From the NCBI RefSeq assembly GCF_001427905.1, contig NZ_LMEF01000033.1:62001-126000 (forward strand): DNA of 64,000 bases. Direction: 5' to 3'. Shown in pieces: positions 1 through 64,000 of this stretch. The notes below the pieces were generated by a model, which did no database searches, was not told the origin of the DNA, and saw nothing but the letters and a program-made list of their open reading frames with translations. The first letter of the stretch is position 1. Each line of letters begins with the position of its first letter. The position numbers and the translations under genes are program-made. Source of the DNA: Flavobacterium sp. Root420 (lineage in GTDB: Bacteria; Bacteroidota; Bacteroidia; Flavobacteriales; Flavobacteriaceae).

Positions 1-3000
1 AAATTGATAGCACAACTACGTTAATTACTGTTGACAGTGAATGGTTTTTAGAAGATTGGGACAACCATCCAACGATAAACGACAATTGCGATATTAAAAC
101 ACGCGAAGACTTTTTTGATGAACTGGAAAATATTTTAAATAAAAATCAGGAAAAAACAGTTGTTCTTGCCATTCATCATCCTTTATTAAGCAACGGGTCG
201 CATGGAGGACAATATTCATGGGAAAAACAGTTGTTTCCTTTGGAGAAAAAAATCCCACTGCCTGTAATTGGTTCTTTCATTAATCTGCTTCGAAAGACTT
301 CCGGTGTAAGTCCGCAGGATCTTCAAAACAAACAATATACGATTTATGCCAAGCGAATTAAAACCTTATTGCAAGGCCAGAAAAATGTTATTGTAGTTTC
401 TGGTCATGATCATAATTTGCAATTTATAAACAAGGAAAATATCACACAGATTATTAGCGGCGCCGGATCTAAATCTGAAGCAGCAAGAGCCATCAATCCA
501 AATGATTTTTCGTATGGCGGCAATGGTTACGCAACACTGACTTTATTTAAAAGTGGTGATGTAAAAGTTACCTTCTTTGGAAATGAAAATAAGCACGAAA
601 AAAAGCTTTTTGAACGTGAAATCATTAAGGCAAAAGAAATTAACTGGGCGGCAATTGTAGCCAATAAATTTCCGCCAACAGTTACAACTTCTATCTATTC
701 GGCTAAAATGACAGATAAGAGTATCTTTCATAAATTCTTATTCGGGCAACATTACCGAAAGTATTACAGTATGCCAATCGAAGCCAGAACAGCTACTTTA
801 GACACTTTAATGGGCGGTTTAAAACCTATTCGCGAAGGCGGAGGACATCAATCTGTTTCTTTAAGAATGTCTGACCCGAAAGGAAGAGAATATGTAATGC
901 GCGCAATGAAAAAAAGTGCTACCGCATTTTTACAGTCGGTTGCTTTTAAAGATCAATATGTTGTAAATGATTTTGAACAAACCTATGCCGAAGATTTTCT
1001 ATTAGATTTTTACACCACTACGCATCCATACACTCCTTTTGCAGTAGCAAGTTTGTCTGACCACTTGGGACTTTTGCATACCAACCCGGTTTTATATTAT
1101 ATTCCGAAGCAAAATGGCCTGAAAGAATTTAATTCGAATTTTGGAGATCAATTGTACATGGTTGAAGAAAGACCCGCTGACAATCATCTTGATGGGAAAA
1201 ACTTTGGAAAACCTACTGATATTATTAGCACTGACGACATGATGGCTAATCTTCATAAAGACGAAAAATATTCGGTTGATCAAAAAGAATATATCAGGGT
1301 TCGTTTATTTGATATGCTTATTGGTGATTGGGACAGGCACAGTGATCAATGGCGTTGGGCAGAACATAAAATTGGCGATAAAGTAGTATATACGCCTATT
1401 CCACGCGATCGTGATCAGGCTTTCCCTAAATATGACGGAACTTTACTTTCCCTTTTAATGAACGTTCCTGCTATTCGTCATATGCGAACTTTTAAAAATA
1501 AAATTGACAATGTAAAATGGATTAACAGAGAACCTTATCCATTAGATTTGGCTTTCCTAAAAACTACTGAAGAAAAAGACTGGATCGAACAGGCTAAATA
1601 TATTCAGGAACATTTATCCGACAGCGATATTGATAACGCATTTAAAAATTTACCAAAGGAAGTTCAGGACGAAACAATTGAAGACATTAAACGAAAATTA
1701 AAAAACAGAAAAAAAGAGCTTCAAAAATACGCTTCAGAATATTCAGATGTGCTTGATAAAACGGTAATGCTTGCCGGAACTGACAAAAAAGACAAATTTA
1801 TTTTAAATCATAACGCTAGAAAAAACATCGAAATTCAGGTTTTCAGAATGAAGAAAGAAGGCGATGAATTGATTTACACCAAAACAGTAAATGATGACAA
1901 AACTAAAAATTTATGGATTTATGGATTAGATGATGCCGACGTTTTTCAGGTTATTGGAAAACAAAAATCTAATATTAAAATTCGTTTGATTGGTGGTCAA
2001 AATAATGATACCTATAACATTGAAAACGGAAGAAAAGTTATTGTTTACGATTTTAAATCAAAAGAAAACACCTACAATCTGGATTCTGAAACAAAAACTC
2101 AGTTGACAGATGATTATGATGTGAATTTATACAATTATGAAAAACCAAAATACAATGTAATTTCAGGCCTTCCAAATATTGGATACAATCCTGATGACGG
2201 TGTAAAAGTGGGCGTTAATATCAATTATACTGTAAATAATTTTAAGCAAAATCCTTATACACAAAGACATGTTTTTAATGCCTTTTATTATTTTGCTACT
2301 GGCGGTTTAGAGTTTAATTATGCCGCTCATTTTCCAGGTTTATTAGGTAAGTGGGTTATTGACGTAGAATCCTTATACACAACACCAAATTTTGCAATTA
2401 ATTATTTCGGGTATGGAAATGAGACTCAAAATAATGATGATGAGCTGGGATTAGATTATAATCGCGTGAGAATCAAAAAATTTAATGTTTCTGGTGCCAT
2501 AAGACACGTTGGAAGATATGGAAGCGAATTTAGCGTACAACCTATTTTTCAAAGAATGACCGTTGAAGAAACAGAAAACAGATATATTGATATACCTAAT
2601 ATAGTGAATCCAATTGTTTTTGACAGCCAGAATTATGGAGGTTTAAAAGTAAAATATCTTTTTAAAAATGCTGATTTTGCCGCAAAACCAACTTTAGGAA
2701 TGGCTTTTATGATTGCGGCTACGTGGACAACAAACTTAAACGAAACCAAGCAAAATTTTCCAACACTGGAAAGTATACTTGGATTTACACATAAAATTGA
2801 TCCTAATGGAAAGTTGGTTCTAGCAACTCTGATTAAAGGAAAAGCAATTTTAAATAACAATTATGAATTTTATCAAGGTGCGGCTTTAGGTGGAGATACT
2901 GATTTACGTGGTTATAGAAACGAACGTTTTTTAGGAAATTCGTATTTCTCTCAAAGTTCTGATTTGAGATTTAGTATTGGAAAAATCCAACGAACTGTTG

Positions 3001-3200
3001 CTCCTCTGACTTACGGAATTTTAGGTGGTTTTGACTACGGACGAATTTGGCTTGATGGCGAAGATTCTAAAAAATGGCATCAGGATTATGGAGGCGGACT
3101 TTGGTTGAATGCTATTAATGTAATTACTGCCAGAATCTCTTATTTTCAGTCTCCTGATGAAAAAGGACGCGTTATTTTTGGAGCGGCATATAGTTTTTAA
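1..3200 (+). CDS. Metallophosphoesterase / kinase-like / outer-membrane beta-barrel fusion (5' end missing)
   Basis: The frame is open from base 3, so the gene starts left of the window; the TTG at 231 is internal. Visible order: the end of a calcineurin-type phosphoesterase domain (AIHHPLLSNGSHGG near 170-208 and VVSGHDHNLQ near 395-424, both metal-ligand motifs); a middle region of about 400 residues; and a C-terminal half rich in alternating aromatic/polar strands that ends in AAYSF, like the C-terminal strand of a BamA/D15-type surface-antigen barrel. The middle region has a glycine-rich stretch (EGGGHQS), a later YVMRAMKKS, a GDWDRHSDQW motif (DRH at 1332-1340) and PRDRDQAF (1401-1424). 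Their order resembles the G-loop, lysine, catalytic loop and metal-binding Asp of atypical kinases; that reading is inference. The protein is probably anchored in the outer membrane. The phosphoesterase and barrel calls are firm; substrate and partner are unknown. Confidence 0.85.
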   Translation, partial: IDSTTTLITVDSEWFLEDWDNHPTINDNCDIKTREDFFDELENILNKNQEKTVVLAIHHPLLSNGSHGGQYSWEKQLFPLEKKIPLPVIGSFINLLRKTSGVSPQDLQNKQYTIYAKRIKTLLQGQKNVIVVSGHDHNLQFINKENITQIISGAGSKSEAARAINPNDFSYGGNGYATLTLFKSGDVKVTFFGNENKHEKKLFEREIIKAKEINWAAIVANKFPPTVTTSIYSAKMTDKSIFHKFLFGQHYRKYYSMPIEARTATLDTLMGGLKPIREGGGHQSVSLRMSDPKGREYVMRAMKKSATAFLQSVAFKDQYVVNDFEQTYAEDFLLDFYTTTHPYTPFAVASLSDHLGLLHTNPVLYYIPKQNGLKEFNSNFGDQLYMVEERPADNHLDGKNFGKPTDIISTDDMMANLHKDEKYSVDQKEYIRVRLFDMLIGDWDRHSDQWRWAEHKIGDKVVYTPIPRDRDQAFPKYDGTLLSLLMNVPAIRHMRTFKNKIDNVKWINREPYPLDLAFLKTTEEKDWIEQAKYIQEHLSDSDIDNAFKNLPKEVQDETIEDIKRKLKNRKKELQKYASEYSDVLDKTVMLAGTDKKDKFILNHNARKNIEIQVFRMKKEGDELIYTKTVNDDKTKNLWIYGLDDADVFQVIGKQKSNIKIRLIGGQNNDTYNIENGRKVIVYDFKSKENTYNLDSETKTQLTDDYDVNLYNYEKPKYNVISGLPNIGYNPDDGVKVGVNINYTVNNFKQNPYTQRHVFNAFYYFATGGLEFNYAAHFPGLLGKWVIDVESLYTTPNFAINYFGYGNETQNNDDELGLDYNRVRIKKFNVSGAIRHVGRYGSEFSVQPIFQRMTVEETENRYIDIPNIVNPIVFDSQNYGGLKVKYLFKNADFAAKPTLGMAFMIAATWTTNLNETKQNFPTLESILGFTHKIDPNGKLVLATLIKGKAILNNNYEFYQGAALGGDTDLRGYRNERFLGNSYFSQSSDLRFSIGKIQRTVAPLTYGILGGFDYGRIWLDGEDSKKWHQDYGGGLWLNAINVITARISYFQSPDEKGRVIFGAAYSF

Positions 3201-3238
3201 GAGAAGGTACTGAGGCCCTGAGGCTCTAAGGTTTTTTT

Positions 3239-3276
3239 GTCACGAATTCACGAATTAAAATTCGTGAATTCGTGAC
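3239..3276. repeat. Perfect 18-bp inverted repeat (TTCGTG-word family)
   Basis: Arms 3239-3256 and 3259-3276 are perfect reverse complements around a 2-nt centre and are built from the word GAATTCGTGA. They lie between two convergent genes and have short T-runs on both sides, so the hairpin may act as a bidirectional terminator. A second small palindrome of the CCCGAAGCTTCGGG type follows near 3299-3313. The same words recur at 47527-47650. Confidence 0.8.
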
Positions 3277-3334
3277 ATTTTTTTTCTTAGTACCTCAGTC
3301 CCGAAGCTTCGGGGTAGCATCTTAGAACCTTAAT

Positions 3335-4195
3335 TTATTTTAGTTTGAATTCGTAAACGTTACCTCCTACTTTATTCGTTTTCTCGTCAGCTATCAGTAA
3401 AGTATTGTTGTCTTTAAAAACTATGGCTTCTTTTTGGGAAAAGTGATTTAGTTTTATTTCGGTTTGCTTGCCTTTGTGAAATAAATCTCCTTTAAAATCT
3501 TTGAATAAAACAATTTTATCATGGCTTAACAGCACTACTTTTTTACCATCAGGACTAATGGTTGCACTGGTTAACACACAGTGATTGTAGTTACTGCAGG
3601 TTTTAAACTCTCCAATTTTAGTTGCTTTTTGAGTTCCGGCCTTGTTTGCTATTTTATAAATATAGGCTGTTCCGTCAAAATCCTTGCTTCGGTTTTTTGT
3701 GAATAAATAGAAGTTGTTTTGATATTCAAAAAAACCTTCAACATCATAAAACATTTCCTTTTTCTTTGGAGGAAATTCTGTTTGTTCCGGATAGGAAAAT
3801 GAAACTTTATATTCGGCGGAAGCCTGATCTTTATTTAACTGATTTTTATTGACTTTATAAATACAAAGATCTTTTCGGTCATTATCATTATTCCCAAAAT
3901 CCCCTATATAAATATTGCCGCTTTGATCTTTCGTAATATCTTCCCAATCGACATTTTTTGCATTTGATATAGTGATCGTTTTATCTAATTTTCCTTCAGA
4001 ATTTATAGCATAAACTGCATTTTTATTCCCTCTGTCTTCTAAGGTATAAATCAATTTAGAATCTGGAAAATAAGTAATTCCAGAAACTTCTTTTAATTTT
4101 TTTGGAAGTGAATAAAGCGTTTTTAAATCATCATTCGATTGTTGTTGACAAGCCAATAAAAAAATAGAAGCTACCAATAAAAGAGACTTTTTCAT
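3335..4195 (-). CDS. SdiA-regulated-domain-like lipoprotein
   Basis: A 286-residue protein with a lipoprotein signal (MKKSLLLVASIFLLAC, lipobox Cys at 16), so it is probably anchored in a membrane facing the periplasm or surface. The body has repeated beta-propeller-like segments such as EVSGITYFPDSKLIYTLED, NVDWEDITKDQSGNIYIGD and YDVEGFFEYQNNFYLFTKN. These resemble the SdiA-regulated/esterase-like propeller families common in Bacteroidota. No catalytic motif stands out and the ligand is unknown. It converges with the phosphoesterase fusion on its right-pointing side and is separated from the next leftward gene by a repeat-rich gap. The domain call rests on motif resemblance only. Confidence 0.6.
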   Translation of the reverse strand: MKKSLLLVASIFLLACQQQSNDDLKTLYSLPKKLKEVSGITYFPDSKLIYTLEDRGNKNAVYAINSEGKLDKTITISNAKNVDWEDITKDQSGNIYIGDFGNNDNDRKDLCIYKVNKNQLNKDQASAEYKVSFSYPEQTEFPPKKKEMFYDVEGFFEYQNNFYLFTKNRSKDFDGTAYIYKIANKAGTQKATKIGEFKTCSNYNHCVLTSATISPDGKKVVLLSHDKIVLFKDFKGDLFHKGKQTEIKLNHFSQKEAIVFKDNNTLLIADEKTNKVGGNVYEFKLK

Positions 4196-4249
4196 AAATC
4201 TTATTTTAGTTTAATTAAACCTTTGTGAACTTAAAGTTAAGCATTTCAA

Positions 4250-4420
4250 ACAATAGTTTTGCGAGCTTCGCGTAAATCTTAGCGAACTTTGTTTGCAGTT
4301 AATTTTACCGCAAAGCGCGCAAAGTATTTTTTTCGGTGTGTTTGTAATTGGCTTTATTAAGTTCGCAAAGCTATGTGAGACGACCTTTGCGTAAACCCTT
4401 TGCGGCCTTTGCGGTTAAAC
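4250..4420. repeat. Imperfect inverted repeats of TTTGCGG-type words
   Basis: The gap 4196-4421 has no gene. Arms 4307-4324 and 4398-4415 are reverse complementary with two mismatches in 18 bp. They are made of the repeated word CCTTTGCGG/CCGCAAAGG, with further GCGAAC/GTTCGC pairs inside and outside them. The reading is an intergenic palindromic repeat, possibly folding as RNA downstream of the gene at 4422-5474. Confidence 0.6.
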
Positions 4421-4421
4421 T

Positions 4422-5474
4422 CTAAATCAGGTTAGTATTCTTAAAGTTACGGGTAATAAATTCAAATGCCGCGAACATAATATGCCCCATCGATTTTGCA
4501 TTTTTAAATTTCATATCATTAGTATAACGATACAATTCCATTTTTAGTTGATTCAGATGTTCTTCTGTCGAAATGGTATCGTGACACATAATATTCAGCA
4601 ATTTTTTAATCCTGTTTTCAGCAGAATGAATACGTTTGGCCAGAATAGCCCTTTCTTCATCTTTATATTGAATAATTGATCGTTCTTCTAATTTCTCTTT
4701 AATGAGTTTTATCATCGGATAATTTTCCTTGAAAAACTGCGGACGATAGACTTTAAAATTCCCCTCATAACACTGCTGATCAAAATCAATAGGGCGAATT
4801 TTATAAACTACCTGATCAAAATCATGAATCGGGACAATTACATAATTATACGCACGCATATCTCCTAAAAGCCTGATCATACAACGTTCATTGAACTTGA
4901 CAAATTCTTTTGCAATTTGGGATTTTTCCATTTCAGTACAACTATCCAATAAAGTATCCATGAAAACGTCACCCGGAATTCCGATAATATGTTCTTCGAT
5001 TAAAGTGTCTTTAAAAACTAAGAAATTGATTTTATCCGGCGAAAGAATATCTTCTAATTCTAATCCGTAGATTCTGGAAGCATCTGCTTTTTTAATGTAA
5101 AAATGAACATAATTATCATTCAGAATATTTCTGACTTTGATTCGGAAAGGTTTTGAATTTCCGAAAGTGCAATAGTCAATCGCATCAATATTTAGAAACT
5201 GAATAATCTCGCTATTTCCATCAGAATGTAAAAGCGAATAGATTTTTTTCAGATTTAAGTCAATTTCATTTCTTTCAAATTCACTGTAGTAAACACGAAT
5301 CCACAAAGTATCCGTTTCATTTTTATCGTAGACATTTATAGAACCTGCAAATCGCAACAAATCATCATAGAATACTGATACTTTCGAGATACGTTCATAG
5401 CGTTCTAAATAACTTAACAGAGATGGCGTTAAAGGATAAGACGGTTTTTTTAAAACCATTAAAGGTTCGCTCAT
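4422..5474 (-). CDS. Conserved-looking hypothetical protein with a kinase-like C-terminal signature
   Basis: A 350-residue cytosolic protein with no signal peptide or membrane segment. I do not recognise the family. Residues around 200-240 read LLGDMRAYNYVIV, then a short beta-like segment, then IRPIDFDQQ. The spacing resembles the catalytic loop (GD.R...N) and metal-binding IDFD of aminoglycoside-phosphotransferase-like or HipA-like kinases, but no clear P-loop or lysine motif is visible in the N-terminal half. The C-terminal 90 residues are rich in Lys and Glu and look helical. It stands alone, divergent from the ABC transporter at 5583, with a -7-like box just upstream. Function unknown; the kinase reading is a hypothesis. 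Confidence 0.75.
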   Translation of the reverse strand: MSEPLMVLKKPSYPLTPSLLSYLERYERISKVSVFYDDLLRFAGSINVYDKNETDTLWIRVYYSEFERNEIDLNLKKIYSLLHSDGNSEIIQFLNIDAIDYCTFGNSKPFRIKVRNILNDNYVHFYIKKADASRIYGLELEDILSPDKINFLVFKDTLIEEHIIGIPGDVFMDTLLDSCTEMEKSQIAKEFVKFNERCMIRLLGDMRAYNYVIVPIHDFDQVVYKIRPIDFDQQCYEGNFKVYRPQFFKENYPMIKLIKEKLEERSIIQYKDEERAILAKRIHSAENRIKKLLNIMCHDTISTEEHLNQLKMELYRYTNDMKFKNAKSMGHIMFAAFEFITRNFKNTNLI

Positions 5475-5492
5475 TTTTCAATATCTTTAGTA

Positions 5493-5500
5493 CAAATTTA
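5493..5500 (-). promoter_or_regulatory. Candidate -7 box (TAAATTTG) for the gene at 4422-5474
   Basis: The minus strand reads TAAATTTG, matching the Bacteroidota TAnnTTTG -7 element, 18 nt before the ATG. No TTG is found at the expected distance upstream, so only the -7 part is supported. Confidence 0.4.
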
Positions 5501-5582
5501 CATCAATCGCATGATATAAATAAATTTAGCGTAACAATATACAAGTTGGATCGTCATACTAAAAACTAAAACCGAAATAAAT

Positions 5583-6494
5583 TTGGAAACCATTCTTACC
5601 ATTGAAAATCTTAGTAAAAGATACGGCCGAATTCAAGCCCTAAAAAATGTATCTTTTGAAATACAGAAAGGCCGTGTTTACGGTATTTTAGGCCCAAACG
5701 GAAGCGGAAAATCGACTACTTTGGGAATTGTACTTAGTGTTGTAAACAGGACTTCGGGCGATTACCGTTGGTTTAACGGTCAAATGCAAACACATGAAGC
5801 TTTAAAAAAAGTGGGAGCTATTATAGAAAGACCCAACTTTTACCCTTATATGACAGCTGAAGAAAACCTGAAATTGGTTTGCAAAATAAAAAGTATCAAT
5901 TATGCTAAAATTAATGAAAAACTTGATTTAGTTGGTTTAACCGAAAGAAAAGACAGCAGGTTCAGTACCTTTTCTTTAGGAATGAAACAACGTTTAGCAA
6001 TTGCTTCGGCGCTTTTGAACGATCCTGAAATTTTAATTTTAGATGAACCAACAAATGGTTTAGATCCGCAGGGAATTCATCAGATTCGTGATATTATTAA
6101 AAAAATCGCTTCGCAGGGAACTACGATTTTACTGGCTTCGCATTTACTGGATGAAGTCGAAAAAGTGTGTTCGCATGTAATTGTTTTAAGGAAAGGCGAA
6201 ATTTTATATTCGGGTTCAGTTGACGCAATGTCGGCAAATGAAGGTTTCTTTGAAGTTCAGGCCAATGACAATTTACTTTTAAAAACAGTTTTACAAGAAC
6301 ATCCGGCTATAGACCGAATCGCAGATGAAGATGGAAAATTTTTGGTGTATTTAAAATCAGAATTATCAGCTTCAGAACTCAATCAGTTTTTGTTTTCTAA
6401 AAATATTGTTTTAAGTCATTTAGTAAAACGCAAAAACAGTTTAGAAGCACAATTTTTAGAATTAACCAAAAACGCCACCATTCAAAAAAACTAA
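5583..6494 (+). CDS. ABC transporter ATP-binding protein
   Basis: A 303-residue nucleotide-binding subunit with Walker A GPNGSGKST (near residue 38), signature SLGMKQRLAIA, Walker B ILILDEPTNGLDP and a switch His in ASHLLDE. The C-terminal 80 residues are the extension usual in ABC-2 ATPases of the drug/antibiotic or CcmA type. It starts with TTG; no in-frame ATG precedes it, and the sequence METILTIENLSKRYG fits the family start. The permease follows 3 nt after the stop, so the two form an export-type ABC-2 system working at the inner membrane. The substrate cannot be read from sequence. It lacks the N-terminal features expected of GldA-type gliding ATPases, but that alternative is not excluded. 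Confidence 0.93.
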   Translation: METILTIENLSKRYGRIQALKNVSFEIQKGRVYGILGPNGSGKSTTLGIVLSVVNRTSGDYRWFNGQMQTHEALKKVGAIIERPNFYPYMTAEENLKLVCKIKSINYAKINEKLDLVGLTERKDSRFSTFSLGMKQRLAIASALLNDPEILILDEPTNGLDPQGIHQIRDIIKKIASQGTTILLASHLLDEVEKVCSHVIVLRKGEILYSGSVDAMSANEGFFEVQANDNLLLKTVLQEHPAIDRIADEDGKFLVYLKSELSASELNQFLFSKNIVLSHLVKRKNSLEAQFLELTKNATIQKN

Positions 6495-6497
6495 ACC

Positions 6498-7334
6498 ATG
6501 AAAAGACTTGTATCTATAGAATTACAAAAAATCTGGAAAAACAAAGCCAGTCGTGTTCTTACTTTAACCTATTTCGTTTTACTTTCCTTTATCGCTTTAA
6601 TTGCCTCAATAAAGTTTGATTTAGGCGTTTTTAAATTTCATTTGGCCGAAATGGGAATTTTCAATTTCCCGTTTATCTGGCATTTTAATACTTATGTTGC
6701 AGCCTGGCTGAAATTTTTCTTAGCTATTGTCATTGTTTCTATGATGGCTAACGAATACAGCTATGGTACACTAAAACAAAATTTGATTGACGGCTTAAGC
6801 AAAAAAGAATTCATTTTGTCCAAGTTTTTAACGGTGGTGCTTTTTGCATTGTGTTCGACAGTTTTTGTATTCATAATGAGTTTAATTCTCGGATTATGCT
6901 TTTCATCTTATAACGAATTTGATGTCATTTTTATGGATCTGGATTATCTTTTAGCCTTTTTTGTAAAATTGACCGGTTTCTTTTCTTTCTGTTTATTTTT
7001 AGGAATATTAGTAAAACGTTCTGCTTTTGCTTTAGGTTTCTTATTAGTATGGAGTGTTTTCGAAGGAATCGCAAAAGCACTTTTAGTTTTTAAACTTTTT
7101 CCGGAAAGCACAACTGGCTATACTATAATGAAGTTTTTACCATTAGAAGCGATGTCAAATTTAATTATTGAACCGTTTACAAGATTATCAGTAATCAGAA
7201 GTATCGGGACACAAATAGGAGTTGAAAACACGAAAGATTATGGTGTACATTATCTGTCAATTTTTATCGTGCTGGTCTGGACATTTTTATTTGTTTACTT
7301 CTCATACAAATTATTAAAAAATAGGGATTTATAG
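6498..7334 (+). CDS. ABC-2 type permease
   Basis: A 278-residue integral membrane protein with about six hydrophobic segments (around residues 20-38, 62-82, 110-135, 150-168, 172-195 and 250-270), as in ABC-2 permeases. It contains the cytoplasmic stretch NEYSYGTLKQNLIDGLSKKEF, characteristic of this family between the second and third segments. The start is 3 nt after the upstream ATPase stop, which implies co-transcription. It is the membrane partner of that ATPase. The gene ends just before the -7-like box of the next gene. Confidence 0.9.
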   Translation: MKRLVSIELQKIWKNKASRVLTLTYFVLLSFIALIASIKFDLGVFKFHLAEMGIFNFPFIWHFNTYVAAWLKFFLAIVIVSMMANEYSYGTLKQNLIDGLSKKEFILSKFLTVVLFALCSTVFVFIMSLILGLCFSSYNEFDVIFMDLDYLLAFFVKLTGFFSFCLFLGILVKRSAFALGFLLVWSVFEGIAKALLVFKLFPESTTGYTIMKFLPLEAMSNLIIEPFTRLSVIRSIGTQIGVENTKDYGVHYLSIFIVLVWTFLFVYFSYKLLKNRDL

Positions 7335-7342
7335 TATATTTG
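7335..7342 (+). promoter_or_regulatory. Candidate -7 box TATATTTG, 5 nt before the ATG at 7348
   Basis: A perfect TAnnTTTG element right at the stop of the permease gene. No TTG lies 17-23 nt upstream. If it is used, transcription would begin at about the start codon, giving a leaderless mRNA. Confidence 0.4.
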
Positions 7343-7347
7343 TTACT

Positions 7348-9678
7348 ATGAATTATATTAAATGCTTTTTGCTTACTGTATTTATTTGTTGTTTATCTGG
7401 AAGGATAAATGCACAATATATCAATATTAACGATCAAAAAACACCGCAACAACTTGTTGAAGATGTTTTAGTAAACAGTTCGTGCGTTTCTATTGCCAAT
7501 GCTTCCGGAAAAGGAGATAATTTTACACCCTCACAAAATAGTTTTGCTTATTTTAATGCCGGTACAAGTAAATTTCCTTTTGCGGAAGGCGTTGTTTTAA
7601 CAACCTCTACAAGTAGAAATGCTGTTGGGCCTTATTCTAGTTATTTGGGAGAAGGGAGTCCTGATTGGTTTGGTGATGCAGATTTAGATCAGGCTTTAGG
7701 AATTAATTCTATAAACTCGACGGTACTAGAATTTGACTTTGTTCCCCAAACAGATTTTTTAAGTTTCAATTATATTTTTGCTTCTAACGAATATCAGTTT
7801 TTTTATCCTTGCGTATATTCAGATGGATTTGCATTTTTAATTAAAGAAGCCGGAACAAATGATGCTTATAAGAATTTAGCAGTATTACCGGATACTACAA
7901 CACCAGTTTCGTCAACGATTGTACATCCAACAATTCCACCTAGTGTTGCTATTAATGGAGACCGATATGATGGATGTCCTGCCATAAATGAAAATTACTT
8001 TAATGGGGTAAATACTAATACGAGTCCAATAAACTATGCCGGTCAAACTATTGTAATGAATGCCCAAACCAGTGTGGTTGCAGGTAAAAAATACCATATA
8101 AAACTAGTTATTGCTGATGATAAAAATAGATATTATGACTCGGCAGTTTTTTTAGAAGCCGGTAGTTTTGCCTCTAAAATTGATTTTGGACCAGACCAGA
8201 CATCCCTGACCAATAATCCGGTTTGCTATGGCACTCCGAAAACTTTAAATACAAATTTGTCAGCTGCCTATTCTTATAAATGGTATAAAGATGGCGTTGT
8301 CATCAATTCAACAAACCAACCCTCTTATACTCCAACTGAATCAGGAACTTATAAAGTAGAAGTTACTTTAACACCTTCAGCTTGTGTGCTAACCGGAGAG
8401 ATAAAAATTGAATTCGCACCAGAAATAGTAACAACGAATACTTCTATTTATCAATGTGATGATAATACTGATGGAATCTCCATTTTTAATCTGACAAAAG
8501 TCAATAACATTGTAAAAAACAATACTACCGAAAATAGCAACCAGGGATTCTATGAAACATTAGCCAATGCTGAGGCAAAAACAAATCCTATTTTAACACC
8601 TGAAAAATATAGTAACAAGACAACAAATCAGGTTGTTTTTGCCAGAATTGAAAACAAATATGGCTGTTTTAAAATCGCCGAAGTGACCTTACAGATTTCA
8701 AACAACAACACTGCAAATCAAAACCCGATAGGAATTTGTGATGGCGATGAAAATCAGGATGGCCTGTATCAATTTGATCTTAATTCGGAGGTAACTCCAC
8801 AGGTCATTTCAGGTTTGCCTAATGGATTGACTGTTAATTATTTTTTAAATTCGAATGATGCATTAACAGAAACAAATCCTTTACCAAATATATTTAAGAA
8901 TACAACCGCTTTCAGTCAGACAATTTACGCAAGAATCATTAATGGTCCTGATTGTTATGATATTGTTCCAATTGCACTTGTAGTAAACACTTTTGATCCT
9001 GAAAATTTTGAGGATGAAACTGAATATTTATGCAGCGGAGATGAAATTACCTTAAGCGTTGCGACCGGTTTCAGCAGTTATCTATGGAACACCGGTAGTA
9101 CAGCAAATTCCATAACAATAAGTGCAATTGGCGATTATTCAGTAACTGTTACCAATACTAATGGTTGTGAAAAAATTAAAAAATATAAGATACTTCCATC
9201 AGGGCCTGCAATCATAACAGGAGTGTCTATAAAGGATTTTACTGCCAATGAAAATTCAGTTTTAATTGAATATACGGGTGTTGGAAACTATGAATTCTCA
9301 TTAGATGGTATAACCTTTCAGGACGAACCTTTATTTAATGGTGTAAATCCGGGAATTTATAATGCCATTGCAAGAGATAAAAATGGCTGTGGACTTTCTA
9401 ATTCTTATCAGCTAATTGTTTTAGATTATCCTAGATTCTTTACACCAAACGGAGATAGTTATAATGATATATGGTATGTTAAAAATCTGGACCAGCTTCC
9501 GGATTATACGATTTCTATTTTTGATCGTTATGGAAAATTAATAAAACAAATGAATCAAAATAGCAGCGGATGGACAGGTTTATTTAACGGACAACAATTA
9601 CCAGCAGATGATTATTGGTTTAATTTAATTTTTTCTGATGGCAGGATTGTAAAAGGTCATTTTAGTTTAAAAAGATAA
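7348..9678 (+). CDS. T9SS type B secreted protein with choice-of-anchor L domain
   Basis: A 776-residue secreted protein. The signal peptide runs to about residue 23 (SGRINAQ). Residues about 35-275 match the choice-of-anchor L pattern (TPQQLVEDVLVNSSC, FAEGVVLTTS, FNYIFASNEYQF, SDGFAFLI, AGKKYHIKLVIAD). Next comes an Ig-like domain near 285-350, two repeated segments each beginning with a CD(D/G)..DG motif (near 370 and 465), another Ig-like segment, and a gliding-motility-associated C-terminal domain (RFFTPNGDSYND ... HFSLKR). Such proteins are exported by Sec and then by the type IX system and attached to or released from the cell surface. It is likely an adhesin-like surface protein; ligand unknown. 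It shares its last six residues with the protein at 61289. Confidence 0.88.
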   Translation: MNYIKCFLLTVFICCLSGRINAQYININDQKTPQQLVEDVLVNSSCVSIANASGKGDNFTPSQNSFAYFNAGTSKFPFAEGVVLTTSTSRNAVGPYSSYLGEGSPDWFGDADLDQALGINSINSTVLEFDFVPQTDFLSFNYIFASNEYQFFYPCVYSDGFAFLIKEAGTNDAYKNLAVLPDTTTPVSSTIVHPTIPPSVAINGDRYDGCPAINENYFNGVNTNTSPINYAGQTIVMNAQTSVVAGKKYHIKLVIADDKNRYYDSAVFLEAGSFASKIDFGPDQTSLTNNPVCYGTPKTLNTNLSAAYSYKWYKDGVVINSTNQPSYTPTESGTYKVEVTLTPSACVLTGEIKIEFAPEIVTTNTSIYQCDDNTDGISIFNLTKVNNIVKNNTTENSNQGFYETLANAEAKTNPILTPEKYSNKTTNQVVFARIENKYGCFKIAEVTLQISNNNTANQNPIGICDGDENQDGLYQFDLNSEVTPQVISGLPNGLTVNYFLNSNDALTETNPLPNIFKNTTAFSQTIYARIINGPDCYDIVPIALVVNTFDPENFEDETEYLCSGDEITLSVATGFSSYLWNTGSTANSITISAIGDYSVTVTNTNGCEKIKKYKILPSGPAIITGVSIKDFTANENSVLIEYTGVGNYEFSLDGITFQDEPLFNGVNPGIYNAIARDKNGCGLSNSYQLIVLDYPRFFTPNGDSYNDIWYVKNLDQLPDYTISIFDRYGKLIKQMNQNSSGWTGLFNGQQLPADDYWFNLIFSDGRIVKGHFSLKR

Positions 9679-9736
9679 AGCTAAAATAAATCCCAAATTT
9701 AAAAAATTCTAAATTGCAATGTGAGCTTAAAAATAA

Positions 9737-9768
9737 AAATCCCAAATTCCGGAAGGAATTTGGGATTT
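9737..9768. terminator. Bidirectional intrinsic terminator
   Basis: Arms 9737-9750 and 9755-9768 (CCCAAATTCC / GGAATTTGGG core) form a 14-bp stem with a GGAA loop, flanked by A-rich and T-rich runs. It lies between convergent ends of the T9SS gene and typA. Confidence 0.85.
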
Positions 9769-9789
9769 TTTATATTCAAATTTAAATCC

Positions 9790-11586
9790 TTAGATTTTAA
9801 ATCTTTTTCTATCAGTTTCTGTTAAATAGATTTTTCTCAAACGAATAGATTTTGGAGTAACCTCTACATACTCATCTTTTTGAATGTATTCTAAAGCTTC
9901 TTCTAATGAGAAAATAATTGGAGGAATAATTCTAGCTTTTTCATCATTTCCAGAAGAACGTACGTTAGATTGTTTTTTCTCCTTAGTTACATTTACACAC
10001 ATATCATCAGCACGAGAGTTTTCTCCAATTACCTGACCTTCATAGATTTCAGCATTTGGTTCAACAAAAAACTTACCACGATCTTGCAATTTATCGATAG
10101 AATAAGGAATAGCTTTTCCTTTTTCCATAGAAATCAATGAACCTTTGTTACGTCCCGCAATTTCTCCTTTGTAAGGCTCATATCCAATAAAACGGTGTGC
10201 CATAATAGCCTCACCAGCTGTTGCAGTAAGCAATTGATTACGCAATCCAATAATTCCACGTGATGGAATATTAAATTTTACAATCATACGTTCTCCTTTA
10301 GTTTCCATAGAAAGCATTTCTCCTTTACGCATCGTAACGAATTCAACTGCTCTACCTGAAAGGTTTTCTGGTAAGTCGATTGTCAATTCTTCAATTGGCT
10401 CACATTTTTTACCATCAATTTCTTTGATGATAACTTGCGGCTGACCGATTTGCAACTCATAACCTTCTCTTCTCATTGTTTCAATAAGAACAGATAAGTG
10501 AAGTACTCCACGACCAAAAACCATGAATTTATCAGCAGAATCAGTTTCACCTAACTTCATAGCTAAGTTTTTCTCTAATTCTTTTGTTAATCTTTCTCTA
10601 ATATGACGAGAAGTTACAAATTTACCTTCTTTACCAAAGAAAGGTGAGTCGTTAATTGTAAATAACATACTCATTGTTGGCTCATCAATTGCGATAGTTT
10701 GTAAAGCTTCAGGGTTTTCAGAATCAGCGATAGTATCTCCAATTTCAAAACCTTCAACTCCAATAATAGCACAGATATCACCAGCAATTACTTGTTGTAC
10801 TTTTTTACGGCCTAAACCTTCAAAAGTATGTAATTCTTTAATACGTGATTTTATAATTTTACCATCTCTTTTTACCAAAGAAATTGGCATACCTTCATTT
10901 AATACACCTCTTTCAAGACGACCGATAGCGATACGACCTGTAAAAGCAGAGAAATCCAAAGATGTAATCAACATTTGAGGAGTTCCTTCAGATACTTTAG
11001 GAGCTGGTACATTTTTAATTACCATATCCAACAAAGGCTCGATGTTATCCGTTTGGTTTCTGAAATCATCAGACATCCAGTTGTTTTTAGCAGAACCGTA
11101 AACAGTTGGGAAATCTAATTGCTCTTCAGTAGCACCTAATTCAAACATTAAGTCAAAAACTTTTTCATGAACTTCTTCAGGAGTACAGTTTTCTTTATCC
11201 ACTTTATTGATAACTACACATGGCTTAAGACCTAAGTCAATAGCTTTTTGTAATACGAAACGAGTTTGTGGCATTGGACCTTCAAAAGCATCCACTAGCA
11301 AACATACACCATCGGCCATGTTCAATACACGTTCTACTTCACCTCCAAAATCGGCGTGGCCTGGAGTGTCAATAATATTGATTTTTGTTCCTTTATATTG
11401 AACTGATACGTTTTTAGAAGTAATAGTAATACCTCTCTCACGCTCTAAATCGTTATTATCAAGAATTAAATCACCTGTATTTTCGTTGTCACGAAATAAT
11501 TGACAGTGATACATAATTTTATCAACCAAAGTGGTTTTACCGTGATCGACGTGGGCAATAATTGCAATGTTTCTAATAGATTCCAT
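9790..11586 (-). CDS. typA: GTP-binding protein TypA/BipA
   Basis: A 598-residue translational GTPase of normal family length. The G1 motif AHVDHGKTT is at residues 11-19, then RGITI (switch I), [12 protein letters not shown] (G3) and NKVD (G4). These are followed by an EF-Tu-like domain 2, EF-G-like domains ([23 protein letters not shown]), and the BipA-specific C-terminal domain with [20 protein letters not shown] and the Lys/Arg-rich tail. It binds the ribosome and acts in 50S assembly and stress or cold adaptation in other bacteria. It is monocistronic, with its own -7 box upstream and a shared terminator downstream. Confidence 0.98.
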
Positions 11587-11605
11587 CTGTGATTTTTAAT
11601 GGGTG

Positions 11606-11613
11606 CAAAGGTA
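11606..11613 (-). promoter_or_regulatory. Candidate -7 box (TACCTTTG) for typA
   Basis: The minus strand reads TACCTTTG, an exact TAnnTTTG match, 20 nt before the typA ATG. No TTG occurs at the usual distance upstream. Confidence 0.5.
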
Positions 11614-11717
11614 CACTTTATTTTGATATAAAAAACGTTTCTTTGATAGTTTGCGTATATCCAAGTAATTAGTTCCTGATTCAATGTAAATTTAAGTGTC
11701 AAATTGGCATCTAATAA

Positions 11718-11749
11718 TTGCTGAATTATAGTTAATTTAACTATATTTG
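11718..11749 (+). promoter_or_regulatory. Candidate promoter TTG-N21-TATATTTG for the PAS histidine kinase
   Basis: TTG at 11718-11720 and TATATTTG at 11742-11749 have the spacing known for flavobacterial housekeeping promoters. The -7 box ends only 4 nt before the ATG at 11754, so the transcript may be leaderless. Confidence 0.5.
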
Positions 11750-11753
11750 AGTA

Positions 11754-13463
11754 ATGAAAAGTAAAACTCTCCAAATTACTCTAATTTATATTATTATTTC
11801 GTTATTTATGGCCATAATCTGTCATAAATTACTCACTAATTACTTTTCATCCACAGAAAACTACAATCTATTCCTTATTAAAGATTTTTTTTTCATTTTA
11901 GCCACCGGACTGGTGTTCAAATATATACTCTCAAAAAATGAAGTCAGAAACAAATCTGTTTTTGAAAAATTAAAACAGACAAACGAAGAGATTAAAGAAT
12001 CGAACGAAAAATATGATATTGTTGCCAAAGCAACAAGCGACACAATTTGGGACTGGAAAATTCAGGAAGACAGTATTAGCTGGAACAAAGGAATAGAAAG
12101 CGTGTTTGGCTATAAACAAGAAGATGTTGGCACAACTTCAAAATGGTGGTTTGACAAAATTCATCCCGAAGACAGCATTAGAATGTCAATTAAATTATAT
12201 TCGTTCATTGAACAAAAAACAGAGAAATGGCAAGACCAATACCGTTTCAGATGTGCTGACGGAACCTATAAATACGTATTAGACCGAGGGTTTTTACTTA
12301 AAGATGAAAAAGGAAGAGCCATCAGGATGATTGGAGCTATTCAGGATATTACGAAACAAAAAGAAGAAGAACAGCGATTAAAACTTTTAGAAACTGTAAT
12401 TACACAATCTAAAGATTCTATTTTAATAACAGAAGCCAATTCTGTGAGCCACAGAATTCCAAAAATAGTATACGTAAACCCGGCATTTTCTGAAATGTCA
12501 GGATATCACTCCAACGAAATTATAGGAAAATCTCCAAATATTTTTAAAGGACCAAAATCTGACTCTGACGAGCTGAAAAAACTTTTAAGAGCTATTAAAA
12601 ATGAAGAAGAATGCCTAATTGAAACTATCAGCTACACCAAACAAAAAGAAGAATACTGGGTTCGTTTTTCAATGATTCCAATTTTTAACAATGAAGGCGT
12701 AATTTCCCACTGGATATCAATACAAAGAGACATTACTGATGAGAAAAAACTAGAAACAGAAAAAGAACACTTAATTCGCGAACTAACCCAAAATAACAAG
12801 GATTTAAAACAGTTTTCATACATCACATCACACAATCTTAGAGCCCCCCTATCCAATTTAATTGGACTTTTAAATCTTATAGAAGACATTCCTGTCGACA
12901 ATCCGGAACTCCAGGAAATTATCGCAGGATTTACAAAATCGACACACCTCCTGAACGAAACCATCAATGATCTCGTGAAAGTCATCATTATCAAAGACAA
13001 TCCTTCAATGCAAAAAGAAGAGGTTTCATTAAAAGAAGTATTCGAAAATGTCTTTAGTCAATTATCGTTTCAAATAGAATTACACAAGCCAATTATCAAA
13101 CTTAAATTCGACAGAGTGCCTTTATTAAACACAAACAAAGCCTACATAGAAAGCATCTTACTCAACTTACTAACGAATTCCATTAAATACAAATCAGAAA
13201 ATCGAAAATTAAAAATATCAATAATGGCGGAACAAATAGACCATCAAGCCATATTAACTTTTAAAGACAACGGAATTGGCATAGATCTTGAAAGAAACCG
13301 GGACAAGGTTTTTGGTCTTTATCAAAGATTCCACAATTATCCTGATAGTAAAGGATTAGGATTGTATCTGGTAAAATCTCAGGTCGAAACCATGGGCGGA
13401 ACGATTAGTATAGACAGCGAAGTCAACAAAGGAACCACATTTACAATAACATTTAAAAATTAA
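11754..13463 (+). CDS. Membrane-anchored PAS sensor histidine kinase
   Basis: A 569-residue kinase. Two hydrophobic segments (about residues 5-25 and 38-60) anchor it in the inner membrane. A coiled linker leads to two PAS/PAC units (about 85-205 and 208-340; DWKIQEDSISWNKGIESVFGY and PKIVYVNPAFSEMSGY). The dimerisation helix carries His360 in YITSHNLRAPLSN. The ATPase domain shows the N box LLNLLTNSIKY, G1 DNGIGID and G2 GLGLYLVKS. The PAS units suggest sensing of a small molecule or redox cue, not identified. The response regulator follows after 5 nt, so they form one operon and very probably a phosphorelay pair. An alternative downstream start would remove the first membrane helix, so the ATG is kept. 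Confidence 0.95.
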   Translation: MKSKTLQITLIYIIISLFMAIICHKLLTNYFSSTENYNLFLIKDFFFILATGLVFKYILSKNEVRNKSVFEKLKQTNEEIKESNEKYDIVAKATSDTIWDWKIQEDSISWNKGIESVFGYKQEDVGTTSKWWFDKIHPEDSIRMSIKLYSFIEQKTEKWQDQYRFRCADGTYKYVLDRGFLLKDEKGRAIRMIGAIQDITKQKEEEQRLKLLETVITQSKDSILITEANSVSHRIPKIVYVNPAFSEMSGYHSNEIIGKSPNIFKGPKSDSDELKKLLRAIKNEEECLIETISYTKQKEEYWVRFSMIPIFNNEGVISHWISIQRDITDEKKLETEKEHLIRELTQNNKDLKQFSYITSHNLRAPLSNLIGLLNLIEDIPVDNPELQEIIAGFTKSTHLLNETINDLVKVIIIKDNPSMQKEEVSLKEVFENVFSQLSFQIELHKPIIKLKFDRVPLLNTNKAYIESILLNLLTNSIKYKSENRKLKISIMAEQIDHQAILTFKDNGIGIDLERNRDKVFGLYQRFHNYPDSKGLGLYLVKSQVETMGGTISIDSEVNKGTTFTITFKN

Positions 13464-13468
13464 CTATC

Positions 13469-13885
13469 ATGCTTGAGCAAATCTTATGCATTGATGACGA
13501 TCCAATCACATTAATGCTATGCAAAAAAGTAATTTCAAAATCGGAGTTTTCGAATGAAATTATTACGGCTCAAAACGGCGAAGAAGCACTACTCCACTTC
13601 AATACCCTAAAATATACCAACAATAAAAATAAGGCAAACAAAAAACCTGAGCTTATTTTTTTAGACTTAAACATGCCTGTGATGGGTGGCTGGGAATTCC
13701 TGGATCATTTTACATCTGACGATTACACTGAGTTTAACACCGCTGCAAGTGTCATTGTTTTATCTTCCACAATTGATCCTGAAGACTTAGCGAAAGCAAA
13801 AAAATACCCAATAATTATTGATTTCCTTTCAAAACCAATTACCCAACCCATGTTGGAATATCTCAAAAAGAAGATAGACATTTAA
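13469..13885 (+). CDS. Single-domain response regulator
   Basis: A 138-residue CheY-like receiver with no output domain. The acidic pocket CIDDDP is at residues 7-12, the phospho-acceptor Asp66 is in IFLDLNMPVMGGWEF, the conserved Ser/Thr position is in VIVLSSTID, and the conserved Lys is in DFLSKPI. It directly follows the PAS histidine kinase, which is its likely phosphodonor. It must act by protein contact or phosphotransfer, not by DNA binding. A slightly long insert rich in Asn and Lys (residues about 48-60) precedes the Asp-bearing strand. Confidence 0.95.
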   Translation: MLEQILCIDDDPITLMLCKKVISKSEFSNEIITAQNGEEALLHFNTLKYTNNKNKANKKPELIFLDLNMPVMGGWEFLDHFTSDDYTEFNTAASVIVLSSTIDPEDLAKAKKYPIIIDFLSKPITQPMLEYLKKKIDI

Positions 13886-13887
13886 AA

Positions 13888-13972
13888 AATTCCAAATGAG
13901 AAATTCCAAATTCCAATATTACTTTTAAACGAAAGTTTAGTATTGGAATTTGGAATTCTCATTTGGAATTTA
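13888..13972. repeat. Long inverted repeat of AAATTCCAA words, terminator-like
   Basis: Arms about 13888-13920 and 13941-13972 are reverse complementary over more than 30 bp with one extra A. They consist of the repeated word ATTCCAAAT. The hairpin follows the response regulator stop and converges on rpsT. It shares the CCAAATTCC word with the terminator at 9737. It could end transcription of the kinase/regulator operon, though no clean T-run follows. Confidence 0.7.
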
Positions 13973-13995
13973 TCATTTATCCGTTTTATCCAAAC

Positions 13996-14024
13996 AAAAA
14001 AAGTCCTCTAAAAGAGGACTTTTT
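13996..14024 (-). terminator. Intrinsic terminator of rpsT
   Basis: Stem GTCCTCT (14003-14009) / AGAGGAC (14013-14019) flanked by an A-run and a T-run, 25 nt beyond the rpsT stop. It also works on the plus strand. Confidence 0.85.
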
Positions 14025-14048
14025 GTATATTTAGGAAATTGTAGTTAA

Positions 14049-14300
14049 TTACAATTTAGCAACATGTTTCGTTAATTTAGACTTCAAGTTTGAAGCTTTG
14101 TTATCGTGAATGATGTTCTTTTTAGCTAATTTATCAATCATAGAGATTACAGTTGATAATTTAGAAGCTGCATCAGATTTTTCAGTAGCTAATCTTAATG
14201 CTTTAATTGCATTACGAGTAGTTTTATGTTGGTATCTGTTAAGAACTCTTCTTTTTTCGTTACTTCTGATTCTTTTTAATGCTGACTTATGATTTGCCAT
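14049..14300 (-). CDS. rpsT: 30S ribosomal protein S20
   Basis: An 83-residue, strongly basic protein that begins MANHKSALKRIRSNEKRR and has the helical pattern and length of bacterial S20 (RNA binding to the 5' domain of 16S rRNA). It is monocistronic, followed by a strong terminator and preceded by a 150-nt A/T-rich leader next to the tRNA-Glu genes. No alternative frame is credible. Confidence 0.98.
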   Translation of the reverse strand: MANHKSALKRIRSNEKRRVLNRYQHKTTRNAIKALRLATEKSDAASKLSTVISMIDKLAKKNIIHDNKASNLKSKLTKHVAKL

Positions 14301-14454
14301 TTTTTTTTAATTTTAGATGTAATAATTATTATAAATACTAGTTAAAAAAGAAAAACCTCCCACAATTGCAAAACAATCACTTTGGTTTTAACTAATAAAA
14401 CAAAAATCGAGACACCAATCTTTATTTTATAAAACTTATTCACAACTAATTTAG

Positions 14455-14526
14455 TAGTCCGTAAGGGAATCGAACCCCTGTTACCAGGACGAAAGCCTGA
14501 AGTCCTAACCCCTAGACGAACGGACC
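14455..14526 (-). tRNA. tRNA-Glu (UUC), divergent copy
   Basis: On the minus strand the 72 nt fold as a cloverleaf: acceptor GGTCCGT/ACGGACT (with a G-U first pair), D arm GTC...GAC, anticodon stem TCAGG/CCTGG with loop CTTTCGT (anticodon TTC), T arm AGGGG-TTCGATT-CCCTT and discriminator A. CCA is not encoded. It differs from the two neighbouring copies in all stems. Confidence 0.9.
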
Positions 14527-14570
14527 ATTATCGTTCTAAGTTTTTCTATATTTAAATAGAGGTATTATTG

Positions 14571-14642
14571 TAGCCCGTAGCGGAATCGAACCGCTCTTAC
14601 ATGGATGAAAACCATGCGTCCTAACCGATAGACGAACGGGCC
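14571..14642 (-). tRNA. tRNA-Glu (UUC)
   Basis: 72-nt cloverleaf with acceptor GGCCCGT/ACGGGCT, anticodon stem CATGG/CCATG, loop TTTTCAT (anticodon TTC), T arm AGCGG-TTCGATT-CCGCT. CCA is not encoded. It is identical to the copy at 14688. Confidence 0.95.
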
Positions 14643-14687
14643 ATTTTAATTCTCAGTATTTCAAGAACAATTTCGCAGTAAAAGTAG

Positions 14688-14759
14688 TAGCCCGTAGCGG
14701 AATCGAACCGCTCTTACATGGATGAAAACCATGCGTCCTAACCGATAGACGAACGGGCC
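14688..14759 (-). tRNA. tRNA-Glu (UUC)
   Basis: Identical in sequence to the gene at 14571-14642, and the first of the three in transcription order. The three genes are spaced 44-45 nt apart, which fits one precursor transcript. Confidence 0.95.
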
Positions 14760-14836
14760 TGCTTCTCTAATGCGGATGCAAAAATACAACTATTTTTAAG
14801 ATGTACAATACCTGATGCAAAAAAAATTAAAAAATT

Positions 14837-16315
14837 TTAATATGCCTTTGCAAATAGCACTCTTTTTGTAGACGGATTCCCAGTAAATATGCAGGTTCCC
14901 GCCTCTTCTACACTATCCAAAGGAATACAACGAATTGTTGCTTTTGTCAAGTCTTTTATTTTCTCTTCAGTAGCAGCCGTACCGTCCCAATGAGCCGACA
15001 CAAACCCTGCTTTACCATCTAAAATTTCCTTAAATTCCTCAAAACTATTTACTTCCGTAATATGTGTATTACGATAGTCCAATGCTTTATTAAATAAATC
15101 AACCTGAATCCTTTCTAATAGATCATTTATATAGGTAACGATTCCTTCACCAGAAACTGTCTCTTTTGTCAATGTATCCCGTCTTGCAACCTCAAAAGTT
15201 CCATTTTCTAAATCTTTTGGCCCAACTGCAATTCGAACAGGCACACCTTTCAATTCCCATTCAGCAAATTTGAATCCTGGCTTTTGAGTAGTTCTGTCAT
15301 CATATTTAACAGAGATCTTCAACTTTCTTAGCTTCGCAGCTAAATCATTAACAGCAGTTGTAATTTCAGCTAATTGCTCATCTGTTTTATAAATAGGAAC
15401 AATTACAACTTGTATAGGTGCTAAATTTGGAGGCAATACCAACCCCTGATCATCAGAGTGAGTCATAACCAAAGCCCCCATTAAACGAGTTGAAACCCCC
15501 CATGAAGTCCCCCAAACATGCTCTTGTTTTCCTTCGGCATTCGCAAACTTCACATCAAAAGCTTTTGCAAAGTTTTGTCCTAAAAAGTGAGAAGTGCCAG
15601 CCTGCAATGCTTTTCCGTCCTGCATCAAAGCTTCAATACAATAAGTTTCATCTGCACCGGCAAAACGTTCTGTTTCAGTTTTTATACCTTTTACAACCGG
15701 AATTGCCATGAAGTTTTCCACAAAATCAGCATAAACATTCATCATTTTTTCAGATTCCTCTATAGCTTCTGCTTTTGTAGCATGCGCAGTATGTCCTTCC
15801 TGCCATAAAAATTCTGCAGTTCTTAAAAACAAACGCGTACGCATTTCCCAACGAACAACATTAGCCCATTGGTTAATCAACAAAGGTAAATCTCTATAAG
15901 ATTGTACCCATCCTTTATATGTAGACCAAATAATAGCCTCACTAGTCGGACGAACAATAAGCTCCTCTTCCAATTTAGCATTTGGATCAACCATTAATTT
16001 CCCTGGTTTATCCGGATCATTTTTTAATCTGTAATGTGTTACGATTGCACATTCTTTTGCAAATCCTTCTGCATTTTTCTCTTCCGCTTCAAACATGCTT
16101 TTTGGCACGAATAAAGGGAAATATGCATTTTGATGTCCTGTTTCTTTAAACATTCGATCTAACTCCGCCTGCATTTTTTCCCAAATGGCATATCCGTACG
16201 GTTTAATAACCATACATCCTCTAACGCCTGAATTTTCAGCTAAATCTGCTTTAACAACCAGTTCGTTATACCATTTCGAATAATCTTCTGATCTTGTAGT
16301 GAGGTTCTTACTCAT
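14837..16315 (-). CDS. proS: Prolyl-tRNA synthetase (short, eukaryote/archaea-like type)
   Basis: A 492-residue class II aminoacyl-tRNA synthetase that charges tRNA-Pro. Motif 2 lies in [30 protein letters not shown], and motif 3 appears around [28 protein letters not shown]. An anticodon-binding domain and a C-terminal domain ending in [18 protein letters not shown] follow. It lacks the editing insertion of the E. coli-type enzyme, which identifies it as the archaeal/eukaryote-like form common in Bacteroidota. The start [20 protein letters not shown] is typical. A well-spaced promoter lies upstream, overlapping that of the divergent gene at 16417. Confidence 0.98.
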
Positions 16316-16368
16316 ATTGAATAGTTTGGCACAAATTTTGTTTTAATAATTTTAACTAAATAGTTTGA

Positions 16369-16399
16369 CAAAACTAACTATTTTTGTAATGTGCAACAA
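16369..16399 (-). promoter_or_regulatory. Candidate proS promoter TTG-N17/20-TAGTTTTG
   Basis: On the minus strand TAGTTTTG (16376 to 16369) is a TAnnTTTG match. TTG triplets at 16394-16396 and 16397-16399 lie 17 and 20 nt upstream. The start codon is 54 nt away. Confidence 0.6.
16379..16386 (+). promoter_or_regulatory. Candidate -7 box TATTTTTG for the gene at 16417
   Basis: An exact TAnnTTTG match 30 nt before the ATG, lying within the spacer of the divergent proS promoter. The two promoters would therefore compete. No well-spaced TTG is seen. Confidence 0.45.
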
Positions 16400-16416
16400 T
16401 AAAAAACACCACAGAT

Positions 16417-17406
16417 ATGAAAACTTCTACTACTCTCCGCCAAAACTCAAGTTATTTTTACTTAATTGGATTACTGAGTTTTCTGGTTACGTCGTGTGGT
16501 TCTTACCAAAATTCATCTTATCAGGACACTGATGGAGTATATGGTGGTTCACAAAGAACGTATACTCAAAATAATACCTCAAACGTTAATAATCAATATA
16601 AAGATTACTTTAAATCGTTACAAAATGACGGTCAGCCAACTGAAATTTTTACAGATGTAGACAGCTATGGCAATTACGCCGAAAATGATAGCACCCAGAC
16701 AGCTTCTGCTACTTCTGCCACCGCTTATCCAGCTTGGGGAAGTGCTAATTCAGACGTATCAGTAACCGTTTATTCTGATCCAATGTGGTCATGGGGAATT
16801 GGATTTGGCTGGGGTTATCCATATTACGGATATGGCTATGGTTACGGATGGGGTTACCCTTATTACGGATGGGGCTATTCTGGATATTATCCTGGATGGG
16901 GCTACCCAGGTTATTACCCACACTACTATGGTTACAACAACTACTCTTACAACTACGGAAGAAGAGGATCTGCTGCTTATTACGGATCAAGAGGATATTC
17001 TACAAGAAGCTCCTATAATAGTACTGGCAGAAATTATGCTGGCAGAGGAAACTACACCACAAACAGAAACAGCTACACAACTAACAGACGTACAGATTAC
17101 TCTGACTTCAGAAGAAGTTCTAATGTAAACGGAAGAAATTATTCAAGTCCAAATTTTACAAATAGAAGAAGCACTACACAAGGTCAAAGCAACAGTTATG
17201 ATTACAGAAGATCTGGCACTACAACTACAAACAGAAGTTACAACAATACCAATAGTAACTCGTCAAGATCATACTCTCCTAGTCCATCCCGCTCAATGAA
17301 TAGCAGCGGCGGAAGCATGAGATCATCTGGTGGTGGATCATACGGCGGTGGCGGTGGTGGTGGTGGTGGTGGAAGATCTGGCGGCGGAGGTGGAGGAAGA
17401 AGATAA
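16417..17406 (+). CDS. Tyr/Gly/Ser-rich low-complexity lipoprotein
   Basis: A 329-residue protein with a lipoprotein signal (LIGLLSFLVTSCGSY, Cys27). After a short acidic segment come a Gly/Tyr/Trp/Pro-rich block (about residues 126-175, repeats of YYGYGYGYGWGY type), an Arg/Ser/Asn/Tyr/Thr-rich block (about 180-295) and a C-terminal poly-Gly/Ser tail interrupted by Arg. No enzymatic motif is present. Similar low-complexity lipoproteins are seen in flavobacteria without known function; a structural or cell-surface role is plausible but unproven. It is divergent from proS and 46 nt upstream of the FadL-type gene, so the two may be co-transcribed. Confidence 0.8.
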   Translation: MKTSTTLRQNSSYFYLIGLLSFLVTSCGSYQNSSYQDTDGVYGGSQRTYTQNNTSNVNNQYKDYFKSLQNDGQPTEIFTDVDSYGNYAENDSTQTASATSATAYPAWGSANSDVSVTVYSDPMWSWGIGFGWGYPYYGYGYGYGWGYPYYGWGYSGYYPGWGYPGYYPHYYGYNNYSYNYGRRGSAAYYGSRGYSTRSSYNSTGRNYAGRGNYTTNRNSYTTNRRTDYSDFRRSSNVNGRNYSSPNFTNRRSTTQGQSNSYDYRRSGTTTTNRSYNNTNSNSSRSYSPSPSRSMNSSGGSMRSSGGGSYGGGGGGGGGGRSGGGGGGRR

Positions 17407-17452
17407 TTCTTCTTTTCGCTAATCAGATAATTCATATTTAAAACTTAACCAC

Positions 17453-18949
17453 ATGAAAAAAATACTTTTCCTTTTTATTACAGGACTAACTTTTAGCGTC
17501 TCACATTCTCAGGAAGTATCAGATGCTGTTCGTTATGCACAAGACAATTTAACCGGAACTGCCAGATTTAGAGCTATGGGCGGTGCTTTTGGGGCCGTTG
17601 GAGGAGATTTATCTGCCTTAACTGTAAACCCTGCCGGTTCTGCAATATTCAACAACAATCAGGTTGGGGTAACTTTTAGCAATCAAAATATTAAAAACAA
17701 TTCCAATTATTTTGGAACACAAACCAGCGAAAAAGAAAACTCTTTTATTTTAAATCAGGCTGGTGGTGTTTTTGTTTTTAATAATCCAAACAACAACTGG
17801 AAAAAAATTGCAATTGGTGCCACTTATGAAAATACCAATAATTTTAACAATCAAGTTTTTTCAGCAGGTACAAATCCAACAAATTCTGTTGATCAATACT
17901 TTTTGACTTACGCTAACGGAATTCCATTAAATGTAATTGCTGACGTTCCTTATAGAGACCTGTTTTATGATGAACAACAAGCTTATTTTGGCTACAAAGG
18001 ATATGTAATAAACCCTGTTTCTAACGATCCAAATAATACACAATACACTTCGAATGTTCCGGCAGGCGGAAATTATTATCACGAAAACGAAATTTACACT
18101 AGTGGATATAATAGCAAAGTAAGTTTCAATATTGCAACATCATTTAAAGACAGAATATATTTTGGAGCAAACCTAAATGTACATGTTACAGATTTTAGAA
18201 GATCAAGTAGTTTTTATGAAGACAATAGTAATCCGTTAGAACCTACTGAAACTATATCTAATTTACGTTTTAACAATGACCTTTATACTTATGGAAATGG
18301 GTTTTCTTTTCAATTAGGTGCGATTGGTAAAGTTACAGAAGCCTTCAGAGTTGGTATCGCTTACGAATCCAATACATGGTATGAACTTTATGACGAAGTC
18401 ACCCAAAGCCTGCAAACTACAAGACAAGCTGATGGAGGACAACCTATTCACGAGAATATCAATCCAAATGTTGTAAATGTTTATGAATCTTATACTTTAC
18501 AAACTCCGGCAAAATGGACTTTTAGTGGTGCTTTGGTATTTGGAAAATCTGGTTTGATCAGTGTTGATTATTCTATTAAAGATTATTCAAACACAAAATA
18601 CAAGCCAACAAGCGATCCTGGTTTCAGAGGATTAAATGGTGATATCAGCAATCAATTAACTAGTAATGGTGAATTAAGAATTGGTGGTGAATACAAAATA
18701 AACCGATTGAGCCTGAGAGGTGGTTACCGATTTGAAGGAAGCCCTTATAAAAACGGATCAACAATTGGAGATTTAAACAGCTATTCAGGTGGTTTAGGCT
18801 ATAGCTTTGGATCTACAAAAGTAGATTTGGCCTATTCTTATTTAGAAAAAAAATCAAATCAGGGATTTTTTGCCACCGGATTTACTGATGGCGCCAACAT
18901 TTCATCGAAACTTAATAATGTTTCTTTGACTTTATTATTTGAATTGTAA
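17453..18949 (+). CDS. OmpP1/FadL-type outer-membrane channel
   Basis: A 498-residue protein with a signal peptide (MKKILFLFITGLTFSVSHS) and an N-terminal hatch region DAVRYAQDNLTGTARFRAMGGAFGAVGGDLSALTVNPAGSA, diagnostic of the OmpP1/FadL/TodX family. The rest alternates beta-strands and loops and ends in a Phe/Leu-rich strand (NNVSLTLLFEL). It should form a beta-barrel that lets hydrophobic molecules cross the outer membrane. In flavobacteria such proteins are often named hemin receptors, but nothing here supports heme binding. A strong terminator follows. Confidence 0.92.
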   Translation: MKKILFLFITGLTFSVSHSQEVSDAVRYAQDNLTGTARFRAMGGAFGAVGGDLSALTVNPAGSAIFNNNQVGVTFSNQNIKNNSNYFGTQTSEKENSFILNQAGGVFVFNNPNNNWKKIAIGATYENTNNFNNQVFSAGTNPTNSVDQYFLTYANGIPLNVIADVPYRDLFYDEQQAYFGYKGYVINPVSNDPNNTQYTSNVPAGGNYYHENEIYTSGYNSKVSFNIATSFKDRIYFGANLNVHVTDFRRSSSFYEDNSNPLEPTETISNLRFNNDLYTYGNGFSFQLGAIGKVTEAFRVGIAYESNTWYELYDEVTQSLQTTRQADGGQPIHENINPNVVNVYESYTLQTPAKWTFSGALVFGKSGLISVDYSIKDYSNTKYKPTSDPGFRGLNGDISNQLTSNGELRIGGEYKINRLSLRGGYRFEGSPYKNGSTIGDLNSYSGGLGYSFGSTKVDLAYSYLEKKSNQGFFATGFTDGANISSKLNNVSLTLLFEL

Positions 18950-18976
18950 TTAAATTAAAATAGATTAATTTGAATT

Positions 18977-19008
18977 TCCGTTAGGCCTGCTTAACGGATT
19001 TTTTTTTT
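18977..19008 (+). terminator. Intrinsic terminator after the FadL-type gene
   Basis: Stem TCCGTTA (18977-18983) / TAACGGA (18992-18998) followed by a run of ten T. Confidence 0.85.
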
Positions 19009-19060
19009 AGCCCTGATGGAAGCGGCAGGAAAAGATATAGCGGACAGCAGGATTAGCTTC
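19009..19060 (+). repeat. Short member of a structured intergenic element family (type A)
   Basis: It begins right after the terminator T-run with AGCCCTGATGGAAGCGGCA and continues with AAAAGATATAGCGGACAGC. The same two conserved blocks in the same order occur at 40853-40930 (plus) and 50057-50150 (minus), where a hairpin separates them. Here the central hairpin is almost absent. It may be a small structured RNA or a repeat; it resembles flavobacterial RNA motifs, but no database match was run. Confidence 0.6.
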
Positions 19061-19112
19061 ACAAAAAACAGCTAAAAGAAACTGAAACAAGCGGTGTTTG
19101 AATAAAAAAGTG

Positions 19113-19120
19113 TAATTTTG
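19113..19120 (+). promoter_or_regulatory. Candidate -7 box TAATTTTG for rimO
   Basis: An exact TAnnTTTG match 19 nt before the rimO ATG. A TTTG lies upstream at 19097-19100, but only 12 nt away. Confidence 0.45.
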
Positions 19121-19139
19121 CACTCCAATTTATAAAAGT

Positions 19140-20453
19140 ATGAGAACCAAGTCTTTAAAAAAGAACAAAATTAACGTAATCACTCTTGGGTGTTCGAAAA
19201 ATGTATATGACAGTGAAGTGTTGATGGGACAGCTTCGTGCTAATGGCAAAGAAGTACAACATGAAGCACCTGCAGCAGAAGAAGGAAACATTATCGTAAT
19301 AAACACTTGTGGTTTTATTGATAACGCTAAAGCCGAATCAGTAAATATGATTTTGGAATATGCTGATAAAAAAGACAAAGGATTAGTTGATAAGGTTTTT
19401 GTAACCGGATGTTTATCTGAACGCTACAGACCTGATTTAGAAAAAGAAATTCCGAACGTAGATCAATATTTTGGTACAACTGAATTACCTCAACTATTGA
19501 AAGCCTTAGGAGCTGATTATAAACATGAATTACTGGGGGAACGTTTAACTACTACTCCTAAAAATTACGCTTATTTAAAAATTGCCGAAGGTTGCGACAG
19601 ACCTTGTAGTTTCTGTGCTATTCCGTTAATGAGAGGTACTCATGTTTCTCAACCAATTGAAAAACTGGTTAAAGAAGCCCAAGGATTAGCGAAAAACGGC
19701 GTTAAAGAATTAATTTTAATCGCTCAGGACTTAACTTATTATGGTCTTGATATTTATAAAAAGAGAAATCTTGCTGAACTTCTGGAAGAATTAGCAAAAG
19801 TAGAAGGCATTGAGTGGATTCGTTTGCACTATGCTTATCCTACCGGTTTCCCGATGGACGTTTTAGAATTAATGAAACGCGAACCAAAGATTTGTAATTA
19901 CATTGATATTCCGTTGCAACATATTTCGGATTCTATTTTAAAATCAATGCGTCGTGGTACAACTCAGGCTAAAACGACTCAATTATTAAAAGATTTCCGT
20001 GCTGCTGTTCCCGGAATGGCAATCAGAACTACTTTGATCGTTGGTTACCCTGGAGAAACTCAGGAAGATTTTGAAATTTTAAAAGATTTTGTTCAGGAAA
20101 TGAAATTTGACAGAATGGGATGTTTTGCTTATTCTCATGAAGAAAACACTCATGCATATTTATTAGAAGACGATGTCCCTGCTGATGTAAAACAAGCCAG
20201 AGCAAATGAAATCATGGAATTGCAATCGCAAATTTCATGGGATTTGAATCAGGAGAAAGTTGGACAAATTTACAAATGTATTATTGACAGAAAAGAAGGT
20301 GCACATTTTGTAGGCAGAACTGAGTTTGATAGTCCGGATGTTGACAACGAAGTTTTGATTGATGCCTCTAAACATTATGTAAAAACTGGCGAATTTGTTA
20401 ATATACGCATAATAGAAGCAACAGAATTTGATTTATACGGAGAACCTGCTTAA
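19140..20453 (+). CDS. rimO: Ribosomal protein S12 methylthiotransferase RimO
   Basis: A 437-residue radical SAM enzyme that adds a methylthio group to an Asp of ribosomal protein S12. The UPF0004 N-terminal domain carries cysteines in TLGCSKNVYDSE, INTCGFID and VTGCLSERY (one 4Fe-4S cluster). The radical SAM core has the CDRPCSFCAIPLMRG motif (CxxxCxxC, second cluster). The C-terminal TRAM domain follows. The CSKN sequence near the N-terminus and the RGTH context fit RimO and not MiaB. Its own -7 box suggests an independent promoter; the small gene at 20496 follows after 42 nt and may be co-transcribed. Confidence 0.97.
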   Translation: MRTKSLKKNKINVITLGCSKNVYDSEVLMGQLRANGKEVQHEAPAAEEGNIIVINTCGFIDNAKAESVNMILEYADKKDKGLVDKVFVTGCLSERYRPDLEKEIPNVDQYFGTTELPQLLKALGADYKHELLGERLTTTPKNYAYLKIAEGCDRPCSFCAIPLMRGTHVSQPIEKLVKEAQGLAKNGVKELILIAQDLTYYGLDIYKKRNLAELLEELAKVEGIEWIRLHYAYPTGFPMDVLELMKREPKICNYIDIPLQHISDSILKSMRRGTTQAKTTQLLKDFRAAVPGMAIRTTLIVGYPGETQEDFEILKDFVQEMKFDRMGCFAYSHEENTHAYLLEDDVPADVKQARANEIMELQSQISWDLNQEKVGQIYKCIIDRKEGAHFVGRTEFDSPDVDNEVLIDASKHYVKTGEFVNIRIIEATEFDLYGEPA

Positions 20454-20495
20454 ATTTACGCTAAACTATTGTCAATTTTAGATAAATAATATTTT

Positions 20496-21050
20496 ATGAA
20501 ACCTACACACACATTTTTCCTTTTGGTTTTCAGTTTATTCTGTTTCAATTCTGTTTCAGCTCAATATGGAAACGGATACAATAATGGCTATGGCGGTGGC
20601 GGTTATGGTGGTGGTGGCTACGGAAGAGGTGGCGGAATGGGGATGGACAGAAGTATGATGGCAGGACCACAAGGCAACACAAGTAAACCTAAAGAAATAC
20701 CTGCTGAAGAAACAGCTGCAAAGATTGTAGACCAAATGAAGCCGGAAGTAAAACTGGATGATTTACAAGCTATTGCAATTACTAATGTTATTGCTGATAG
20801 CATGAGAGAACAAGGAATTCTTTTGAAAAATGAAAATAGCAGCCAGGATCAAAAAATTGAGCAAATGACTGCATTAAGAGAAAGCACTACTAAAAAAATC
20901 ACTGCTTTTCTGAATCCTGATCAAATAGAAAAATACACCAATTTCATGGCAAATTTTAAAGAGATCAAGAAAACGAAAAACAAAAAGAAAAAAGATTCTG
21001 ACACAAAAGAAGTAAAAGAGGAAACAGAAACAACAAAAGTTCACGAATAA
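20496..21050 (+). CDS. Secreted Gly-rich small protein with a helical charged domain
   Basis: A 184-residue protein with a signal peptide (ending VSAQ) and a Gly/Tyr-rich stretch (residues about 24-50, GGYGGGGYG units). A helical domain follows (about 65-160, KLDDLQAIAITNVIADSMREQ, LNPDQIEKYTNFM) and then a very Lys/Glu-rich tail. The helical part is reminiscent of Spy/CpxP-like LTxxQ periplasmic proteins (here the LNPDQ motif), but this is a weak likeness. Function unknown. It sits between rimO and an amidase gene, 35 nt upstream of the latter. Confidence 0.75.
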   Translation: MKPTHTFFLLVFSLFCFNSVSAQYGNGYNNGYGGGGYGGGGYGRGGGMGMDRSMMAGPQGNTSKPKEIPAEETAAKIVDQMKPEVKLDDLQAIAITNVIADSMREQGILLKNENSSQDQKIEQMTALRESTTKKITAFLNPDQIEKYTNFMANFKEIKKTKNKKKKDSDTKEVKEETETTKVHE

Positions 21051-21085
21051 TTGTTTTTTAACTTACTCCTAAAAAGTAACGAACC

Positions 21086-21991
21086 ATGGCGAAAAAGCAT
21101 TTTTATTATTTGATTTTAGCAATTATAATTACTTCTTGCTCAACGAATCCTTATAAATCCACCGAAAAAGTCTACGACCAACAGCTTAAAACTTTAGAAA
21201 ATCAAATTACAAGTAAAGAAGCAAAAGCAATACCGGCTGTTAGCCCTGTAGTTATTGATACTTCTTATGCTTCACAATTAGGAATCGTCAAAGACACTTT
21301 ATCTAAAACAGGCTCAACCGCTTTATTGAACGGTATTAATACAGAATGGATTGGTACTGTTAACTTCAACCTAAGAAAGCCTAGCTTTATCATTATTCAT
21401 CATACTGCACAAGACTCTGTACAACAAACTATTAGCACTTTTACTAAAACAAAAACACAGGTAAGTGCCCACTATATAATTTCTGAAAACGGAAAAGTAG
21501 TACAGATGCTAAACGATTATTTAAGAGCTTGGCACGCAGGGGCATCTACCTGGGGTAAAAATACAGACTTAAACTCCTGCTCTATTGGTATTGAATTGGA
21601 TAATAATGGCTTTAAACCTTTTACAGAAGCACAAATTAGCAGTTTAGTAGCGCTTTTGACAAAGCTTAAAAAAGATTACAATATACCTACTCAAAATATT
21701 CTGGGACATTCTGATATTGCTCCGGGAAGAAAACAAGATCCAAGTGCTTTATTTCCATGGAAAACTTTAGCAGAAAAAGGATTTGGAATCTGGCCGGACC
21801 TAGTACTGGAAGAAGCCCCTTTTGATTTCAAAATAGAACCTGCTTTACGCATTATTGGTTATAATACTAAGAATCTTTCAGCTGCCATTCAGGCTTTTAA
21901 ATTACATTATATTCAAACAGATGCCACAGCTGTTTTAGATCGAAAAACAATAGATGCCATTTATTCGATTTATAAAAAGCAAATTCAGTAA
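21086..21991 (+). CDS. N-acetylmuramoyl-L-alanine amidase (Amidase_2), lipoprotein
   Basis: A 301-residue protein with a lipoprotein signal (ILAIIITSCSTN). The amidase_2 fold is shown by the zinc His in FIIIHHTAQDS, by SAHYIISENGKVVQM, by the WHAG motif, and by GHSDIAPGRKQDPSALFPW with the second zinc His and the catalytic Lys/Asp region. The C-terminal 70 residues look like a peptidoglycan-binding helical domain. It should cleave the bond between MurNAc and L-Ala during wall turnover or recycling, as AmiD does in E. coli, attached to a membrane on the periplasmic side. A strong terminator follows. Confidence 0.93.
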   Translation: MAKKHFYYLILAIIITSCSTNPYKSTEKVYDQQLKTLENQITSKEAKAIPAVSPVVIDTSYASQLGIVKDTLSKTGSTALLNGINTEWIGTVNFNLRKPSFIIIHHTAQDSVQQTISTFTKTKTQVSAHYIISENGKVVQMLNDYLRAWHAGASTWGKNTDLNSCSIGIELDNNGFKPFTEAQISSLVALLTKLKKDYNIPTQNILGHSDIAPGRKQDPSALFPWKTLAEKGFGIWPDLVLEEAPFDFKIEPALRIIGYNTKNLSAAIQAFKLHYIQTDATAVLDRKTIDAIYSIYKKQIQ

Positions 21992-22011
21992 AAGAGTAAT
22001 TACTAAAATAC

Positions 22012-22046
22012 AAAACGCGTTTCTAAATATTCAGAAACGCGTTTTT
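22012..22046 (+). terminator. Intrinsic terminator after the amidase gene
   Basis: Stem AAAACGCGTTTCT (22012-22024) / AGAAACGCGTTTT (22033-22045) followed by a T-run. Confidence 0.9.
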
Positions 22047-22100
22047 TTGTTGTCGCGTAAAAAGTTTGCCGCTAATTACACGAATTAAAATAGAGCGTTT

Positions 22101-22362
22101 TAGCCACAGATTAAAGGAGTAAAAGGATTATTTTGCATTGCTCCTTTTGCCACGAATCGCACTAATTTTTTCTAATTTTTCACATCGCCTTAATTAAAAT
22201 TTCTCTTAACTTATTAAACCATGTAATTTAGTAAAAAAGACTTTTTTTAAACTTTTAACCTCTTATCAGAAAATTTACTTTTTAATTTGTGCTAATTCGT
22301 GCGATTCGTGGCAAAAAGAAAATAATAAGGAAGAAAATCTTTTTAATCCTTTAATCTATGGC
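22101..22362. repeat. Long imperfect inverted repeat with ATTCGTGGC words
   Basis: The gap 22047-22386 has no gene. The left part (22101-22182) and right part (22286-22362) are imperfect reverse complements. Shared blocks include GCCACGAATCGCACTAATT against its complement at 22289-22313, and the outer pair AGCCACAGATTAAAGGA against TCCTTTAATCTATGGC. The words match repeats at 3239 and 47527. Confidence 0.65.
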
Positions 22363-22386
22363 AAAAAATCAAAGCTAAAATAAAAA

Positions 22387-22418
22387 AGCTGCCAAAACAT
22401 TTACATGTTTTGACAGCT
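22387..22418 (-). terminator. Intrinsic terminator of the BBP2 porin gene
   Basis: Arms 22387-22400 and 22405-22418 form a 14-bp stem with one G-U pair. On the minus strand a T-rich run follows; on the plus strand a run of 15 A follows. Confidence 0.85.
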
Positions 22419-22450
22419 CCAAAAAAAAAAAAAAATATCAATCTTTATCT

Positions 22451-23527
22451 CTAGAAAGAGTATGTTGTAGCTATTAATCCGTAGAAAGATCCACCTGTTG
22501 GAAGCGCATCGCTATCTAAAAAGATATCTTCTGATGCAGCATCGTATCTTAACTCAGGAATAATGGTTAGTTTTCCAACTTTATAGTTTAATGAAACCGT
22601 GTTTGCAAATACATTAGATCCCGTTAATGTCCCTAAACTTGCCGGAGCAGCATCTTTGGCGTCAAAATATTCTATTCTGTACGCTAATAATAAAGAGGGG
22701 CTAAAGGAATAATTAGCATACCCTACTAATGAAAACCATTCTCCATCACCTGCGCTTGAAATATCATTTTTAGTTTTAGCGTATGTTGCATTAAATCCAA
22801 GTCCAAAACTATCACTTATTGTTTTTGAAGCCACTAAATCAAATTGTGTTTTATTATCTGTAGAAACCGGATTACTGCTTCCTGATGTAAAATTCAAATA
22901 AGCACTACCTGTTTCTCCAACGTATCCTACTTGTCCAATGTATGTTTTTTGAGTAGAACCCGCATCCATAGCTGATTTAAAATCAGTAGGATTAGTTATA
23001 CCTAACATAGCTGTAAATTTTCCCGAAGTATACTGTGCTTTTACCCCAGTATTAAAGAATGGCCCATATGAGAATGCGTATGACATACTGTAGTTTTTAT
23101 TTGCAACAGCATCTAATACCTCATATCCGATATGTGTACCAAAGCTACCTGCTACAAATTTAAGTTCATCAGTAACCTGATAAGTAAAGAATAATTGTTT
23201 TATCAAAAATTTTGCAGTAATATCTTTGTCAGTTGTTTCATTATATGAAAATTCGCCAGCTCTTTTTCCGAATCCTAAGTCAACAAATACAGAAGCTTTT
23301 CCGAAAGTATGCCCTGCATTAATAGAAGCCATTCCTAGTTCAAATGAATCCTGAGAGTTGGTAAAGCTCGTTAATCCATTCATTTGTTTTGAAAAATCAT
23401 ATTTATAGTAAGCATCTGCGGATCCTCCCCATGTAGTTGCTGGTACAACTGGAGTTTCAGTATCTTCTTGAGCAAATGCAAAAGAACTCGTCAACATCAC
23501 GGCTAAAATGTGTAATACTTTTTTCAT
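22451..23527 (-). CDS. BBP2-type outer-membrane beta-barrel porin
   Basis: A 358-residue protein with a signal peptide (MKKVLHILAVMLTSSFAFAQ). The repeated amphipathic strands, the stretch GTHIGYEVLDAVANKNYSMSYAFSYGPFFNTGVKA, and the aromatic C-terminal strand GLIATTYSF fit the putative beta-barrel porin-2 (OmpL-like) family. Residues 50-65 resemble its first strand pair. It is probably a general or solute-specific outer-membrane channel; substrate unknown. It is monocistronic with its own terminator, and a long gene-free region lies upstream. It is separated from the mannan operon, so it is not necessarily part of that pathway. Confidence 0.85.
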   Translation of the reverse strand: MKKVLHILAVMLTSSFAFAQEDTETPVVPATTWGGSADAYYKYDFSKQMNGLTSFTNSQDSFELGMASINAGHTFGKASVFVDLGFGKRAGEFSYNETTDKDITAKFLIKQLFFTYQVTDELKFVAGSFGTHIGYEVLDAVANKNYSMSYAFSYGPFFNTGVKAQYTSGKFTAMLGITNPTDFKSAMDAGSTQKTYIGQVGYVGETGSAYLNFTSGSSNPVSTDNKTQFDLVASKTISDSFGLGFNATYAKTKNDISSAGDGEWFSLVGYANYSFSPSLLLAYRIEYFDAKDAAPASLGTLTGSNVFANTVSLNYKVGKLTIIPELRYDAASEDIFLDSDALPTGGSFYGLIATTYSF

Positions 23528-24087
23528 GTTTTAATTGGTTTTTAGTTATTAATTGATTCTGGTTAGTTAATCTTTTATATATGTATCTGCTACTATAAGT
23601 CTATTCTAAAACCTTTAATCTCCCCCTAAAACCTCTTCATTTCCATTAGCGAATTTATTAACTTTTGTATGAGTACAAGAATTGAAATCTATTTTTTTGA
23701 CGTTTTACAAGCAGAATTATGGATTACAAAAATTAAATTAACAATAATCGTTATTTGACATTAATACTGATTTATTTTTGAAAATTCCCTAACGTTATTT
23801 TAGCAAAAATCAGAATTTTTTTAGGGTAAACAACAAAAATACAACCACAAACAACCTAAAATAAACCACAAAACACAATTAAAAAGATGTACCCCTATAA
23901 AAAATGGGGGTGTTTTTGTTTTTCAATCAAAAATTACAAAATAATCCTCAATTTGATATTTTAGCAAATAACAGTCATTCAAGAAATAAAAATTCTTACA
24001 AAAACAAACACCAAAAAACACGTTCATCAGCCTGAAACACTCAATATAATTCTTAAATCAAAAACAAAAAGCTTTACAATTAAAACG
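23528..24087. other. Gene-free intergenic region of about 560 bp
   Basis: No credible reading frame is present. The base composition is very A/T-rich. One small hairpin, ACCCC (23891-23895) with GGGGT (23907-23911), is followed by GTTTTTGTTTTT on the plus strand, though no plus-strand gene precedes it. The part next to 23527 must hold the promoter of the porin gene, but I could not assign a convincing box. Confidence 0.6.
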
Positions 24088-24122
24088 AGAAAAGCCTCTT
24101 CAAAACTTGAACAGGCTTTTCT
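24088..24122 (-). terminator. Intrinsic terminator at the end of the susC-GH5 operon
   Basis: Stem AGAAAAGCCT (24088-24097) / AGGCTTTTCT (24113-24122) with a 15-nt loop, just beyond the GH5 stop. On the minus strand it continues into a T/A-rich run. Confidence 0.8.
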
Positions 24123-24140
24123 AAAATAAAGTAACTACCT

Positions 24141-25106
24141 CTACTCTTGCGTATTATACTTTCGTAAAAACTCACGAACTTTAATTCCGGCTTCTTTTAG
24201 ATCCTCATCCTTCCACTTGCCTTCTGATTTTGCCGATTTTTTAAGAATAGAACAAGTTTCATCTTTATCAGAGACCGACCAGGTTATCCAACTCAACTTT
24301 CGGTTCTCAATCCAATCAATATATTCTTGCCAGGCCTTCATGTTTAAGGGTCCGTCACCAGAAGCTTCCATTCCTGCGGACTCGGAAACAAATATCGGCA
24401 GGCCTTTTTTCAGGGCTTCATCTGTTCTGTCTCGTAAATCTTTACCATGTGTAGCCGCGTAAAAATGCATGGTATACATTATATTATCATAGCCTTTTAT
24501 AGGATCTGCCGCCGGAAGATCAACATCCTGATCCCAATGAGGAGAACCCACCAATATAATGTTGTCAGGATCATTTTTTCTAATTACCTTAATTACTTCT
24601 TCGGCGTAAGCCTTAATTTCCGGCCAGCTTTCGTGATCAGGTTCATTAAAAATCTCATATATTATATTGGGATATTTAGCATACTTTTTAGACATCTCAT
24701 TAAAAAATTCTGTTGCTTCTTTGAGATTTATGTTATGACTGTGCCAATCGATAATTACGTAGATATCTGATTTAATTGCTCCATTTACAACTGCTTCAAT
24801 TTTCTGTTTTGAAAACTCAGGATCTTTGATATAAGACAGTTGCCCAAGTTCGACACCCATCGCTGCACGTACCACATTACAATGGAAATCCTTTTTTAAC
24901 CAACTTACCGCTTTCTCATTATAAAATCTCGGCCACATACTATGCCAGCCAAAACTCATTCCTCTCAATACAACAGAATTGTTATTTTGATCTGTCAATT
25001 GAGTTCCTTGTACACGAAGCCGTCCATGATGTTTTACAAATTGTGCTTTTGAAACACAAAATATAAGCAACATAATAATGGTATAAAATTTAGCTTTTGA
25101 TTTCAT
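24141..25106 (-). CDS. Glycoside hydrolase family 5 (GH5_2-like) endo-glucanase/glucomannanase
   Basis: A 321-residue secreted enzyme with a signal peptide ending near VSKAQ and a single catalytic domain. The acid/base Glu155 lies in YEIFNEPDHESW and the nucleophile Glu242 in PIFVSESAG. The segments VVLRGMSFGWHSMWP, VVRAAMG, YVIIDWHSH and YAEEVIKVIRKNDPDNIILVG closely follow bacterial subfamily 2 cellulases such as Bacillus Cel5A. The retaining endo-attack on beta-1,4 glucosyl linkages would suit glucomannan backbones in this locus. It is the last gene of the leftward susC operon, 11 nt after GH27, with a terminator downstream. A pure cellulase role is possible; the subfamily call is from memory of family sequences. 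Confidence 0.88.
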   Translation of the reverse strand: MKSKAKFYTIIMLLIFCVSKAQFVKHHGRLRVQGTQLTDQNNNSVVLRGMSFGWHSMWPRFYNEKAVSWLKKDFHCNVVRAAMGVELGQLSYIKDPEFSKQKIEAVVNGAIKSDIYVIIDWHSHNINLKEATEFFNEMSKKYAKYPNIIYEIFNEPDHESWPEIKAYAEEVIKVIRKNDPDNIILVGSPHWDQDVDLPAADPIKGYDNIMYTMHFYAATHGKDLRDRTDEALKKGLPIFVSESAGMEASGDGPLNMKAWQEYIDWIENRKLSWITWSVSDKDETCSILKKSAKSEGKWKDEDLKEAGIKVREFLRKYNTQE

Positions 25107-25117
25107 TTAAATCGAAT

Positions 25118-26353
25118 TTACGGAATTAACCTTAATGTGATTACATCATGAGAAGCAATATCAGATTGAAAATTCTTTTTTGTATTACCGATTTCTTTAT
25201 TCTTCCAAAGATCTTTTAACTTAAAAACCACTTTACTAAAATCAGCTTCATAACCAAAATCGGTATCTTTAATGGAATGTTTTTTCCAATCAAAATTGAT
25301 TTTTTTAGCAACATCACTTCTGTTTAAAAAAGTAATTGCCCAATTTCCATCTGCTAAAGGTTTTACCCAAACTTCCAAATCATCTTCGGCAGAATACTTA
25401 AATCCCTGAATTCCCAATTTATCCTGATTCACCGCAATCAATTCCTTATTGGTTAAAATTGCTAATGTTTCTTTTGACATTTTTCTGAAATCATTTCCTG
25501 CAATTAGAGGTGAAGCCATCATACACCACATGGCAAAATGAGATTTATCTTCTGTATTTGTCATTCCGTCACCCACTTCCATCATATCAAAATCGTTCCA
25601 ATGATCCGGGCCTGAATATTTACGGATGTCTTTTCGCATCTCGATTATTTTCATAAATCCCCAGGAAGACCAGTTTCCTTCTACATGTTTATATTCGCAA
25701 TCAAAACATGGATAGATATCTCCTGAAATTCTCCAAAGATTTCCTACTAGTTTTCCCCATTCCCATGGCTGGTTGTCTCCCCATTCGCAAAGACTAAAAA
25801 CAATTGGTTTACCGGCCGTTTTAAGTGCATTACTCATAGTTGTGTATGCTTCTTTGGCTGTAATTCCTTGTGTATTACACCAATCGTATTTTAAGAAATC
25901 TATTCCGAGTTTAGCATAAAAACGGGCATCCTGATATTCGTAACCACGTGTACCCGGATATCCTGCACACGTTTGAGTTCCTGCACAATTATACAAACCA
26001 AACTTTAACCCTTTACTGTGTACATAATCAATAACAGCTTTCATTCCACTTGGAAATTTAACCGGATCCGGAACCAAATCTCCGTTTGCATCGCGTTCTT
26101 TGGTCATCCATCCATCATCAAGTACTATATAATTGTATCCTGCAGCTGCCATTCCTGATGAAACCATAATATCAGCGGTTTCCTTTACTAATTTTTCATC
26201 GATATTAGTTTCAAAAGTATTCCATGAATTCCAACCCATTGGCGGCGTCATTGCCAGACCTTCAAATTTGCCTGCTCCCTGTGAATGTGTATTTCCCTGA
26301 GTGAAGCCTAAACTTGATATACTTAATGCAATTGCTAAAATGATATTTTTCAT
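25118..26353 (-). CDS. GH27 alpha-galactosidase
   Basis: A 411-residue secreted enzyme with a signal peptide to about residue 19. The (beta/alpha)8 domain begins LAMTPPMGWNSWNTF. The nucleophile Asp157 is in FLKYDWCN, and the acid/base is one of the aspartates in HWNDFDMMEVG (254 or 256). A short beta-sandwich C-terminal domain ends LRLIP. It removes alpha-1,6-galactosyl side groups from galactomannan, giving the mannanases access to the backbone. It sits between the glycan-binding protein gene (89-nt gap with a hairpin) and GH5 (11 nt). GH97 at 44270 may provide a second alpha-galactosidase with a different preference. Confidence 0.95.
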   Translation of the reverse strand: MKNIILAIALSISSLGFTQGNTHSQGAGKFEGLAMTPPMGWNSWNTFETNIDEKLVKETADIMVSSGMAAAGYNYIVLDDGWMTKERDANGDLVPDPVKFPSGMKAVIDYVHSKGLKFGLYNCAGTQTCAGYPGTRGYEYQDARFYAKLGIDFLKYDWCNTQGITAKEAYTTMSNALKTAGKPIVFSLCEWGDNQPWEWGKLVGNLWRISGDIYPCFDCEYKHVEGNWSSWGFMKIIEMRKDIRKYSGPDHWNDFDMMEVGDGMTNTEDKSHFAMWCMMASPLIAGNDFRKMSKETLAILTNKELIAVNQDKLGIQGFKYSAEDDLEVWVKPLADGNWAITFLNRSDVAKKINFDWKKHSIKDTDFGYEADFSKVVFKLKDLWKNKEIGNTKKNFQSDIASHDVITLRLIP

Positions 26354-26382
26354 TCTTTAAAATTTTAAAAGATATTATAAAA

Positions 26383-26416
26383 AGATATTCCCTAATCTTT
26401 CAATTAGGGAATATCT
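26383..26416 (-). terminator. Hairpin with T-run inside the susC operon
   Basis: A perfect 14-bp stem, AGATATTCCCTAAT (26383-26396) / ATTAGGGAATATCT (26403-26416), with a 6-nt loop lies between the glycan-binding protein gene and GH27. On the minus strand five T follow the stem. It may be a partial terminator or mRNA-end stabiliser. Confidence 0.7.
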
Positions 26417-26442
26417 AAAACTAACTCAAATAATCAATTCTT

Positions 26443-27501
26443 TTATTTTAGGACAAATCCCATGTCATCCATAAGTATTGTGTTACCTCCAAAATTACCT
26501 GATTCCTGAAGCGTCAGCTGATCGAAAGTAGTTGGGTTTCCGATTGCTGAAAATGGAATTTCAATTGTTGTCCATGTCGAAGCAATTGATTTTTGGATTT
26601 GATAAGCCCATCCTCCAAATACAAACGTTATTTTAGCATCTGTATTGGCAGAAATACTTCTAACCTTAACTCTGAATGCTTTGTATTTTGAAACATCTCT
26701 AGAATTAAATTTCATATCGGCTCCGCCCCATCCAGCAAAAACAAATCTAATTGACGAATCTCCCTGAGTCTTATCTGTTTTATAATTTGTATCGAATACA
26801 TCTGAACCATTCCACATCCAATGCCCTGCATCTCCTTGCATTACATCATCATATAATGCCGATCCAACAGCAACAGTAGACGATGTGACACCAGAAATAT
26901 TGGCAACTGATACATATTTATCTAAACCATTTGCTGGCATTTTAAATTTAACTTCTGTTAAAGTAGAAGATATAACAGTGGCATTTTGAGTTCCAACTTT
27001 TACAATAGGATTTAGAAAATAATCTCCATTAATAGTTACAACATCACCTTCCGCAGCATTTATAGAATTGAACCACTTAAATGTTGGTATAGGAGGCGCA
27101 ACCGTTAAATCAAAAACAGCAGTTCCACTTGTGGTCACAACTTTTAATTGATTGGAAGCATTCGCATACGGCGTTTTTTCATCTACCAATACAATTATAT
27201 CCGTATCAGTTACAAATACTGGTTTAAAGTAGGTATCAAAATCATTAAAATAAACCTTTGTAGTACCAAGAAATCCTTTTCCGTGAATGACATAATAGTT
27301 TTTAGGATCTACTAGCGTTGTTGGAGTTAAAGGCTTAAGGCTGCCATCCAGATTATAACCAGAAGGCATAACCGACTCAATAACCGGAGCTCCACCATAA
27401 GAAGAAGAAGCACTATCATCATTTGAGCAGGAACTAAAAAGCATTAAAGATAACATCCATGCCATACATGCTGTTAACGAAACAATTTTTATATTTTTCA
27501 T
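26443..27501 (-). CDS. Surface glycan-binding lipoprotein (IPT/TIG type)
   Basis: A 352-residue lipoprotein (signal CMAWMLSLMLFSSCSND, lipobox Cys near 25). Two IPT/TIG-like immunoglobulin folds follow (about residues 38-125, PVIESVMPSGYNLDGS ... NYYVIHGKGFLGTTKVYFND; and 127-205, GDVVTINGDYFLNPIVKVGTQNA). The C-terminal beta-sandwich of about 150 residues (WMWNGSDVFDTNYKTD, FRVKVRSISANTDAKITFVFGGWAYQIQ, GNTILMDDMGFVLK) looks carbohydrate-binding. This layout matches SGBP-B type proteins encoded next to susD. It should sit on the cell surface and capture mannan. It starts 17 nt after susD and is in the same operon. Confidence 0.88.
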   Translation of the reverse strand: MKNIKIVSLTACMAWMLSLMLFSSCSNDDSASSSYGGAPVIESVMPSGYNLDGSLKPLTPTTLVDPKNYYVIHGKGFLGTTKVYFNDFDTYFKPVFVTDTDIIVLVDEKTPYANASNQLKVVTTSGTAVFDLTVAPPIPTFKWFNSINAAEGDVVTINGDYFLNPIVKVGTQNATVISSTLTEVKFKMPANGLDKYVSVANISGVTSSTVAVGSALYDDVMQGDAGHWMWNGSDVFDTNYKTDKTQGDSSIRFVFAGWGGADMKFNSRDVSKYKAFRVKVRSISANTDAKITFVFGGWAYQIQKSIASTWTTIEIPFSAIGNPTTFDQLTLQESGNFGGNTILMDDMGFVLK

Positions 27502-27518
27502 GTTTTTATTTTTAAAAA

Positions 27519-29117
27519 TTATTTAAAAGTATATGGTACTACTTCTGTCAATTTTGGGTTTTTAATCAAATCATCTGAAGGATAAGGCAATAAAAGGTTA
27601 GTTGCTGAAATTGAAATATGTTTTTCAGTTTCTCTGTTTCCTCTGTTTTGCGCTTCTAAAATTGCTTTGGCTTTTGCAAAAGGCAAACGTCCTAAATCAA
27701 AATAATAATCTCCTTCGCAAGCTAATTCAGCTCTTCTTTCTTTGAATATATCATCAAAAGAAATAGATACTTTTTGGGCTACACCAGCTCTTTTACGAAC
27801 TGCATTAAATGATTTAAGCGCATTTGGATCAGAAGTACTTCCTGATTGCGATCCTAAAATTGCTTCTGCGTGAATTAACAATAATTCTGCATAACGCATC
27901 ATGTAACTGTTCATGCTGCTTTCTCCATTGAAAGGAGGATTAAAAGGACCTGTAATAGGTAAATTTTCTTTTCCGATTACGTATTTCTTCAATCCAGCAC
28001 CAGATTTTTGCGCTTCATATTGAATATCAAATGTATATCCTAAAAGTTTTGGAGAATCGACAGCAAGCGTTTGCGCATAAGTCAGGTTTGGATAAAAATC
28101 TCCAGGTAACATAAAAGTCTCTATTCTTCTTTTATCACCATTTTCATAAACATTTTTAATTAAATCCTGTGAAGGTGCTATTTGACCTGAATAAGTAGTT
28201 TCAACCAATCTGTTCTCAGGAGCAAATAATGTATTTGAAAAGTTACCATCAAAGTAAGTTCCTGCACCATTCCATTGCCAGGAAAAAATTGACTCTTCAT
28301 TATTGTTGTTTTTTTGCAGCCATAGATCAGCAAAAGATTTTGTAGGCAAATCATCTCCACCTAATAATTTAAACTCTCCACTATTAATAACTTCCTGCGC
28401 CATTTGTCTGGCTAAATCATATTTCTTTTGATACAAATAAACTTTAGCCAAAAGTGCTTTTGCAGATCCGGAAGATACGTGTGCATTTGCAGCATAATCA
28501 GAACCTCTGTTTTTTGTTCTTAAATTTGCAATGGCAAATTTTAAGTCATTTTCAATAAATTTATAAACGTCTTCAGTAGGATTACTTGGAACTACAAAAT
28601 TCTGAGAATAATCAGCATTGTTTTCTATAATTGGCACATTGCCAAATAGTCTTACTAAAAAGAAATAAGAGAAAGCTCTAATAAAATGTGATTCTCCCAT
28701 CGCATTATTTAAGGCTTCTTTACTCACATTTGGACCAACACTTTGTGGCAAATTACTAATATAAGCATTAGAGTTTGCAATAGCGCCAAAACAGGATCTC
28801 CAGGCATCAGATATAAACGATTGCGTGTTGGTAAAACTCAAATCAGTAAATTTTCCAAAATCATTATATATATCAGCATACATATTACCAGAAATTACAT
28901 CTGTAATACCGTAAAAAGCTGATTTATTCATATTAAACCACACCAAACCATATAATCCGTTTGTAGCATTATCTAATTTTACATCTGAGTCGTAATAGTT
29001 ACCTATAGTTGGTGTTCCTTCTGCCGGTACGTCTAAGAATTCCTGAGAACAAGACGTTGATATTAACATTACAAATGTCATAGCAATAGCAACGCTTCTT
29101 TTTATTATATTTTTCAT
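27519..29117 (-). CDS. susD: SusD/RagB-family glycan-binding lipoprotein
   Basis: A 532-residue lipoprotein (MLISTSCSQEFLDVPAEGTP, Cys23). It has the alpha-helical TPR-like body (SHFIRAFSYFFLVRLFGNVPII, AKALLAKVYLYQKKYDLARQMAQEV) and the C-terminal RagB/SusD region (MRYAELLLIHAEAIL, FKERRAELACEGDYYFDLGRLPFAKA). It binds oligosaccharides and forms the lid over the SusC transporter. The gene starts 11 nt after susC and precedes the glycan-binding protein gene by 17 nt. The ligand is inferred as a beta-mannan from the enzymes around it. Confidence 0.97.
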   Translation of the reverse strand: MKNIIKRSVAIAMTFVMLISTSCSQEFLDVPAEGTPTIGNYYDSDVKLDNATNGLYGLVWFNMNKSAFYGITDVISGNMYADIYNDFGKFTDLSFTNTQSFISDAWRSCFGAIANSNAYISNLPQSVGPNVSKEALNNAMGESHFIRAFSYFFLVRLFGNVPIIENNADYSQNFVVPSNPTEDVYKFIENDLKFAIANLRTKNRGSDYAANAHVSSGSAKALLAKVYLYQKKYDLARQMAQEVINSGEFKLLGGDDLPTKSFADLWLQKNNNNEESIFSWQWNGAGTYFDGNFSNTLFAPENRLVETTYSGQIAPSQDLIKNVYENGDKRRIETFMLPGDFYPNLTYAQTLAVDSPKLLGYTFDIQYEAQKSGAGLKKYVIGKENLPITGPFNPPFNGESSMNSYMMRYAELLLIHAEAILGSQSGSTSDPNALKSFNAVRKRAGVAQKVSISFDDIFKERRAELACEGDYYFDLGRLPFAKAKAILEAQNRGNRETEKHISISATNLLLPYPSDDLIKNPKLTEVVPYTFK

Positions 29118-29128
29118 ATTAATTCGTA

Positions 29129-32100
29129 TTAAAATTCAACATTAAAACCAAAAGTGATCTGTCTAGGCACTGGATAACGACCGTTATCAACCCCTGATAA
29201 CAAGGCGTCCTGGTTGTAAGCACCTACCTCAGGATCATAACCTTTGTATTTTGTAAAAGTGAAAAGATTTTGTCCAGAAGCATAAATTCTCAATCTTGAC
29301 AAACTAAGTTTTGAAATCATATCTGAAGGTAAAGAATACCCTAAAGTTACGTTTTGAATTCTTAAATAAGATCCATCTTCAATAATACGTGATGATACTG
29401 CATTATTGATATTATCATAAGTCGATGGTCTTGGCAAAGATCCATCAATATTTGAAGCTGAATAAAAATCTGCAGCTTCAGTTAAATAATTTGTTCCAGT
29501 ACCATTGTTCAAAGTCCCTGACAAACGAGTCAGGTTCATTAACTTGTTTCCAGCTGTACCTTGAAGAAAAACAGATAAATCAACATTTTTGTATTTAAAA
29601 TTGTTTGTAAATCCGTAAGTGAATTTAGGATTTGGATTTCCAATGGCTTTTAAATCGTTTTGATCAATAATACCATCGTTATTTAAATCTTTATAAATAA
29701 CATCACCTTTTTGAAATTCCGGAAGCAAAGAATTGGTTCCATTTTTCAAAACTACTTTCGTACCTGTAGCATTTGTATGACCGTAAGTTGTCAAATCTTC
29801 GTCTGTTCTATAAATCCCTAAAGCTTCATATCCAAGAAATGAACCAATTGGTAAATCTTCCGTAGTTCTGGATACCGTTACAGTATTATAAGCCAGAGTA
29901 CCCATTGTTTTCACAATATTTAATCCGGCCATATTAGTAACCTCATTAACATATTTAGTAAAATTCAAACTACCATTCCATGAAAAATTATCAGAGAATT
30001 TTTCTGTGTAGCCAATTGTAAACTCTATACCCTTATTCTGCATACTTCCAAGATTAAAGTATGGAGGATTTACACCACCTTCATAATCACCACCTCCGGA
30101 AAGGAAGTTTGGTAAAGGAACCTGATACAAGAAATTTTTAGAAACTTTTTTATACATATCTACTGACGCTGTAAGTTTAGATTCAAACATTGTAAAATCT
30201 AATCCTATGTTGGTTTGATCCTGAGTTTCCCATTTCAAATTTTTATTTGGTGTATTTGATGGCAAATAAGAAGTTCCCATTGAGCTAATAACCAAATGCA
30301 GGTTTGAATCATATAAATTATTTCCTATTTGATTGTTTCCTGTTTGCCCCCAACCTACTCTTATTTTAATATTGTCAACATATTTTCTAGTGCTTTCCAT
30401 AAAATCTTCATTAGAAAGTTTCCAGGAACCACTAGCAGAACTAAAAACACCCCATTTGTTTCCAACAAAGAATTTTGAAGACCCATCAGTTCTTACAGCT
30501 CCGGAAACGCTATATTTATCACCAAAATCGTAAACTACCCTTCCTAAATAAGATGCTAAAGTTTGAGTTCCTGAATACACTCCGCTAGTAACTGCATTAG
30601 GCAAATCTGACGCAGCAAGAGATTTATCGTTATTATCTTTATAACCTTCTCCTGTTATAGTATAACCCTCCCAATGCGATCTGTTAGATTCCTGAACAGC
30701 TAAAATTGTGAAATTGTGTTTACCAATAGTATTTCTATAAGTAAGCATGTTTTTTAAGTTCCATGAATTACCACTTGAAGGACTGTAATATAAATTGGCA
30801 AAGCTTTTTACTGCATTACCCAATGAATACATAGGATCAAATCGCTGTCCTAAATTGTCATACATATATCCACCTACTTCAAAACGATATTCTAAACCTT
30901 TTACTATATCAATTTGAGTATAGAAATTTCCTGAATAATTTTTTCTTACCAAAGTATTTGAACCTAATAAAGAGGTCGCTACCGGATTTACAAATGATGT
31001 ATTACCTCCAGCTGGCGGTCCGGAAAAAGCACCAGACAACTCTCTCACTGCAACATCAGGAGTAGCTAACAAAGAAGTAGCAACAACTCCGTTAAACTGA
31101 CCATTCAAAGTAAGTTTTTCATCTGTAAGCGCTCCGCTAACGTTTACTCCAACTTTAATGAATTTATTAACTCTTGCATCAATATTAGATCTAAAATTAT
31201 ATCTTTTAAATCCTGATTCAATTACGATACCTTCCTGATTCAAAACGCCACCAGAAATATAATAGTTAATTCCCTCTTTACCACCTGAAAAAGACAATTG
31301 GTTCGAAGTCATAATTCCCGTTTCATAAATTGCATCTTGCCAATCAGTACCTTTTCCTAAAAGTTCCGGATGAGCAAATTCAGGACGTTTTGACGACGGG
31401 TCATAAACATCAGACAAAGCATTTTGATGAGTTGCATATTCTTGCAAATTCATAGAATGCAATTTTTTCGGCAAATTACTTATAGAATAAGAATTTTCGA
31501 AAGTCAATTTTCCAGTTCCTTTTTTACCTGATTTTGTAGTAACAATTACAACCCCGTTTGCTCCACGTGAACCATAAATTGCTGTAGCCGAAGCATCTTT
31601 CAAAATATCAATCGATTCAATATCACTAGGATTAATAAGTGCTAACGGACTTTGCGTAATATTACCATTATTAGAGAAATTGCTATTTCCTTGTGCATTT
31701 CGTCCAGAAGTAGATGAATTACGAGCATCCCCGGAAATTGGCACGCCGTCAATTACATATAAGGGCTCATTTGTACCAGTCAATGACGAAACCCCTCTAA
31801 TTCTAACTGAAACGTTACTTCCCGGCTCGCCTGAATTACTGTTAACCACAACTCCGGCAGCCTTACCCTGCATCATCTGGTCAAATGAAGCAACTTTTAA
31901 ATTTTCCATGTCTTTGGAACTAATACTGGAAATTGCACTGTTTACGTCCTTTCTTTTTTGGGTACCATAACCAATTACAACTACATCCCTTAAATCTTCT
32001 ACATTAGATTTTAAAACTACGTTTATAGTTGTTTTTCCTGCTACGGCTATCTTTTGCGTATTGAAACCAATAAAAGAGAATAATAATGTAGAATTTGCCG

Positions 32101-32323
32101 GAACATCGATAGTATACTTACCATCAAAATCGGTTGAAACTGTTGTTTTTAATCCGACAGCCGAAATATTTGCACCTGGAATAGAAAGCCCCTTCTCATC
32201 AGAAACGGTTCCCGAAACCTTTACCTGAGCCGTAATAAAATTACTCAGTAATAAGAATAAAATCAAAGGAACTGCTCTGTGGTTAGCATTCCAATGAATA
32301 AAGTTAGTCATTAGTTTTTTCAT
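29129..32323 (-). CDS. susC: SusC/RagA-family TonB-dependent outer-membrane transporter
   Basis: A 1064-residue transporter. The signal region is slightly long (to about residue 32, FITAQ). The N-terminal carboxypeptidase-like domain follows (VSGTVSDEKGLSIPGANISAVG ... FDGKYTIDVP), then the TonB box/plug (VVVIGYGTQKRKDVNSAISS, PLYVIDGVPISG, SIDILKDASATAIYGSRGANGVVIVTTK). The 22-stranded barrel ends RQITFGFNVEF. It imports oligosaccharides across the outer membrane with SusD as lid, driven by TonB. It is the first gene of the leftward operon. A 312-bp non-coding region with a -7-like box lies upstream, next to the AraC gene. Confidence 0.98.
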   Translation of the reverse strand: MKKLMTNFIHWNANHRAVPLILFLLLSNFITAQVKVSGTVSDEKGLSIPGANISAVGLKTTVSTDFDGKYTIDVPANSTLLFSFIGFNTQKIAVAGKTTINVVLKSNVEDLRDVVVIGYGTQKRKDVNSAISSISSKDMENLKVASFDQMMQGKAAGVVVNSNSGEPGSNVSVRIRGVSSLTGTNEPLYVIDGVPISGDARNSSTSGRNAQGNSNFSNNGNITQSPLALINPSDIESIDILKDASATAIYGSRGANGVVIVTTKSGKKGTGKLTFENSYSISNLPKKLHSMNLQEYATHQNALSDVYDPSSKRPEFAHPELLGKGTDWQDAIYETGIMTSNQLSFSGGKEGINYYISGGVLNQEGIVIESGFKRYNFRSNIDARVNKFIKVGVNVSGALTDEKLTLNGQFNGVVATSLLATPDVAVRELSGAFSGPPAGGNTSFVNPVATSLLGSNTLVRKNYSGNFYTQIDIVKGLEYRFEVGGYMYDNLGQRFDPMYSLGNAVKSFANLYYSPSSGNSWNLKNMLTYRNTIGKHNFTILAVQESNRSHWEGYTITGEGYKDNNDKSLAASDLPNAVTSGVYSGTQTLASYLGRVVYDFGDKYSVSGAVRTDGSSKFFVGNKWGVFSSASGSWKLSNEDFMESTRKYVDNIKIRVGWGQTGNNQIGNNLYDSNLHLVISSMGTSYLPSNTPNKNLKWETQDQTNIGLDFTMFESKLTASVDMYKKVSKNFLYQVPLPNFLSGGGDYEGGVNPPYFNLGSMQNKGIEFTIGYTEKFSDNFSWNGSLNFTKYVNEVTNMAGLNIVKTMGTLAYNTVTVSRTTEDLPIGSFLGYEALGIYRTDEDLTTYGHTNATGTKVVLKNGTNSLLPEFQKGDVIYKDLNNDGIIDQNDLKAIGNPNPKFTYGFTNNFKYKNVDLSVFLQGTAGNKLMNLTRLSGTLNNGTGTNYLTEAADFYSASNIDGSLPRPSTYDNINNAVSSRIIEDGSYLRIQNVTLGYSLPSDMISKLSLSRLRIYASGQNLFTFTKYKGYDPEVGAYNQDALLSGVDNGRYPVPRQITFGFNVEF

Positions 32324-32403
32324 AATAAAGTTTGGTTAGTTTAAATTGTTTTATTCATAATCAAGTAATAAAATGCGTGTGATTTATTTTCTAAATTATT
32401 TAA

Positions 32404-32411
32404 CAAATCTA
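32404..32411 (-). promoter_or_regulatory. Candidate -7 box TAGATTTG of the susC operon
   Basis: The minus strand reads TAGATTTG, 81 nt before the susC ATG. No TTG is seen in the -33 region. Instead, AAAACATTAAATCGATA (32421-32437) partly resembles the repeated sites at 33575-33732, as expected for an activator-dependent promoter. The rest of the gap 32324-32635 is A/T-rich with no gene; a small palindrome ATATCATTTAATGATAAT lies at 32443-32460. Confidence 0.4.
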
Positions 32412-32635
32412 TAACAGAAGAAAACATTAAATCGATAGTATTATATCATTTAATGATAATATTTTTACTATATCTTCTTAAAAAAACATATATGAAAATA
32501 AAAATAATAAAAAATTGCATTTTTCGCAATCACACTCCCCTAGATCAATACAAATTATAAATAAAAATTAACGAATCACTGAAAAAGCAAACGATTTCGT
32601 TAAAAATAATATTTGTTTGTGCAAAAAAAGTATCA

Positions 32636-33514
32636 TTACAAAATGCGCTTTAATCCAGAAAAATCTTCTCTATATTGGCTAGGTGTACAATTTTTAATAG
32701 CCTTAAAGCTACGATTGAAGTTGGCAATATTATTAAAGCCTGATTTAAATGCAACTTCTGAAACACTCATATCCTTTTCAACAAGCCAGCGCGCTGCATA
32801 TCCAATCCGAATATCATTAATATAATTCACAAAAGTTTTTCCGGTACGTTTTTTAATAAATCTATTAAAAGAAATTATCGACATGCTGGCAACATTGGCC
32901 ACACCTTCTAACGTAATTTTTTCAGCAAAATGTTTTTGCACATACTCGTAAACTAATTTCATTTTATCATAGTCATCAAACGTATCATAGTCGACTGTGT
33001 AAGTTGAAAGCAATCGTTGATTTCTTGAATTAGCCAGATCATATAATAAGGAAGTAATTTCCAAAAAATAATCCATACCATCTAATTTAGAAAGTCTTAC
33101 AAGTCTTGGAGTCAATTCTTCAGCCACTTTTTTAGAAAATAAAATACCATGAATGGAACGATTGAACATATCCCGAATCGGATTCATAATTCGTCTGGAC
33201 AAAAAAGACTCATGGAACAAATCGTTATGAAACTGAATCGTAATTTCGTGAATTTTTTTACTGGTACATTTACTTAATTCCCAACCGTGATATAAATTTG
33301 GGCCAATTAAAACCAATTCAACACTATCGATTTCTTCAATATTATCTCCAACAACACGCTTCACTCCTTTTCCATTTAGAATAAAATTGATTTCAAATTC
33401 CGGATGATAATGAACCGGAAAATCAAAACTATCTTTAACTCTATCGAAAACTAAAAAACTGTCTCCAGCCGAAAGCGGAGCAATTTCTCTGTAAAAATTT
33501 TTAGCACTACTCAT
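32636..33514 (-). CDS. AraC-family transcriptional regulator
   Basis: A 292-residue soluble regulator. An N-terminal cupin-like sensing domain (FPVHYHPEFEINFILNGKG, residues about 30-50) is followed by a helical linker. The C-terminal two-HTH AraC domain (about 190-290) contains ITLEGVANVASMSIISFNRFIKKRTGKTF and VSEVAFKSGFNNIANFNRSFKAIKNCTPSQYR. It has no periplasmic sensor, so it is a one-component regulator that probably senses a cytosolic mannan-derived sugar (inference). It lies between the leftward susC operon and the rightward GH26 operon and is the likely activator of both. Repeated ATTGATAA sites lie in the 304-bp gap upstream of it. Confidence 0.95.
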   Translation of the reverse strand: MSSAKNFYREIAPLSAGDSFLVFDRVKDSFDFPVHYHPEFEINFILNGKGVKRVVGDNIEEIDSVELVLIGPNLYHGWELSKCTSKKIHEITIQFHNDLFHESFLSRRIMNPIRDMFNRSIHGILFSKKVAEELTPRLVRLSKLDGMDYFLEITSLLYDLANSRNQRLLSTYTVDYDTFDDYDKMKLVYEYVQKHFAEKITLEGVANVASMSIISFNRFIKKRTGKTFVNYINDIRIGYAARWLVEKDMSVSEVAFKSGFNNIANFNRSFKAIKNCTPSQYREDFSGLKRIL

Positions 33515-33574
33515 CTTTAAAAGGTATTTATTTTAACAACTCGTGATTTTTTATTTGCAATAATATGATATATA

Positions 33575-33776
33575 ATTGATAAAATAATATTAATTACGCG
33601 ATAAACATCCGATTATCTTTGAAAAATAGAATTATCATTTTTACAAAAAGTATATTGATAATAAACATTAATCATTTTTAATATAATAACTTTTTAAAGT
33701 TTTAATAATTTTAATTGATAAACAATATTAATTTAAAGATTGAAAAAGTGACAGTTTTATAATACATTTATCAATT
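33575..33776. promoter_or_regulatory. Three direct operator-like repeats plus an inverted half
   Basis: Near-identical sites occur at 33575-33594, 33654-33672 and 33714-33732, all starting ATTGATAA and ending (C/A)ATTAAT or ATATTAAT. A reverse copy of the left half, TTATCAAT, is at 33768-33775. They lie in the divergent region between the araC-type gene and GH26, and the last full site ends just upstream of the GH26 promoter candidate. The AraC-family protein is the obvious candidate binder (inference). Confidence 0.55.
33740..33770 (+). promoter_or_regulatory. Candidate promoter TTG-N20-TACATTTA of the GH26 operon
   Basis: TTG at 33740-33742 and TACATTTA at 33763-33770 (one mismatch to TAnnTTTG) have correct spacing, 48 nt before the ATG. 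The operator-like site at 33714-33732 lies directly upstream of the TTG, where an activator would be expected. Confidence 0.4.
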
Positions 33777-33818
33777 GTTACTTTTACACTTATATACGAA
33801 AAAACAACTATACTTCTA

Positions 33819-34955
33819 ATGAAAAAAAATATACAAATGCTAATAATAACAATACTTATAGGGACTTCATGTTCTTCTAAAGCAATTGTTACTAATACTA
33901 ATTTGTCACTTTCAGATAAAAAAGCGACATCTGAAACTATTTCTCTTTACAAAAAACTAAATCAATTAGCCCAAAAAGGTTATTTATTTGGGCATCAGGA
34001 CGACCTTGCCTATGGAGTAAACTGGAAATACGAAAAGGACAGAAGTGATATAAAAGATGTCGTTGGAGATTATCCGGCTGTGTATGGCTGGGATCTGGCA
34101 GGCCTGGAAAAAGACAGTTCCAACAATATAGATGGAATTCCCTTTACAAAAATGAAGCAATACATAGAAGAAAGTCATGAAAGAGGCGGAATTACAACCA
34201 TAAGCTGGCATTTTGACAACCCTGCAACCGGAAAAAGTGCTTGGGATAGTACTCCAAATGCTGCAAAAACAGTTTTGCCGGGTGGAGAAAACCATCAAAA
34301 ATTCACTCTTTGGCTAGACAAAGCAGCAAACTATCTTTTATCCTTAAAAGATAAAAAAGGAAAAAACATTCCAATTCTTTTTAGACCTTATCATGAACTT
34401 ACCGGAGGCTGGTTTTGGTGGGGAAAAGGAAATTGTACTCCCGAAGAGTTTAAAACTTTATGGAAATTCACTATTGATTACCTTCAGAAAAAAGGCGTTC
34501 ATAATTTAATTTATGTCTACAACACCAGCAGTTTTAACTCAAAAGAAGATTTTTTAGCCCATTATCCGGGTGACAATTATGCTGATGTTTTAAGCTTCGA
34601 TTCGTATCAAAATAATAATGATAAAGAAGGCAAAAAGTTTATTGAAGAAGTTCAGAATCAACTTAAAATAGTAAACGAAATCGGGATTGAAAAACACAAA
34701 TTAATCGCTGTCGCAGAAGCGGGTTACGAAGCAATTCCAGACCCAAAATGGTGGACAGGCACTTTATCAAAAGCTATTGGTGATTACAAGATATCTTATA
34801 TTTTATTGTGGAGAAATCATGGCTGGCAGGAAAAAGAACAAAAAATGCATTATTACGTTCCATATACTGGACAAATAAGTGAAAAAGATTTTGTCGATTT
34901 TTATAATCTCGACAAAACCTTATTTGAAAAAGATATTCAGAAAGCATTAAAATAA
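33819..34955 (+). CDS. GH26 endo-beta-1,4-mannanase, lipoprotein
   Basis: A 378-residue enzyme with a lipoprotein signal (ILIGTSCSSKA). The GH26 domain begins YLFGHQDDLAYGVNWKY. The acid/base Glu193 is in RPYHELTGGWFWWG and the nucleophile Glu300 in AVAEAGYE; the WHFDNP motif also fits. It cleaves internal or chain-end beta-1,4-mannosyl bonds with retention. It may release mannobiose, which would feed the epimerase and phosphorylase encoded downstream (inference). It is the first gene of the rightward operon, 36 nt before the transporter gene, behind the operator-like repeats. It shares family and layout with the GH26 at 39406 but is clearly diverged from it. Confidence 0.95.
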   Translation: MKKNIQMLIITILIGTSCSSKAIVTNTNLSLSDKKATSETISLYKKLNQLAQKGYLFGHQDDLAYGVNWKYEKDRSDIKDVVGDYPAVYGWDLAGLEKDSSNNIDGIPFTKMKQYIEESHERGGITTISWHFDNPATGKSAWDSTPNAAKTVLPGGENHQKFTLWLDKAANYLLSLKDKKGKNIPILFRPYHELTGGWFWWGKGNCTPEEFKTLWKFTIDYLQKKGVHNLIYVYNTSSFNSKEDFLAHYPGDNYADVLSFDSYQNNNDKEGKKFIEEVQNQLKIVNEIGIEKHKLIAVAEAGYEAIPDPKWWTGTLSKAIGDYKISYILLWRNHGWQEKEQKMHYYVPYTGQISEKDFVDFYNLDKTLFEKDIQKALK

Positions 34956-34991
34956 TAACCAACTCAAATTACAACCTTTAAAAAGAACCCA

Positions 34992-36383
34992 ATGCACGAC
35001 AAAATTAGTTTAAAAGAAAAAGTAGGTTATGGTCTTGGAGACGCTGCGTCATCCATGTTCTGGAAAATTTTCAGTATGTATCTGCTCTTTTTCTATACCG
35101 ACGTTTTCGGATTGGCACCTGCTGTTGTAGGAACCATGTTTTTAATCACCAGAATCTGGGATTCCTGCTTTGATCCAATTGTTGGAATCATTGCCGACAG
35201 AACCAAAAGCAAATGGGGAAAATTCAGACCTTATTTATTGTGGGTTGCCGTGCCTTTTGCCGTTATTGGAGTTTTAACTTTTTACACCCCTGATTTTGAT
35301 GAAAAAGGAAAAATAATTTATGCTTACGTAACGTATTCGGCAATGATGATGATTTATTCGCTTATCAACGTACCGTATGCATCCCTTTTGGGCGTAATGT
35401 CGTCTGACCGAAAAGAGAGAAATACCTTATCTTCTTACCGAATGGTTTTTGCATTTGGAGGAAGTCTTTTAGCACTTTGGTTAATTGAGCCTCTGGTAAA
35501 TTATTTCGGCGGAAGCCTAAACTCTAAATCAGGCTGGTTGACAACAATTGCCGTTTTTGGAGTGATTACAACTGCTTTTTTCTGGGGTTGTTTTTTCTTC
35601 ACAAAAGAAAGAGTGAAACCAATTTCTGATGAACAGTCCAACTTAAAAGAAGATTTAAAAGACTTATTAAAAAATAAACCATGGTGGATTTTGCTGGGAG
35701 CCGGAATTGGCGCCTTAGTTTTCAATTCTATCCGTGATGGAGCTGCCGTTTATTACTTTAAATATTATGTAAGCAGTAGTATCAACTTTGATTTCAATTT
35801 ATTCGGAACAGATTTCCACATGACACCAACTTCCATTTATTTGGTTTTGGGTCAGGCTGCCAATATCATCGGCGTTATTATCGCAACACCAATTGCTAAT
35901 AAAGTCGGGAAGAAGAAAACCTTTTTTGGAGCCATGGCTTTAGCCGCCATTTTGAGTTTAGTGTTCTATTTCTTCGGAAAAGAAGATATTCTCCTAATCC
36001 TGAGTTTTCAGGTTTTAATCAGCATTTGCGCAGGTTGCATTTTCCCATTAATCTGGTCCATGTATGCTGACAGCGCCGATTATTCAGAATGGAAACAAGG
36101 CCGTAGAGCCACAGGATTAGTATTCTCTGCTTCATCCATGTCACAAAAATTTGGCTGGACCATTGGAGGAGCCGGAGCAGGATGGCTTTTAGGATATTAT
36201 GGTTTTCAGGCTAATGTCGAACAAACGGCCGTTGCTCAAAACGGAATTCAATTAATGTTAAGCATACTTCCTGCAATTGCAGCTTTTATATCAGTCGCTT
36301 TTATTTTGTTTTATCCTTTATCTGAAGAAAAACTGCAAACCATAGAACAAGATTTAAACGAAAAAAGAGACCAGACCATTTAA
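34992..36383 (+). CDS. GPH-family sugar:cation symporter (MFS)
   Basis: A 463-residue inner-membrane protein with about 12 hydrophobic segments. It has the GPH pattern: KVGYGLGDAASSMFWKIFSMYLLFFYTDVFGL near the N-terminus, DPIVGIIADRTKSKWGKFRPYLLW between segments 2 and 3, and YADSADYSEWKQGRRATGLVFS in the second half. It should bring mannobiose or short manno-oligosaccharides into the cytosol, since the two genes after it encode cytosolic enzymes for exactly that substrate. It ends with a soluble Glu/Lys-rich tail. The next gene follows after 28 nt in the same operon. Confidence 0.94.
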   Translation: MHDKISLKEKVGYGLGDAASSMFWKIFSMYLLFFYTDVFGLAPAVVGTMFLITRIWDSCFDPIVGIIADRTKSKWGKFRPYLLWVAVPFAVIGVLTFYTPDFDEKGKIIYAYVTYSAMMMIYSLINVPYASLLGVMSSDRKERNTLSSYRMVFAFGGSLLALWLIEPLVNYFGGSLNSKSGWLTTIAVFGVITTAFFWGCFFFTKERVKPISDEQSNLKEDLKDLLKNKPWWILLGAGIGALVFNSIRDGAAVYYFKYYVSSSINFDFNLFGTDFHMTPTSIYLVLGQAANIIGVIIATPIANKVGKKKTFFGAMALAAILSLVFYFFGKEDILLILSFQVLISICAGCIFPLIWSMYADSADYSEWKQGRRATGLVFSASSMSQKFGWTIGGAGAGWLLGYYGFQANVEQTAVAQNGIQLMLSILPAIAAFISVAFILFYPLSEEKLQTIEQDLNEKRDQTI

Positions 36384-36411
36384 AATTATACAGATACAGA
36401 AATCGATTAAT

Positions 36412-37602
36412 ATGACAACAATAGCCACTTCCACTACATTTCAGGATAGAAAAGTAGCATTAGAGAAAGAACATAAAACCCTTATAGAGCAAAAAAATGC
36501 TCCTGAAGAAAATGCTGGAAACGGCATATACCAACGCTATAAAAAACCAGTAGTTACAGCGGCTCACGTGCCATTGAACTGGCGTTTTGATTTGAATGAA
36601 AAAACAAATCCATTTTTGCAGGAACGAATCGGAATGAACGCCGCTTTTAACGCCGGTGCCATGAAATGGAACGGTAAATATTTATTAGCTGTTCGTGTTG
36701 AAGGAATTGACAGAAAATCCTTTTTCGCTATTGCTGAAAGTCCAAATGGGGTCGATAATTTCAAGTTTTGGGAGAAACCATGCGTCATTCCACAAACTGC
36801 AGAACCGGATACCAACGTTTACGATATGCGTTTGATCAATCATGAAGACGGCTGGGTTTATGGCATTTTTTGTACGGAAAGAAAAGATCCGAAAGCACCA
36901 AAAGGCGATACAAGTTCGGCTGTAGCCAATGCGGGAATTGTGCGTACAAAAGATTTAGTGAATTGGGAAAGGCTTCCTGATTTGATTTCAAACACCGGAC
37001 AACAACGAAATGTCGTTTTGCATCCGGAATTTGTAAACGGAAAATACGCTTTATATACCCGTCCGCAAGATGGATTTATTGATGTTGGAGCTGGTGGCGG
37101 AATCGGTTTAGGTTATGTGGATGACATGACAAATCCGGTTGTAAAAGAGGAGAAAATTATTTTCGGAAAACAGTATCATACTATTTATGAATTAAAAAAT
37201 GGTCTTGGCCCTGCTCCGATCAAAACCGAAAAAGGCTGGCTGCATTTGGCACACGGCGTTCGTAATACCGCTGCAGGTTTACGTTACACACTTTATATGT
37301 TCATGACTGATTTGAACGATATTACAAAAGTAACACACGTTCCTGCCGGTCATTTTATGGGACCTGAAGACATTGAAAGAGTTGGCGATGTATCGAATGT
37401 GCTGTTCTCTAACGGGTGGATTGAAGATAACGACGGAACAGTTTATATATATTATGCTTCATCAGATACGAGAATGCATGTTGCGGTTTCATCAGTTGCA
37501 AAACTAGTTGACTATGTTATGAACGCTCCGGCAGATACTTTTATTTCTGCAGGATCTGTGAAAACCATCATCAGTCAAATTGAAAAAAATAACGCAATTT
37601 AA
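36412..37602 (+). CDS. GH130 4-O-beta-D-mannosyl-D-glucose phosphorylase
   Basis: A 396-residue cytosolic enzyme with no signal peptide. The five-bladed propeller core of GH130 subfamily 1 is visible: NPFLQERIGMNAAFNAGAMKWNGKYLLAVRVEG, DTNVYDMRLINHEDGWVYGIFCTER (Asp138 corresponds to the proposed general acid of the Bacteroides fragilis enzyme), LHPEFVNGKYALYTRPQDG, and GPAPIKTEKGWLHLAHGV. It converts mannosyl-beta-1,4-glucose and phosphate to mannose-1-phosphate and glucose. Its pairing with the epimerase gene, 6 nt downstream, reproduces the known mannan catabolic pathway, which supports this specificity over mannobiose phosphorolysis. Confidence 0.95.
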   Translation: MTTIATSTTFQDRKVALEKEHKTLIEQKNAPEENAGNGIYQRYKKPVVTAAHVPLNWRFDLNEKTNPFLQERIGMNAAFNAGAMKWNGKYLLAVRVEGIDRKSFFAIAESPNGVDNFKFWEKPCVIPQTAEPDTNVYDMRLINHEDGWVYGIFCTERKDPKAPKGDTSSAVANAGIVRTKDLVNWERLPDLISNTGQQRNVVLHPEFVNGKYALYTRPQDGFIDVGAGGGIGLGYVDDMTNPVVKEEKIIFGKQYHTIYELKNGLGPAPIKTEKGWLHLAHGVRNTAAGLRYTLYMFMTDLNDITKVTHVPAGHFMGPEDIERVGDVSNVLFSNGWIEDNDGTVYIYYASSDTRMHVAVSSVAKLVDYVMNAPADTFISAGSVKTIISQIEKNNAI

Positions 37603-37608
37603 TTTATC

Positions 37609-38796
37609 GTGTCAAAACTAAAGCAACTCAAATCTGAATTAACTGCCGAACTTGATGCTATCCTGAAGTATTGGTCAAAAAATACAATTGACAATCAAAA
37701 TGGAGGTTTTATTGGTCAGATTGATTTTAACGATCATCTGATTGCTACTGCCGAAAAGGGTTCTGTTTTGAATGCCCGAATTTTATGGTCGTTTTCTGCC
37801 AGTTATCAGGTTACTAAAAATGAAGAACATAAAAAAATGGCGACGAGAGCTTTTGACTTTCTTTCAAAATATTTTTATGATGCAGAGTTTGGAGGTCTGT
37901 TTTGGAGTATAAATGCTGATAAAACGCCAAAAGACACTAAAAATCAGATTTACGCTTTGGCTTTTGCTATTTATGGATTAACAGAATATTATGCTATTTC
38001 TAAAGAGGAAAAAGCTTTAGAAATGGCTATAAACTTATATTTACAAATACAACAACATAGCTACGACCCTGTAAACGGAGGCTATCTGGAAGCTTTTACT
38101 CGGGAGTGGAAACCTATGGCCGATTTGCGTCTTAGTGATAAGGATGCCAACGAAAAGAAAACGATGAATACGCATTTGCATATTGCTGAAGCATATGCAA
38201 ATTTGTTTAAAGTCTGGAAAGACAAAAAACTCCAAAATGTTATTGTTGAATTATTAGCAACAATCGAAGAGCGTTTTATCAATACTGAAACAGGGCATTT
38301 AAGATTGTTTTTTAATGAAGAATGGATCGAAAAACCGGATGTAATCTCCTATGGACATGATATCGAAGCAGCCTGGCTTTTACTACAATGTGCCGAAATT
38401 TCAGAAGATGAAACTCTAATTGCCAATTATAAAAAACATGCCATTCAAATAGCCGAAGTTACTCAGGAAGGCTTAGATACTGACGGCGGATTATGGTATG
38501 AATTAAATCCAAAAAACAACGAGTTAATCGCTGAAAAACATTGGTGGGTTCAGGCCGAAGCTTTAATTGGATTTTATAATGCGTATCAATTAACCGCTGA
38601 CGAAAAGTATGTAGACCTTGTTTTGAAAAACTGGAATTTCATCAAAAGATACATTTTAGACCAACAAAATGGCGAATGGTTTTGGGGAATTAACCGCGAT
38701 TATTCTTTGATTGAAAAAGACAAAGCCGGTTTTTGGAAATGTCCTTATCATAACAGTCGCGCATGTTTAGAACTAATTCTGAGAATAAAGGACTAA
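37609..38796 (+). CDS. Cellobiose 2-epimerase (AGE superfamily)
   Basis: A 395-residue cytosolic enzyme with a GTG start 6 nt after the GH130 stop. The (alpha/alpha)6 barrel motifs are present: DNQNGGFIGQIDFND, KGSVLNARILWSFSASY, NTHLHIAEAYANL, SYGHDIEAAWLLLQCAE, EKHWWVQAEALIGFYNAY and FWKCPYHNSRACLE, including the conserved His residues of the family. It interconverts beta-1,4-mannobiose and mannosylglucose (and cellobiose with glucosylmannose) by C2 epimerisation at the reducing end. It supplies the substrate of the GH130 phosphorylase. Length and motifs match characterised Bacteroidota enzymes. Confidence 0.96.
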   Translation: MSKLKQLKSELTAELDAILKYWSKNTIDNQNGGFIGQIDFNDHLIATAEKGSVLNARILWSFSASYQVTKNEEHKKMATRAFDFLSKYFYDAEFGGLFWSINADKTPKDTKNQIYALAFAIYGLTEYYAISKEEKALEMAINLYLQIQQHSYDPVNGGYLEAFTREWKPMADLRLSDKDANEKKTMNTHLHIAEAYANLFKVWKDKKLQNVIVELLATIEERFINTETGHLRLFFNEEWIEKPDVISYGHDIEAAWLLLQCAEISEDETLIANYKKHAIQIAEVTQEGLDTDGGLWYELNPKNNELIAEKHWWVQAEALIGFYNAYQLTADEKYVDLVLKNWNFIKRYILDQQNGEWFWGINRDYSLIEKDKAGFWKCPYHNSRACLELILRIKD

Positions 38797-38843
38797 ACTT
38801 CTCCACAACAAAAAACAAATTATTGTATTTAAAAATTTTGATT

Positions 38844-39401
38844 ATGAAACAACTCTTATTTTTTAGTTTATTATTTCTAACTACAATAACAAACGCCCAA
38901 ACCAATCTGGTCAAAAACGGTGGATTTGAAACCGAATTAATCAATTGGCGCGGTGATGTTGCGACAATTTCTCCTTATGATAAAAAAACAGGGAAAAACG
39001 GCGCTGTAATTAATCAATTTGTTGGAAACGAATGGAAGGCAATTGACCAAATAATGACGATTCCTAAAAATACTTATGCTGTAGCGTTTAGTGTCTGGAT
39101 TAAAACAGAAGGTATTGAAGGCGGAAAAGAAGCCTACAATGCAGGCGCCATGATTGCTGAATTTACAAATAATTCCGAAAAGCAAATCAGTTCAGACGCA
39201 ATTGCACAAGTAAAAGGATCTAATCCCTGGACAAACTACAAAAAAACAATTAAGACGCCTGCTGCTGCGCAAAAAATAAGAATAATGCTGGCTTTGGCAC
39301 AGACAAGCGGTTCTATTTATTTTGATGATGTAAAAGCTGTTGCTTTATCTGAAGAAGAATATTCTAAATTAAACCCGGTTACAGCAAATCCAGAAAATTA
39401 A
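38844..39401 (+). CDS. Secreted CBM4/9-like carbohydrate-binding protein
   Basis: A 185-residue protein. I chose the ATG at 38844 because it begins a good signal peptide (MKQLLFFSLLFLTTITNAQ); the longer frame from 38763 overlaps the epimerase gene and would bury it. The mature part is one beta-sandwich: NLVKNGGFETELINWRGD, AIDQIMTIPKNTYAVAFSVWIKTEG, RIMLALAQTSGSIYFDDVKAV, a typical CBM_4_9/galactose-binding-like pattern. There is no catalytic domain. It could bind mannan in the periplasm or at the surface and assist the GH26 gene product encoded 4 nt downstream. A stand-alone binding module in such a locus is unusual. Confidence 0.82.
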   Translation: MKQLLFFSLLFLTTITNAQTNLVKNGGFETELINWRGDVATISPYDKKTGKNGAVINQFVGNEWKAIDQIMTIPKNTYAVAFSVWIKTEGIEGGKEAYNAGAMIAEFTNNSEKQISSDAIAQVKGSNPWTNYKKTIKTPAAAQKIRIMLALAQTSGSIYFDDVKAVALSEEEYSKLNPVTANPEN

Positions 39402-39405
39402 AAAA

Positions 39406-40653
39406 ATGAAAACAACATTTCTCAAAATAGCATTTTTAAGTTTGTCGATTTTAACATTGGTGAATTGTTCATCGGATAATGAATCAGGCCCTGAAAAGAT
39501 CGACCCAAATCCCGTAGACGATACTAAAATAACCGCTCAAAACGTAACAAAATTTATTGTAGATAAAGGTGCCACTGCAGAAACTGTAGCTTTATTTTAT
39601 AATTTAAAAAAACTAGGTGAATCCAAAGTTGCTATTGGACAACAGGATGCTTTTAATAATTTTTATCAGGATGCGGCAGGAGAATCTGACATTAAGAAAA
39701 ATACAGGCTTTGATCCAGCCGTTTTAGGTTCTGATTTCATATTTATTACAGATAAAAACAATAATAATCAGGCTGATAACTGGTTTTATCAACAGGAAAC
39801 AAAAACTATAGCTGATGTGAAACTTGCTTACGCCAAAGGTATTGTAAATACTTTTAGCTGGCATTTAAGAGAACCTAATAATGAAGATTCTTTTTATGCA
39901 TCTGATATGACATCGACACAAAAAAACACTGCTTTTAAAAGTATTTTACCTGGCGGAGCAAATCACGAATGGTACAAGAAAAAACTGGATAAAGTGGCCA
40001 GCGTATTTTTAAATCTAAAAGGTTCAAAAGGAGAATTGATTCCGATAATCTTCAGGCCTTTTCATGAATTTGACGGAAGCTGGTTTTGGTGGGGTGCTAA
40101 TTTTTGTACGCCCGAAGAATACAAAACTGCCTATAAATTTACAGTTGACTATTTAAAAAACACAAAAGGTGTTCATAATGTTTTGTATGCGTTTTCGCCG
40201 GATAACTCTTATTCGACAGCCGAATCTTATTTAAGCCGATATCCCGGAGATGCCTATGTTGATGTTTTAGGAATGGACAATTACGGCGACTTCAACAATC
40301 AAGGCCTTACTGGTGCCAAAAATGCCAATTTAAAATTAAAACTGATATCGACTTTAGCTTATACCAAAGTTAAAATTGCGGCATTGACCGAAACAGGATA
40401 CCAGGTTACAGCAACAACTCCGCCTATTACAGATTGGTTTTCTAATTATTTATACACAGCGTTAAATGATCATCCTACACTTGATGTCCCTCTTATTTCA
40501 ATAAGTTATGTAATGTTTTGGACAAATAGTAAAGAGGCATATTTTGTACCGAATGGTTCTGTATCAAATGCAGCTGATTTTAAAACGTTCACAGAAAAAC
40601 CAAAATCGGCATTACTGAATTCTTTGCCGAAGATGTATGAATTGCCGAAGTAA
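39406..40653 (+). CDS. GH26 endo-beta-1,4-mannanase, second copy, lipoprotein
   Basis: A 415-residue lipoprotein (LSILTLVNCSSDNESG, Cys22) with a Pro/Asp-rich linker. The GH26 domain begins around residue 55 (AETVALFYNLKKLGESKVAIGQQDAF). The acid/base Glu221 is in RPFHEFDGSWFWWGANFC and the nucleophile Glu329 in ALTETGYQV. SWHLREP is the WHF-type motif. It is more elaborate than the first GH26 (insert around residues 95-130, DKNNNNQADNWFYQQ). It probably acts at the outer surface as an endo-mannanase. It starts 4 nt after the CBM-like gene. A decayed copy of its 3' end lies downstream at about 40934-41068. Confidence 0.95.
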   Translation: MKTTFLKIAFLSLSILTLVNCSSDNESGPEKIDPNPVDDTKITAQNVTKFIVDKGATAETVALFYNLKKLGESKVAIGQQDAFNNFYQDAAGESDIKKNTGFDPAVLGSDFIFITDKNNNNQADNWFYQQETKTIADVKLAYAKGIVNTFSWHLREPNNEDSFYASDMTSTQKNTAFKSILPGGANHEWYKKKLDKVASVFLNLKGSKGELIPIIFRPFHEFDGSWFWWGANFCTPEEYKTAYKFTVDYLKNTKGVHNVLYAFSPDNSYSTAESYLSRYPGDAYVDVLGMDNYGDFNNQGLTGAKNANLKLKLISTLAYTKVKIAALTETGYQVTATTPPITDWFSNYLYTALNDHPTLDVPLISISYVMFWTNSKEAYFVPNGSVSNAADFKTFTEKPKSALLNSLPKMYELPK

Positions 40654-40702
40654 TTTACTGGGAAATGGCACGCGAATTTGGGCGGATTTATTCTTATTTT
40701 TT

Positions 40703-40800
40703 TGTCATTCCGAGAAACGAGGAATCACACTCGTGAATCGGCAAAGATCGACGAATTTGATTCCGAAATTTCTAGTGTGATTTCTCCTTCGTCTAAATGA
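40703..40800. repeat. Intergenic inverted repeat, TGTCATTCCGAG family (copy 1)
   Basis: The left end TCATTCCGAGAAACGAGG and the right end, which finishes CGTCTAAATGA, are imperfect reverse complements; both carry ATCACACT/AGTGTGAT. The left half recurs at 50192 with about 40 near-identical bases. Confidence 0.75.
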
Positions 40801-40852
40801 AAAATTTGTGAAAAATTGAAAAAAAAAAAACATCTTACAAGCCGTAAACTCC

Positions 40853-40930
40853 TAGACCTGATAGAAATGGAAATCCTTTTGTATCTGGGTTCGGCACAAA
40901 AGATTGAAACGGATAGGAAATAGCCTGCTT
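40853..40930 (+). repeat. Structured intergenic element (type A family, copy 2)
   Basis: CCTGATAGAAATGGAAATCC, then TTTTGT, an 18-nt middle, GCACAAAAGAT and GGATAGGAAATAGC. ATCCTTTTGT can pair with GCACAAAAGAT to form a stem. The order of blocks matches 19009-19060 (plus) and 50057-50150 (minus). Confidence 0.6.
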
Positions 40931-40933
40931 TGA

Positions 40934-41068
40934 ATACAAATAGTTATGTTTGGAACATCCGAAAAGACTACTATTACAAATATATCTATTTCAACCAGGT
41001 TATTTTCAAAACATTTACAACAAAAAATAAAATCAGCATTAGTAAATTCTTTGCTTAAAAATGCATAA
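40934..41068 (+). pseudogene. Decayed 3' end of a GH26 gene
   Basis: In frame up to the TAA at 41066-41068 it reads VMFGTSEKT ... KSALVNSLLKNA. The functional GH26 upstream ends VMFWTNSKEA ... KSALLNSLPKMYELPK, in the same order and with nearly the same spacing (29 against 31 residues between the two blocks). A stop at 40931-40933 closes the frame on the left. The DNA 41030-41058 matches the intact gene at about 40606-40634 at most positions. It is probably a remnant of a former tandem GH26 copy. Confidence 0.65.
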
Positions 41069-41086
41069 ACCATTAAAATAGTCAAG

Positions 41087-42811
41087 ATGAAAAAATTAAC
41101 TCTTATAGCATTTACAATTATTTTGTTGCAATGCTCCTGCTCAAAATCAGATGAAAACTCCACTGATCAAACTCCAACCCCCGAAGATCCTGTAATAAAA
41201 GAACAAATAGATCCTGCTACAGCAAATACTATTGGTTTTTTTCTGGATAATTGGGCAGCTAAAAACTTTACTTCTCCAGCAAGCTTTACAGATGCAACTA
41301 TTCCTGAAGCAACAAATTCAACTGTAACTGTTGATTATGCTAACGTAATAACAAAAATTCCCTCTTCAATCTACGGAAATAACGCCAATTTATGGTCGGG
41401 TAAATTAATTACAAATACGCCTTTAGTAACTGACATCTCAAATCTAAAACCAAATATTATTAGATTTCCTGGCGGAAGCATTAGTGATATCTATTTTTGG
41501 AATGCAAACAGTACTCCCTCAACAGCACCTTCAAAATTAATGAAGGCTGATGGAACGGAAGAAAATTCTGGTTTCTGGTTCGGAAAAAATGATGAAGACT
41601 GGACCATTTCATTAGATAATTATTATCAGCTTTTACAATCCACGAACAGTAAAGGAATTATTACCATTAACTACGGTTATGCAAGATATGGAACAGGCGC
41701 AAATCCTGTTGCAGATGCTGCAAAATTAGCAGCTGACTGGGTAACGTACGACAAGGGAAGAACACAATATTGGGAAATTGGAAATGAAGTTTATGCCGAT
41801 TGGGAAGCAAGTTACAGAATCAATACAGCCAACAATAAAGATGGACAACCTGAATTATTAAATGGCCAATTATACGCGCAACACTTTAAAATAATTGCCG
41901 ATGCAATGCGAAAAGCTGCAGCTGCGGTTGGAAATTCAAATATTAAAATTGGTGCCATAATGGTCGAAATCTCCCCTGCAAGTTATCTGCCGGATTGTTA
42001 TAAAACCTGGAATGACAAACTGCTTAAAAACATTGAAAACAAAGCTGATTATTATGTAATTCATAATTACTATACCAACTACAATACAAATGCCCCTGCA
42101 GCTGAAATCTTAGAAACTCCTAAAAAAGTAACGGCCGACATGATGACTTTTTGCAAAAATGCATTGATATCTACCAGTAATGAAATTAAACCTTTTGCTT
42201 TAGATGAATGGAATATTTTCTCAATCGGAAGCAAACAGCAAGTATCACACATCAACGGAATGCACGCCGTCTTGATTTTAGGAGAAGTTTTAAAAAACAA
42301 AATTGGCCTTGCAGCACGTTGGGATTTAGCAAACGGCTGGGCAAATGGAGATGACCACGGAATGTTTAGCAACGGAGATGAGCCTAATATTCCCAAAGGA
42401 AATCCCCGTCCGGCATTTTATCATATGTATTATTTTCAAAAATACATGGGAGATCGTTTAATCGAAGCCAGTAAAGATACCAATGAAAATTACGAAGTAT
42501 ATGCTTCCTCATTTTCTGACGGAAAAATAGGTTTGGCCTTTGTAAATAAAGCAACTACTTCAATAAATATAAAGTTAAAATTGAATAACTTCCTGACAGG
42601 TAAAAGAATGTTTTGGTATACTTTAATTGGCGATACTGATAATGGAGAATTCTCAAGAAAAGTAATCATTAACGGAAACGGGCCAACCTTGACAGCAGGC
42701 GGACCAACAAATTATGCCACTATTAAGCCTTTTTCTTCCTTGATAACAAATGGAACAAATGTAACCTTACCCGCAAGATCTTCGGTTTTTGTGGTTATTG
42801 AAAAAAAATAA
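41087..42811 (+). CDS. Clan GH-A glycosidase, GH51-like, lipoprotein
   Basis: A 574-residue lipoprotein (IILLQCSCSKSDEN). A (beta/alpha)8 domain starts near residue 92 (PSSIYGNNANLWSG; IIRFPGGSISDIYFWNA). The probable acid/base Glu234 lies in YWEIGNEVYADW and the probable nucleophile Glu374 in PFALDEWNIF. The C-terminal beta-sandwich (about 460-574) is also as in alpha-L-arabinofuranosidase-like and related clan GH-A enzymes. The family is uncertain: GH51-like is the best guess, GH39/GH44-like enzymes cannot be excluded. In this operon it might remove arabinose or cut another backbone bond of plant mannans. The next gene starts 24 nt downstream. Confidence 0.75.
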   Translation: MKKLTLIAFTIILLQCSCSKSDENSTDQTPTPEDPVIKEQIDPATANTIGFFLDNWAAKNFTSPASFTDATIPEATNSTVTVDYANVITKIPSSIYGNNANLWSGKLITNTPLVTDISNLKPNIIRFPGGSISDIYFWNANSTPSTAPSKLMKADGTEENSGFWFGKNDEDWTISLDNYYQLLQSTNSKGIITINYGYARYGTGANPVADAAKLAADWVTYDKGRTQYWEIGNEVYADWEASYRINTANNKDGQPELLNGQLYAQHFKIIADAMRKAAAAVGNSNIKIGAIMVEISPASYLPDCYKTWNDKLLKNIENKADYYVIHNYYTNYNTNAPAAEILETPKKVTADMMTFCKNALISTSNEIKPFALDEWNIFSIGSKQQVSHINGMHAVLILGEVLKNKIGLAARWDLANGWANGDDHGMFSNGDEPNIPKGNPRPAFYHMYYFQKYMGDRLIEASKDTNENYEVYASSFSDGKIGLAFVNKATTSINIKLKLNNFLTGKRMFWYTLIGDTDNGEFSRKVIINGNGPTLTAGGPTNYATIKPFSSLITNGTNVTLPARSSVFVVIEKK

Positions 42812-42835
42812 ATTAAAATTATCAATTTAATAAGA

Positions 42836-44131
42836 ATGAAAAATTCAATTTCAAAATTAGTACTTCTTGCCTTATGTGTGGTAAACTTTAGTTGCCAGGC
42901 TCAGGAACAACCAAGAATTACCGTAAAAGGAACGCAATTTTACAAAGGCGATAAACCGTACGCGTACATTGGAACGAATTATTGGTACGGAAGTTTATTG
43001 GCGTCGAAAAAAATCGGTGACCGAAAAAGACTTTTACGAGAACTCGATTTAATGCAGAAAAATGGCATTGACAATCTTCGAGTTTTGGTGGGTGGTGACG
43101 GCGGAAAATACGATTTTACCGTTCGTCCAGCGTTGCAATATGAGCAAGGAAAATATGATGAAGATTTGCTTGACGGATTGGATTTCCTGATGAATGAAAT
43201 GCATAAACGTAAAATGTATGCGGTTTTGTACCTGACAAACAACTGGGAATGGTCTGGGGGAATGTCGCAATATTTGGAGTGGAATGGCAAAGGCCCGATT
43301 CCGGTTCCGGGAATTGCACCCAATACCTGGCCACAGTTTATGTCCTATACAGAAAAATTTCATAGTTGTGATCCTTGTATGCAGGCTTTAGAAAATCACG
43401 TGAAATTTATTATGGGAAGAACAAATGCCTACTCTCATAAAAAATATACGGACGATAATACGATTATGGCGTGGCAAGTTGGAAATGAACCGAGGCTTTT
43501 TACAGTTGAAAATGAAGCAAAATTTACGGTTTGGCTCAATAATATTGTGAATTTAATGGACAGTCTGGATAAAAATCATTTGATTTCGACTGGTTCTGAA
43601 GGATTGAATAGCTCGAATGATGATATTGGAATTTTTGAGAGAACACATCAAAATCCGAATATTGATTATTTGACGATGCACATCTGGCCGAAAAACTGGG
43701 GATGGTTCAAAGCAGATAATCCGGAGAAAACATTACCAACAACACTCGAAAATGCCGGAAAATATATTGACAAACATGTGGCTGTTGCCAATCATTTAAA
43801 ACGCCCCATTATCATTGAAGAATTTGGTTTAGGGAGAGAAAATGAAAGTTTACTTCCTACCGCATCAGTAGCAAACAGAGATCTTTTCTACAATTATATT
43901 TTTGGTCGAGTTGCTCAAAGTGTTAAAAATAATGGCCCGTTGCAGGGAGCCAATTTCTGGGGATTTGGCGGTGAAGGAAAAGCAGTTAATGAAAGTGGAA
44001 AATGGAGTCCCGGAGATCCTTTGACGACTGATCCTCCGCAGGAACCACAAGGATTGAATTCGGTTTTTTCTTCGGATAAATCGACTTTGGATATTGTAAA
44101 AAAATATAACAACCAACTGAAAAAAAATTAA
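42836..44131 (+). CDS. GH5 subfamily 7-like endo-beta-mannanase, lipoprotein
   Basis: A 431-residue enzyme with a lipoprotein signal (CVVNFSCQAQE, Cys20). Its sequence FYKGDKPYAYIGTNYWYGSLL, DNLRVLVGGDGG, LYLTNNWEWSGGMSQYLEW, MAWQVGNEPR (acid/base Glu218) and RPIIIEEFGLGR (nucleophile Glu329) follows the GH5_7 mannanases, including the large loop around residues 150-185. It cuts mannan chains internally with retention. It closes a group of lipoprotein hydrolases and is followed by a 138-nt palindromic gap before GH97, so GH97 may be expressed at a different level. Confidence 0.94.
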   Translation: MKNSISKLVLLALCVVNFSCQAQEQPRITVKGTQFYKGDKPYAYIGTNYWYGSLLASKKIGDRKRLLRELDLMQKNGIDNLRVLVGGDGGKYDFTVRPALQYEQGKYDEDLLDGLDFLMNEMHKRKMYAVLYLTNNWEWSGGMSQYLEWNGKGPIPVPGIAPNTWPQFMSYTEKFHSCDPCMQALENHVKFIMGRTNAYSHKKYTDDNTIMAWQVGNEPRLFTVENEAKFTVWLNNIVNLMDSLDKNHLISTGSEGLNSSNDDIGIFERTHQNPNIDYLTMHIWPKNWGWFKADNPEKTLPTTLENAGKYIDKHVAVANHLKRPIIIEEFGLGRENESLLPTASVANRDLFYNYIFGRVAQSVKNNGPLQGANFWGFGGEGKAVNESGKWSPGDPLTTDPPQEPQGLNSVFSSDKSTLDIVKKYNNQLKKN

Positions 44132-44253
44132 ACCATATAAGTTCATCTAAGAGATTATAAGCTGAACTTTGCTCAATATTAAACTTATATTTTCTAAATC
44201 ATATAAGCTAACTTTGAGCTATATTTAAATGAACATATATCACTTATATGGTT
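44131..44253. repeat. Intergenic imperfect inverted repeat with ATATAAG words
   Basis: Outer arms AACCATATAAG (44131-44141) and CTTATATGGTT (44243-44253) are perfect complements. Inside, AGTTCAT pairs with ATGAAC, and ATATAAGCT/AGCT words are repeated. It fills the gap between GH5_7 and GH97. Confidence 0.7.
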
Positions 44254-44269
44254 TAAAAAACATTCCAGT

Positions 44270-46249
44270 ATGAAAAAAATCTTTATTCTTTTTTGTTTCG
44301 TTTTTGTAAATCTTTCTTTTTCACAAAAGAAACAAGATTTAATTTTGAAATCTCCTAATGGAAAAATTGAAATTAAAATTTTGGTTAATGATAAAATAAG
44401 TTGGACAATTTCACATGAAAAGGATTTGATTTTGACTCCTTCTGAAATGTCTGTGACTTTGGATGAAAATGTTATTTTAGGAAAAGATCCAGTCGTTTTA
44501 AATTCAAAAAAAGAAAGTGTTGATAATTCATTTGAATCTCCGTTTTATAAAAAGAAATCGATTCAGAATAAATACAATCAGCTGACTTTAAATTTTAAAA
44601 ATGATTTCAGTATTGAATATCGGGCTTTTGACGATGGTGTTGCATATCGATTTATAATTAAAAAGAAAAAGGATATTACAGTAAAAAACGAAGAAGTTAT
44701 TTTGAATTTTGATTCTGATTACAACACTTTGATGCCGTATGTCCGTGATTTAAGAAATCCGAAAGATCCTTATATTTCTTCTTTTGAATCACATTATGAA
44801 AACAAGAAAATAAGTGAATTTGCAAAAGATACTTTGGCTTTTTTACCCTTTTTAATTGATTATAAAAATCACAAAAAAGCCGTTTTCCTGGAAGCGAATG
44901 TGGAAGATTATCCGGGATTGTTTGTGACGAATAATAAATCAAAATCTGGTTTTGAATCTAGATTTTCAAAATATCCAGTAAAAGAAACCAATGGCGGTTT
45001 TAATAACCTCAACAAGTTAATTACGGAACGAGCTGATTATTTGGTTAAAACCAAAGGAACCCGAAATTTTCCGTGGAGAATTATTGTGATCTCTGAAAAT
45101 GATGCCGAATTAGCCAACAATGATATGGTTCAGAAACTCTCTGAACCATCCAAAATAAAAGACATTTCATGGATCAAACCCGGAAAAGTAGCCTGGGACT
45201 GGTGGAACGACTGGAATATCTATAACGTCGATTTTAAAGCCGGAATTAATACGCAAACCTATAAATATTACATTGATTTTGCCTCAAAAAACAAAGTGGA
45301 ATATGTGGTTTTGGATGAAGGCTGGAGTGTAGAAACCGATATCATGAAACACAATCCGAATGTGGATTTGGAAGCTTTAATCGCCTATGCAAAAGAACGA
45401 AACGTTGGCATTATTTTGTGGAGTTCCTGGATGGCATTGAATGAAAATATAGAAGGTATTTTTGAGAATTATTCGAAACTCGGAATCAAAGGATTTAAAG
45501 TTGATTTTATTGATCGTGATGATGCTAAAATGGTGAATTCAGTTTATACTATTGCTGAAAAAGCCGCTAAATATAAATTGCTATTGGATTTTCACGGCAT
45601 GTACAAACCAACCGGCATTCAGAAAACCTATCCAAATATTCTCAATTTTGAAGGTGTAAAAGGACTAGAAAACAATAAATGGACACCAAATGATGATGTT
45701 CCGTTATACGATTGTACGATTCCTTTTATCAGAATGATGGCAGGCCCGATGGATTATACACCCGGTGCCATGCGAAATGCTACGAAAACCGAATTCAAAC
45801 CTAGCAATTCGAATCCTGTAAGTCAGGGAACCAGATGTCATCAATTGGCACTTTACACTATTTTTGAAGCACCTCTGCAAATGATGGCTGATAGTCCCAC
45901 TGCTTATATGAAGGAACAGGAAAGCACGGATTTTATTGCTAAAATTCCGACCACTTTTGATGAAACAGTTGCCTTAGATGGTGAAGTTGGAAAATTTGTT
46001 GCAATCACTCGCAGAAAAGCAAATATCTGGTATTTAGGTGCCATTACCAATTGGGATTCTAGAGAAATTACTATTGATTTTTCTTTTCTTGAAAAAGGTA
46101 AAAAATTCCAGGCTGAAATTTTCTCAGATGGGATAAACGCCGATAAATCGGCGGTAGATTATAAAAGAGAAATTATTACAGTTGATTCAACAACGAAATT
46201 GAAATATAGATTGGCATCCGGCGGTGGATTGGCGATGATTATAAAATAA
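44270..46249 (+). CDS. GH97 retaining alpha-galactosidase (GH97b-like)
   Basis: A 659-residue enzyme with a signal peptide to about residue 19 (NLSFSQ). An N-terminal beta-sandwich is followed by a (beta/alpha)8 domain from about residue 300 (PGKVAWDWWNDWNIYNVDFKAGINTQTYKYYIDFA). Asp412 in GFKVDFIDRDD corresponds to the nucleophile of the retaining branch, which has Asp where the inverting SusB branch has none at this place. The acid is a Glu in NFEGVKGLE (461 or 467). A C-terminal beta domain ends GGGLAMIIK. It removes alpha-galactosyl groups from galactomannan oligosaccharides in the periplasm (inference), alongside GH27. A bidirectional terminator follows. Confidence 0.93.
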   Translation: MKKIFILFCFVFVNLSFSQKKQDLILKSPNGKIEIKILVNDKISWTISHEKDLILTPSEMSVTLDENVILGKDPVVLNSKKESVDNSFESPFYKKKSIQNKYNQLTLNFKNDFSIEYRAFDDGVAYRFIIKKKKDITVKNEEVILNFDSDYNTLMPYVRDLRNPKDPYISSFESHYENKKISEFAKDTLAFLPFLIDYKNHKKAVFLEANVEDYPGLFVTNNKSKSGFESRFSKYPVKETNGGFNNLNKLITERADYLVKTKGTRNFPWRIIVISENDAELANNDMVQKLSEPSKIKDISWIKPGKVAWDWWNDWNIYNVDFKAGINTQTYKYYIDFASKNKVEYVVLDEGWSVETDIMKHNPNVDLEALIAYAKERNVGIILWSSWMALNENIEGIFENYSKLGIKGFKVDFIDRDDAKMVNSVYTIAEKAAKYKLLLDFHGMYKPTGIQKTYPNILNFEGVKGLENNKWTPNDDVPLYDCTIPFIRMMAGPMDYTPGAMRNATKTEFKPSNSNPVSQGTRCHQLALYTIFEAPLQMMADSPTAYMKEQESTDFIAKIPTTFDETVALDGEVGKFVAITRRKANIWYLGAITNWDSREITIDFSFLEKGKKFQAEIFSDGINADKSAVDYKREIITVDSTTKLKYRLASGGGLAMIIK

Positions 46250-46276
46250 AAAATGGGACAAATTGTCCCATTTTTT
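46248..46276. terminator. Bidirectional intrinsic terminator
   Basis: TGGGACAA (46254-46261) / TTGTCCCA (46263-46270) flanked by six A and six T. It lies between the convergent GH97 and aldo/keto reductase genes. Confidence 0.9.
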
Positions 46277-46303
46277 ATTATTTCACATTTCACAAATTAC
46301 ATT

Positions 46304-47260
46304 TCACAATAAAATCTTTTCAATCGCATTCAACTCATCTGTTGTAAACGCAGTATTTTGCAAACAATCAATATTATTACATAATTGTTTTACAGAGCTT
46401 GCGCCAATTAAAACCGAAGTAATTCGTTTGTCTTTTTGCAGCCAGGCCAAAGCCATTTGTGCCAAAGATTGGTTTCTATTTTGAGCAATTTCATTCAGCT
46501 GAACTAACTTCTGAATTCTTTCTGCGGTAACTTCATTTTCTTTTAAATGTCCGTTTGGATTGTGCGCTCTTGAGTTCTCCGGAATTCCGTTTAGGTATTT
46601 ATCGGTTAAAAGTCCTTGTGCCAAAGGCGAAAAAGCAATACACCCTACTCCTTTTTCTTCTAAAACATCCAACAAACCATTTTCAACCCAACGTTCCAAC
46701 ATCGAATATTTCGCCTGATGAATCAAACATGGCGTACCTAATTGTTTTAGAACATCAACCGCAACTCTAGTCTGCTCCGCCGAATAATTACTGATTCCAA
46801 CATACAATGCTTTTCCGCTTCTTACCGCATAATCTAGAGCCATCATGGTTTCTTCAATCGGAGTTTCAGGATCCGGACGATGCGAATAAAAAATATCAAC
46901 GTAATCAACTTTCATTCTCTTTAAACTCTGGTCTAAACTCGACAATAAATATTTTCTTGAACCCCAGTCTCCATAAGGACCATCCCACATAGTATAACCG
47001 GCTTTGGTCGAAATAATGATTTCATCACGCAAATTTCCCTGAAAATTATGCCACAAAATTTTACCAAAATTGGTTTCCGCAGAACCCGGAACCGGACCGT
47101 AATTATTAGCTAAATCAAAATGCGTAATTCCTTTATCAAAAGCTTCAACGGCAATACTTTCGGCATTATCAAAATTATCCACCGATCCGAAGTTATGCCA
47201 TAATCCCAAAGAAATTTCAGGCAACAATAACCCGCTTTTTCCACATCTGTTATATTTCAT
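46304..47260 (-). CDS. Aldo/keto reductase (YghZ / L-glyceraldehyde-3-phosphate reductase type)
   Basis: A 318-residue cytosolic NADPH-dependent oxidoreductase. The catalytic tetrad region is seen in FDLANNYGPVPG (Asp, Tyr), ISTKAGY (Lys) and DIFYSHRPDP (His). FSPLAQGLLTDKYLNG and LIGASSVKQL are cofactor-binding motifs. The GSAETNFGKIL and MWDGPYGDWGSRKYL stretches match the YghZ/KvBeta-like subgroup that reduces L-glyceraldehyde 3-phosphate and methylglyoxal-type aldehydes. Its place among mannan genes may mean a role with sugar-derived aldehydes, but co-regulation is not shown. It converges on GH97 and is separated from GH3 by a repeat-filled gap. Confidence 0.92.
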   Translation of the reverse strand: MKYNRCGKSGLLLPEISLGLWHNFGSVDNFDNAESIAVEAFDKGITHFDLANNYGPVPGSAETNFGKILWHNFQGNLRDEIIISTKAGYTMWDGPYGDWGSRKYLLSSLDQSLKRMKVDYVDIFYSHRPDPETPIEETMMALDYAVRSGKALYVGISNYSAEQTRVAVDVLKQLGTPCLIHQAKYSMLERWVENGLLDVLEEKGVGCIAFSPLAQGLLTDKYLNGIPENSRAHNPNGHLKENEVTAERIQKLVQLNEIAQNRNQSLAQMALAWLQKDKRITSVLIGASSVKQLCNNIDCLQNTAFTTDELNAIEKILL

Positions 47261-47351
47261 TATATTCTTTTAAGGTTGTCGTTTAATAGATTTTAAAGGT
47301 AAAAAAAAGTAATAAATAAAGCTGTATTTTTTTAATCTCGCGAAGACGCGA

Positions 47352-47482
47352 TCCCGAGGCTTCGGGAGCAAAGTTTTTTTTGAATTTTAAGATTCAATAG
47401 CGTCCGGCTTTAGCTGGATGGACTATAAATCTGTAAGAAGGGGCTTTAGCCAAACTTTGATAGTTTGGCTAAAGCCCCTTCT
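47352..47482. repeat. Two intergenic palindromes, one with 21-bp perfect arms
   Basis: TCCCGAGGCTTCGGGA (47352-47367) is a small near-palindrome. Arms 47436-47456 and 47462-47482 (GGGGCTTTAGCCAAACT core) are perfect 21-bp complements with a 5-nt loop; the word is repeated in part at 47500-47517 (TGGCTAAAAC..GGGG). The gap 47261-47739 holds no credible gene. Confidence 0.85.
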
Positions 47483-47526
47483 ACTTAAAACTTATTCCCC
47501 TGGCTAAAACTAGGGGCTATGCAAAA

Positions 47527-47650
47527 AAATTTGTGAATTCGTGGCGAAAAAAAACTCTCGCAGATTTTGCAGATTTAGGAGATAAAAAAAATCTGCCGAA
47601 TCTGCTAAATCTGCGAGAAAAAAAAGAAACCGCCACGAATTCACAAATTT
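47527..47650. repeat. Nested inverted repeat: 20-bp perfect outer arms, 19-bp inner arms
   Basis: The outer arms 47527-47546 and 47631-47650 are perfect complements carrying GAATTCGTGGCG. The inner arms at about 47557-47575 and 47600-47617 carry CTCGCAGATTTTGCAGATT with one mismatch. A further single copy of the outer word, CATTCGTGAATTCGTGGCG, follows at 47661-47679. Similar words occur at 3239, 22101 and 53556. Confidence 0.85.
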
Positions 47651-47739
47651 TCAAACAATTCATTCGTGAATTCGTGGCGAAAAAACTTTGCTACTTTGAA
47701 ATTAAAAACTTCGTGTCTTAGTGCCTTCGTGGCAAATTA

Positions 47740-50034
47740 TTATTTTATCTCAAAGCCACTCTCTAAACCTTTGTCAGAACTTCCTCCAACCATAATTTTA
47801 AAAGTCCCTTCTTCCACTAAATAATTCCCTTCGTTATCATAAAAACCAAGTTCCTTATTCGTTAAAGTAAAAGTTACGGTTTTGGTTTCACCTTTTTTCA
47901 AATTCACTAATTCAAAACCTTTTAATTCTTTAATCGGGCGAACGATACTGGCAAATTCATCATGAATATACAATTGTGCGACTTCTTTTCCGTCATAATT
48001 TCCTGAGTTAGTTACCTCAGCAGTAATTTGCACATTTTCACCTTTTGCAAAAGAGGTTTTGTTTACTTTCAGATTTTTATAATCGAATTTCGTGTAACTC
48101 AAACCAAATCCAAACGGAAATTGAGGCGTTTTTTCTACATCCATATAATGCGACCAAAACACGTTTTTATCACTGTCAATTGGTCTTCCTGTACTGTATT
48201 TGTTGTAATAAATTGGAACCTGACCCACATTTCTTGGGAAAGACATTGGCAATTTTCCGCTTGGGTTATAATCTCCGTATAAAACCTGTGCCACAGCATT
48301 TCCTGTTTGAGTTCCTAAATGCCAGGCTTCAACAATCGCAGGAACATTTTCTGCAGCCCACGGAATACTTAGTGGGCGACCATTATTTAAAACCAAAACT
48401 ACATTTGGATTTACTTTGTAAATTTCTTCTAACAACTCTTGCTGTAATCCAGGTAAATTAAGATCGGTTCTACTTCGTCCTTCCCCACTCTGAAAACCGT
48501 ATTCTCCTAAAACCATGACTACAACATCGGCGTTTTTTGCTGCTGTTTTTGCAGCTTCAAAACTACTTTTATCTGTTGTATTGAAAACAGTTTCCGTCAA
48601 AAAAGTAGCTTTTTGTGATAGTAAATCCGCTCCTTTTTCAAATACTAATTGATTGTCTTTATATTGCTGCATTCCTTCTAAAACTGAAACAGCCGAATTA
48701 TCATCTGCTGCAATTCTCCAGCTTCCCAACGGACTGTTTTTATCGTTTGCCAAAGCGCCAATCAAAGCGATTTTTTGCCCGGATTTTTTCAGCGGCAATA
48801 AGTTTTTATCATTTTTTAATAATACGATTGACTTCTTCGCCATGTCTAAAACACCATCGTTGTTCGCTTTATTTCCAATAGTTGCTTTTTCACGTTTTTC
48901 ATCGCAATATCTATACGGGTCATCAAACAAACCTAATTCAAATTTCACACGTAAAATTCGGCGAACAGCATCATCAACCAAAGCTTCTTTTACTTTTCCT
49001 TCTTTCACCAAACCAGTCAATTTCGCCACATACAAATACGATTCCATATCCATATCAGAACCGGCATTTACCGCTTTTGCAGTGGCATCGGCTTCGTCTT
49101 TTGCATAACCATGCGCGATCATTTCACGAATCGAAGCATAATCTGAAATCACAAATCCGTCAAATTTCCATTTTCCTTTTAAAATATCTCTTTGTAAAAA
49201 TGTATTTCCAGTCGCCGGAACGCCATTCAAGGTATTAAATGAATTCATAAACGTACGAACTCCAGCCTGCACTGTCGCTTCAAAAGGAGGTAAAACCGAA
49301 TTATACAATTTAGAATTGCTGATGTCTACAATGTTATATTCCAGTCCAGCTTCAACATAACCATAAGCTGCAAAGTGTTTTGCACAGGCTGCAATCGTAT
49401 TTACTTTAGCTAAATCGGCAATTGTTTCACCCTGAAAACCTTTTACTCTTGCAATCGCAATTTTGCTTCCCAAATACGGATCTTCTCCTGCACCTTCCAT
49501 CACACGTCCCCAGCGCGCATCGTTCGCCACATCGACGTTTGGACCAAAAGTCCAGTTGATTCCAGATGCCGAAGCTTCATCCGCCGCAATTGCAGCCGAT
49601 TTTTTAATGGCTTCTAAATCCCAACTCGCGGCTTCTGCCAACGGAATCGGGCTTAACGTTTTATAGCCATGTATTACATCAAAACCAATAATCAGAGGAA
49701 TTCCCAAACGGGTTTCTTCCACGGCAATTTTCTGTACGGCACGAACTTCTTTTACACCACGAACAGTTAGCATCGATCCAACCCATCCTTTTCGCAAATG
49801 TTCGTATTTTAATTCGGCTGTTCCGCCTTTTGGAGCCGGTCCTGTAACATCCCAAAAACCATTATATTGGTTCATTTGCCCCACCTTTTCCTCCAAAGTC
49901 ATCAACGGCAAAAGCAAATCAATACGCTCTTCAATGGTTTTATTTTTATCCAGATACGGCTTTTTTTGTGCATTCATATTTCCAACAGTAAACAGGGCAA
50001 AAACCCCGATAGTTATTATTTTTTTATTTTTCAT
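47740..50034 (-). CDS. bglX: GH3 beta-glucosidase (BglX-like)
   Basis: A 764-residue periplasmic enzyme with a signal peptide to about residue 22 (GNMNAQ). The N-terminal (beta/alpha)8 domain has the nucleophile Asp298 in FDGFVISDYASIREM and KHFAAYGYVEAG in the substrate site. The alpha/beta sandwich contains VVMVLGEYGFQSGEGRSRTDLNLPG, and a C-terminal fibronectin-III-like domain (VNKTSFAKGENVQITAEVTN ... DEFASIVRPIKELKGFE) completes the layout and length of BglX. It hydrolyses terminal beta-glucosyl units, as would be exposed on glucomannan oligosaccharides. No beta-mannosidase is visible in the window. The gaps on both sides are filled with palindromic repeats. Confidence 0.95.
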   Translation of the reverse strand: MKNKKIITIGVFALFTVGNMNAQKKPYLDKNKTIEERIDLLLPLMTLEEKVGQMNQYNGFWDVTGPAPKGGTAELKYEHLRKGWVGSMLTVRGVKEVRAVQKIAVEETRLGIPLIIGFDVIHGYKTLSPIPLAEAASWDLEAIKKSAAIAADEASASGINWTFGPNVDVANDARWGRVMEGAGEDPYLGSKIAIARVKGFQGETIADLAKVNTIAACAKHFAAYGYVEAGLEYNIVDISNSKLYNSVLPPFEATVQAGVRTFMNSFNTLNGVPATGNTFLQRDILKGKWKFDGFVISDYASIREMIAHGYAKDEADATAKAVNAGSDMDMESYLYVAKLTGLVKEGKVKEALVDDAVRRILRVKFELGLFDDPYRYCDEKREKATIGNKANNDGVLDMAKKSIVLLKNDKNLLPLKKSGQKIALIGALANDKNSPLGSWRIAADDNSAVSVLEGMQQYKDNQLVFEKGADLLSQKATFLTETVFNTTDKSSFEAAKTAAKNADVVVMVLGEYGFQSGEGRSRTDLNLPGLQQELLEEIYKVNPNVVLVLNNGRPLSIPWAAENVPAIVEAWHLGTQTGNAVAQVLYGDYNPSGKLPMSFPRNVGQVPIYYNKYSTGRPIDSDKNVFWSHYMDVEKTPQFPFGFGLSYTKFDYKNLKVNKTSFAKGENVQITAEVTNSGNYDGKEVAQLYIHDEFASIVRPIKELKGFELVNLKKGETKTVTFTLTNKELGFYDNEGNYLVEEGTFKIMVGGSSDKGLESGFEIK

Positions 50035-50056
50035 TTTAGTTAGTGGTTTATATTTT

Positions 50057-50150
50057 GGGCGTGTCCCGCCGAAAAAGGCGGGTCGGGCTTTCGGCTATAT
50101 CTTTTGCTCCGTTCCACTTCACAAAAGGATACCGCCTCAATCCCTCACGC
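50057..50150 (-). repeat. Structured intergenic element (type A family, copy 3, inverted)
   Basis: Read on the minus strand: GGGATTGAGGCGGTATCC, TTTTGTG, a middle of about 13 nt, GCAAAAGATATAGCCGAAAGC, then a strong hairpin CCCGCC/GGCGGG. The conserved blocks and their order match 19009-19060 and 40853-40930. TATCCTTTTG can pair with CAAAAGATA. Confidence 0.65.
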
Positions 50151-50191
50151 GATTTACGGTAAATGAGAATGTTTTATTTTCAAAAGAACCT

Positions 50192-50280
50192 TGTCATTCC
50201 GAGAAACGAGGAATCACACTAGTGACTCGACAAAGATTGGCGATTTTGATTGTGGAATTTCTAACATTTACAGGAATCAC
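50192..50280. repeat. TGTCATTCCGAG repeat family (copy 2)
   Basis: The first part is nearly identical to 40703-40750 (differences only at a few positions after ATCACACT). The right half (GATTGTGGAATTTCTAAC) is less complementary, so this copy is decayed. The rest of the gap 50035-50372 is A/T-rich and holds no gene. Confidence 0.7.
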
Positions 50281-50372
50281 AAAAAAATGTACAAAAATCT
50301 AAAATCTAAAATCTTTACTCTTGACTCTTTCCTCTATCTTCTATGTTCTATGTTCTATTCTCTAAAATCCTC

Positions 50373-51752
50373 TCACTCCGTTACAAAACAAGAAGCCGGC
50401 AAATGCGCTTTATTAAACAAATCAGATTGAATCGTATTTCCCCAGGCAAATCTCACTTTCACTGGGTTTGGAACTTTCTTGCTGGTTAAAATCACCTGAT
50501 TATTTTTTATGGAAGCTTCTGCAGCATAAAAGGTTCCATCGGCTCCAGCCAGTTCAAATTGATTCGAAGTTTTGTTTTTGAAATACAATCCGTCAGCATA
50601 ATCAAACGAAACTATAACTTTGCTTTTTTCAATTTTAATGTCTTTAAAAAGTGGCCCGTTTACCAAATTAGAATTGACTTTATACGTTTCTGCTAAAGCC
50701 AAATTGGCCAAACGAATTCCAACATCTTTTTTATTCTTCGGATGAATATCAATTGTATCTGAAATATCAGAGGTTAAGACCATTCCCGTTTTCGGAACTT
50801 GATTTAAGATTTTTCTTTGAGAATTTCTAACCGTAACATTTGAGAAGTTGTTACTTCCGGTTTTATAAGGCGCAATCTGAACGAAATAAAAAGAAAATTC
50901 GTCCTGCCAGGCTTTTCTCCAGGAGGAAATTAAAGCTGATAATGTTTTGTCGTAAACCAAAGAACCAACATTCGATTCGCCTTGATACCAAAGCGTTCCC
51001 GCAATTTTAAATCCGACAAAAGGATAAATCATCGCATTGTACGCACGTCCGGGTTGGCGTGGTCCATATTCTTGTTCGTTGAGTTTTTTGGCATTTTCTA
51101 ATAAAACTGCATCATTCTGAATTACTTCTTCCGGCATCCAGATTTCAGCCGGAGTTCCTCCCCAATTCGAAGATATTAATCCGATTGGTACGTTTTTTAA
51201 ATCTTCTCTCAAGCGTTTGGCAAAGAAGTAGCCAATGGCACTGAAGTTCTTCATGGTTTCCTGAGTCGATTCCGTCCAGTTTCCTAAAAGGTTATTTTGA
51301 GGTGTGGTTGCTGTTAATTTCGGAACGGTAAAAAAACGAATGTTAGGATTCGTGGCGTTTTTCATTTCTTCCTCGCCATTGTCAATTCCCCAGCTTACAG
51401 ACATTTCCATATTCGATTGTCCGGCACAAACCCAGACTTCTCCAATTAAAATGTTTTTAAGGACAACTTCATTATATCCTTTAATTGAAATCGTATAAGG
51501 TCCGCCCGCTTCCGGCGTTTTTATATGAAGTTCCCATTGTGCCTGATTGTTTGCAACGACTTTATATTCCTGATTGTTCCAGCTCGAAACCAGTTTGATT
51601 TCTTCTTTTGGATTTGCCCAACCCCAAATTTTAACTTCGGAATTACGTTGTAAAACCATATTGTCGCCAAAAATATTCGGAAGGGAAACGTTTGCCATCA
51701 TAGTTGTGGAAATCATCAGAAAGAAAACAAACTTAAATATATTATTTTTCAT
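50373..51752 (-). CDS. Sialate O-acetylesterase-type (SASA) carbohydrate esterase
   Basis: A 459-residue secreted enzyme with a signal peptide to about residue 20. An N-terminal beta domain (LPNIFGDNMVLQRNSEVKIWGWA) precedes the SGNH-like core: the catalytic Ser in VWVCAGQSNMEMSVSWG, SSNWGGTPAEIW, WYQGESN (block III) and the Asp/His pair in SDISDTIDIHPKNKKDVG. Family members remove O-acetyl groups from sugars; here acetylated glucomannan or galactomannan is the likely substrate, not sialic acid (inference from context). Its start overlaps the upstream CE2 gene by 11 nt, so the two are translated from one mRNA. Confidence 0.92.
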   Translation of the reverse strand: MKNNIFKFVFFLMISTTMMANVSLPNIFGDNMVLQRNSEVKIWGWANPKEEIKLVSSWNNQEYKVVANNQAQWELHIKTPEAGGPYTISIKGYNEVVLKNILIGEVWVCAGQSNMEMSVSWGIDNGEEEMKNATNPNIRFFTVPKLTATTPQNNLLGNWTESTQETMKNFSAIGYFFAKRLREDLKNVPIGLISSNWGGTPAEIWMPEEVIQNDAVLLENAKKLNEQEYGPRQPGRAYNAMIYPFVGFKIAGTLWYQGESNVGSLVYDKTLSALISSWRKAWQDEFSFYFVQIAPYKTGSNNFSNVTVRNSQRKILNQVPKTGMVLTSDISDTIDIHPKNKKDVGIRLANLALAETYKVNSNLVNGPLFKDIKIEKSKVIVSFDYADGLYFKNKTSNQFELAGADGTFYAAEASIKNNQVILTSKKVPNPVKVRFAWGNTIQSDLFNKAHLPASCFVTE

Positions 51753-52827
51753 TTAACAGCTTTTTTAAAAACGGACCATATTGATCAGCCATTACTTTTT
51801 GATCCGCAACATCAGGATGTCCTAAACAGCCTTTCGGCGTCATCGGTTTGAATTTAAAAATCTTGATTTCTTTATGTGTTTTATCCGCAGAAAATACCTC
51901 TTTTACTTTATTTAAGCACACTTCAAAAACCACCGCTCTTTCACCGCCCACCATTGGACTATTTGTAATCACAATCTGTGCATTCGGATTATGTTTGTAT
52001 AACATTTTTATAAAATTGATGTAATTCGAAACGTACTTTTCGGCATTAAAAGGTAAACGCTCTTTTTTGCCATCTCCACCAGAAAAGTCGTTGGTTCCTA
52101 AAGCAATGCTGATAATATTCGGTTGAAAAGCAAAATCATATTTAGGTTTTGAATTGTCTTTTGTCAAATACAAATTCTCATACACTTCCGGCATTATTGG
52201 TTCTTCTTTATTTTCGTCATTCCAGTTGCGATACATTCCAATTCCGGAAACAGAACTTACCAAATAATCAACATCAATTGCTCTCGAAAGCACCGGTCCA
52301 TAAGCATAATAACCATTATGATGATCCATGTATTCTCCTTTATCACAATCAACCGAATCACTCGCTGCCGCACAGGTTATTGAATCTCCTATAAATTCGA
52401 TTTTCTTTTTCTTTTTGGATGAAATTGATGTCAGTTTTGCGGTTGTTCCGGCAAATAAAATTCCTCCGGAATGTGCTTCGGTATTTTTATAAATTTCGAG
52501 ACGGTGTTCTTTTTTATTTGAAGTAACTTTTATTGGAAAAGATTGTACATCACCTTTTTCAATTCTAATTTTCCCTATATATTTTCCGTCTAAAACTAAA
52601 TCAACATAATTATGATGCTCATAAGAATCGACGCTTTGCAGTTTAATTGAACATTCACTTCCTGTAAAATTAAATGATACGGACGACGCTGTTCCAATTA
52701 AAACAACAGCATCATTTTGAAGTTTTTCAATTCGGCCTGCATATAAAAAAGTGTTTGTGTTTTGTGAAATAGAAACAGTCGAAATCAGCAAAAACAAAAT
52801 TAAAAACGGTAATTTTCTGATAAACAT
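51742..52827 (-). CDS. CE2-type acetyl esterase (jelly-roll plus SGNH domain)
   Basis: A 361-residue secreted protein with a signal peptide to about residue 21. An N-terminal jelly-roll of about 120 residues (NFTGSECSIKLQSVDSYEHHNYVDLVLDGKY) precedes an SGNH hydrolase core. The catalytic Ser is in IEFIGDSITCA, the Gly/Asn blocks are in SSVSGIGMYRNW and ALGTNDFSGGDG, and the His is in CLGHPDVADQ. This two-domain layout is that of carbohydrate esterase family 2, whose members deacetylate xylan and glucomannan oligosaccharides. Overlap with the following SASA gene indicates coupled translation. A -7-like box lies 31 nt upstream. Confidence 0.92.
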   Translation of the reverse strand: MFIRKLPFLILFLLISTVSISQNTNTFLYAGRIEKLQNDAVVLIGTASSVSFNFTGSECSIKLQSVDSYEHHNYVDLVLDGKYIGKIRIEKGDVQSFPIKVTSNKKEHRLEIYKNTEAHSGGILFAGTTAKLTSISSKKKKKIEFIGDSITCAAASDSVDCDKGEYMDHHNGYYAYGPVLSRAIDVDYLVSSVSGIGMYRNWNDENKEEPIMPEVYENLYLTKDNSKPKYDFAFQPNIISIALGTNDFSGGDGKKERLPFNAEKYVSNYINFIKMLYKHNPNAQIVITNSPMVGGERAVVFEVCLNKVKEVFSADKTHKEIKIFKFKPMTPKGCLGHPDVADQKVMADQYGPFLKKLLNEK

Positions 52828-52857
52828 AATTTATTTGTTAAATAGAAATAGTATTCA

Positions 52858-52865
52858 CAAATATA
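52858..52865 (-). promoter_or_regulatory. Candidate -7 box TATATTTG of the esterase operon
   Basis: The minus strand reads TATATTTG, an exact TAnnTTTG match 30 nt before the CE2 ATG. No TTG is seen at the usual distance. Confidence 0.45.
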
Positions 52866-53033
52866 TTTGAAATGAAGAAGACAGAAAGATACTAAAACGT
52901 CAAAATGCAATAAAAAAACACCACATAAATACATCAAAACCGTAAATTTTATTCTTTATTCTTACAAAGCCATTTTAAAGCCCTTCTTAGTTATTTAAAA
53001 ACAAGCTATCTTTATAGAAATAACATCATTAAA

Positions 53034-53546
53034 ATGAAATCATTCTTTTATATACCTATATTTTCAGCAGTCATCTTATGTTCTTGCTTTACTTCAAAAG
53101 AAGAACCTAAAACAGAAACAATTCAACTACTAAAAACGGAAACGGATATCGAGCGGGATTCTATCGTAAATTATGCTAAAAAATATTTGGGAACGCCTTA
53201 CGTATATGCGGGAAATGATCCTAAAACAGGATTTGACTGTTCGGGGTTTATCAGTTATGTCTTCCATCATTTTGATGTCAATTTGCCAAGAAGTTCCGGC
53301 AGTTATAAAAATTTAGGAACTGCCTTAAAACCAGAAAATTTTAAAGTGGGAGATATTTTAGTTTTTTACGGATACAAAGACAAAACCATTATTGGCCATC
53401 TCGGAATTATTTGCGAGGCCAATGGAATGCAATCTAAATTTATTCACGCTTCATCCGGAAAAGTAAACAGCGTCACGATTACTTCCCTTGATACAGAACA
53501 TTACACCAATCGTTATTACAAGTGTATTGATGTTTTGTCGAATTAG
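53034..53546 (+). CDS. NlpC/P60-family lipoprotein peptidase
   Basis: A 170-residue lipoprotein (FSAVILCSCFTSKE). The NlpC/P60 domain has the catalytic Cys69 in KTGFDCSGFISYVFHHF, the His in IIGHLGIICE and a third polar His in FIHASSGKV. The GTPYVYAGNDP entry is typical. It should cleave the peptide part of peptidoglycan (gamma-D-Glu to diamino acid bond) in the periplasm. It stands alone; a repeat-filled gap separates it from the convergent L,D-transpeptidase gene. It is not related to the mannan locus. Confidence 0.94.
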   Translation: MKSFFYIPIFSAVILCSCFTSKEEPKTETIQLLKTETDIERDSIVNYAKKYLGTPYVYAGNDPKTGFDCSGFISYVFHHFDVNLPRSSGSYKNLGTALKPENFKVGDILVFYGYKDKTIIGHLGIICEANGMQSKFIHASSGKVNSVTITSLDTEHYTNRYYKCIDVLSN

Positions 53547-53555
53547 GTCTTTTTG

Positions 53556-53807
53556 ACCACAAATTACACAAATTTCCACTAATTATTTTTTTACACAGAT
53601 TTAAAAAAGATTTAAGCAGATGTGCGCAGATTTTTTTACTGTGAAAGCTTAAAAAAAATCCAATTAAATCTACTTTAATCTGCAAAATCTGCGTGAAAAT
53701 TACTGCATTCATCAATTAACCCTTAGTCATTAATTATCAGAATCTTAGTAATTATTTATATTCAAAGATTGAAAAAATAATTAGTGGAAATTTGTGAAAT
53801 TTGTGGT
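53556..53807. repeat. Long nested inverted repeat between convergent cell-wall genes
   Basis: The outer arms 53556-53585 and 53778-53807 are complementary with one mismatch in 30 bp. Inner words CAGATTTA/TAATCTGC and GCGCAGATTTT/AAAATCTGCG also pair (about 53595-53635 with 53670-53700). It fills the gap 53547-53824; no gene is seen there. Confidence 0.8.
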
Positions 53808-53824
53808 AAACTTTTTTTTGCATT

Positions 53825-55405
53825 TTATTCCTCCGTTAATAATTTAATTAGACTTTCATCTCTTTGATAGACGTCTTTATAGAAATTTAATTCACCCTTA
53901 CGATCAACCCAAGCGGTAAAATAACCTATATAAACTGGAACTTTCTTTTTTAGACTGACCCAATTTTCTTTTCCGGCGTGCATCGCTTTATCTATTTTTT
54001 CCGGTGTCCATCTTGGATCTTGTTTTAGGAGTTCAATAGCCAATTCTCTAGGTTTTCCAACGCGAACGCATCCGTGACTAAAAGCTCTGTTTTCTCTTTC
54101 GAACAAACTTTTGGCTGGTGTATCGTGTAAATAGATATTATTTGAATTCGGAAATAAAAACTTCACTAAACCAAGCGAATTGTTTTTTTCCGGCAACTGA
54201 CGCACCGCCCCATTATTCCATTCCAGATTTTTCTGTGCCAGATAATTTTTGTTTTTGGCCATTCCCGGTTTGATTTCCTTATTGATAATACTTGTGGGAA
54301 CATTCCAATACGGACTAAAAACTATATTATTCATCATTCCGCTGAAAATAACCGTTTTGGTCATCGCTTTTCCGACCACAACTGGCGAAACAAAAGCAAT
54401 ATCATGATCACGAATTAGGTACAATCTAAACTCCGGAATATTAACTTCGATGTATTCTTTGCCCTTTTCCAGTTGAGGATCAATCCATCTGCAACGCTCC
54501 ATATTGACAATAATGGTTTTGATTCGATCTGAAACCGGAACGTTTAATTCGGCAATATGTTCTTTTAGAATTATATTTTTTGGTGTTAATCCATGATGTA
54601 TTTCGTAGTTTTTAATGGCTTTAATCAAAGTAGTATCACATACATTACTTTTGTCATTTTCTTTGAGATCGCCGGTAATGAATAGTCTTTCTCTAATTTG
54701 TCCGATCGCAGCAACAGAATCTCCAATCTTCAGATTTTTAAAATCCTCATCAACCTCAACTGTTTTCCAGCCTCCTTTTTTCTCTATCTCTCTATATCGG
54801 TGAAGTGCATCTCTCAGTTTGTAATATTGACTGAACATTTTGCTCTTTTTATCATCGCTGATTGTCGCCTTTTCATGAATTGAATCTGAAAAAACTTTGT
54901 AGTCGAGTTTTTTTCTAGGCAAAAGCCATTCTAGTTTCTTTACTGTTTTTTCATCAACACCAGAAACTTTCTGCGCATAATAAAAATACAAGTTTGAAAT
55001 CATCAAATCAGTATCAATTTTTGATAATTTATTTTCGGCAATATTATCAAAAACAGCATTAATCTTTTCGTTGTACGGAAAATTAGCCCTCAAACCTTCT
55101 GCTTCTAATCCTTTGTATTTATTGAATAAAGTATTTCCAAATTCGACAACACCTTTATTATCCAGCCATAATTGAGTAGATTTTTTTTCTTTGTATAAAG
55201 CCAAAACCTCATCCTGGAATTTAACCAACTTTGGATAAGCTTCATAAAATTTAGAAACTTGAAGACTGTCAATATGAAGTTTTAATTCCGGGACCACTTT
55301 TTCTGAGGTCTTTTTTAAATCTTCTTCGTTTTTTTCTGATTTAGAATTACATGAAAAAACAAAAAAAAGAATAACAACAACGACAGGCGAGTAGAAAATT
55401 TTCAT
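53825..55405 (-). CDS. L,D-transpeptidase (YcbB/LdtD-like), lipoprotein
   Basis: A 526-residue protein with a lipoprotein signal (VVILFFVFSCNSKSE). It has a helical N-terminal scaffolding region, a peptidoglycan-binding-like segment (DFKNLKIGDSVAAIGQIRERLFITGDL ... IKNYEIHHGLTPKN) and a YkuD catalytic domain. The active-site Cys is in AFSHGCVRVGKPRELA, with the upstream His in IYLHDTPAKSLF. It forms 3-3 crosslinks in peptidoglycan or attaches proteins to it, in the periplasm. The order of domains and length fit the YcbB group. It converges with the NlpC/P60 gene. Confidence 0.94.
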   Translation of the reverse strand: MKIFYSPVVVVILFFVFSCNSKSEKNEEDLKKTSEKVVPELKLHIDSLQVSKFYEAYPKLVKFQDEVLALYKEKKSTQLWLDNKGVVEFGNTLFNKYKGLEAEGLRANFPYNEKINAVFDNIAENKLSKIDTDLMISNLYFYYAQKVSGVDEKTVKKLEWLLPRKKLDYKVFSDSIHEKATISDDKKSKMFSQYYKLRDALHRYREIEKKGGWKTVEVDEDFKNLKIGDSVAAIGQIRERLFITGDLKENDKSNVCDTTLIKAIKNYEIHHGLTPKNIILKEHIAELNVPVSDRIKTIIVNMERCRWIDPQLEKGKEYIEVNIPEFRLYLIRDHDIAFVSPVVVGKAMTKTVIFSGMMNNIVFSPYWNVPTSIINKEIKPGMAKNKNYLAQKNLEWNNGAVRQLPEKNNSLGLVKFLFPNSNNIYLHDTPAKSLFERENRAFSHGCVRVGKPRELAIELLKQDPRWTPEKIDKAMHAGKENWVSLKKKVPVYIGYFTAWVDRKGELNFYKDVYQRDESLIKLLTEE

Positions 55406-55525
55406 AATAATATTTTTAATAAAAATAGAAAAGATTTGATAAAAACAAACCCTTTCCGAGAAAAATAATATTCACTTTACATAGCAAAATTTCATTTTAA
55501 CTCAACTTCAAAAATGACATAAAAA

Positions 55526-55554
55526 AACTCCAAATACACTACATATTTGGAGTT
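55526..55554 (-). terminator. Intrinsic terminator of the DUF1573 gene
   Basis: Stem AACTCCAAATA (55526-55536) / TATTTGGAGTT (55544-55554). On the minus strand a run of T follows. It is 24 nt past the stop. Confidence 0.85.
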
Positions 55555-55577
55555 CTTACTTTATAACCAACCTTTAT

Positions 55578-55985
55578 CTAGATTACCGTTCCTTTGAGGG
55601 TAAGAATTTTTGGAGACGTTTCGGCACTTGTTGTTACCGTTACTGTTTTTGTAAAAGCACCTTTGTTTGCCGCATTGTATGTTGCAGTTACTTTAGCTGT
55701 TTTACCAGGCAAAATTGGCTCTTTTGTGTAATCTGTTGCCGTACAACCGCAAGAACCCTGAACATTTGTAATTACAACCGCTATTTTTCCTGTGTTTTTA
55801 AATTCATAAACAATTGCTTTTGGTGTTCCTTGTGGAATTTGTCCTACATCAATAGTTTCGGCTTTCCAGGCAATTGTTGAAGCAGTTGTTTCAATTTTAG
55901 AAGCAATTACTTTTACCGGTACAATTGCTGAAAATGACATTAGGCCTAAAGCCAAAGCCAACATTGAGATTTTGATGATTTTCAT
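55578..55985 (-). CDS. Secreted DUF1573 protein
   Basis: A 135-residue protein with a signal peptide to about residue 28. A single DUF1573 Ig-like domain follows: DVGQIPQGTPKAIVYEFKNTGKIAVVITNVQGSCGCTATDYTKEPILPGKTAKVTATYN. The conserved SCGCT motif and length are as in the family, which is abundant in Bacteroidota and has no established function. It is monocistronic with a perfect -7 box upstream and a terminator downstream, and is divergent from the histidine kinase at 56151. Confidence 0.92.
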   Translation of the reverse strand: MKIIKISMLALALGLMSFSAIVPVKVIASKIETTASTIAWKAETIDVGQIPQGTPKAIVYEFKNTGKIAVVITNVQGSCGCTATDYTKEPILPGKTAKVTATYNAANKGAFTKTVTVTTSAETSPKILTLKGTVI

Positions 55986-56027
55986 AGTTATTATATTTTA
56001 ATGGTTTATAGTTCTAAATTTGTATTT

Positions 56028-56035
56028 CAAAAGTA
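56028..56035 (-). promoter_or_regulatory. Candidate -7 box TACTTTTG of the DUF1573 gene
   Basis: An exact TAnnTTTG match on the minus strand, 42 nt before the ATG. No TTG at 17-23 nt upstream; CAA triplets lie closer (13 nt) and farther. Confidence 0.45.
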
Positions 56036-56150
56036 CTTCAGACAAAATCAAATCGCTGTTAAGCGGTTTCAAATCTTTGTTAACGACTTGTTAATCGCCC
56101 TTTTTAACTATAATTTTCATTAATATTACATTCTGAAAAACATTCTTTTC

Positions 56151-57413
56151 TTGAAAATAAATAAACTCAATACTATTATCCTTTTAGGATTGATCGCCAT
56201 CATTAGCATATTGGTGGCACAATTGCTTTGGACCAAAGAGGCTTTTACTTTAGAACAGAAAAAACTAAGTCAGAAAGCCAATATTGCTTTGCTTGAAGTG
56301 GCCCGAAAATTATATGATGGAAAAGATCATGAACCATCGTGTCAAAATCCCGTTCGAAAAATTTCTAACGATTATTATATCGTAAACATCGAGAATGCTT
56401 TTGAACCTGATATTTTGGAATTTTATTTAAGATCAGAATTCAAAAAAATGCATATTACAACCGATTTTGAATATGCAGTGTACAATTGCCAAAGTGACGA
56501 AATGGTGTATGGAAAGTACATTTCATCATCTGAAAAAGGAAAAGAAAAGAAAGCAGTTTCTTTCCCAAAACATAAGGATCTGGTTTATTATTTTGCAGTT
56601 CGTTTTCCAAATGAAACAACTTATTTATTCAGTTCCATGCGTTTTTGGTTTATACTTTCTATTGCTTTAATTCTGATTTTACTGATTTATGTGTATTCGA
56701 TTTTTACACTTTTACAGCAAAAGAAATATTCTGAATTGCAAAGGGATTTCATCAATAATATGACACATGAATTCAAAACGCCTTTGTCTTCAATATTGAT
56801 TGCTTCGAAATATTTAATTGAACAAAACCCGATTAAAGAAGATAAAAAACTGCATACTTATACGGATATTATCATCAATCAAAGCAATAAACTCAACAGT
56901 CATATTGAACAGATTCTAAATATTTCAAAAGCAGATTATGCACCTTTGGAACTAAAAAAAGAAACTCTTTTAATTGTTCCTATTATTGAGGAAACAATTG
57001 AAAATATTCAGATGAAATATCCTGAGGCTACAATTAAGATTGATACCGATTCAGTAGAATATTATATTGAAACAGATGTTTTTCATTTCAGCAATTTAGT
57101 TTATAACCTGCTTGATAATGCTGTAAAATATTGCACCGATAAACCTGATATTACGATTCGAATTTCATTGGAAAATCAAATTTTAAAACTCGCTTTTATC
57201 GATAACGGAATCGGTATTTCTCCTAAAAACATTTCTCTTATCTTTGATAAGTTTTATCGCGCCCAAAACGAAAAAAGCAATGAAGTAAACGGCTTTGGTC
57301 TTGGTTTGTATTATGTAAAAGAAATCTGCAATCTTCAAAACTGGAAAATAAAAGCCGAAAATAACTTAGAAAAAGGTATCACTATAACTTTGTCAATTCC
57401 CTATAAAAAATGA
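56151..57413 (+). CDS. Membrane sensor histidine kinase
   Basis: A 420-residue kinase starting at TTG (no suitable ATG precedes it). Two transmembrane segments (about residues 7-27 and 165-187) flank a periplasmic domain of about 135 residues. The dimerisation helix has His206 in NNMTHEFKTPLSSIL. The ATPase shows the N box LVYNLLDNAVKYC, G1 DNGIGI, F box FDKFYRAQ and G2 GFGLGLYYVKE. The response regulator gene overlaps its end by 4 nt, so they form a pair. The sensed signal is unknown; the periplasmic domain has a Cys pair (Cys64, Cys113) that might be redox-active (speculative). Confidence 0.95.
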   Translation: MKINKLNTIILLGLIAIISILVAQLLWTKEAFTLEQKKLSQKANIALLEVARKLYDGKDHEPSCQNPVRKISNDYYIVNIENAFEPDILEFYLRSEFKKMHITTDFEYAVYNCQSDEMVYGKYISSSEKGKEKKAVSFPKHKDLVYYFAVRFPNETTYLFSSMRFWFILSIALILILLIYVYSIFTLLQQKKYSELQRDFINNMTHEFKTPLSSILIASKYLIEQNPIKEDKKLHTYTDIIINQSNKLNSHIEQILNISKADYAPLELKKETLLIVPIIEETIENIQMKYPEATIKIDTDSVEYYIETDVFHFSNLVYNLLDNAVKYCTDKPDITIRISLENQILKLAFIDNGIGISPKNISLIFDKFYRAQNEKSNEVNGFGLGLYYVKEICNLQNWKIKAENNLEKGITITLSIPYKK

Positions 57414-58096
57414 AACAATTCAGAATACTTTATACCGAAGACGATGAAACCTTAGCGTTTTTGACCAAAGACAATTTGGAACAAAATAACTATGAAGTTA
57501 TTCATTGTCCGGATGGAAAACTGGGTTTAGAAACCTTTAAAAAAGAAAAGTTTGACATTTGTATTTTTGACATTATGATGCCCAAAATGGACGGTTTTGA
57601 ATTGGCAACAGAAATCAGAAAAGCAAATACAGATATTCCAATTATCTTTCTTTCAGCCAAAACTTTAAAAGAAGACCGAATTAAAGGATTGCGTTTGGGT
57701 GCCGACGATTATTTGGTAAAGCCTTTTAGTATTGAAGAATTGCTTTTGAAAGTTGAAATTTTTTTAAAGCGTTCACAGAAAAGTATTCCGACAGAAAAAT
57801 CAGTTTATGAAATAGGAAAGTATCAGTTTGACACCAACAATTTTATCCTTTTTAATGAAAGCGAAAAAATCACTCTAACACAGCGCGAAGCCGAGTTGCT
57901 GAGATTATTTTTGGATAATAAAAACTCAGTTTTAAAAAGAGAGCAAATTTTAACCTCACTTTGGGGAACCGATGATTATTTTATGGGAAGAAGTCTGGAT
58001 GTTTTTATTTCCCGACTTCGTAAAATCCTGGCTAATGAAAGTGGAATTTCAATAGAAAATCTACACGGAATTGGGTTTCGATTTTCTATTGTATAA
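57410..58096 (+). CDS. OmpR/PhoB-type response regulator
   Basis: A 228-residue DNA-binding regulator. The receiver domain has the phospho-acceptor Asp54 in ICIFDIMMPKMDGFEL, the acidic pair in LYTEDDE and the Lys in YLVKPFSIEEL. The winged-helix output domain (about 135-228) has LTQREAELLRLFLDNKNSVLKREQIL and GRSLDVFISRLRKIL. It is translationally coupled to the histidine kinase by a 4-nt overlap. Target genes are not identifiable from the window; a near neighbour such as the DUF1573 gene is possible. Confidence 0.96.
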   Translation: MKQFRILYTEDDETLAFLTKDNLEQNNYEVIHCPDGKLGLETFKKEKFDICIFDIMMPKMDGFELATEIRKANTDIPIIFLSAKTLKEDRIKGLRLGADDYLVKPFSIEELLLKVEIFLKRSQKSIPTEKSVYEIGKYQFDTNNFILFNESEKITLTQREAELLRLFLDNKNSVLKREQILTSLWGTDDYFMGRSLDVFISRLRKILANESGISIENLHGIGFRFSIV

Positions 58097-58170
58097 ACAT
58101 CATTAAATGATTAGAAAATTTCAATTTAGATAATAACAATTCTGTTAAAAATAAAGAAAAATCTGTAAAT

Positions 58171-58178
58171 TAAATTTG
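58171..58178 (+). promoter_or_regulatory. Candidate -7 box TAAATTTG of the MBL-fold gene
   Basis: An exact TAnnTTTG match 38 nt before the ATG at 58217. No well-spaced TTG upstream. Confidence 0.35.
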
Positions 58179-58216
58179 AAAAATCTTCGTATTTTTAAGT
58201 TCTAATTTTACATGAT

Positions 58217-58981
58217 ATGAAATTACATCATTTACGCAACGCTACTTTAGTTATTGAAACGGAGCAACATGTGATTTTAGTTGACCCGATGTTGGGAAAG
58301 AGAAAGACGATTCCACCTTTCACAATCTTCCGCTATAGCCCACATCGAAATCCAATGGTTTCTTTGCCAAAAAACAGTCGGGAAATTTTAAGTAAAGTAA
58401 CACATTGTCTCATCACACATTTGCATCCCGATCATATCGATAAAGCCGGCGAAGTTTTTTTAAGACGAAAAAGCATTCCGGTAACCTGCAGTGTACAAAT
58501 TGAAAAAGAATTATCAAAAAGAGGTTTAAACATTACTCAAACTTTTAATTATTGGGAATCTCAACCTTTTCTGGATGGAAAAATAACTGGAATCCCAGCG
58601 ATTCACGGTTATGGATTTATTGCCAGATTTATGGGGAAAGTAATGGGTTTTTACATTCAATTAGCCAACGAAAAATCTATTTATATCAGTTCAGATACTA
58701 TTTTCACAGAGCACGTACAAAAAGTTTTGGTTGAATTAAAACCCGACATCGCAACTGTCGCCTGCGGAACGGCAAGATTAGATATCGGTCAGCCTTTATT
58801 AATGCGAATGAATGATATTTTGAAATTTACAGCATTGGCACCTGGCAAAGTCTTCGCTAATCATTTAGAAGCTTTAAACCATTGTCCGACTACGAGAGAG
58901 CAATTGAAAACGGCGCTGGCAGAGAATGATCTTTTGTCTAAAACGGCAATTCCTGCTGATGGGACTTTTGTGGAGTATTGA
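58217..58981 (+). CDS. Metallo-beta-lactamase-fold hydrolase (UlaG-like)
   Basis: A 254-residue cytosolic protein. Metal-binding motif HLHPDH is at residues 68-73. It begins HHLRNATLVIETEQHVILVDPMLG, and a later GYGFIARFMGKVMGFYIQL, YISSDTIF and FANHLEALNHC supply further ligands. This is the UlaG/L-ascorbate-6-phosphate lactonase-like branch, in which most members are of unknown substrate. No signal peptide. It ends one nucleotide before the stop of the convergent radical SAM gene, leaving no room for a separate terminator between them. Confidence 0.92.
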   Translation: MKLHHLRNATLVIETEQHVILVDPMLGKRKTIPPFTIFRYSPHRNPMVSLPKNSREILSKVTHCLITHLHPDHIDKAGEVFLRRKSIPVTCSVQIEKELSKRGLNITQTFNYWESQPFLDGKITGIPAIHGYGFIARFMGKVMGFYIQLANEKSIYISSDTIFTEHVQKVLVELKPDIATVACGTARLDIGQPLLMRMNDILKFTALAPGKVFANHLEALNHCPTTREQLKTALAENDLLSKTAIPADGTFVEY

Positions 58982-58982
58982 T

Positions 58983-61166
58983 TTATAAAACCAACAACCC
59001 AAATTCTCGTAAAGTATTCACAGGCTTTGAATACCAGAATAATTCGAAATCTTCCAATTGCGTTTCAAAATCTGCTTTTATTTCCTGAAAAGTATAACTC
59101 TTAGCATTTGAAATCGAAATTTTACTCAAAATTTCAACCAGCCATTCACCTTCATTTTTATTGGTCTGAATGTTGAAACTTTCCTTTTTATCATGAAAAG
59201 TAAAACTCATCATTTCCCAGGAATTTCCTTTTTTTGATTTTGTAAAATGTTCTACTGCTGGCTTTCCGCCAAGCCAAACTACTTTTGCATTTGGTTTAGT
59301 GTTGAAATCATTTCCTTCTTCCAGTGCATTAAAAATAAAATCGGGATCAATTTTAGTTTTCGGGATTTTAAAATCGAACCAATCCTGCAGTTCGTAATCA
59401 AAACAGATTCCGTGCATGAAATTAAAAAGTGATTTCTTTAATCCGAAACTGAATTTATCGTGATTGATTCCAGTAGAATCTGTATAATCGATGTCGTTAT
59501 TAGCAAAAGTTCCAATTATTTCAGTTGCTTTTTTTACACCAAATTTTTCCGGATATAATCCAACCGGACTATGAGCCGTCATCGCAAACTGATGCCAAAA
59601 ACCAGATTGCAAAATTCCGGCTTCAAACAATTGACGCACCATTTCGAGACTATCAATCGTTTCCTGAATGGTCTGGGTTGGATATCCGTACATTAAGTAC
59701 GCATGTACCATAATTCCGGCTTCGGTAAAGTTGCGGGTTACTTTTGCTACTTGTTCAACTGTAACGCCTTTATCAATAAGTTTCAATAATCGGTCTGAAG
59801 CCACTTCTAAACCTCCGGAAACGGCAATGCATCCAGAAGCTTTTAAAAGCAAACATAAATCTTTAGAAAAACTTTTTTCAAATCGAATATTCGTCCACCA
59901 GGTTAACGCTAATTTTCTACGTAAAATTTCCAGAGCCAAAGCGCGCATCAAGGCTGGTGGTGCTGCTTCATCCACAAAATGAAAACCATTTTGGCCGGTT
60001 TGCAGCATCATTTCTTCCATTCTGTCGCACAATAAATTAGCCGCGACGGGTTCGTAAACTTTGATATAATCTAATGAAATATCACAGAAAGTACATTTTC
60101 CCCAATAACAGCCGTGCGCCATCGTAAGTTTGTTCCAACGCCCGTCACTCCACATACGATGCATCGGATTCACGATTTCGATAACCGAAATGTATTTATC
60201 CAAAGGCAAGTCAGAATAATCCGGAGTTCCAACAAATGCCTGTTTGTAGTCCTGTTTTAAGGAATTGTTTTTATAAACCACTTCTTCATTTTCCAAAAGA
60301 AAAGTTCTTTTATATGAATTATAATCTGGTTTTTCAACATTCAAAATCAATTCTTCTATCGGAACTTCTCCATCATCCAAAGTAATGAAATCAAAAAACT
60401 CAAAAACACGTTTATCAGAAAGGGAACGCAATTCGGTATTAGGAAAACCTCCGCCCATTGAAATTTTAATTTCAGGATGATTTTGTTTTACCCATTGCGC
60501 ACAACGAAATGCGCTGTATAAATTTCCCGGAAAGGGAACAGAAATTAAAAAGAAAGTGGGATTTACGGCTTCAATTTTAGCTTTCAAAAGTGAAATTAAA
60601 ATCGAATCAATATAAGTTGGCTTTTGCTGCAAAGCTTCATATAATTCATCAAAAGAATTGGCGCTCCGGCCCAAACGCTCGGCATATCGGCTAAAGCCAA
60701 AATTTTCATCGACACATTCTACAATATAATCCGAAATATCTTCAAGATATAAAGTTGCCAAATGTTTCGCTTTATCCTGAGTTCCCATTGTTCCGAAGGC
60801 CCAATCCAATTCTTCGAGCTGAGCAAAACGAGAAGCTTCTGGCAGAAAATCTTCCTGACAAATCTGCAACGCCAAAGTTGGATTTTTCCCTTGCAAAAAC
60901 TGAATTACAGCATCAATAGTTTTGATGTATTCGTCCTGTAATGCAAAAATACGTTTTGAATTATCAGAGATTTCGTTTCCAACAACCTGAAACAAATCTT
61001 GTAAACCTTTCTTCGAAAACAATTCCAAAATCACATCAATACCCAAATCAGCCTGAGCAGATTCGATATTTTTTGTGTTTAGAAATCCTTTTATATAAGC
61101 TGTTGCCGGATACGGAGTATTCAGTTGGGTAAAAGGAGGCGTAATAATAAAAAGTTTTGTTTTCAA
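58983..61166 (-). CDS. B12-binding radical SAM protein
   Basis: A 727-residue cytosolic enzyme. A cobalamin-binding-like N-terminal region (ITPPFTQLNTPYPATAYIKGFL; KISMGGGFPNTELRSLSD near residue 235) is followed by a radical SAM core with CYWGKCTFCDIS (CxxxxxCxxC form; Cys residues near 354-363). It also has VSGGLEVASDRLLKLIDKGV, YLMYGYPTQTIQETIDSLEM and a long C-terminal region. Such proteins catalyse methylations or rearrangements with cobalamin and SAM; the substrate cannot be told from sequence. The spacing of the first two Cys differs from the canonical CxxxCxxC, although the usual CYWGKCTFC register (Cys-x4-Cys-x2-Cys) is known in some branches. Confidence 0.88.
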   Translation of the reverse strand: MKTKLFIITPPFTQLNTPYPATAYIKGFLNTKNIESAQADLGIDVILELFSKKGLQDLFQVVGNEISDNSKRIFALQDEYIKTIDAVIQFLQGKNPTLALQICQEDFLPEASRFAQLEELDWAFGTMGTQDKAKHLATLYLEDISDYIVECVDENFGFSRYAERLGRSANSFDELYEALQQKPTYIDSILISLLKAKIEAVNPTFFLISVPFPGNLYSAFRCAQWVKQNHPEIKISMGGGFPNTELRSLSDKRVFEFFDFITLDDGEVPIEELILNVEKPDYNSYKRTFLLENEEVVYKNNSLKQDYKQAFVGTPDYSDLPLDKYISVIEIVNPMHRMWSDGRWNKLTMAHGCYWGKCTFCDISLDYIKVYEPVAANLLCDRMEEMMLQTGQNGFHFVDEAAPPALMRALALEILRRKLALTWWTNIRFEKSFSKDLCLLLKASGCIAVSGGLEVASDRLLKLIDKGVTVEQVAKVTRNFTEAGIMVHAYLMYGYPTQTIQETIDSLEMVRQLFEAGILQSGFWHQFAMTAHSPVGLYPEKFGVKKATEIIGTFANNDIDYTDSTGINHDKFSFGLKKSLFNFMHGICFDYELQDWFDFKIPKTKIDPDFIFNALEEGNDFNTKPNAKVVWLGGKPAVEHFTKSKKGNSWEMMSFTFHDKKESFNIQTNKNEGEWLVEILSKISISNAKSYTFQEIKADFETQLEDFELFWYSKPVNTLREFGLLVL

Positions 61167-61181
61167 AAGGAATTATTTTTG

Positions 61182-61189
61182 CAAAAATA
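61182..61189 (-). promoter_or_regulatory. Candidate -7 box TATTTTTG of the radical SAM gene
   Basis: The minus strand reads TATTTTTG, 15 nt before the ATG, with no well-spaced TTG. Confidence 0.4.
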
Positions 61190-61240
61190 CGAGATATTTA
61201 GGGACTTTTTAGGAAAAGATTGATAGCCGTAATTTTACTT

Positions 61241-61268
61241 TTGTTTTGTGGATATTTAATTACATTTG
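61241..61268 (+). promoter_or_regulatory. Promoter candidate TTG-N17-TACATTTG
   Basis: TTG at 61241-61243 and an exact TAnnTTTG box at 61261-61268 with correct spacing. It lies inside the longer reading frame that begins at 61220 and 20 nt before the ATG at 61289, which argues for the shorter start. Confidence 0.6.
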
Positions 61269-61288
61269 CCAGGATTCAAATTATAATT

Positions 61289-63889
61289 ATGAGGCATAAA
61301 TTACCTTTCATTTTTCTTCTTTTTTTATTTTTCTTTTACAATATAGGTACATCTCAAGATTTTCAATGGGTAAGGCAATTTGGAGATCAAGGCACTGATG
61401 AAGCGGAGTCTATAGAAGTAGATAACAATGGTAACTCTTATTCTATTGGAGTAGCGCAGTCTTATACCTATGACCTTGATCCAACTCCTAACGGCACACA
61501 ACTTATTAATAATCTATCTACGCCATTTTCTCCGTTTAGAGATATTTATTTAGTGAAACTAAACGATGATGGGGACTTTGTTTGGGGAAAAACATTTGGC
61601 AGCTTAAAATACAACCAGTATGCTTACAAAATAAAAATCGGACCTGATGGTAATATTTACCTTTTTTTACAGACTTCAGAATTTGTTCCCAATCAAATTG
61701 ATTCTTTTATTACCATTGTCAAAGTTTCTCCCAACGGAAATGAATTGTCAAGAATTAAAATTAAAAACCCTGGTTCATTTTTCACTTATAACTTTGACAT
61801 AGATAATCAGAACAATTTTATTGTTAGCGGCTGGTTTGTAAGCTCAAAAACGATAAATTTCAAAAACACAGATGTAAATTTTGAGTCGCAAAACAGTATC
61901 GCTTCATACATTTTTAAGCTAGATAATTCTGGGAATTTTATTTGGAAGAAAATATTTGATACTCCACAATTATCTGACGTTACAATTCAAACAAAACCCG
62001 ATGGAAATATTATCGCTGTATTAAACAGTTCAGTTCAGGGATCTCCAATAAGCTCGATACTGAACATTAATACAAGGGATGCAAATGTTATTTGGGAAAA
62101 AAAATTATCGCAACAAGCCATAAACACTTTTCATCTAGACCGTAAGGGAAATATTGTTATAGCAGGTTCTAATGGAGTTTATCAAGGAAATACAGATGTT
62201 GATCCTTCACCAAATGTAATAAATACTGCGTCGCAAAAATTTTTATTATGGCTAGACAGCAATGGTAATTTTCTGGATTTAAAAGAGTATTTTGTTACAC
62301 AGTTTTCAGCAGATTTTCGAATGTGGAAGATAGAAAGTGATGTACAAAATAATATTTATTTAGTTGGTGACTTTGCTGGAAAAGTTGATGCTGACCCTTC
62401 GCCAAATACTTTTTTCTTAGAAAACCCATATGGATCAATTCAATATGGATCTGGTTATGCAATAAAATTTGATTCGAATCGAAATTTTGATAAGGCATAT
62501 ATGTTAATTTCTAATTATCGTTCAGTTGTAAAAGATATAAAAGTTAAAAATAACAATATATATCTTCTAGGCGATTTTAACTGGGAATGCGATTTTGATC
62601 CTGGAACCGGTAGTCAAAAATTAAATACTTTACATGGCGGAGGTGTAGTTACATCTGATGGCTTCGTCGTTAAACTTAGTCCATGTGACCCATCAAAACC
62701 TGTTGGTGAAGAAAATCAGTTTTTTTGTACAAACCAAAATGCAACAATCGGCGATTTAGTTCCAAATTTTAGTGGAATTCAATGGTATGACAATGCTACT
62801 AACGGAAATATTCTTTCCGCTATTACCAGTCTTCAAGACGGAAAAGTCTATTATGCGTCTCAAACATCAAACAGTTGTGAAACTGAAAGATTAGGTGTTA
62901 AAGTAAAAATTACGAATACTCCGATTGCTCCTACAGAAATTACAAGTCCGGTATTTTGTAAAAAAGAAGCTGCAACTTTAAACAATATTCAAATGTCAGG
63001 GCAGAATATAAAATGGTACGACAATAATATGGCTGCCACTACTTTATTTAATACTACTCTGTTAGAAGATAACAAGATATATTATGCATCACAAACAATT
63101 GGATGTGAAAGCGATAGAACACCTGTTTTAGTAAGGATTTATGATACAAAATTACCTTCCGGAAATGATAATCAATCCTTTTGCACAATTGAATTTGCAA
63201 CTATTGAAAATCTTAATATAAACGGAATTGATCTCAAATGGTACGATTCTCCAGTAAATGGAACTAGTTTACAGAAAACAGATTTATTGAAAAACGGCAT
63301 TTATTATGTTACGCAAACTATGAATAGCTGTGATAGTGAAAGATTTGCAGTTAATATAAAAATAAAAGAAACTCAAAACCCAATTGCTGATACACCACAA
63401 ACTTTCTGCATACAGAAAAAGGCTTCAATAAACAACATTGATATTACAGGCCAGAATATTAAATGGTTCCAAAGTATTTCTTCAAGTACAAATTTATCTG
63501 AAACAACCCTACTTGAAAATGGGGTAACCTATTATGCTTCTCAAACCATTAACTCTTGCGAAAGCGATAGAATACCAGTTACGATAAATATACTTGAAGC
63601 GACAACTGGTGACTGTATCAATTTAGTTGAAGAACTTCCTTATCCAAAATTTTTCACGCCAAATAATGACGGTTACAATGATACCTGGGCAATTGATTTT
63701 GCTTATTTAGCTCCAAATACAGGGATCCGAATATTTGACCGTTATGGGAAATTCATTAAAGAACTTCACGTTAACGGAGCATGGGATGGAACTTACATAG
63801 GTATTAATGAACCCGCCTCAGATTATTGGTTTACTGTTATCCGATTAAATGGAACTGAATTTAGAGGACATTTTAGTTTGAAGCGATAA
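61289..63889 (+). CDS. T9SS type B secreted protein with beta-propeller and four repeat domains
   Basis: An 866-residue secreted protein. I start it at the ATG at 61289: it opens a clear signal peptide (MRHKLPFIFLLFLFFFYNIG) and a promoter lies within the upstream extension. Residues about 23-455 are SBBP/propeller-like repeats (VDNNGNSYSIG, VKLNDDGDFVWGKTFG, IKIGPDGNIYLF, FKLDNSGNFIWKK). Four repeats of about 75 residues follow (from about 470), each with an FC...AT or AS..N segment, a KWYD-type core and a YYASQT..SCE(S/T)(D/E)R ending. The C-terminal gliding-motility domain (KFFTPNNDGYND ... HFSLKR) directs it to the type IX system. Likely a large surface adhesin or binding protein; ligand unknown. 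A strong terminator follows. Confidence 0.88.
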   Translation: MRHKLPFIFLLFLFFFYNIGTSQDFQWVRQFGDQGTDEAESIEVDNNGNSYSIGVAQSYTYDLDPTPNGTQLINNLSTPFSPFRDIYLVKLNDDGDFVWGKTFGSLKYNQYAYKIKIGPDGNIYLFLQTSEFVPNQIDSFITIVKVSPNGNELSRIKIKNPGSFFTYNFDIDNQNNFIVSGWFVSSKTINFKNTDVNFESQNSIASYIFKLDNSGNFIWKKIFDTPQLSDVTIQTKPDGNIIAVLNSSVQGSPISSILNINTRDANVIWEKKLSQQAINTFHLDRKGNIVIAGSNGVYQGNTDVDPSPNVINTASQKFLLWLDSNGNFLDLKEYFVTQFSADFRMWKIESDVQNNIYLVGDFAGKVDADPSPNTFFLENPYGSIQYGSGYAIKFDSNRNFDKAYMLISNYRSVVKDIKVKNNNIYLLGDFNWECDFDPGTGSQKLNTLHGGGVVTSDGFVVKLSPCDPSKPVGEENQFFCTNQNATIGDLVPNFSGIQWYDNATNGNILSAITSLQDGKVYYASQTSNSCETERLGVKVKITNTPIAPTEITSPVFCKKEAATLNNIQMSGQNIKWYDNNMAATTLFNTTLLEDNKIYYASQTIGCESDRTPVLVRIYDTKLPSGNDNQSFCTIEFATIENLNINGIDLKWYDSPVNGTSLQKTDLLKNGIYYVTQTMNSCDSERFAVNIKIKETQNPIADTPQTFCIQKKASINNIDITGQNIKWFQSISSSTNLSETTLLENGVTYYASQTINSCESDRIPVTINILEATTGDCINLVEELPYPKFFTPNNDGYNDTWAIDFAYLAPNTGIRIFDRYGKFIKELHVNGAWDGTYIGINEPASDYWFTVIRLNGTEFRGHFSLKR

Positions 63890-63927
63890 AAAAAGAGTGG
63901 CCACGACAATGTGAGCCACTCTTTTTT
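63888..63927 (+). terminator. Intrinsic terminator after the T9SS gene
   Basis: Arms ending GAGTGGC (to 63901) and starting GCCACTC (from 63915), flanked by an A-run and a T-run. Confidence 0.9.
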
Positions 63928-63929
63928 TT

Positions 63930-64000
63930 AAAATATATTTTTTTTTAAAACTGATGCACTTTTTTAGAAATCACTAAAAAGGAAACCAAAGAAATTAAAG
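63930..64000. other. Right-edge remainder without a callable gene
   Basis: A/T-rich sequence after the terminator. It may be the beginning or end of a gene outside the window; nothing can be assigned. Confidence 0.5.

Follow-up and report, generated by a model that had tools for sequence, protein, structure and literature searches.

A conserved operator-promoter module predicted to tie an AraC-family regulator to beta-mannan genes in Flavobacterium

The beta-mannan locus and its AraC-family gene

A beta-mannan utilization locus in Flavobacterium sp. Root420 consists of two divergent gene sets with an AraC-family gene between them, which raises the question of where the encoded protein might act and how far its influence could reach. 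The window analyzed here is the whole stretch of 64,000 nucleotides containing this locus (G000:C33:62001-126000). As the initial annotation had indicated, the AraC-family gene separates the regions upstream of the two operons.

24141 to 32323, minus strand, susC operon: SusC, SusD, IPT/TIG protein, GH27-type alpha-galactosidase and GH5
32636 to 33514, minus strand, AraC-family regulator gene, 292 aa (Pfam HTH_18, E value 3.7e-22; HTH_AraC, E value 1.3e-11)
33819 to 40653, plus strand, GH26 operon: GH26, GPH symporter, GH130, 2-epimerase-like protein, unknown ORF and GH26

Both Pfam matches of the 292-aa protein exceeded their cut-offs (78.8 bits for HTH_18 and 44.7 bits for HTH_AraC), and its PDB profile matches were AraC-type domains such as 6swi, MarA and AraC. 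The protein carries the C-terminal double HTH that defines AraC/XylS-family DNA binding; the Pfam search returned no domain match for its N-terminal part, and the predicted structure was too poor for use (mean pLDDT, 42.1). The genome encodes 48 further AraC-type matches besides this gene. Three ORFs within or after the mannan operon, at 38763-39401 (212 aa), 41087-42811 (574 aa) and 42836-44131 (431 aa), had no Pfam match, and the sole NCBIfam match to the 574-aa ORF was weak (E value, 7.5e-05) and far under the cut-off.

Conservation of the repeated sites

The initial annotation proposed three near-identical direct sites and an inverted half as operator-like repeats upstream of the GH26 operon, together with a partial likeness near susC.

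33575 to 33594, plus strand, S1, ATTGATAAAATAATATTAAT
33654 to 33672, direct site, S2, ATTGATAATAAACATTAAT
33714 to 33732, plus strand, S3, ATTGATAAACAATATTAAT
33768 to 33775, inverted half, TTATCAAT
32422 to 32433, likeness near susC, AAACATTAAATC

The letters of the three direct sites, the inverted half and the likeness near susC are all present at these positions. Their conservation was followed in named relatives chosen by araC product, of which 80 loci were kept (94 to 99% identical, nearly all Flavobacterium). The S1 word ATTGATAA was retained in 79/80 loci, compared with 7/80 for S2, 0/80 for S3 and 5/80 for the inverted half; conservation of the motif in relatives, put forward as a check on the repeats, held for S1 but neither for S3 nor for the inverted half. 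As members of a three-operator array, S3 and the inverted half were rejected on these counts and S2 was considered doubtful. Since the array is mostly unconserved, the operator appears to be a single longer site, of which S1 forms the proximal portion.

Exact copies of the words ATTGATAA and TTATCAAT occur four times in ∼300 bp of the window, where a first-order Markov model predicts a mean of 0.10 (0/2,000 simulations reached four), and at least two such words were carried by 22/80 relatives, making extra lineage-specific half-sites possible. Both observations would suit joint action of the three direct operators and the inverted half, for example through cooperative binding or looping, yet with S3, the inverted half and S2 so rarely conserved we regard this as highly improbable beside the single longer site. 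S3 is possibly a lineage-specific extra half-site or a chance occurrence. When a looser 19-mer pattern was searched with two mismatches allowed, nine matches were found in the AT-rich window against a shuffle mean of 5.47, and 14/100 shuffles reached nine, so it was not clearly enriched.

S2 falls within a second conserved block (33654-33712; mean identity over 33632-33712, 0.87 in the 80 relatives), in which its TTGATAA is retained in just 7/80. The block is not an operator copy; as an RNA leader it yielded no Rfam match and no consensus pairs in 14 sequences. It lies on the downstream side of the start site predicted for GH26 and could be a second promoter or another protein's site.

An operator-like element at fixed distance from two -7 boxes

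Conservation around S1 was highest over a longer stretch. Mean identity among the 80 relatives was 1.0 across 33557-33575 and 0.99 across 33575-33594, with flanking values of 0.48 (33520-33554) and 0.51 (33733-33800), and the core 35-mer at 33556-33590 was exact in 77/80. On these alignments, S1 reads as the promoter-proximal part of a longer conserved element at 33556-33594, and a related element was recognized at the susC promoter.

33556 to 33594, plus strand, predicted GH26-side operator: distal half 33556-33569, proximal half 33577-33590 (S1 region)
33614 to 33621, plus strand, GH26 operon -7 box TATCTTTG, 37 bp after the proximal-half start, in 80/80 relatives
32435 to 32469, minus strand, predicted susC-side operator: distal half 32469-32456, proximal half 32448-32435
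32404 to 32411, minus strand, susC promoter -7 box TAGATTTG, 37 bp after the proximal-half start

The two predicted operators are identical at 27/38 positions, and a 29-mer pattern of the susC-side copy was found with zero to two mismatches in 80/80 relatives. A relative of the site near susC therefore exists, as the initial annotation had supposed, at a different place from the stretch it named: the likeness AAACATTAA.TC at 32422-32433 was rejected as the susC counterpart because that stretch is variable in the susC alignment of relatives. Nor does the third site abut the promoter, as had been suggested; it is the TATCTTTG box that marks the conserved promoter, and that box is not beside S3.

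At both promoters the 14-mer TGATAWAATAMTAT begins exactly 37 bp ahead of a TANNTTTG box in 80/80 relatives, and the bases separating half-site from box are variable. The spacing was also examined in a second set of 55 loci with AraC identity of at least 69%, which includes the window, excludes L001 (same as the window) and L062 to L065 (AraC below 69%), and may overlap in species with the 80 relatives. The 37-bp spacing was present on the GH26 side in 52/55 loci and on the susC side in 51/55. The misses were L057 and L059 on both sides, the downstream side of L048 (contig end), and the upstream side of L061 and downstream side of L060, in which the box is shifted 1 bp further. A proximal half-site thus stands at a fixed distance beside the core promoter, the arrangement by which class II operators are recognized. 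Within its own genome, a 29-mer drawn from both sites matched only two places with up to three mismatches, the GH26 and susC promoters, and the backwards control gave one match. A search for sigma-70-type promoters was uninformative (15 found; shuffle mean, 12.4).

Genus-wide distribution and an unlinked GH2 gene

To follow the module through the genus, 199 genomes were scanned with the strict pattern TGATAWAATAMTATTA-N21-TANNTTTR, matched exactly. It gave 92 matches in 54/199 congeneric genomes, compared with none for the reversed pattern. Sixty-six matches lay no more than 400 bp from araC and 25 no more than 150 bp from a GH2 ortholog; the remaining one, in G044, precedes the start of a gene whose product is homologous to GH26 (64% identity over 73 aa), the gene being cut by the contig end. 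In the Root420 genome the strict pattern recovers the GH26 and GH2 sites and misses the susC site. These counts also bear on a reading of the sites as chance repeats in AT-rich DNA, without regulatory significance. The lack of clear enrichment of the loose 19-mer could be cited in its favor, but for S1 it is contradicted by the near-invariant 35-mer between flanks of ∼50% identity and by the 92 exact matches against zero reversed controls, and we give it next to no credence; S3 and the inverted half may nonetheless be chance.

A genome was counted as araC negative if its best match to araC fell short of ∼E 1e-100. The strict pattern occurred in 53/55 genomes with an araC ortholog and in 1/144 others, the exception being G044, which has a 48% AraC homolog elsewhere. 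Fisher's exact P value for this co-occurrence (1e-44) is too optimistic, being inflated by same-locus matches and shared ancestry; the GH2 sites offer more independent evidence.

The GH2 gene also emerged from a sequence-only model, R1, built from 33 sequences. In the Root420 genome the top three R1 matches were used: two of 49.9 bits at the GH26 and susC promoters and a third of 19.3 bits (E value, 0.006) upstream of GH2; the fourth onward had E values of 0.37 or worse.

9863 to 12688 of L222 (G000:C1), minus strand, GH2 beta-galactosidase (GalA-like) gene, unlinked to the mannan locus; half-site and spacing (37 bp) as at the GH26 and susC promoters

The encoded protein matched the NCBIfam beta-galactosidase GalA model with 1,106 bits (cut-off, 900). 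Among the best 30 GH2 matches, the Root420 gene included, 29 had the half-site (at most 2/18 mismatches) and TANNTTTA at 37 bp; the thirtieth, L241, at first seemed empty because a contig end cuts the locus, and there too both the site and its box occur. In G094, the susC gene string itself contains a GH2 homolog (56%), and homologs of 55 to 56% lie at most 8 kb from araC in G030, G112, G139, G153 and G168. From these sequence comparisons, the GH2 gene is a likely third regulon member, and a regulon of three promoters is well supported as a prediction. Beside the GH2 gene, at L222:13301-14167, is a gene whose product combines an AraC-type HTH with a ChrB_C domain.

When R1 was applied to 23 chosen genomes, five without an araC match (G002, G007, G009, G012 and G022) gave nothing, and three with distant homologs (G110, G231 and G328) were likewise without a match. 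Weaker R1 matches in other genomes were inspected at L217, L218 and L219, and that in L219 was taken as chance, falling within a 648-codon open frame. Twelve of the 17 fetched stretches (L223, L225, L227 and L230 to L238) stood outside the analysis.

The module in more distant relatives

Within the same family, the site was found at 37 bp on both sides of an AraC gene of 67% identity (L083) and beside those of 59% (L085 and L086); near the araC genes of L084, L087 and L088 (57 to 60%) there was no convincing site. L082, from another family (AraC, 71%), has the site on both sides with a spacing of 38 bp. In family f5 (AraC, 54 to 56%), the susC-side site was present at 37 bp in 8/8 loci examined. 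At class level (AraC, 47 to 49%), the half-site of L277 matches at 16/16 positions and its box stands at 38 bp, while that of L280 matches at 15/16 and has its box at 37 bp; the other 7/9 loci gave none or weaker matches, perhaps by chance. The second araC copies L057 and L059 (75 to 76% identity) have no operator on either side; their genomes also hold an araC ortholog.

Near position 2513 of L277, a near-perfect repeat, ATAAAATASTATTA, was seen by eye to have a pitch of 18 bp; a TAATTTTG box stands at 38 bp. The f5 loci L089 to L096 also carry a site like TGATAAAATAATATCAAT ∼45 to 60 bp upstream of araC. Reading in reverse from araC, no -7 box stands at 37 bp, an arrangement that suggests an autoregulatory site.

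Half-site architecture and the probable binding protein

The two halves were compared with each other at a 21-bp offset. The tandem match was 12/14 for susC in f5 (P = 0.00015), 9/14 for GH26 (P = 0.06), 9/14 for susC (P = 0.045) and 6/14 for GH2 (P = 0.42); at GH26, a 19-bp offset slightly outscores 21 bp. A tandem direct-repeat reading of the half-sites is thus supported, not proven, being statistically firm in one class only, the f5 susC sites. The proximal half itself contains an imperfect dyad (ATTGATA..TATTAAT), which competes with the tandem reading, and at the GH2 sites it is the proximal half alone that is well conserved.

This imperfect inverted symmetry in S1, the bare proximal half at GH2 and the 48 other AraC-type matches in the genome could each be accommodated if another regulator, for example a repressor that recognizes a dyad or a paralogous protein of the AraC or HTCS type, bound the site and the adjacent araC were a bystander. 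We consider that unlikely, since the pattern tracks the araC ortholog across the genus (53/55 compared with 1/144 genomes) and the site flanks araC in other genera, both beside susC and under changed gene order.

Proposed mechanism

We think it very probable, judging from the genomic patterns above, that the element is the operator of the adjacent AraC-family activator and drives the GH26, susC and unlinked GH2 promoters. An AraC-family dimer would bind the two half-sites, and the proximal half, TGATAWAATAMTATTA, which begins exactly 37 bp before the Bacteroidota -7 box, would lie just upstream of the would-be -33 element. The bound protein would then activate RNA polymerase, presumably in class II fashion, at both the GH26 and susC operons and at the GH2 gene. 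A cytoplasmic mannan disaccharide, for instance beta-1,4-mannobiose or mannosyl-glucose, is the probable inducer, to judge from the GPH symporter, GH130 and epimerase genes of the operon.

A published account places the Bacteroidota -7 box at -12 to -5 (PMC9723704). With the box so placed, the proximal half would span about -49 to -36, with the distal half at roughly -70 to -57. These predicted positions fit class II activation and resemble those of araI2 and araI1 in E. coli.

The GH26-side operator may have a second role at araC itself.

33557 to 33565, minus strand, GCAATWATA (TATWATTGC in complement), region of a candidate -7 box for araC with one mismatch, overlapping the GH26-side distal half

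GCAATWATA was found within 80 bp upstream of araC in 52/53 loci, compared with one locus that has it on the susC side at up to 250 bp; the count omits L001, L057, L059 and L062 to L065. Because the distal half overlaps this candidate box, the same binding that would activate GH26 probably represses araC, and the predicted operator would then also control its own regulator's gene.

That overlap, together with some overlap with the start region and the ability of AraC-type proteins to repress, would also be compatible with an AraC protein that represses the mannan operons until an inducer releases it. The site, however, lies upstream of the -7 box with a rigid 37-bp spacing at both promoters, a geometry from which polymerase contact is expected rather than blocking; repression of the mannan operons is accordingly a decidedly unlikely alternative to activation.

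Relation to known systems

The proposed arrangement recalls E. coli AraC at araI1-araI2, in that an AraC-family DNA-binding domain is paired with two half-sites upstream of a promoter. The predicted operator positions relative to the start site are similar to those of araI1-araI2, and the half-site sequence is unrelated to araI. Unlike araBAD, the present promoters have a Bacteroidota -7 box instead of sigma-70 -35 and -10 elements, and neither a CRP site nor an upstream looping site was identified at this locus. In araBAD, two proximal half-sites upstream of the promoter recruit RNA polymerase, according to a study of epistasis in that element (PMC4760080).

HTCS proteins of Bacteroides PULs share the AraC-type DNA-binding domain. 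For B. thetaiotaomicron, one report predicts HTCS motifs in the form of direct repeats whose tandem sites are separated by 21 bp on average, and lists mannan PULs among those under HTCS control, the mannans there being alpha-mannans (PMC3878776). The 292-aa protein matches HTH families only, has neither sensor-kinase nor receiver domain, and so falls outside the HTCS class.

Closer in content is a Muricauda beta-mannan PUL with similar enzymes, whose AraC-type factor FG28_RS02325 is expressed with the PUL (PMC9860051); the likeness to the present locus concerns AraC type and content alone. In Zobellia, deletion of the AraC-type CgrA is reported to delay growth on carrageenan (PMC5698469), and the portions available of these two accounts give no operator for either regulator (PMC9860051, PMC5698469). 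In Vibrio, XylRA positively regulates a polysaccharide locus by way of AT-rich direct repeats, as EMSA showed (PMC12125979). XylRA differs in its LacI-type sensor domain and its gammaproteobacterial host. The sections available of a paper on Flavobacterium hemicellulose mention a heteromannan PUL and no AraC (PMC11892949), and hemicellulase regulation is treated in a review (PMC10766802). AraC-type operator-promoter systems are thus an already known kind; for the present operator and regulon, no description was found in the open-licence literature, outside which most subscription journals lie.

Implications for mannan use in Flavobacterium

In our judgment, PUL regulation outside gut Bacteroides is little mapped. 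Here, sequence alone yields a specific predicted operator, the rigid distance that separates it from the Bacteroidota -7 box, and a likely regulon gene at an unlinked place, the GH2 beta-galactosidase, whose neighborhood in its own genome would not link it to mannan breakdown. We see an even chance that a broader picture holds, in which one AraC activator and a rigid module of half-site, 37 bp and -7 box run a beta-mannan regulon reaching beyond the PUL to the unlinked GH2 gene, uniting removal of the alpha- and beta-galactosyl decorations of plant galactoglucomannans; parts of the order would share the module, traces of it would extend to class level, and a scan with nothing but the pattern would find PUL regulon members in trans. 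If confirmed, the predicted operator, its spacing and the unlinked regulon gene would provide a mannan-inducible promoter for Flavobacterium and a route for assigning orphan enzymes to PULs.
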